Positions 1 through 28,590 of a DNA stretch of 28,590 bases are shown here, one piece after another. The notes beneath the pieces were generated by a model. It saw only the letters and a program-made list of their open reading frames with translations. It had not been told where the DNA came from and made no database searches. The stretch lies in the IMG/VR virus record IMGVR_UViG_3300025127_000189, positions 1 through 28,590 of that record; one strand, 5' to 3'. Position 1 is the first letter of the stretch; each line of letters starts with the position of its first letter. Made by a program: the position numbers and the translations under genes. This stretch comes from a virus.

Positions 1-1215
1 TCAACTAGCAACTCGTTAGACAAAGGCGGTGATAACTTTAAAAAACTTTATTATGACTCAGACGTCACACGTAGAAACCGCAATGGACAGACTAGCTCAG
101 GATTATATTCTTTGTTCATACCTATGGAGTGGAACTACGAAGGATATATTGACATGTATGGAGCACCTGTCTTCGATACTCCGAACAAACCGGTACTCGA
201 TGCGCTTGGCGAAGAGATCGAGCAAGGCGTAATAGAATATTGGAGCAACGAAGTAGAAGGTTTAAAAAACGATCAAGACGGGCTTAACGAGTTTTACAGA
301 CAGTTTCCACGCACTGAGAGTCATGCTTTTAGAGACGAAGCAAAACAGTCTTTGTTTAATCTCAGTAAAATATACGAACAAATAGATTACAATGAAGATA
401 TAACAAGATCTTCGCTTGTAACAAGAGGTTCTTTTCAATGGAAAAACGGTGTAAAAGACACTACTGTAGAGTTTATGCCCAACAAAAGTGGTAGATTTAA
501 AGTGTCTTGGGTGCCTAAGCTAGAAATGCAAAACAGGATTAGACTTAAAAATGGTATTAAGTTTCCTGGCAATGAACACATAGGTGCTTTTGGTTGTGAC
601 AGCTATGATATATCAGGTACTGTTGACGGTATAGGATCTAACGGAGCATTGCACGGACTTACAAAGTTTTCAATGGAAGAAGCGCCTGCTAATAGCTTTT
701 TTTTAGAGTATGTTGCTAGGCCTCAAACAGCTGAAATATTTTTTGAAGACGTACTTATGGCTTGTGTGTTTTATGGCATGCCAATACTAGCAGAAAATAA
801 CAAACCAAGATTACTATACCATTTTAAACGAAGAGGTTACAGAGGCTTTTCAATGAACAGGCCAGATAAAATTTACAGCAAATTATCATTAACAGAAAAA
901 GAAATAGGTGGTATACCTAACTCTTCACAAGATATGAAGCAGTCTCACGCTGCTGCAATAGAATCTTATATAGAAAAGTATGTAGGATTTAATAACGAAG
1001 GCTGTGGTGATATGTATTTTAATAGAACACTAGAAGACTGGGCTATATTTGATATAAACAACAGAACTAAGTTTGATGCTTCTATAAGTTCTGGCCTCGC
1101 TATAATGGCGTGCAACAAAAACCTTTATACACCAGTTCAAGAAAGACAAGTTAGAAGTATAAGCCTTGGAATTAAAAGGTATGACAATAAAGGATCAAGA
1201 TCTAAAATAATTTAA
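1..1215 (+). CDS. terL: Terminase large subunit, C-terminal part (5' truncated by window edge)
   Basis: This is the DNA-packaging motor subunit that cuts concatemeric DNA and drives it into the prohead through the portal. The frame is open from base 1, so the N-terminal Walker ATPase lies outside; 404 residues are visible. The first residues (STSN) may be the end of the ATPase coupling motif. The RNase H-like nuclease domain is readable: Asp200 in GCDSYD, Glu265 in PILAEN and Asp359 in FDASISSG (visible numbering) fit the conserved acidic triad, in the expected order and spacing. A TTG at 112 could be read as a start, but clear terminase sequence (SSGLYSLFIP, then MEWNYEGY) runs straight through it, so it is not a real start. 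The gene ends with TAA four bases before the portal ATG, suggesting translational coupling. Family assignment is firm; the catalytic residues are assigned by eye. Confidence 0.9.
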   Translation, partial: STSNSLDKGGDNFKKLYYDSDVTRRNRNGQTSSGLYSLFIPMEWNYEGYIDMYGAPVFDTPNKPVLDALGEEIEQGVIEYWSNEVEGLKNDQDGLNEFYRQFPRTESHAFRDEAKQSLFNLSKIYEQIDYNEDITRSSLVTRGSFQWKNGVKDTTVEFMPNKSGRFKVSWVPKLEMQNRIRLKNGIKFPGNEHIGAFGCDSYDISGTVDGIGSNGALHGLTKFSMEEAPANSFFLEYVARPQTAEIFFEDVLMACVFYGMPILAENNKPRLLYHFKRRGYRGFSMNRPDKIYSKLSLTEKEIGGIPNSSQDMKQSHAAAIESYIEKYVGFNNEGCGDMYFNRTLEDWAIFDINNRTKFDASISSGLAIMACNKNLYTPVQERQVRSISLGIKRYDNKGSRSKII

Positions 1216-1219
1216 ATAA

Positions 1220-3643
1220 ATGATTAATAAAGCTATAAAGAGTTCTTTTCCCAGCCAAGCTGTGAGTGATGTAGAGAAAATGTCACTAGAGTATGGTTCT
1301 AAAGTTGGTAGAGCTATTGAGCACGAGTGGTTTAATAATAAAAACGACTACAACGACAAAAACGGATCTGGCAGATATGGATCTTCAAGAAGAGCTTTTA
1401 ACTCGCTAAGACTATATGCTAGAGGTGAGCAATCAGTAAGAAAATATAAAGACGAGTTGTCTATTAACGGCGATTTGTCTTATTTAAATTTAGACTGGAA
1501 ACCAGTACCTATTATACCAAAGTTTGTTGACATTGTTGTAAACGGTATGGCAGACAGATCATACGACATTAAAGCTTACTCACAAGATCCGGCATCAATA
1601 CAAGAAAGAACTAACTACGTTACTAAAATAGCCGAAGATATGCGGGCTAAGCCTTATAATGATAAGGTTTTAACAGATTTTGGATTAAATATATATCAAA
1701 CAGATCAAAATAAACTACCTGAGTCTACTGAAGAGCTAGAGTTGCATATGCAGCTTGATTATAAACAAGCTATAGAAATAGCAGAAGAAGAAGCTATTAA
1801 TAGCGTTTTTGATAAAAATAAATACGAATTAATATCTAGAAGAATTAATAACGACTTAACAGTTATAGGAATAGGTGCTGCAAAAAGTTCTTTTAATAAA
1901 GCCGAAGGTATTAAAGTAGAGTATGTAGATCCAGCTGATCTTGTATATTCTAATACAGACTCACCATATTTTGATGACATATATTACGTAGGCGAAGTTA
2001 AAGAAATATATTTAAACGAGCTTAAAAAAGAATTTCCAGAACTTACTGATGATCAGCTGCAAGAGTATGCAGGTTATAGAGGTTATAACAATATGGGTTA
2101 TCAATATAACTCAAAGTCTGATGAAGAAAATAGCGTAACTGTATTGTATTTTGAATACAAAACATATGCTAATCAAGTTCATAAAATAAAAAGAACAGCC
2201 ACAGGTGGTAGTAAAGCTATAGAAAAAGACGATACGTTTAATCCGCCAAAAGCTGATGATTTTGAAAAAGTAGATAGAGCTATTGAAGTTATTTACGAGG
2301 GTGTAAAAGTAATAGGTAGCAAAGATGTATTGAAGTGGGAGCTAAAGAAAAATATGATGCGACCAAAAGCAGATACTACAAAAGCTCAGATGGGCTATGC
2401 TATTTGCGCACCGCGAATGTATGAAGGTCGTATTGAAAGCTTAGTAAGTCGCATGACAAGCTTTGCAGATATGATACAGCTTACGCATTTAAAACTCCAA
2501 CAAGTATTATCTAGAGTAGTACCTGATGGTGTTTATTTAGATGCCGATGCTTTAGCTGAAATAGACTTAGGTAACGGTACTAATTACAACCCGCAAGAAG
2601 CACTTAATATGTACTTCCAGACTGGTAGTGTAATTGGTAGATCTATGACACAAGACGGTGATATGAACCGTGGGCGTTTACCTATTACGGAACTTAATTC
2701 AAACGGAGGTAATAATAAGATAAGTGCGCTTATAAGCACGTATAATTATTACTTGCAAATGATGCGTGATGTCACGGGCTTAAATGAAGCTAGAGACGGA
2801 GGCGTACCAGATAAAAATGCTTTAGTAGGTTTGCAGAAATTAGCTGCAGCTAACTCTAATACAGCAACAAGGCACTTATTGCAATCAAGCTTGTATATAA
2901 CCCTAACAATGGCAGAGTGTATTGCAATGCGGGTGTCTGATGTTATAGAGTATTCACCAACTAAAGAGTCATTTATTAAAACGCTAGGCAAGTTTAACGT
3001 TTCTACATTAGAAGAAATGGCTAACTTGCACTTGCATGATTTTGGTATATTTTTAGAGCTCGCGCCAGATGAAGAAGAAAAAGCTAAATTAGAAAATAAT
3101 ATTCAAGTAGCTTTACAGTCTGGTCAAATATATCTTGAAGATGCTATTGATATTAGAGAAGTGCGTAACATTAAGCTAGCTAATCAGTTACTTAAAATAC
3201 GTAGAAAAAAGAAACAAGATCTAGATCAACAGCAGCAACAACAGAACATACAAGCTCAAAGTCAAGCTAATGCACAAGCAGCTCAAGCTGCCGCGGCTGC
3301 AGATATGCAAAAGCAACAAGCGCTTACAGAATCAAAAGCTCAACTAGAACAAATTAAGTCACAGCTTGAAATAGCTAAAATGGAAAGAGAAGCTGCAATT
3401 AAAAGAGAATTAATGCAGTATGAGTTTGAAATAAACATGCAGCTGCAACAAGGTCAAATAGAAATTGCTAAGCAAAAAGATAAGTTCAAAGAAGATCGTA
3501 AAGACGAAAGAACTAAAATACAAGCTACGCAGCAAAGCGAGCTTATAAATCAAAGAAAAACAAACGCACCTCCTAAAAACTTCGAGTCCGCAGGGCAAGA
3601 TAATTTAGGTGGATTTGGACTTGAACAGTTCGAGCCGCGTTGA
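1220..3643 (+). CDS. Portal protein with long Q/A-rich coiled-coil tail
   Basis: This is the dodecameric head-vertex ring through which DNA enters and leaves, docking terminase outside and the neck proteins below. The 807 aa length fits large podovirus portals. The segment WKPVPIIPKFVDIVVNGMAD (residues 93-112) is a typical wing/stem region, and MMRDVTGLNEARDGG (514-528) resembles the conserved portal region following the long stem helix. From about residue 660 a basic patch (RRKKK, 661-665) leads into a Gln/Ala-rich stretch (669-700) and then a long charged coiled coil to about 765, which would form the barrel pointing into the capsid. The C-terminus (NLGGFGLEQFEPR) may be a docking tail. 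The start is the first ATG after the terminase stop. It ends in TGA, which shows that TGA is a stop here. Position between terminase and scaffold/capsid supports the call. Confidence 0.88.
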   Translation: MINKAIKSSFPSQAVSDVEKMSLEYGSKVGRAIEHEWFNNKNDYNDKNGSGRYGSSRRAFNSLRLYARGEQSVRKYKDELSINGDLSYLNLDWKPVPIIPKFVDIVVNGMADRSYDIKAYSQDPASIQERTNYVTKIAEDMRAKPYNDKVLTDFGLNIYQTDQNKLPESTEELELHMQLDYKQAIEIAEEEAINSVFDKNKYELISRRINNDLTVIGIGAAKSSFNKAEGIKVEYVDPADLVYSNTDSPYFDDIYYVGEVKEIYLNELKKEFPELTDDQLQEYAGYRGYNNMGYQYNSKSDEENSVTVLYFEYKTYANQVHKIKRTATGGSKAIEKDDTFNPPKADDFEKVDRAIEVIYEGVKVIGSKDVLKWELKKNMMRPKADTTKAQMGYAICAPRMYEGRIESLVSRMTSFADMIQLTHLKLQQVLSRVVPDGVYLDADALAEIDLGNGTNYNPQEALNMYFQTGSVIGRSMTQDGDMNRGRLPITELNSNGGNNKISALISTYNYYLQMMRDVTGLNEARDGGVPDKNALVGLQKLAAANSNTATRHLLQSSLYITLTMAECIAMRVSDVIEYSPTKESFIKTLGKFNVSTLEEMANLHLHDFGIFLELAPDEEEKAKLENNIQVALQSGQIYLEDAIDIREVRNIKLANQLLKIRRKKKQDLDQQQQQQNIQAQSQANAQAAQAAAAADMQKQQALTESKAQLEQIKSQLEIAKMEREAAIKRELMQYEFEINMQLQQGQIEIAKQKDKFKEDRKDERTKIQATQQSELINQRKTNAPPKNFESAGQDNLGGFGLEQFEPR

Positions 3644-3673
3644 GAATAAACAATAATTATATAATATTTTATC

Positions 3674-4858
3674 ATGTCAGAACAAACACAAACAATAGAA
3701 GAGGTTAAAGACGAAGCAGTAGATCAAGTTGAAACTACAGCTGAAGAACCTAAACAAGAAGAAGTTACTTATAAAGAAAAAACAGAAGACGGTACTTTTA
3801 AAGTTGATTTAGGTAAACTTAAAAAATTTCAAGAACAACAAAACACAGAAGCAGATGCCAAAGAAGAAGTGCGGGTGCAAGCACAAGACGAAAAGCCGCA
3901 AGAGCCAGTCGCTGAAAAGCCGGTTGAAGAAACGGTCATACAAGAGATAACAGAAGAAGAGCCCGTAGCTAAAACAACTGTTGCAGAACAACCTGTTGTA
4001 GAAGAAACAAAGTCAGTACAAGAACAAAGACAATTACCAGAAAACATAGAAAGTTTGGTAAAGTTTATGGAAGACACTGGCGGTAGTATAGAAGATTATG
4101 CAAGATTAAATGCAGACTATACAAACGTAGATAACAATACGTTATTAAAAGAATATTACAAGTCAACTAAGTCTCACTTAGATACTAGTGAGATTGATTT
4201 TTTAATTGAAGACAGTTTTTCGTTTGACGAAGACTTAGACGAAGATCGTGATATTAGAAAAAAGAAGTTGGCTTTGAAAGAAGAAGTTGCGAAAGCTAAA
4301 AAGTTTCTTACTGGACTGAAAGACGAGTACTACAAGGAAGTCAAGTTGAGTTCTAAGTTGTCTAAAGACCAGCAAGAAGCTATTAACTTTTATAACGAAT
4401 ATAACCAAAAACAAACCTCTACCAATGAGATCCAACAAAAGCAGTATAAGCAATTTGAGCAAACTACCAATAATGTTTTTAACGAAAACTTCAAAGGTTT
4501 TGATTTTAGAGTTGGAGACAAAAAATATCGGTACAATGTAAAAGATGCTGCTGCTGTGAAGGATTACCAGAGTGACATATCTAATTTCGTTAAGGAGTTC
4601 TTAGATGAAAATAATATGATGAAAAACGCTGCTGGTTATCATAAAGCTTTATTTGCAGGTAGAAATATTGATAAAATAGTATCACATTTTTATGAGCAAG
4701 GTAGAGCTGACGCTATAAAAGAAACTGCTATAAAGTCAAAGAATATTGACATGGGCCCTAGAACTGCTAAGCCAGTTGTAGAAGCCGGCGGTATAAAATT
4801 TAAAGTGTTAGGTGGTGATGATAGTTCTAGGTTGAAATTTAAAATTAGAAAAAAATAA
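3674..4858 (+). CDS. Probable capsid scaffolding protein
   Basis: No enzymatic domain is visible in this 394 aa protein. The first ~120 residues are low-complexity and strongly acidic (repeated E, Q, V, P, T), probably disordered. A helical segment follows (LPENIESLVKFMEDTGGS, about 121-138), then an alternating charged helix-rich core (FDEDLDEDRDIRKKK near 184-198 and AKAKKFLTGL). The C-terminus is basic (RLKFKIRKK). An acidic helical protein with a basic C-terminal tail, placed between portal and major capsid protein, is the usual profile of a scaffold whose tail binds the capsid subunit. No separate prohead protease is seen nearby. The leader ends TATAATATTTTATC before ATG, with no Shine-Dalgarno. 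The role is inferred from position and composition; a fused protease-scaffold is less likely because no catalytic motif is seen. Confidence 0.62.
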   Translation: MSEQTQTIEEVKDEAVDQVETTAEEPKQEEVTYKEKTEDGTFKVDLGKLKKFQEQQNTEADAKEEVRVQAQDEKPQEPVAEKPVEETVIQEITEEEPVAKTTVAEQPVVEETKSVQEQRQLPENIESLVKFMEDTGGSIEDYARLNADYTNVDNNTLLKEYYKSTKSHLDTSEIDFLIEDSFSFDEDLDEDRDIRKKKLALKEEVAKAKKFLTGLKDEYYKEVKLSSKLSKDQQEAINFYNEYNQKQTSTNEIQQKQYKQFEQTTNNVFNENFKGFDFRVGDKKYRYNVKDAAAVKDYQSDISNFVKEFLDENNMMKNAAGYHKALFAGRNIDKIVSHFYEQGRADAIKETAIKSKNIDMGPRTAKPVVEAGGIKFKVLGGDDSSRLKFKIRKK

Positions 4859-4879
4859 AAACTTAAAAACTTAAAAAAT
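4856..4879 (+). promoter_or_regulatory. Tandem A-rich leader of the major capsid gene
   Basis: The octamer TAAAAACT occurs at 4856-4863 and 4864-4871, and a third, degenerate copy (TAAAAAAT, 4872-4879) runs into the ATG at 4878. The first copy begins at the scaffold stop codon. No Shine-Dalgarno is present. A-rich leaders are associated with strong initiation in Bacteroidota, so this probably serves high expression of the shell protein. A single copy of the octamer also precedes the next gene (6346-6353). Confidence 0.5.
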
Positions 4880-6335
4880 GGGATTTAACACATCTTTAGG
4901 TTTAGGTGGATCATTTTCACTTACACCAACCCCAAATCCAGTTGTAAGTAGTAATAACTACATTGACTTTACGTCACAAGACACAGCTGGTTGGGCACAA
5001 CAATATCTACCAGAGTTGTATGAAGAAGAAGTAGAAAGATACGGAAATCGTACTATCGGTGGATTTTTACAAATGGTTGGCGCTGAAATGCCAATGAGTT
5101 CTGATCAAGTTATTTGGTCTGAGCAAAACAGACTGCATATTGCTTATAAGCACTCTACAGCCACAAACAAAGGAGTTACGGTAAATACAGCTGCTTCTAA
5201 CACTTTGACTATAGGTAGCTTATTAAATAACTCTATTAGAGTGGGTAATACTATTTTAATTACAGACAATGCAACTGGACTTAAAACGCTGCAGTGTTAT
5301 GTTTCTGCGTCTAGCGGCACTTCTGTTACAGCTTTGCCATACAGACAAACAAACTTAGCTGGTGGTGACGGTACTCAAGTAGCATTTTCAAATAGCGAAG
5401 CAATTAATATTTTTGTTTATGGATCTGAATTTGCAAAAGGTACTGACTCTATGGCCGGAGAACTTAAGCCAGAATTTCAACAGTATAATAATAGACCAAT
5501 AATTATTAAAGATCACTTTAAAATTTCTGGTTCTGATACTGCACAAATTGGCTGGGTTGAAACAACTGACGAGGCTGGACAAGTAGGATTTTCTTGGTAT
5601 TTAAAATCAGCTGGCGAGACTCGCTTGCGTTTTGAAGACTACTTAGAAACTTCCATGGTTGAGTCTGTAAAATCTGCTGCTGATGGATCTTTAACTACTA
5701 TTGATTCAGCAACAGGATTTACTGCTGGAAAAGGAGTAGGTACAGAAGGTTTATTTGCTGCTATTGAAACTAGAGGTAACGTGTTTGAAGATTTAGCTTC
5801 ACTTGGGGATTTTGACTTATTGTTAAAAAATCTTGACAAGCAAGGTGCTATTGAAGAAAATATGTTATACATCAACAGATCATTAGCTTTAACATTAGAC
5901 GACATGGTAGCTGGTATTAATGCTAACTATCAAGGAGGCGCTTCTTTTGGAGCTTTTGATAACGATGCTGACATGGCGCTAAACTTAGGCTTTTCTGCTT
6001 TCCGCAGAGGATCATATGATTTCTACAAGTCAGACTGGAAATACTTAAACGACGCTGCTGCTCGTGGAGGCTTTGGAGATGTATCAGGAGTATTAATTCC
6101 TGCTGGAACTTCAACAGTATACGATCAAACACTTGGTAAAAACATGACACGTCCTTTCTTGCACGTACGTTACAGAAGCTCAGCTACTGATGACCGAAGA
6201 CTAAAAACTTGGGTTACTGGTTCTATAGGATCTGCAACTTACACTGGAGAAGATGTTATGGAAGTACACTATTTGTCTGAAAGATGTTTAGTAGTTCAAG
6301 GAGCTAATAACTTCGTGATGCTAAAAGAATCATAA
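4878..6335 (+). CDS. Major capsid protein
   Basis: This is the shell-building subunit, expected to have the HK97 fold. Its 485 aa length, position right after the scaffold and strong A-rich leader all fit. The N-terminus (MGFNTSLGLGGSFSLTPTPN) is followed by a conserved-looking block: WAQQYLPELYEEEVERYGNR (39-58), then IGGFLQMVGAEMPMSSDQVIW (60-80) and SEQNRLHIAY (81-90). I recognise this combination from capsid proteins of uncultured marine phages; an alignment was not possible. Small beta-rich segments around 95-150 and 205-240 would form the E-loop and A-domain regions. The C-terminal region (ERCLVVQGANNFVMLKES) ends compactly without a cleavage-like tail. No repeats or frameshift are seen. 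The call is strong from context and moderately strong from sequence. Confidence 0.86.
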   Translation: MGFNTSLGLGGSFSLTPTPNPVVSSNNYIDFTSQDTAGWAQQYLPELYEEEVERYGNRTIGGFLQMVGAEMPMSSDQVIWSEQNRLHIAYKHSTATNKGVTVNTAASNTLTIGSLLNNSIRVGNTILITDNATGLKTLQCYVSASSGTSVTALPYRQTNLAGGDGTQVAFSNSEAINIFVYGSEFAKGTDSMAGELKPEFQQYNNRPIIIKDHFKISGSDTAQIGWVETTDEAGQVGFSWYLKSAGETRLRFEDYLETSMVESVKSAADGSLTTIDSATGFTAGKGVGTEGLFAAIETRGNVFEDLASLGDFDLLLKNLDKQGAIEENMLYINRSLALTLDDMVAGINANYQGGASFGAFDNDADMALNLGFSAFRRGSYDFYKSDWKYLNDAAARGGFGDVSGVLIPAGTSTVYDQTLGKNMTRPFLHVRYRSSATDDRRLKTWVTGSIGSATYTGEDVMEVHYLSERCLVVQGANNFVMLKES

Positions 6336-6361
6336 TATTAACCTTTAAAAACTAAACAAAA

Positions 6362-6709
6362 ATGGATAAATTTTTATACTTTGCAGAAAACGAAGGAGCT
6401 AATGCAACTAGTGAAGCTTCATTATATCCTTTATCTTCACTTAGAGGATTTGATCCTGCTAGTGCCACTACTTTGGCTTTGTTATTTACACCAGTCGCAA
6501 TTACAGATGTTGCTGCGGGTGATTTGGTAGACAAAGTAGTTTTAACAATAACTTCTGGTACTCACAAAAAAGTGATGCAAGATATTTGTAAAGCTATTAA
6601 CGCACAAGGTATTGGTCTTGGAGATGGATTTATTGTTATTGCAGACGAAGATAATGGAGTCTTTTGTTCTAGCGATATCAGCGAAGCTGTAATAACTTTA
6701 GCTGCATAA
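6362..6709 (+). CDS. Small protein after the capsid gene, possible capsid decoration protein
   Basis: This 115 aa protein is not recognised by sequence. It alternates short beta-prone segments (VDKVVLTITSGTHKKVM, about 57-73; GDGFIVIADEDNGVF, 88-102) with a helix (MQDICKAINAQG, 73-84), consistent with a small alpha/beta domain. It has no signal peptide or membrane segment. It sits 26 bases after the major capsid gene and before a strong terminator, so it is probably made at similarly high level, as is usual for capsid decoration or cement proteins. The leader contains TAAAAACT and then an A-run into ATG. An alternative is a head-fibre or minor capsid component. The coding call is solid; the role is inference from position and size only. 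Confidence 0.6.
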   Translation: MDKFLYFAENEGANATSEASLYPLSSLRGFDPASATTLALLFTPVAITDVAAGDLVDKVVLTITSGTHKKVMQDICKAINAQGIGLGDGFIVIADEDNGVFCSSDISEAVITLAA

Positions 6710-6723
6710 ACAAGTAAATCAAT

Positions 6724-6766
6724 ATAAACTTATGGGCGTCTTTACGGCGCCCTTAGGTTTATTTTT
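6724..6766 (+). terminator. Rho-independent terminator after the capsid block
   Basis: The arms 6724-6740 (ATAAACTTATGGGCGTC) and 6746-6762 (GGCGCCCTTAGGTTTAT) pair over 17 positions with one T-T mismatch and two G-U pairs, around a 5-base loop (TTTAC). The GC-rich core GGGCG/CGCCC stands out in this AT-rich DNA. The hairpin is followed by TTTTT (6762-6766). It lies 15 bases after the small capsid-block gene and 25 bases before the next ATG, so it would end the highly expressed capsid transcript or reduce read-through. Confidence 0.85.
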
Positions 6767-6791
6767 ACAAACTATTTAATTATATTATATC

Positions 6792-7580
6792 ATGGAAACA
6801 AAAACAAAAAAGAAGTCAAAAAAGACTGAAATAAAAAATATTCCGGGCTGGGAAGTAAAAGACAGGCAATATTATTTAAAAGGCACTAATGAGCCTTTGA
6901 CATACGTGCTAACATCAAAGTCTACACCTAGAAAACCACTTTTATGGTTTGACGAGGAAAAAGGTTATAATAGAGAAATAAGATACGCTAGTAATCAAAG
7001 ATCTTGTTTTATAGACGAACAAGATGGTAATGCAATATTAGATCATGTTATATTTGAAGAAGGTGTTTTATTTGTACCAAAAACAAATCAACCTTTGCAA
7101 AAACTTTTAAGTTTATATCACCCTAAAAAAGGTTATGTATACGAAGAGAGAGACGATATTGCAGAAGCTAAAGAAGATTTAGTAAGCATCGAGGTAGAAA
7201 TGGAAGCTTTAAATACTGCTATGTCTGTAGAAGTTGATAAAGCCGAAGCAATACTTAGAGTTGAACTTGGATCTGCAGTAGATAATATGAGCTCTGCTGA
7301 ACTTAAAAGAGACCTTTACATGTTTGCTAGAAATAATCCAATATTATTTTTAGAACTAGTTAATGACGAAAACGTTGAGCTTAGAAACTTAGCAATTAAA
7401 GCCCAAGGCTTAGGCGTTATTAAACTGTCACAAGACCAAAGAACTTTTGCATGGGGTTCAAATGATAAGAAATTAATGACCGTGCCTTTTGATGAAAACC
7501 CATACTCTGCTTTTGCTGCTTTCTTAAAAACAGACGAAGGCGTAGAAGTTTTCAAATCAATAGAAAAAAAGCTAAAATAG
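6792..7580 (+). CDS. Conserved-type phage protein of unknown function, 262 aa
   Basis: I do not recognise a named family. The N-terminus is very basic (KTKKKSKKTEIK, 4-15), followed by IPGWEVKDRQYYLKG and a beta-rich region (about 30-118) ending in YHPKKGYVYEER. Residues 120-155 form a charged helix (DDIAEAKEDLVSIEVEMEAL and on), which may be a coiled coil. A helical region (168-212) leads to a C-terminal block, KKLMTVPFDENPYSAFAAFL (226-245). I recall similar C-termini next to capsid genes in marine phages, but with no assigned role. It has no signal peptide or transmembrane segment. It is isolated between two hairpins, a terminator upstream and a stem-loop downstream, so it may have its own transcript. 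A head-completion or structural role is possible from position; a regulatory role is not excluded. Confidence 0.7.
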   Translation: METKTKKKSKKTEIKNIPGWEVKDRQYYLKGTNEPLTYVLTSKSTPRKPLLWFDEEKGYNREIRYASNQRSCFIDEQDGNAILDHVIFEEGVLFVPKTNQPLQKLLSLYHPKKGYVYEERDDIAEAKEDLVSIEVEMEALNTAMSVEVDKAEAILRVELGSAVDNMSSAELKRDLYMFARNNPILFLELVNDENVELRNLAIKAQGLGVIKLSQDQRTFAWGSNDKKLMTVPFDENPYSAFAAFLKTDEGVEVFKSIEKKLK

Positions 7581-7594
7581 CGTAACTATTATAT

Positions 7595-7628
7595 GTGGTG
7601 TAGCCATCTATAATGGTGGCTATACTAC
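7595..7628 (+). other. Stem-loop without a T-run between two structural genes
   Basis: The arms 7595-7608 (GTGGTGTAGCCATC) and 7615-7628 (GGTGGCTATACTAC) pair over 14 positions without mismatch, using a few G-U pairs, around the loop TATAAT (7609-7614). The sequence that follows is TATAATAAAAATAAAAAT, not a T-run, so it is not a standard forward terminator. It occupies most of the 66-base gap between the 262 aa gene and the 255 aa gene, ending 18 bases before the ATG at 7647. It could be an RNA-processing or stability hairpin. Confidence 0.6.
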
Positions 7629-7646
7629 TATAATAAAAATAAAAAT

Positions 7647-8414
7647 ATGGCGATTGACGTAAACAAAGTATATACTACAGTATTATCTATACTAAATAAA
7701 AAAGGTAGCGGCTATATGACGCCAGACAACTTTAATAAAATAGCTAAAGTTGTACAGCTAGAATTACTCGATAGAGCTTTTTACGAATATAATAGAGCTG
7801 TAGCAAAACAAACAGGCGGTAGAGGTGCGCAAGGCTACGGCGATATACCTAGAAAAATAATGGATAAACTTGATCCATTTTGCGCAAACACAACGTTGTC
7901 AATAGACTCTACAAATACTTATTTTGAACCACCTGGCTATGAAACAACTATAACAGGTTTAGATGGCACTTCTTACGATACTTTGTCAACTGATATATAT
8001 GCTACTTTAAGTGTTAAAAAATCTAGCTTAAACGTAGATATAGAGCGTGTAGAAAAATCTAAAATACCTTTTTTGTTTTCTTCAAAATTAACAGCACCAT
8101 CAGAAACTTTTCCAGTTTATTATTATTCTGAAAACTTGTTGTATGTTTTTCCTAACACAATAACTTCGATTGAAGTATATTATGTTAAAAAACCTCAAGA
8201 TCCAACTTGGAGTTCTTCTGTAGATACTACAAGCTTTGGCACTCCAGTATATACATATAGCCCTATTGATAGCATTAACTTTATATTACACGCTTCTGAC
8301 GAACCTGATTTAATATTAGGAATACTTAAATATTTCGGAGTTACAATAAAAGATCCGTTAGTATTACAAGCGGTGCAGCAAGAAGAGTCATCAATAACAC
8401 AACAAGAACAATAA
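7647..8414 (+). CDS. Probable neck/head-completion structural protein, 255 aa
   Basis: The first ~75 residues are helical (VNKVYTTVLSILNKKGSGYM, then FNKIAKVVQLELLDRAFYEYNRAV). A beta-rich middle follows, containing FPVYYYSENLLYVFPNTITS (155-174) and VYYVKKPQDPTWSS (177-190). The C-terminal part has a helical DEPDLILGILKYFGVTIKDP (218-237) and a Gln/Glu-rich tail (VQQEESSITQQEQ). I recall this combination in Bacteroidota phage structural proteins, usually unnamed. It has no signal peptide or membrane segment. The next gene starts after a single base, and the pair probably forms part of the head-to-tail connector. The start is preceded by AAAAATAAAAAT. Function is inferred from position and resemblance only; a ring or adaptor protein are both possible. 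Confidence 0.62.
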   Translation: MAIDVNKVYTTVLSILNKKGSGYMTPDNFNKIAKVVQLELLDRAFYEYNRAVAKQTGGRGAQGYGDIPRKIMDKLDPFCANTTLSIDSTNTYFEPPGYETTITGLDGTSYDTLSTDIYATLSVKKSSLNVDIERVEKSKIPFLFSSKLTAPSETFPVYYYSENLLYVFPNTITSIEVYYVKKPQDPTWSSSVDTTSFGTPVYTYSPIDSINFILHASDEPDLILGILKYFGVTIKDPLVLQAVQQEESSITQQEQ

Positions 8415-8415
8415 T

Positions 8416-9504
8416 ATGGGATTAATAGGAACAGTTACAGAAGAGAATTATTATAACGGATCTCAAACTTTTATTGCTGACGGATCTACTTCTACTTTTA
8501 CACTTACATTTGAAACACTTCCTACTGCTAGTCAAGTTAGAGTATATGTTAATAACTCAGAAATAACTACATTTAGTATATCTGGAGCTACTCTTACTAT
8601 ATCTTCTACATTATCTGCTAACGACGTTATTAAAGTAGAATTGTTAGATAAAACTTTCGGTAGTTATCAATACACATCGATCAAAGATATTGTAGATAAT
8701 TTTATGATAGCATATGTTGGTGATGGCAAACTAATAGATCATGTAGCTAAGTCTGATATTGTGTTTCACGCTAAAAGAGGTTTGCAAGAGTTTAGCTACG
8801 ACATACTTAAAACAGTAAAATTGCAAGAAGTAGAACTTGGACCTTCGCTTTCAATACCAATGCCGCAAGATTATGTTAATTATGTAAAAGTTTGTTATAT
8901 AGATAGCTCAGGTATACGTAGAATAATATATCCAACTAGACTTACAACAAATCCAACAGAGCCACTAGTACAAGACGAAAATTACAACTATGTCTTTGAT
9001 TCAGCTGGCAATGCTGTTGAAGGAAGCTCTATAACAGAAGAAAGATATAAAGCTTTTGACACTAAAAACATATCAGGTGATTTATCATCTGAAGATAGTT
9101 TATATTTAAGCACTAATGATTATTTACGCAGCGACTTTGGACAAAGATATGGTGCTACGCCAGAAACTACACAAATAAACGGTTTTTTTACAATAAACGA
9201 AAGAACAGGTAGCTTTAGTTTTAGTAGCGACTTGTCTGGCAAGGTAATTGTACTTGAATATATTTCAGATGGTCTTGGAACTGACGCTGAAATGAAAGTA
9301 AACAAAATGGCTGAAGAGGCTTTATATAAGCACATTGCATATAACGTTCTAGCGACTAAAAGAAATATTTCTGAGTTTATAGTAAGAAGGTATCAGAAAG
9401 AGCGTAGAGCAGCGCTTAGAAACGCTAAAATAAGGTTGTCTAACCTTAAGATCTCAGAGCTTTCTCAAGTTATGAGAAATAAATCTAAACAAATTAAACA
9501 CTAG
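8416..9504 (+). CDS. Probable tail adaptor (P22 gp4 / T7 gp11-like role)
   Basis: Adaptors sit under the portal and join head to tail. Residues 1-78 form a beta-rich module, with SQTFIADGSTSTFTLTFETL (16-35) and a VRVYVNN strand, of a type common as an extra domain in phage tail proteins. The adaptor-like core follows: a helical segment (SIKDIVDNFMIAYVGDGKLI, 88-107), FHAKRGLQEFSYDILKTVKL (117-136), the beta-turn block SIPMPQDYVNYVKVCYID (146-163), and a long basic C-terminal helix (about 295-362) rich in Arg/Lys (YQKERRAALRNAKIRLSN). A helical bundle with a long basic C-terminal helix is expected for proteins contacting the portal. It ends in TAG, three bases before the next ATG. The role is inferred from fold-like layout and gene order, not from a database match. 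Confidence 0.6.
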   Translation: MGLIGTVTEENYYNGSQTFIADGSTSTFTLTFETLPTASQVRVYVNNSEITTFSISGATLTISSTLSANDVIKVELLDKTFGSYQYTSIKDIVDNFMIAYVGDGKLIDHVAKSDIVFHAKRGLQEFSYDILKTVKLQEVELGPSLSIPMPQDYVNYVKVCYIDSSGIRRIIYPTRLTTNPTEPLVQDENYNYVFDSAGNAVEGSSITEERYKAFDTKNISGDLSSEDSLYLSTNDYLRSDFGQRYGATPETTQINGFFTINERTGSFSFSSDLSGKVIVLEYISDGLGTDAEMKVNKMAEEALYKHIAYNVLATKRNISEFIVRRYQKERRAALRNAKIRLSNLKISELSQVMRNKSKQIKH

Positions 9505-9507
9505 TAA

Positions 9508-12500
9508 ATGGCTGAAGATAAAAAATCTTTTCTCCAAGGTAAAATGAACAAAGATATTGATGCTCGACTTTTACCAAATGGAGAATATCGTAGTGCTCAA
9601 AACATACAAATCACGACTTCAGACGAACAAGACGTAGGATCTATAACTAATATTAAAGGTAATACTAAAATTATAAATAATAGTAATACACTTATAAGTG
9701 ATATTTTAGTTAATGATTTATCTCATTACATTGATTTAGAAACAATTGGTTGTTTTTTTGATGAAAAAAATAATAGAATATTTTATTTTGTTACAAACAA
9801 CGTGTGTCCAAATGTGACCGCTGTTGGTTTAGTAGGAGATGATGATGGTCCTACTATGGCTGTTGATTTAGACAACAACGATTTGCTTTGCGCTATATAT
9901 CTTCATGATAATATAGATTCAAATACCTCAAGTATTAAAAAACTAGTTTCAGGCTTATTTTTAAATTTTAGTAAAACAAATATAATAACAGGTGTAAACT
10001 TATTAGATAACCTATTGTTTTTTACAGACAATTTAAATCAACCTAGAAGAATAAACATAGACACGGCTTTAGCCAATAATGCCTTTTATGACTCTGAGGA
10101 AAAAATAAGTGTTGCTAAGTTTGCTCCGTTTATGCCACCTCTTTTGCTAGAACACGAAACAACAACTTACAATCAACCTATAGCTTCGAGTATTTTTGAT
10201 CAAGGTGGAGTTACTGAAGCTCTGTATGAGCAAGACTTGTATCAAACTAATTTTTACGATGCAGCTACTAGTGGTAATTTAATTGGTAGTTACTTTTTTT
10301 ATAGAAGTCCGCTTACTACAACAGCATTTTCAACTATTTTATTTGATGAAACTACTAATTTTATATATTTAAACTCAAGTCTAAGTGAAGTATTAGTTGG
10401 TTACAATGAAGTTTTTGTTAACACTGTAAGTAATTTTACTACAGATACTTTTTTTAAAATACAACTAAATAGTGTGACAGGTGAAGTTTTAAATACAATA
10501 CCAACAGGACCTGCTCTTGGCGAAACTACAGACATAACAGAATTACAACCTCAACTAATTGCTAATCAAGGAGATGATTATACAGTAGTAACTAATCCTT
10601 CATTTATTCCTGTAGGCCCTACTTCTTCAATGCAAACATTTAATCAAAATAATTTTCCTGAAGATTACTTAAAAGAAAAGTTTGTAAGATTTTCTTATAG
10701 ATTTAAGTTCAAAGATGGTGAGTATTCTACAATTGCTCCCTTTACTCAGATATGCTTTATACCCAAAACAACAAGTTATAGCGTAACTGAATCTCAAAAA
10801 ATATTTAAAACAGGATCTGTTCATTATCAAGATGATAATGGCAATAGTGATGGTATGGTAAACAGCATTACAGGTGTAAATTTAAATATTATACTTCCTT
10901 CTAATAATCCAAATAAAGACTTTGAAATATCTAACTTAGAAATACTTTATAAAGAATCAGATAATAATTTAATAAGATCTGTAGAAGAAATAATATTAGA
11001 AGATAAAAATATAAACGATAGTATAATTAAATACTTATACAAGTCTACACTTCCTTATAAGACACTTCCTAAAGATCAACTGACAAGAGTTTATGACAAT
11101 GTTCCTTTAGCTGCTTTAGCTCAAGAAGTTGTTGGCAATAGAGTTGTTTATGGAAACTTTGTTCAAGATAGAACTTTACCATCTAGGAAAGATAAAATAG
11201 CAGGATTAGATTTTAGTGTAGGTTTAACTGAAAAATTTGATATTACAAACAGTTTTGGTAATGCAGATTTTAATAATTATTATTTACACAAAGAATATCC
11301 ATTTCACTCTGTAAAACAACGTAGAACTTACGAAGTAGGAGTTGTTCTTTCAGATAAATTTGGTAGACAATCACCTGTTTTAACTTCTAATACTAGCTCA
11401 AGTTCAGTAGACGTAAAAGCTAAACCAAACACTTTTCATAGTAGTTCTTGGTCTTCTACAGAAAACTTTATACATTCTTTTTCTCCAGGTAGTCAAGATT
11501 ATTGCGGAGATGCTTTAAATATAACTTTTAATAGCACTATTACAAGTCCTTATGCTAAAGGCACAATAATACCTATAAATACATTTGCCTCTTCTACAGA
11601 TGTTTATGATTTTGATTTATTTAAAGCAAATTTTGGTACAGATTTAATTTTAAGCAACGGATCGCCTGGAAGCGCAGGAGGTATAATGATTAACAATTTG
11701 TACTTTTATTCTACAATAAATCAAAATCCTGTTGCAGCTGGACAGCCAAACGTTTCTTTAATAATAGGTAATTTTTTATATAAAAATGCTATTTTAACAG
11801 AAGTTCAAACTGGTTATAGCGAGCTTTATATAAACACAAACTCTAGCTCTGTAGCTAATTTTTTAAATATATTAAAAGTAAATTTAAACTCTGAAACAGG
11901 TGAGATACTTAGTACAGAAGTTGTGCAACAAAGTGTTTTTACAAATAATATTATATTCTCAGGTCAACCAGTGCAACACGCTTTTGCTGGAGAAGCTTTT
12001 GAAGGAACTATACTTGGATCTATATCTATTGTAAGTCCAGAACAAACTTCTGTTATTATTCCAAACTTAGGTGAAGTTTATAAACTAATTATAACAAACT
12101 TTAATGAAACTGATTTATTTTCTGTAGGTGAATATTTAAAAGGACAGGAAAAAGATTTTGTAGAAATTGTTGGATTTGATCAAGAATCAGGACAGTTTAT
12201 TATATATTTAGACGGAGCTCCTAGTTTAAGTTATACAAACTTTTTTAACAATGATTCTAGTCAAATAAATTTTGATAGTTATATTTTCTTTAAATATAAA
12301 ATATCTCCTTACGGATGGTATTCTTATAGAGTAGTTGTTAAACAAACAGAACAAGAATATCACAACGTATACGTACCCAATGTTGTGACTATAGATATAA
12401 ATAACGAAGGACATAAATCATATTTTCCTATAATTGGAGATAATATAAATAAAATTACAAGAGATATTGAGTTTTCTAATATTCAAGAAACAGGATTAAG

Positions 12501-15099
12501 TACTAGTAAATCTCAAATATATCCTAAAGTACTACCCTTAACTTCAGCGACTACAGTTAGCGGCTTGACTAGTGTTTTATCAAGATCTATACAAAGCGAC
12601 AAAGATTTAATTAACGTTATTAGTGTTGGTACTGCAAAAGAGCAAGATTTAAAAGATGAAGAATCTAATGTTTTATCTTTTATATACGAAACAAATAAAA
12701 ATCCTTTAATAGCTCAAATACCATATGGTAATAGCTCTATAAACATAGGCCAAGATATTACTTCTTTATTTAAAGGTAACGAATATGATTTTGCTTCAAA
12801 CGCAGCTGGTATTAGTGGCAACACTAGATTAAAATTACCAGGCACTAATATTGCTGTTTTTACTTCAGGTAGTCCTGTTGTTACTATTGGTGATTTTTTG
12901 TCTGGAAAAAATACCAATTTAGTTAAAATAGAAGCTATAACTGGAGACGGTACTGAAAGTTTAATTACATGCGATGGAGAAATAAGCGATATATATTTTG
13001 ATACTGCCGCTACAACTGGAAATAAAATATATAGTTACAAGTATGGTTTGCAAGATAGAATATCTGTTTTTGAAACAAAGCCATTTGAGTCTAAATTAGA
13101 TATATATTATGAAACTTCTACAGCCGGATATGTTCACGAGTTAAACGAAGCTGTTTCTGTTGTAACAGACGTAGAAAGTGTTTCTTTTATTAATACAGAA
13201 GATTTTAAAGAAAGTACTATTTTTTATGACGAATTTGGAACTTTTCAAAACAACTTTGCGGCTACATTAAATATATTAGATCAAAACGGAAGTACTTTAA
13301 CTCTTGGAGACGGTCCTGGTCAAATAAATGTTGGCGGTGTAGAAATAACACAAGAGATAGGTACTGGGCCTAACGAATTAAGTAGTTTATTTACAGATTT
13401 TATTCAACAATCAAATTCTGGAAACTCTACTAGATTTGTTATTTTTAATGATGAAAACACAGCTACTTTTAAATTAAAACCAAGAGAAGGTTTAGGTAAT
13501 TTTACATATGATCCATTGTTAGAGCCTACTAAATACATATTTACACTTAGAATTACAGTAAATGGAAATAACTCTAACTTACAAGATGAAGTTTTTATTA
13601 TTAATAATGTTGAAATAAACTTAATAAATGAAGCTCCTGTTATTTCTAGCCCTACTATAGTATCAGCTCAACAAAACAATGATGATCCTACGTTAACGCC
13701 AATACATACAATTATAGCAACAAACGCGTCTGCGAGCGAGCAAAACAATACATCAGGTCTTCAGTTTAGATGTAGAGACTTACAAAGTCAATTTATTGAA
13801 AATGAAGCTGGAACATTACAAGGTTTTGAAACTATATTTGATCCTCAAGGCGAAGAAATTGTTGAGTTAAGGATTAACAATACAACAGGTGAAATATTTT
13901 TAACAAACGAGTTTACAGAAGAAAGTTTAAATGTAAATTTTGTAATAAGAATTACAGACGGATCAGATTATTTTAGCGATGAAAATTTTCAAGCAGGTGA
14001 TGATGAGCATGGAGGTTTATTCGTAGATCATGAAATAAATTTAACAGTTAGTGATGGTCTTATTGTTTTAAATGGAATACCAAGCCAAGGAGTGCCAAAC
14101 GTATCTCAAGAAGAATTACCAGGCGGTATAAATATTTTTCAAAACGAAGGATCAACAAGAGTTGCAGTTGAAGATTTTATGTTTAAACCAGAAGTAGATA
14201 ATCCTGCTACTGGTATTGCATATGGCTCTTATTGGACAACTACTCCAAATGCTCAACAAGTTGAAAATATGCCAAAAAATCAAATTATACTTGACAGTGC
14301 TGAGCCTGCTGGTATTGCTTATGGTCCTGTTGGAATATTTTTATGTAGTCAAACAGCAGCTAAAAGTAATGATAAAATGACAACTAGAATTTGGGCATTA
14401 AGAGTTATAAACAATATTCCAAAAGTTGTTACATATTATAATGAAACAAGCGCAACCATAAATAGATCAACAAGAAGTTGGTTTAATCATCACTTGTTAA
14501 ATGGTTGGGGTCATATATTTTGTCAAACATCACCTACTTTTTTAACAGGTGGTGGTGCAGGTACTTCTTCAGTGCCGTTTTCATCTTCTTTTTGTGATAT
14601 AGATGGTAGTTTAGCTGTAAATCCTTCTTGTCCATATCACCCTGATTATTCTACTAATAACATTTTTAATAACCCAAGCCAAAACTGGCTTTATTGGACA
14701 CCAGGAAATATGAGTGGATTTTATGGTCATTATGATCCAGATCTTTTAGCAGATAGTGGTTGGATTTTAAATCAACCTGGTACTCATCCAAGATATGGTT
14801 CTGCTAACAATAATAGCTACGAAGGATCATTTCCTTATTATAATAATGAAGGAGAAATTGTTCATACAATATCTAAGCCTGAAGATATGAACGTTAGTAT
14901 TTCTGGTATAAATTTCCTAGGAACAGTGCCTCCTTTTCACAGAGGTGATCCTTTTTTGTTTAAATGTAAAGATACTGTTGTTTTAAATACAGTAGAATAC
15001 GAAATACTTTATGTTGTAGAAGCTCCTCATAAAATATCTGGCGGTGTTAACGAACAGCCTTTAGAAATGAAAAAAGTGTTTTTATGTAGAAAACAGTAA
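9508..15099 (+). CDS. Giant tail nozzle/hub-like protein with cadherin-like region
   Basis: This 1863 aa protein opens with FLQGKMNKDIDARLLPNGEY (8-27) and then AQNIQI and DVGSITNIKGN (42-52), a start I associate with P22 gp10/T7 gp12-type tail nozzle or stabilisation proteins of podoviruses, which plug the channel. Most of the first ~1100 residues are beta-rich, with YRFKFKDGEYS-like blades. Residues 1188-1215 (starting FETKPFESKLDIYYET) form another block known from such proteins. Around 1225-1500 it looks cadherin-like: LINEAPVISSP (from 1372) and VIRITDGSDYFSD (near 1480-1492) resemble calcium-linker and terminal strands. The last ~250 residues form a Cys- and Trp-containing beta domain (first Cys 1613), a candidate surface or receptor-contact domain. 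No signal peptide is present. The start is the first ATG, three bases after the preceding TAG. It may be only part of a longer protein; see the next gene. Confidence 0.68.
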   Translation: MAEDKKSFLQGKMNKDIDARLLPNGEYRSAQNIQITTSDEQDVGSITNIKGNTKIINNSNTLISDILVNDLSHYIDLETIGCFFDEKNNRIFYFVTNNVCPNVTAVGLVGDDDGPTMAVDLDNNDLLCAIYLHDNIDSNTSSIKKLVSGLFLNFSKTNIITGVNLLDNLLFFTDNLNQPRRINIDTALANNAFYDSEEKISVAKFAPFMPPLLLEHETTTYNQPIASSIFDQGGVTEALYEQDLYQTNFYDAATSGNLIGSYFFYRSPLTTTAFSTILFDETTNFIYLNSSLSEVLVGYNEVFVNTVSNFTTDTFFKIQLNSVTGEVLNTIPTGPALGETTDITELQPQLIANQGDDYTVVTNPSFIPVGPTSSMQTFNQNNFPEDYLKEKFVRFSYRFKFKDGEYSTIAPFTQICFIPKTTSYSVTESQKIFKTGSVHYQDDNGNSDGMVNSITGVNLNIILPSNNPNKDFEISNLEILYKESDNNLIRSVEEIILEDKNINDSIIKYLYKSTLPYKTLPKDQLTRVYDNVPLAALAQEVVGNRVVYGNFVQDRTLPSRKDKIAGLDFSVGLTEKFDITNSFGNADFNNYYLHKEYPFHSVKQRRTYEVGVVLSDKFGRQSPVLTSNTSSSSVDVKAKPNTFHSSSWSSTENFIHSFSPGSQDYCGDALNITFNSTITSPYAKGTIIPINTFASSTDVYDFDLFKANFGTDLILSNGSPGSAGGIMINNLYFYSTINQNPVAAGQPNVSLIIGNFLYKNAILTEVQTGYSELYINTNSSSVANFLNILKVNLNSETGEILSTEVVQQSVFTNNIIFSGQPVQHAFAGEAFEGTILGSISIVSPEQTSVIIPNLGEVYKLIITNFNETDLFSVGEYLKGQEKDFVEIVGFDQESGQFIIYLDGAPSLSYTNFFNNDSSQINFDSYIFFKYKISPYGWYSYRVVVKQTEQEYHNVYVPNVVTIDINNEGHKSYFPIIGDNINKITRDIEFSNIQETGLSTSKSQIYPKVLPLTSATTVSGLTSVLSRSIQSDKDLINVISVGTAKEQDLKDEESNVLSFIYETNKNPLIAQIPYGNSSINIGQDITSLFKGNEYDFASNAAGISGNTRLKLPGTNIAVFTSGSPVVTIGDFLSGKNTNLVKIEAITGDGTESLITCDGEISDIYFDTAATTGNKIYSYKYGLQDRISVFETKPFESKLDIYYETSTAGYVHELNEAVSVVTDVESVSFINTEDFKESTIFYDEFGTFQNNFAATLNILDQNGSTLTLGDGPGQINVGGVEITQEIGTGPNELSSLFTDFIQQSNSGNSTRFVIFNDENTATFKLKPREGLGNFTYDPLLEPTKYIFTLRITVNGNNSNLQDEVFIINNVEINLINEAPVISSPTIVSAQQNNDDPTLTPIHTIIATNASASEQNNTSGLQFRCRDLQSQFIENEAGTLQGFETIFDPQGEEIVELRINNTTGEIFLTNEFTEESLNVNFVIRITDGSDYFSDENFQAGDDEHGGLFVDHEINLTVSDGLIVLNGIPSQGVPNVSQEELPGGINIFQNEGSTRVAVEDFMFKPEVDNPATGIAYGSYWTTTPNAQQVENMPKNQIILDSAEPAGIAYGPVGIFLCSQTAAKSNDKMTTRIWALRVINNIPKVVTYYNETSATINRSTRSWFNHHLLNGWGHIFCQTSPTFLTGGGAGTSSVPFSSSFCDIDGSLAVNPSCPYHPDYSTNNIFNNPSQNWLYWTPGNMSGFYGHYDPDLLADSGWILNQPGTHPRYGSANNNSYEGSFPYYNNEGEIVHTISKPEDMNVSISGINFLGTVPPFHRGDPFLFKCKDTVVLNTVEYEILYVVEAPHKISGGVNEQPLEMKKVFLCRKQ

Positions 15100-15121
15100 T
15101 AATAAGTAATATATAAATAAA

Positions 15122-16945
15122 ATGCCTTTAAGCTTAAAAATAAAATACTTTAACACCTTTATATTAAGAGAAAAACCTTTTATTACAACAGCTACAACAA
15201 GCGCTGCGTCATTTGTCGGCACACCTGCTATTTTAGGCGAAAGTAGTACTATTAACTTAACTTCTTCTAACTCTGATATTGCAGTTGGACAAAAAGTAAG
15301 TGGGCCTGGTATATTAGATGATGTTAGTGTTACAAATGTTTCTGGTACTGAGATAACTATTAGTGTAGCCCAAAAAATAGAAAAAGGTGTTGTACTTACT
15401 TTTTCTTCAACAACTCCATATCCAAGTTCTGGCACATTTCAAAAAGCTAAAAATGAATGGCATGTAGAAGAATCAAGAATTAAAGGTGAGTTTAACGGTA
15501 AAACAGTTGATTTTGGTGCTAAAGCTTATACTGTGGATAAAGAATATAGAAAAAATCATAGAGAAAACGCTATGATATATTCTGGTATATATAACTCAAG
15601 AACAAGAGTAAATAATACTAATCAATTTTCTATAGGTGAAAGTATAACAAAAGCAGTTGATAGAGCTTACGGATCTATACAAAAACTTTACGCAGAAGAT
15701 ACTAACTTAATTATATTTCAAGAAAATAAAGTTAATGGGGCTTTAATAGATAAAGACGCTATATTTACAGCTGAAGGCGGTGGTTTATCAACAACAGCGA
15801 AAGTTGTAATAGGTCAAATAACACCTTATTTAGGAGAGTTTGGTATCGGTAAAAACCCTGAAAGCTTCGCTGTTTATGGCTTTAGAAAATACTTTGTAGA
15901 CAAAGATCAAGGAGCTGTTTTAAGGCTGTCTAGAGACGGTTTAACAGAAATATCATCATATGGCATGAGAACTTTTTTTAGAGAAAACCTAAAGAATACT
16001 ACAAAAGCATATGGCATGTTTGATGTACACTCTAAATCTTATATTCTAAATTTAGAATTAAAAAACAAAATACAACAAAATAAACAAACATTTATATCGC
16101 CAACAACTGATGTTGTTAGTGTTGGTACAGATAAAAGATCTAATAGCAAGCAAATAACTATAAAATCATTTAATTCTAAAATACAAAAAAACCAATACAT
16201 ATCTTCTGAAAGTTTAAAAGATACATCAGTAAGAGTTGCAAGTGTTAAAAATAAAGTAATAACTTTAACTAAAAGCGCTAATATTTTAGCAGGAGAAACT
16301 TTATCTTTTAGATCTTTTATAGACTTTAATAATAATGTTACTAAGCCTTTAGAGAATTTTACAACAATAGGCTTTGATGATAAAGTAAACGGCTGGACTT
16401 CTTTTTATACCTTTAATCCCAAGTTTGGTGGTAGTGTTCAGGGTGGTTTTTACACTTGGAATAAAGGTGATCTGTACAAACATCACTCAAGCGTATTAAA
16501 AAATACTTTTTATGATAATTTCCAACCAAGTACTATTACTTTAGTAAGCAATCAAAACCCTTCTTTAGTTAAGCACTATCAAACAATAAACTATGAAGGA
16601 ACTAACAACTGGAAAGTTATAGAAATGTTTTCACCAGCTGAAGATAATGAAAATTATAATGCGTATCAAATACCTGGTAACATTACAGGAACTTATATTG
16701 ATCAGAACGGTACTATTAAATACGCTGGTTTTTGCCCGCTAGAAAAAAAGTATTTTGCTCAAATAAAAATAAATGATACAACAACAATAACCGGCATAAG
16801 CGGGTTAACAACAACTGGTATAAAAGGATTTTTTGCTGAAACAACGTTAGAACATCAACCAGTTAAAAACGACAAATCAATAGATAGAAGTAAACATGCT
16901 GAGCTTTTTTCAGTAGGTTTTAATTATGAACAATCTTTATATTAA
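15122..16945 (+). CDS. Second large tail protein, possible continuation of the nozzle/hub protein
   Basis: This 607 aa protein is beta-rich. Residues 42-96 and 343-397 are two copies of one module (see the repeat entries). Between them, NEWHVEESRIKGEFNGKTVD (111-130), then RENAMIYSGIYNSRTRVNNT and ITKAVDRAYGSIQKLYAED (175-193), FGIGKNPESFAVYGFRKYF (240-258) and LRLSRDGLTEISSYGM (267-282) form a block I recall as the C-terminal part of single long tail proteins in marine Bacteroidota phages. Later, LYKHHSSVLKNTFYDNF and HYQTINYEGTNNWKV (485-499) belong to the same type. It starts 22 bases after the 1863 aa gene, in an AT-rich leader with several stop codons, so it is a genuinely separate gene rather than a read-through frame. 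The likely role is a tail hub or stabilisation partner; the assignment rests on recalled similarity. Confidence 0.6.
   Translation: MPLSLKIKYFNTFILREKPFITTATTSAASFVGTPAILGESSTINLTSSNSDIAVGQKVSGPGILDDVSVTNVSGTEITISVAQKIEKGVVLTFSSTTPYPSSGTFQKAKNEWHVEESRIKGEFNGKTVDFGAKAYTVDKEYRKNHRENAMIYSGIYNSRTRVNNTNQFSIGESITKAVDRAYGSIQKLYAEDTNLIIFQENKVNGALIDKDAIFTAEGGGLSTTAKVVIGQITPYLGEFGIGKNPESFAVYGFRKYFVDKDQGAVLRLSRDGLTEISSYGMRTFFRENLKNTTKAYGMFDVHSKSYILNLELKNKIQQNKQTFISPTTDVVSVGTDKRSNSKQITIKSFNSKIQKNQYISSESLKDTSVRVASVKNKVITLTKSANILAGETLSFRSFIDFNNNVTKPLENFTTIGFDDKVNGWTSFYTFNPKFGGSVQGGFYTWNKGDLYKHHSSVLKNTFYDNFQPSTITLVSNQNPSLVKHYQTINYEGTNNWKVIEMFSPAEDNENYNAYQIPGNITGTYIDQNGTIKYAGFCPLEKKYFAQIKINDTTTITGISGLTTTGIKGFFAETTLEHQPVKNDKSIDRSKHAELFSVGFNYEQSLY
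15245..15409 (+). repeat. Beta module copy 1 (residues 42-96 of the 607 aa tail protein)
   Basis: The module follows the pattern (I)xL-x-S-xNSxI-x(2)-GQ-x-(V/I)S ... VxVxxVxxxxITxS ... I-x(2)-G-x(2)-L(T/S)F. It opens STINLTSSNSDIAVGQKVSG and closes IEKGVVLTFSS. It resembles a short beta module common in phage tail proteins. The second copy lies about 300 residues downstream, with the presumed conserved tail block in between. Confidence 0.5.
16148..16312 (+). repeat. Beta module copy 2 (residues 343-397 of the 607 aa tail protein)
   Basis: It opens KQITIKSFNSKIQKNQYISS, continues with VRVASVKNKVITLTKSANIL and closes GETLSFRS. It aligns over its whole length to copy 1, with the same NSxI, VxVxxV, IT and G-x(2)-L(T/S)F positions. 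DNA-level identity is low, so the duplication is old or was acquired separately. Confidence 0.5.
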
Positions 16946-16951
16946 AAAACT

Positions 16952-17698
16952 ATGGCAGTACCATTATTAGCATCGGTAGGAGGATCTATATTAAAAGGCG
17001 GCATTAGCTCTATACTTAGCGGTAGAGCAGCTAGTGACGCTAGAGATAGAGAAGCTCGTTTAATGAAACAAATTGCTGAATTAGAAAAAAATAGACAGGC
17101 TATAATAAATCCATTTGGAAGAGCTGAAAGCATACTTTCAAATCCTTTTGCCAACATGCCTGTAGCTACTAGAGCTGCTGAAATGCAAGCTCAACAAACA
17201 GATTTATCTCTTGCTAGCACTTTAGACACATTAAGAGCAATAGGAGCTGGCAGCGGTGGAGCTACAGCTCTTGCTAACGCTGCATTAAGCGGTAAACAAG
17301 GAGTTGCAGCTAGCATACAACAGCAAGAAGTTCAAAATGCTAGACTAAGAGCTCAAGGCGAAGCTCAACTACAAAGACAACTTTTAGCTGCAGACGCTTC
17401 GGGTAAACAATTTATGTTTAAAGCTAGAGAAGAAAGAGAAATGGCTAAACTTGACAGATTATCTTCTTTAGCTAGCGCTGCATCTCAACAAGCTGCTACT
17501 TATAGGTCTCAACAATTAGAGGGCTTTGGGCAATTAGCAGGCGGAGTTGGTACAGCTGTCGGCGGTATGTTTGGTACTAAAGAAGTTCCTGCAAAAGATG
17601 CTGCTGGCAATGTAATTCCTGGTAAGACAGTAACAGTACCTACATTTGGTCTTAAAAGCTTAATTTCAGCTACTTTGCCTGAAGATGATAACGATTAA
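16952..17698 (+). CDS. Probable internal virion (ejection) protein, small member
   Basis: The N-terminus MAVPLLASVGGSILKGGISS (1-20) is hydrophobic and glycine-rich without a cleavage site. Residues 29-150 are helical and rich in Ala/Gln/Arg (for example SIQQQEVQNARLRAQGEAQL, 121-140), consistent with coiled coils. A second glycine-zipper-like segment, GFGQLAGGVGTAVGGMFG (191-208), precedes a short polar tail ending DEDNDND-like acids (EDDND). Two short amphipathic or membrane-active segments flanking an Ala/Gln-rich helical core resemble T7 gp14 and P22-type ejection proteins, which enter the host envelope at infection. It is the first and smallest of three adjacent genes of rising size (248, 644, 2850 aa). 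It starts six bases after the preceding stop. The role is inferred from composition and order. Confidence 0.6.
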   Translation: MAVPLLASVGGSILKGGISSILSGRAASDARDREARLMKQIAELEKNRQAIINPFGRAESILSNPFANMPVATRAAEMQAQQTDLSLASTLDTLRAIGAGSGGATALANAALSGKQGVAASIQQQEVQNARLRAQGEAQLQRQLLAADASGKQFMFKAREEREMAKLDRLSSLASAASQQAATYRSQQLEGFGQLAGGVGTAVGGMFGTKEVPAKDAAGNVIPGKTVTVPTFGLKSLISATLPEDDND

Positions 17699-17726
17699 AA
17701 ATAAAAAATAATAAATAAAATTTAAA

Positions 17727-19661
17727 ATGCCTGGACATACTACAAATAGAAGAACATTATCATCTAGAACAACAGCAGGAAGCTATAGAGCTCCTGTACA
17801 AGGTATAGTAGACTATGGTGCTTTTGAAAAAGGTTTTGATAACGCTTTTGACATAGAGGCTTTTGACAGAGAAGTGCCTGAGTGGGTAAAATTAGATCAA
17901 GAAATAGGAGTATCTAAGTTTGATAGTGGAACAGGTACGCCTGCTACTGAAAACTTTGAAGGTCAAACTGAAAATTTGCATCCTGATGTTGTAGAGCAAC
18001 CAATGGTTAATACTTATGTTAAAGACAAAAGAGCAAATAAGTATTTAAAAGGTAACGAGGAAGATGAAAAAAGAGCTTTGCAAGATTTAGATTCTTTAAA
18101 TGATTATTTAACTAAAAAAGGAACTGTTTATACAGCTATTGGTAATTCTGATACATATGATCTTGAATTAAGTAAAAATGCGCCTGTGCTTGACGAAAAT
18201 GGTGAAGCTATTATATATAAGGGTAAAAACGGTAAAGATGTTAAATTGACTTGGGGTATGATGAACTCTGTACATGGAAAACCTGATGCAAAATACAATA
18301 GGCGTATAGAACAAAGAAGTATTAGCAAGGGAGGAGTAGATCTTCAGCCTGTTACAGGTGAAGTTATAACTCTAGGTGAAGGCGAAAACGCGAAAGAGTA
18401 TTTTATAAATTATTCTGCAATAAATGATGAATATATTAATGAGCACTTTAAAATAAAGTATAATCACGCAAGTAGTTTAGCGGAAGCAAATGAAAAAATT
18501 AAAAATCCTAGCGCAAATCAAAAAACAAAATCTACAACAGACGTAGAGTTGCTACCTGGAGATGAAGGATATAAACCTGGATTTAATCAAACTAGGCAAG
18601 AAGTTACTGAAACTATATCACCTGATTATTACAATACTCAAAACCAACTAGCTGCAGAAAGTGCTGCAAAAACTTTTAATTTTGACACAGGTGTAAAAGG
18701 TATTGGTTATTCTTCCGCTATTAATCAGTTGTTTAACACGGATTTTACGTTTTCACAAGATGTAATTGATAAAATTAAACAACAAATGCCTAGTGATAAG
18801 GAGTTAGAAAGATTTAATAATTTTATAAAACAAGATGGTAACACTCTTACTGCAAAAAGACTTAAAACTTATTTAAAAAATAATCAATCATCTAGCCCAG
18901 TACTAAAAGGTGCAAACTTATTAGATCTTTATGAAGACGAAGGTGGAAAAATAGGTATTAAAGATGTAACTAAAAAAATAAAAGTTATTGCTTTGCAAGA
19001 CTGGTATGCAGAGTCTGTGAAATACACTAATGCTCCTGAAGCTTATAGAATAGATAAAGACACAAATAGAGCTATAGAAATTCAAACATTTATAGACGAA
19101 AAACAAACACTTAGAAAAAAACAACTAGAAGGAAATAAAGGTGGTTTTAATTTAACTTTTGCCAATGGACAAAAAGCAAATCAAAGTTTGTTAGAAAAAG
19201 TTCAGAATTTATTAAAAAGAACTGATACTACACAAAATCAAACAGAAAGTATTAAAGCTTTTGTAAAAGGTCAAAGTCTTAACGCACCAGGGCTTTCAAG
19301 TCCTATTAAAGTTACAGATGATATGTTGACTATAACTTACCCGACTGCAAGAGGTTCTGCTACAAATCAGCAATCCACGGGTGTTGGCCCTACAGATCCT
19401 AATTTTATTAATATTGACGATCAACCAGTCGTAACAATAAATATTCCTTTAAGTGAAGAAGATGGTGGAGGTACTAGAGAGTTTACATATGATTTATCTA
19501 ATACAGAAGATATAGAACTATTTATGAAAGCACTTTACGGTACAACATCAGAAGGAGGTACAGACGATAGTCTTGTATATAAATCTCATATACAATATGT
19601 ACAAGATCAAAGAATACGAAGCAGAAGAAATAGAACACCTAATGAATTAAATCCTAATTAA
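17727..19661 (+). CDS. Probable internal virion protein, middle member, 644 aa
   Basis: No known domain is recognised. The N-terminus is basic and Ser/Thr-rich (TTNRRTLSSRTTAGSYRAP, 5-23), followed by an acidic stretch with YGAFEKGFDNAFDIEAFDRE. Residues 95-260 are mixed alpha/beta, with lysine-rich turns (YKGKNGKDVKLTWGMM) and EYFINYSAINDEYINEHFK. The part from about 300 to 480 is mainly helical and Lys/Gln/Asn-rich, with no membrane segment. The last 100 residues include GVGPTDPNFINIDDQPVVTI, an acidic VTINIPLSEEDGGGTREFTY strand region, and a basic C-terminus (RIRSRRNRTPNELNPN). It is sandwiched between the small and giant putative ejection proteins; 9 bases separate it from the giant gene. 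Position suggests a gp15-like core protein. Function otherwise unknown. Confidence 0.55.
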   Translation: MPGHTTNRRTLSSRTTAGSYRAPVQGIVDYGAFEKGFDNAFDIEAFDREVPEWVKLDQEIGVSKFDSGTGTPATENFEGQTENLHPDVVEQPMVNTYVKDKRANKYLKGNEEDEKRALQDLDSLNDYLTKKGTVYTAIGNSDTYDLELSKNAPVLDENGEAIIYKGKNGKDVKLTWGMMNSVHGKPDAKYNRRIEQRSISKGGVDLQPVTGEVITLGEGENAKEYFINYSAINDEYINEHFKIKYNHASSLAEANEKIKNPSANQKTKSTTDVELLPGDEGYKPGFNQTRQEVTETISPDYYNTQNQLAAESAAKTFNFDTGVKGIGYSSAINQLFNTDFTFSQDVIDKIKQQMPSDKELERFNNFIKQDGNTLTAKRLKTYLKNNQSSSPVLKGANLLDLYEDEGGKIGIKDVTKKIKVIALQDWYAESVKYTNAPEAYRIDKDTNRAIEIQTFIDEKQTLRKKQLEGNKGGFNLTFANGQKANQSLLEKVQNLLKRTDTTQNQTESIKAFVKGQSLNAPGLSSPIKVTDDMLTITYPTARGSATNQQSTGVGPTDPNFINIDDQPVVTINIPLSEEDGGGTREFTYDLSNTEDIELFMKALYGTTSEGGTDDSLVYKSHIQYVQDQRIRSRRNRTPNELNPN

Positions 19662-19670
19662 AATTAAATT

Positions 19671-22600
19671 ATGTACGAAATAAACGGAAATCAATATAGT
19701 TTAGAAGATCTTCAGCAAGCAGCTCAAGAGTTCAACATGGGCTTTGAAGAGTATATGGAAAAAATGCAAGCTAAAGGCTTGACTGAAGTACAAGAACAAA
19801 CTACTGATGAAAATTTTCAACAAGACGGTGTAGCGGGTGCGGATGCGCCGTCGGAAATGGGTTTAGGCCCAGTAACTGCGGCACCAAAGAGTATGGGCTT
19901 AGACTTGGAAACTTCTTTGTTGGATTTGTCAGATCCTGTTGAAGAAATAGAAACATTAACTCCTTTTAAACCTGGAGCACTAGACAAGCAAGAGATAGAT
20001 TTAGAAAAAGAAAAAAGACAAAATCAAAAAACAAATAGAGCAACTGATGTTTTAGGTGTTAATGTTTGGGGTGATAGAACAGTTGAATCTAACACTAAAA
20101 CAAACGAAGCTTTAAAGCAGATAGGCTCTGCAAGTAATAAAAGTGTTATTTTTGATTTTACTGAAAATCCTAATTTTAATGTTATGCAGGATTTTTCAAA
20201 CATTACAGATCAATATATTACTGAATACGATGTAGATGAAAACTCTATTGATAGAGAAAACGATCTTAGAAAACGTTTTAACATGTCAGATATAGGTGAT
20301 GGTTCTGGCTATGTTGCTATTGATTACGAAGATGGTGAAGATTTAAATAAAAAATACTCTGGACTAGAAACTTATTCAATAAGCGAGCTAAGAAGAATAA
20401 GAGAGCAAAAAATTTCTAATCAAGCTAAAGCAACACATAACTTAAACGTTGAAGGAGTATTAGATGCTGGTAAAGTTTTTTTAAGCGAAAATGAATTAGA
20501 GCTAGCAAATATAAATGATAAATTAAGAAATCCAGGTTCTTTAAGCAACGAGACTTTAGATGATTTAAAGAAAAAAGCAGTTGAATTATCAAACACAATA
20601 GAAGCTGGCGATAATTTATTAGATTATGAAACCGGTAATTTAGTTTCTTATGATAAAATGTCTGATAAATCTAAAGTTATTTATGAAAAAGCTAAAGATG
20701 TTGCTGAAAGCACAGAGCAAGAATCTATTGAAAAGCAACTGGTAAATGCTTACGCTAGAGTTGTTGGGTTGTCTGGTGATGTAAGTTCTATAGGTGAAAG
20801 TGGTATAAAATATAGAATGAGTTTACTCGAGAGAGGCGTTGAAGGTCTTTATGATTTAGTTATTCCTGAAAGCCGTTACGGCACAACTCTTTCTAGCGAC
20901 ATAGAAAACATTGGAGAAACAGTTAAAACAGGTAAAATACCTTCAGCAATAACAAAGCTACCAGGTAATCATCCTATAGCTACAGCTTACAACGCTGCTT
21001 TAGAAGATTATTTAATATTAAATAGAGCTTTACAGCTAAATAAAGATCCTTTAACAACTGAAGATTCTGCAGGAGAGGCTTTTATACAAGGAGTTGCTGA
21101 TGCTTTTGGTGGAACTTCAGGTCAAGCTGTTACTAGAAACAGAGTTGCAATTAATAGATCTTTTGTTAGTTCAGCAGAACAAGCTGGCTTTAATATGGAG
21201 TCAGAAGAAGTATCTGGAGCTTTAGAAGAGACTATTGGAGAAATGGCTTTAGGCGGTTTTCCAGAACTAGCTAAGTTTGTAGGTGAAATTTATTTTACTA
21301 GAAAAATTAGTGGTAACATGTTTAACAAAGCTGGTAAGTTTGTAAAAGGAGCAATAAAAGGCTCTAAAATAGCAAAAAAAAGTAGATTAGCAGCTAGTAG
21401 TTTAAGAGTAGGTGTTAGTGCTTTAGAAGAAGTTGCTGTTTTTAAAGCAAGTACAGAACTCTTTGAAGGTGTAACTACGGCTCAAGGTAGCGCGAGAGGT
21501 TTTGATCCTAAATTTGCTGCTTCTTTAGGAGCAGGTGGAGAATTTGTTAAAATACTATCACAATCAAGTAGAGTAGGTAAGTTTATTAGTCCTTTTATGC
21601 AGCATATTAGTAAGTCTAAATTTGTTACTAATCAGTTAAACAGAGGCGTTGGAGCTGTTTCGGGCGCTAGTACTTTTGAGTTTGCTAAGTTTATGACAAT
21701 GGAAGCTCGTGGTACAGCTCAAAGAGAATTTGATGCTGGACTAATAACAAGAGAAGAGTTTTTACAAAGACAACAAGAAGAATATGTTTTTAAACCTAAA
21801 GAGTTTATAGCAGAATTTTATAAGATGAGACTTTTAGGTGCAGCTCAACAGCGTAATCCATTTGCTACAAGTGGTATTGTAAGAGACATGCAAAATGATA
21901 TTCTTCGTATGCAAAATAGACTAGTAGGATCTAGAAAAGCTGCAGAATATTTTTACGGTAAAGACAGTAAAAAATATAAGATTTATGAAAATACTGAATC
22001 TAAAGAGTTTGAAGGCGTATTAGATGATCTTTTTGAGCAAGCAAAGAAAAAACAAAAAGAAATATTAGATAATCCTGACACTGACAGAGAGCTTAAAAAT
22101 CAACAGTTAAAAGAGCTAAATGATAATTACGAGATATTATCTACTCAAGCTGAAATAAGAATAGCTCAAGCTGAAATAAGAGCTAATAGAGCATCGACAA
22201 ATAGATACGGTGACAAAAAATTTGCTACAGACGCTGAAATATACGTATTGTCTAGAAAAATAAAAAACGGATCTCAATTAACTGCTGCAGAGTCTGCTAA
22301 GCTAGCTAATGTTCCAGAAGGTAGAATGCTTTTAGATTTAGGTATAAAAACTGGGACAGATGAATATAGATCTATAAAAGGTGTTTTAGACAGAAACATA
22401 GCAATTAATAATGTTTTAAATTCTGTTGAATATAAGTCTTATAATGAAGCTGATGCTCAGGCTGCTTACAACTTTGTAAATAAAAAAGCTAATTTGTACT
22501 TTGAAATACAAAGACAAGAAAGTTTAGCTGTGCCTAGTAAAGATATAGCTGCATTAAAAAAAGAATACTTAGATTATCAAGAAGGTGGTGAGTTGTATAA

Positions 22601-25600
22601 TAATCTGCAAAAGTCTTTAAATAGCACCGTTAAAACTCTTTACGAACAAGGTTTTGTTGAAGCTAAAGAAAGAGCTAAGCAGCTGGGTCAAGAATTACCT
22701 TTAAGCATTGAGACTCCGCAAGAGTTTCAAAAAGTATATAATGAAACTTTTCCAAATGTACCTCAAGATGTTACTAATAAGGTAGGATTTTTTGATCAAG
22801 CTAAGAATAGAAGAGTTGTAAACAAACAAAAAGCTTTAGAACAAAAAAGTATTGGAGACTTTATGCACGAAGATATGCACTTTGTTTTAAAAGGCTCTTT
22901 AAAAGATGCTAACAATAGAGTTACTCAAAGAGGTATAGAAGTAATTGACGGTATAATAGATGAACTAACACCTTCTCAAAGAAGATTATTCGATCAAGAG
23001 TTAAATGATAAATATGATACTTCCCAGCCAAAAGAATTTTGGTATGAAGAAAACTTAACTGTATTGAGTCAGCTTATAAAGCAGAAAAAAATAGAGTTTA
23101 GTGATAAGCTAGGTAATGGGCTTTCTAGACTTATACCTGCGCTTAGAAAATCTGGTTTTGAAAACTTAGAAGTAGACGCTAGCACGGGTAGAGATATGTT
23201 TGAAATGTTAAGAGGTTTTTCTGAAGGTGAAGCAAAAGTAATGCCAGCTGTTATTAAATTTATAGAAGATAATGCTGAAAAATCATTTACAGAAGTAGCT
23301 AGCAAAGAATCAGTAGAGTTTTCAAATGCTAGAAAAGAAACAGTAAATAGCCTTGGTGATCAACTATCTAGGCTTAAAGAGCAAAAAGCTAGCAGCACAA
23401 AAAACTTTGAAGATCGTATTAAAGAAATGGAAGCTCAAGGTAAAACTGAAGTAGCTAATAGGATGAGGGAAGCACTACAGTCTGGTGATTTTGGTGTTTC
23501 AAGAGAGCGTGAAGGTAAAATAATATCTGATATAGTAAATCAATACAATAAGACTATAGGAGATGTTGTTCTTAATTTAAGAAAGAAAAATCCTGAAATA
23601 TTTAATACACCTACATATAGAAGAAAAGAGTTTTTAAATGAAGCAGGAACAGACTTAAACATGTCTAAAGTTATAGAGGCTATTACTGAGCAAACTAGGC
23701 CAGAGCTACTAAAGCACGTTTCTAGCTTTAATAAAGAGTTTATAGAATTAAGGAATGAGTTTAGATCTTCTTTGTCAAAAAGAGGACTAAGTGAATCTGA
23801 GATACAAAGTAGATTATTAGAAAAAGATAAAGAAGGTTATAAAAACAAAAAAGGAAAATTAGTTTTAGAAAACAATGATCTTGATGCTTGGGTAAATTCT
23901 TATTTAGTTAGAAAAATAGGTACTGCTACTGCTAAAAAAGACTTTAGAAAAGAAAAGTTTGAAGATACTATTGAAAGAGAAGATGGTACTGCTAGAGACT
24001 TTGAAGTTTCAGACAATATAGAAGATGCTATTGATTTAGGTTTTGAAAGATCTACTTTTGAAAAACCTACGTCTGTTATAGCACAAGAACTTACAATAGG
24101 TGGTAAGAAGTTTGTTGATCCAAAGCTTGAAGATTTTATAGAAACAAACACTATTGAAATATTTGAAGGCGAAAGGCCAGATGTTTTTGAAAGAGATTTT
24201 AAATTATTTTTTAAACAAGTCAGTCAAAAAAAGGCTTTTAAAACAGTAAAAAATAAACTACAGGATTTAAATAGTTTTTTAGAAGAAAATCATCAAACCT
24301 TGTTTGGTAGTAAAAATTTACCTATAGGTGTTTTAGTTCAAATAGAAAGAGAACTACCTGCTGAAAGTAAAATATTTACTAGAGCAAAAGAAGTTTTAAC
24401 TACTCAAAAACAAATAAACGACGCTATAAATAGAGGCGAAGAGTTTTATGTTGAAAACGAAAAACAAGGGCCTACAATATACGAAAGATTAAAACCTACA
24501 CCAGAGCAGGTTAGAGAGTTTTTTAATCCTCCAGCCATGAAGCCATCTAAAAAAGATCCTACTAAGATGGTTAGAAGCAGCTTAAAAGGTACTAGAAAAG
24601 ATGCTTTTGTTAATGCAATAACTTTTACATTAGCTAAAGAAAAGTCTCCTAGCGTTATGAGAACGCTTGATATGAATAATCAACAAATAGCTAAAGCAGC
24701 TCAAAAGCTTATTGTAGATCCTAATATTGATTTTTCTGAAAGCGGAAAAGAACTTAAACAAGTTTTTAAAGAAAACGATGCCATACTTAAACAGCTACGT
24801 AATAAAAAAGAATCAATTGATCCTTTAATGCAAGATTTTGCAGAAGCTGGACTTCAAGCTATTGAAAATGGTATAAAAAACGGGCTTAGCAGTGAAAAAA
24901 TTGTTCAAAATTTCTATAACGAAACTAAAAACTTATTAATTAATGATAAAAATAAATTAGAATATATACAAATAATTAATAAAAATTTAAGAAAAGGTAA
25001 AAGTTATGGAAATATTTTACTTGATTTAGAAAAATTAAGTGTTAGAGAAGTAAGACAATTTGGACTAAAACAAGCTGAAAATGAGCTGCAAGATATATTT
25101 TTAGATAGTAAAAGACTAGTAACTAGCGATAAAGAATTAGAGTTATTAGACGTTATTTCAAGAAGAGTATTTAAAGAAGAACTTAAAAACAAGCCTGGTT
25201 ATTTACAAAACTATAAAAACTTAACTAGCGAACAAAAAGAAATAGTAGACATGTTAAAAGCACCAGTATCACTTTTTCCAACAAGAGTTGCAGGCGCAAA
25301 ACAAGGGCTTAAAGATTGGATAAAACATAATAAAAGAAACTTTACTACTTTTGCTGCCAATAAAAGAATTAGTGACAGAAATGCTTTTGCAAGAAAAATG
25401 TTTGGTGAAATATATACAAATTTGAATGCAAAACAACAAAAACAAGTTAGAAAAAAAGTGCCTGCTTATGATTATGACACTACTAATGAAAGTTTTTTAA
25501 TAAATACAATAAGAGTCCAAGCAAAAGAAGCTGGTTTTAGTTTAGAAGATTTAAATATAAAATTAGTTACAATACCTCGAGGAAAATTTATAACAATTGA

Positions 25601-28223
25601 CGGTAAAAGAATAGGAGGAAATTTACCAGAAGGATTTATAAAAGAAAACTTAACATTCGATGGTGTTATTAGAGATGCTTTAATTGCAGAGTCAGCGCAA
25701 AATAGAGAATATATATTAGAAAGAGTTAATTATTTAAAAAACATAGGCCAAAAAAATGAAGCAAAAGCCTTTTTAAAATTTCAGTTTACAGACACTAATG
25801 GTTCCGGAAGAAGTTCAAGTGATATAGGTTTTCAAATGCTGGGCCCTAATGGAAGAATTTTAAAAGGTAGAAATGAAGTTGTTTTAGAGCATAATCCTCC
25901 TGTAAAAATGTTAACAGAAAAAGGTTATGATTTTGTAGATGGAAAAATAACTCTTGAAGAGTATGAAGATTATTTAAAAAAATCTAGAAGACACGTCGTT
26001 AGTAAAGAATTTGATAATATACTTAAAAAAACAGGTTATAAAGAGACAGGTGAAGCAAGTGAGAGATTTGGAACTCCTGAAGCTATAGAGTATTTTAAAA
26101 TGATTGGCGAAGAAAGAGTACTTTATCCAGAAGAGTATAGCGTAGATTTTAGTAATGCTAAAGATAATAGACTAAACAAAACTTTTAACGACATAATCGA
26201 AAGATCTAGAGGCATTGCTTCTAATCGCGTTGTTTCACAAACAGAAGCTATAATGGAAGGTAAAAGCAAGGGTCGTTTTGATATATTTATAAGACCTCAA
26301 GCTGAAGACTTTGTAGGTCTACTTTATAAAACATTAGGCAGAGGCAAGCAAGGCGATGCTGATATGGCGTTTTACAAAAGAAACTTACTAGATCCTTTTG
26401 CTAAAGCTATAGCTAATATAAGCGCTGATAGAATATCTTTGTTAAGTGATTATAAAGCAATAGTTAGTAATTTAAAAGTGCCAAGTGAAAAAGGTATAAA
26501 AGGTGTGTTTAAAAAATCACCACTAAAAAAGCAAGTTGGTGATACTGGCTTTACAGCAGAACAAGCTGTAAGAGCTTATGTTTGGACTAAGCAAGGTATG
26601 GAAATACCAGGGCTTTCTGAAAGTCAACTTAAAAAGTTGTTGACGCATGTTAAAGAAAATAAGCGCTTAATAACTTTCGGTAATCAGCTTATAAGAATAA
26701 ACAAAGGTGATGGTTATGTTAAGCCTGGTGAAAATTGGTTGAGCGGTACTATAGGTACTGATATACTAGAAGGACTTAATACAACTAAAAGATCTAAGTA
26801 CTTACAAGAGTGGCAAAAAAATGTTGATGTTATATTTTCACCTGATAATTTAAACAAACTACAAGCGGCTTACGGTAAACCATATGTTGACGCTATGAAA
26901 AACATATTACGCCGAATGAAAACTGGTAGAAACAGAGTTGCAACAGGCGACACAATAACGCAAAGGTTTACAGACTTTATAGCTCAAGCTACAGGTTCTA
27001 TAATGTTTTTAAATAGTAGATCAGCTGTACTGCAGACTATATCGTCACTTAATTTTATAAACTTTGGTGACAATAATATATTTGCAGCAGGTAAAGCTTT
27101 TGCTAATCAAAAACAATACTGGAAAGATTTTACAAAGCTTTTTAACTCAGACTTCTTAAAAGATAGAAGAGCTGGACTTAGAATAAACGTTATTGAAAGA
27201 GATATTGCTACAGCTGCTGGAAAAGGCGGGATAAGAGGTGTTACAGCTAGATTGTTACAAGCTGGTTTTACACCTACACAAATAGCTGATAGCTTTGCTA
27301 TTGCCGCTGGTGGATCTACGTTTTATCGTAATAGAATAAAAACTTACGAAAAAGAAACAGACGTTAATGGTAATAAAATATATACCAAAGAGCAAGCAGA
27401 GCAAAAAGCTTTTCAAGATTTTAGAGAAAACGCAGAAAATTCTCAGCAGTCTAGTAGACCTGATAAAATTAGCGCAGAACAAGCTAGCGGTTTAGGAAGA
27501 CATGTGCTTGCTTTTGCTAATACGCCTGCTCAGTATGCAAGAATAATAAAAAAGTCTGCTCTTGACCTTAAAAATGGCCGAGGAGATGCAAAGACTAATA
27601 TATCTAAGATAGTTTACTATACTTTTGCACAAAACGTAATATTTAATACTTTACAGCAAGCTATATTTGCTACAGCATTTGACGATGATCTTGAAATTAC
27701 AGAAGATAAAACTATAAACTTAGCTAATGGTATGGCAAATTCTATACTTAGAGGTATGGGTGTATATCCTTCTGTTTTTGCTGCTTTTAAAGATGCTGGT
27801 ATTAAATTATATACTGAAAGTAAAAAGAAAAGACCAGAGTATGAAAAAGCTGCAATACAATTATTAAATGTCGCACCTCCGCTTGGATCTAAATATAGAA
27901 AAGTTGCTGGTGGATTAAAAGGTTTTAGTTATACTACTCCTGAAGCTATTTTAGAAAAAGGCATTACTTTAGATAATCCAGGAATTAGAGGAGCTGCTAG
28001 AGTAATAGAAGGTACTACAAACTTACCTACAGAAAGAACCTTGCTGCTAATGGATCAAATACAAGGAGCTATGGATCAAGATCTTGAGTACTGGCAAAGA
28101 GCATTTATAGGAGCTGGTTGGCAAGACTGGCAGCTTGGTATTAAAGACGAAGAGCAACAACAAGAATCTTCCGGTGGATTTAGATTAAGAAAATACAAAT
28201 TAAAAACTTATAAAATAAAATAG
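19671..28223 (+). CDS. Giant virion protein (2850 aa) with HExxH metallopeptidase motif
   Basis: The N-terminus MYEINGNQYSLEDLQQAAQE (1-20) and the following acidic linker are of a type I recall from giant internal proteins of marine phages. A zinc-metallopeptidase signature is visible: GFFD (1039-1042), then HEDMH (1066-1070) with two His ligands and Glu1067 as the general base. Glu1126 or Glu1127 in FWYEENLTVLSQLI is a candidate third ligand, giving a gluzincin-like arrangement. Residues 700-1000 and 1140-2050 are mostly charged helices. The C-terminal ~650 residues (about 2180-2850) form the best-conserved-looking core, with GYVKPGENWLSGTIGTDILE, MKTGRNRVATGDTITQRFTD, FTPTQIADSFAIAAGGSTFYRN and a hydrophobic helix at 2647-2670, ending WQRAFIGAGWQDWQLG. 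A role as an ejected internal protein that could trim virion or envelope proteins is inference. No RNA-polymerase DxDxD motif is seen. It ends in TAG. Confidence 0.65.
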   Translation: MYEINGNQYSLEDLQQAAQEFNMGFEEYMEKMQAKGLTEVQEQTTDENFQQDGVAGADAPSEMGLGPVTAAPKSMGLDLETSLLDLSDPVEEIETLTPFKPGALDKQEIDLEKEKRQNQKTNRATDVLGVNVWGDRTVESNTKTNEALKQIGSASNKSVIFDFTENPNFNVMQDFSNITDQYITEYDVDENSIDRENDLRKRFNMSDIGDGSGYVAIDYEDGEDLNKKYSGLETYSISELRRIREQKISNQAKATHNLNVEGVLDAGKVFLSENELELANINDKLRNPGSLSNETLDDLKKKAVELSNTIEAGDNLLDYETGNLVSYDKMSDKSKVIYEKAKDVAESTEQESIEKQLVNAYARVVGLSGDVSSIGESGIKYRMSLLERGVEGLYDLVIPESRYGTTLSSDIENIGETVKTGKIPSAITKLPGNHPIATAYNAALEDYLILNRALQLNKDPLTTEDSAGEAFIQGVADAFGGTSGQAVTRNRVAINRSFVSSAEQAGFNMESEEVSGALEETIGEMALGGFPELAKFVGEIYFTRKISGNMFNKAGKFVKGAIKGSKIAKKSRLAASSLRVGVSALEEVAVFKASTELFEGVTTAQGSARGFDPKFAASLGAGGEFVKILSQSSRVGKFISPFMQHISKSKFVTNQLNRGVGAVSGASTFEFAKFMTMEARGTAQREFDAGLITREEFLQRQQEEYVFKPKEFIAEFYKMRLLGAAQQRNPFATSGIVRDMQNDILRMQNRLVGSRKAAEYFYGKDSKKYKIYENTESKEFEGVLDDLFEQAKKKQKEILDNPDTDRELKNQQLKELNDNYEILSTQAEIRIAQAEIRANRASTNRYGDKKFATDAEIYVLSRKIKNGSQLTAAESAKLANVPEGRMLLDLGIKTGTDEYRSIKGVLDRNIAINNVLNSVEYKSYNEADAQAAYNFVNKKANLYFEIQRQESLAVPSKDIAALKKEYLDYQEGGELYNNLQKSLNSTVKTLYEQGFVEAKERAKQLGQELPLSIETPQEFQKVYNETFPNVPQDVTNKVGFFDQAKNRRVVNKQKALEQKSIGDFMHEDMHFVLKGSLKDANNRVTQRGIEVIDGIIDELTPSQRRLFDQELNDKYDTSQPKEFWYEENLTVLSQLIKQKKIEFSDKLGNGLSRLIPALRKSGFENLEVDASTGRDMFEMLRGFSEGEAKVMPAVIKFIEDNAEKSFTEVASKESVEFSNARKETVNSLGDQLSRLKEQKASSTKNFEDRIKEMEAQGKTEVANRMREALQSGDFGVSREREGKIISDIVNQYNKTIGDVVLNLRKKNPEIFNTPTYRRKEFLNEAGTDLNMSKVIEAITEQTRPELLKHVSSFNKEFIELRNEFRSSLSKRGLSESEIQSRLLEKDKEGYKNKKGKLVLENNDLDAWVNSYLVRKIGTATAKKDFRKEKFEDTIEREDGTARDFEVSDNIEDAIDLGFERSTFEKPTSVIAQELTIGGKKFVDPKLEDFIETNTIEIFEGERPDVFERDFKLFFKQVSQKKAFKTVKNKLQDLNSFLEENHQTLFGSKNLPIGVLVQIERELPAESKIFTRAKEVLTTQKQINDAINRGEEFYVENEKQGPTIYERLKPTPEQVREFFNPPAMKPSKKDPTKMVRSSLKGTRKDAFVNAITFTLAKEKSPSVMRTLDMNNQQIAKAAQKLIVDPNIDFSESGKELKQVFKENDAILKQLRNKKESIDPLMQDFAEAGLQAIENGIKNGLSSEKIVQNFYNETKNLLINDKNKLEYIQIINKNLRKGKSYGNILLDLEKLSVREVRQFGLKQAENELQDIFLDSKRLVTSDKELELLDVISRRVFKEELKNKPGYLQNYKNLTSEQKEIVDMLKAPVSLFPTRVAGAKQGLKDWIKHNKRNFTTFAANKRISDRNAFARKMFGEIYTNLNAKQQKQVRKKVPAYDYDTTNESFLINTIRVQAKEAGFSLEDLNIKLVTIPRGKFITIDGKRIGGNLPEGFIKENLTFDGVIRDALIAESAQNREYILERVNYLKNIGQKNEAKAFLKFQFTDTNGSGRSSSDIGFQMLGPNGRILKGRNEVVLEHNPPVKMLTEKGYDFVDGKITLEEYEDYLKKSRRHVVSKEFDNILKKTGYKETGEASERFGTPEAIEYFKMIGEERVLYPEEYSVDFSNAKDNRLNKTFNDIIERSRGIASNRVVSQTEAIMEGKSKGRFDIFIRPQAEDFVGLLYKTLGRGKQGDADMAFYKRNLLDPFAKAIANISADRISLLSDYKAIVSNLKVPSEKGIKGVFKKSPLKKQVGDTGFTAEQAVRAYVWTKQGMEIPGLSESQLKKLLTHVKENKRLITFGNQLIRINKGDGYVKPGENWLSGTIGTDILEGLNTTKRSKYLQEWQKNVDVIFSPDNLNKLQAAYGKPYVDAMKNILRRMKTGRNRVATGDTITQRFTDFIAQATGSIMFLNSRSAVLQTISSLNFINFGDNNIFAAGKAFANQKQYWKDFTKLFNSDFLKDRRAGLRINVIERDIATAAGKGGIRGVTARLLQAGFTPTQIADSFAIAAGGSTFYRNRIKTYEKETDVNGNKIYTKEQAEQKAFQDFRENAENSQQSSRPDKISAEQASGLGRHVLAFANTPAQYARIIKKSALDLKNGRGDAKTNISKIVYYTFAQNVIFNTLQQAIFATAFDDDLEITEDKTINLANGMANSILRGMGVYPSVFAAFKDAGIKLYTESKKKRPEYEKAAIQLLNVAPPLGSKYRKVAGGLKGFSYTTPEAILEKGITLDNPGIRGAARVIEGTTNLPTERTLLLMDQIQGAMDQDLEYWQRAFIGAGWQDWQLGIKDEEQQQESSGGFRLRKYKLKTYKIK
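22146..22187 (+). repeat. Tandem 21-base heptad duplication in the giant protein gene
   Basis: CAAGCTGAAATAAGA occurs at 22146-22160 and again at 22167-22181, giving a period of 21 bases. The protein reads QAEIRIA-QAEIRAN, an exact heptad-length duplication in a charged helical region, as expected for a coiled-coil extension by slippage. Confidence 0.6.
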
Positions 28224-28225
28224 TT

Positions 28226-28360
28226 ATGCCAAAAGATGCATGTTATCACAAAGTAAAAAAAAGATACAAAGTGTTCCCATCAGCTTATGCCAGTGGTGCT
28301 ATAGCTAAGTGCCGTAAGGTCGGTGCTAAAAACTGGGGCAATAAAAGTAAAAAGAAGTAA
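28226..28360 (+). CDS. Small basic Cys/His protein (DUF5872-like), 44 aa
   Basis: The frame reads MPKDACYHKVKKRYKVFPSA and continues AYASGAIAKCRKVGAKNW-GNKSKKK. It is very Lys/Arg-rich with two cysteines and one histidine (Cys6, His8, Cys29), and a central SAYASGAIAKCRKVG block I recall from small proteins of the DUF5872 type in phages and large DNA viruses. No function is established for these; the charge suggests DNA or RNA binding. It starts two bases after the giant gene's TAG and its TAA overlaps the next ATG by one base (TAATG), so it is translated together with its neighbours. A typical short late-phage nucleic-acid-binding protein is one explanation, a small virion component another. 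Confidence 0.72.
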   Translation: MPKDACYHKVKKRYKVFPSAYASGAIAKCRKVGAKNWGNKSKKK

Positions 28361-28590
28361 TGGCTGTTAGAAAAACAAAGTCTGGACTAGCTCTTAAACG
28401 TTGGTTTAAAGAAAAGTGGAAAGACGAAAAAGGTAATCCTTGTGGATCTGCTAAAAACAAACGCACAAAAGTTTGTAGACCATCAAAGTCTGTAAGTAAA
28501 GATTCTCCAAAGACTTGGGCTCAAATGAGTAAAAGCGAAAAATCAAAAGTTGTAAAAGCTAAGAAAAAAGTTGGTATGGGGAAACGTAGA
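28360..28590 (+). CDS. Small basic DUF5872-type protein, 3' end outside the window
   Basis: The visible 77 residues begin MAVRKTKSGLALKRWFKEKW, continue KDEKGNPCGSAKNKRTKVCRPSKSV in pieces, and end KTWAQMSKSEKSKVVKAKKKVGMGKRR-like basic residues; no stop is reached. The WFKEKW...GNPCG...CRPSK...SPKTW layout matches my memory of DUF5872 in phages and giant viruses. Two cysteines (Cys28 and Cys39) are present, and lysine is the commonest residue. The ATG overlaps the preceding stop by one base. No function is known; a nucleic-acid-binding or packaging-related role is suggested by charge only. The C-terminus is close to its end judged from family size, so only a few residues are probably missing. 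Confidence 0.72.
   Translation, partial: MAVRKTKSGLALKRWFKEKWKDEKGNPCGSAKNKRTKVCRPSKSVSKDSPKTWAQMSKSEKSKVVKAKKKVGMGKRR

Follow-up and report, generated by a model that had tools for sequence, protein, structure and literature searches.

A zincin-like metallopeptidase domain was identified in the middle of a marine phage protein of 2850 amino acids (hereafter, the giant). It is encoded in the window, that is, the whole stretch of DNA analysed here, a record of 28,590 bases with a GC content of 33%. We consider it probable that the domain is a gluzincin-type peptidase within a packaged and ejected giant, most likely serving self-processing around or after ejection. The first-pass annotation had placed HEDMH at residues 1066–1070, GFFD at 1039–1042, and WYEEN at 1124–1128 of the giant. 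These positions were confirmed, and the HExxH...Glu domain of zincin type that it had proposed mid-giant proved genuine, its site residues being conserved in divergent relatives. HEDMH is the sole HExxH in the giant, which contains 12 His residues, and the number expected from the composition was 0.0045. The features are listed in Table 1.

Table 1 Positions of the features of the giant and of its gene neighbourhood in the window.
Feature	Positions	Strand	Basis
Portal protein	1220–3643	+	phrog_6547, E 5.8e-142
Virion structural protein, probably major capsid	4878–6335	+	phrog_13704, E 1.2e-98; Calle_1 homologue annotated as major capsid protein
Tail muzzle protein	15122–16945	+	PF25729 crAss_MUZ_C, 28.3 bits (cut-off 27)
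644-aa protein, probable second cargo	17727–19661	+	Position directly upstream of the giant
Giant ORF, 2850 aa, probable ejected virion cargo	19671–28223	+	Late-gene position; synteny with virion giants
Zincin-like metallopeptidase core, residues 1008–1190	22692–23240	+	Profile of relatives; AlphaFold
GFFD, residues 1039–1042, predicted beta strand ahead of active-site helix	22785–22796	+	AlphaFold model; alignment of relatives
HEDMH active-site motif, residues 1066–1070	22866–22880	+	H1066 94%, E1067 and H1070 100% in 62 dereplicated relatives
Predicted third Zn ligand E1127	23049–23051	+	Invariant (62/62); helix 120–130 of the core model
Conserved C-terminal part, residues 2166–2848, common to all related giants	26166–28214	+	82% identical to L002; search seed

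The conservation of the site was investigated in relatives of the giant. A search of IMG/VR seeded with the C-terminal part (residues 2344–2776), in which the motif was not used, yielded 159 relatives, of which 80 were kept. Sixty-five giants from this search, near-duplicates included, reached far enough upstream for HExxH to be counted. The motif was present upstream of the C-terminal part in 58 of them, and the total was 59 against 0.30 expected. Because near-duplicate contigs occurred among these giants, a dereplicated set was also made, in which 164 domain sequences (that of the window plus the profile matches in the loci from three scans) were reduced to 62 at <50% identity. E1067, H1070, and E1127 were retained in 62/62 of these sequences and H1066 in 58/62 (94%; Glu or Gln in the others); the next most conserved column after these four reached 81%. 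The domain profile was built from HExxH-bearing regions and favours HExxH, but the conservation of E1127 and the motif-blind count are independent of this bias. The same four residues were the only invariant columns in alignments of 42 and 78 sequences; since the members of the former were picked for HExxH and known exceptions were left out of the latter, only E1127 constitutes independent evidence in both. The alignment of relatives, by which the first-pass annotation had proposed to judge its reading, thus retained the ligands and leaves that reading standing.

The Glu pair in WYEEN had been put forward as the source of the third ligand. Of the pair, E1127 is the predicted third ligand; E1126 was conserved in 69% of the 62 dereplicated sequences. 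Its distance from H1070 ranged from 46 to 84 residues across related giants. A chance HExxH is conceivable for so short a motif in a long helical protein of 2850 residues. This reading was rejected as having practically no probability, given the expected number above, the motif-blind count, and the joint conservation, in 62 divergent relatives, of the motif and a Glu that is independent of it. When the motif region by itself was searched directly against IMG/VR, nothing matched, and tblastn of the giant against named phages likewise gave no match. One alignment (A1) was dropped as a scan seed because it was too diverse.

The fold was then predicted with AlphaFold. The pLDDT was 84 for residues 930–1235 and 90.2 for the core, residues 1008–1190, whose pTM was 0.82. 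The core model opens with a strand and a helix, continues with two strands, a short helix, and the HExxH helix, and ends, after an insert of two helices, with a helix whose first residue is E1127; it is a confident prediction with a zincin-like layout. The structural check proposed in the first-pass annotation was thus made at the level of fold layout. GFFD (residues 110–113 of the 930–1235 model) coincides with the strand at 1039–1042 and is predicted to be a strand, not a Zn ligand; G1039 is Gly or Ala in 60/62 of the dereplicated sequences.

Foldseek against PDB gave no match at E ≤ 0.001 with either the 306-aa or the 183-aa model. Clostridial collagenases and the minigluzincin jannalysin were among the best PDB matches (E 0.45–0.74, not significant). 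These gluzincins resemble the giant's domain in combining HExxH with a Glu on a later helix, although the structural match does not reach significance. Against BFVD, one uncultured-virus protein matched at E 8e-7, and a large polyvalent protein of phage PTXU04 at E 0.02. A PDB sequence search with the motif region or its profile gave nothing significant. No Pfam or NCBIfam model scored above its cut-off for the domain members shown, and their NCBIfam and PHROGs matches were weak and scattered. Peptidase_M78, SprT-like, and Peptidase_M1 stayed below the curated cut-off, with best E values of 0.002–0.02 in single relatives only and none in the window protein. A metzincin was rejected because the HExxHxxGxxH/D extension is absent: the window protein has HEDMHFVLKGSL, and none of the extension is conserved in relatives. 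A Pfam Rep_fac_C match in the giant was set aside as below its cut-off. The domain family is new, without a curated model in the databases searched, and its kind is already known from other giant phage proteins.

That kind is represented by the zincin-like MPTase domains of phage polyvalent proteins, described in 12 clades (Iyer et al. 2017, PMC5512222). They comprise a three-stranded sheet and a helix, followed by the HExxH helix and a Glu on the second of two C-terminal helices, between which lies a variable insert (PMC5512222). The core of the giant shares this element order, the HExxH helix, the later-helix Glu, and the variable insert as described there, and the polyvalent-protein domains likewise lie inside giant proteins encoded with late genes (PMC5512222). 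The likeness is one of described elements, and the giant's domain differs from those MPTases in having no Pfam or NCBIfam model above cut-off.

The virion RNA polymerase of N4 carries such a domain and is packaged unprocessed (PMC5512222). We compared the core by hhalign with the HExxH (C1) domain of this protein, gp50, and seven relatives. The probability was 86% (E 5e-6, score 43.2), with the HExxH motifs aligned, whereas 100 column-shuffled versions scored 18.7 or less and the reversed one 11.1. Since the match spans 60 columns of the strand-to-HExxH part and leaves out the Glu helix, and since shuffling the columns destroys the motif, it is evidence for a shared zincin-like core and not for close kinship. 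In N4, gp50 and a neighbouring 644-aa virion protein are encoded where the structural block ends, and the window giant likewise adjoins a 644-aa protein. In contrast to gp50, no polymerase was found in the window giant: it contains no D.D.D, and neither Pfam nor PDB chains gave a polymerase match. A virion RNA polymerase of N4 or crAss type was therefore rejected, both the polymerase domain and the DxDxD motif being absent. As to further effector domains in the same polypeptide, no Pfam domain above cut-off was found in the giant or in four related marine giants.

The genes of the window are ordered as terminase, portal, probable capsid, further virion proteins, muzzle, a 248-aa protein, the 644-aa protein, and the giant. 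The window represents the late block of a podovirus whose tail muzzle is crAss-like. The closest relatives of the portal and capsid proteins were found in phage ctfjg026, Flavobacterium elemo phages, Cellulophaga phi38:1, and Maribacter phage Panino, and phi18:3 has a more distant relative of the capsid protein. The succession of muzzle, small protein, 644-aa protein, and giant is as in crAss001 and N4, where ejected cargo is encoded; gp44 is the muzzle of crAss001, and among the proteins found in its virions are the cargo proteins gp45 and gp46 and a giant, gp47 (PMC10172136). Packaging and ejection, which the first-pass annotation had suggested from context, agree with the late-gene position and the synteny with virion giants, and the giant is probably a virion-packaged, ejected cargo. 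The giant of elemoF_6-3D (QMP85251, annotated 'structural protein', 3694 aa) occupies the same gene position, bears HEIFH at 1543, and matches the domain profile at 38.8 bits; it does not match the C-terminal profile of the window-type giants. The elemoF giant of locus L086 also contains DUF3293 (PF11697, E 1e-12) at residues 1323–1392, about 150 residues upstream of HExxH. The passages found in papers on Flavobacterium phages from the Baltic and flavobacterial phages from the North Sea contained no virion mass spectrometry for the giants. A scan of bacterial genomes gave two matches, in one Flavobacteriaceae MAG and one Aliivibrio MAG, which makes a flavobacterial host likely. Elsewhere in the window, a 1863-aa protein (9508–15099) and the muzzle ORF both match parts of a single PHROG, phrog_14478 (1474 aa), which looks like a split or rearrangement relative to it.

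Comparison with L002 (giant at 3755–11515) indicated that the giant is modular. Identity breaks sharply near residue 2166, with almost no alignment before it and 82% after it. The muzzle is 65% identical between the two, and only the first 62 residues of the 644-aa neighbour align. The conserved C-terminus, set against the scarcely aligning upstream two thirds and 644-aa neighbour, points to exchange of cargo parts, and the break near residue 2166 suggests recombination. The 644-aa protein and the N-terminal part of the giant vary together between related phages. The C-terminal part is possibly a packaging or ejection module. The related giants without the domain are the shortest (1984 and 1913 aa), the syntenic giants without HExxH in phi38:1, phi18:3, and Panino are 1691, 1935, and 1829 aa, respectively, and domain-bearing giants are 2000–3608 aa; in these few cases there is only a hint that absence of the domain goes with short giants. 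The N-termini of the giants (19671–19991 in the window) share xYxGxxYsLxxxxxxA...EY followed by an Ala-rich, Ser/acidic stretch, and this shared module is possibly a packaging tag.

Here, we propose the following model. Residues ~1008–1190 would fold as a zincin-like, gluzincin-type metallopeptidase, with H1066, H1070, and E1127 as its Zn ligands and E1067 as the residue that activates water. The giant would be synthesised together with the late proteins, enter the virion as cargo, and leave it along with the DNA or before it. The peptidase would then cut its own giant, either within one chain or from copy to copy, at about the time of ejection or later, and cleavage would free parts of the modular polypeptide. 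As the four site residues are kept in 58/62 divergent sequences, activity seems likely in most members. The model draws on the conserved motif and the layout predicted for it, on the N4 gp50 match, on the position among late genes and the synteny with virion giants (that of phi18:3 annotated from MS/MS, that of elemoF annotated structural and bearing the domain), on the N-terminal exchange, and on the short domain-less giants. Against it stand the MS/MS-annotated giant of phi18:3, the only syntenic one so annotated, which lacks the motif, the unprocessed packaging of the N4 polymerase, the non-significant Foldseek result against PDB, and the existence of HExxH domains with non-peptidase chemistry (cited in PMC12633501). 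As to the substrate, the giant itself is our first choice, at slightly below an even chance; a host protein comes second and is rather less likely, the lack of catalysis or a different chemistry is slightly less likely again, and other virion proteins are improbable substrates.

The peptidase might also stay within the giant and cut host proteins (defence, envelope, or regulatory) early in infection. We regard such an ejected effector as fairly unlikely, since nothing in the sequence points to a host target, although its location and domain would be identical to those expected for self-processing. The joint variation of the upstream part and the 644-aa protein between related phages resembles that of host-facing parts, and an effector role has been proposed for some polyvalent-protein metallopeptidases (PMC5512222). 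A further role suggested by the first-pass annotation, the maturation of capsid or tail proteins in the prohead, was not borne out. The domain does lie within the late structural block, and the accompanying claim that the block has no other protease stands insofar as none was recognised, but holds only for the 28.6-kb fragment. However, phi38:1, phi18:3, and Panino, whose portal and capsid proteins are homologous, have syntenic giants without HExxH. In addition, the giants of L035 and L059 lack the domain, and five others lack the first His. An assembly protease that the phage needs would be hard to reconcile with the first-His losses and with HExxH-less syntenic giants in phages whose head genes are related, and this reading was rejected as improbable.

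Five of 63 complete giants retain the domain with Glu or Gln in place of the first His: EExxH occurs in L007, L008, L011, and L046, and QEVGH in L002. The third-ligand Glu is retained in the four that were aligned (L002, L008, L011, and L046), and all five are candidate pseudo-peptidases, judged from their sequences. These variants would suit a zincin fold retained for a structural role or other chemistry, and no activity was reported for the N4 relative in the literature surveyed. For the family as a whole we find this unlikely, because the full HExxH...E set is kept in 58/62 sequences of <50% identity, far above other columns. A broader and rather doubtful idea is that the peptidase is a processing centre: a C-terminal packaging part would carry exchangeable N-terminal cargo that is released in the host, and the EExxH lineages would have a pseudo-enzyme or other processing.

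In the 3859-aa giant of L085 (MW202828), HEFGH occurs twice, at residues 1615 and 2500, and the later occurrence matches the profile weakly (11.5 bits). Metallopeptidase domains were already known in giant phage proteins; a widespread marine family, with 164 sequences collected, is now added to them, and the Flavobacterium elemo phages link this family to phages that have been isolated. It has been proposed that the giant is processed by such domains before, during, or after its ejection, and this could now be tested on a laboratory phage, with the natural EExxH variants as ready-made comparisons.
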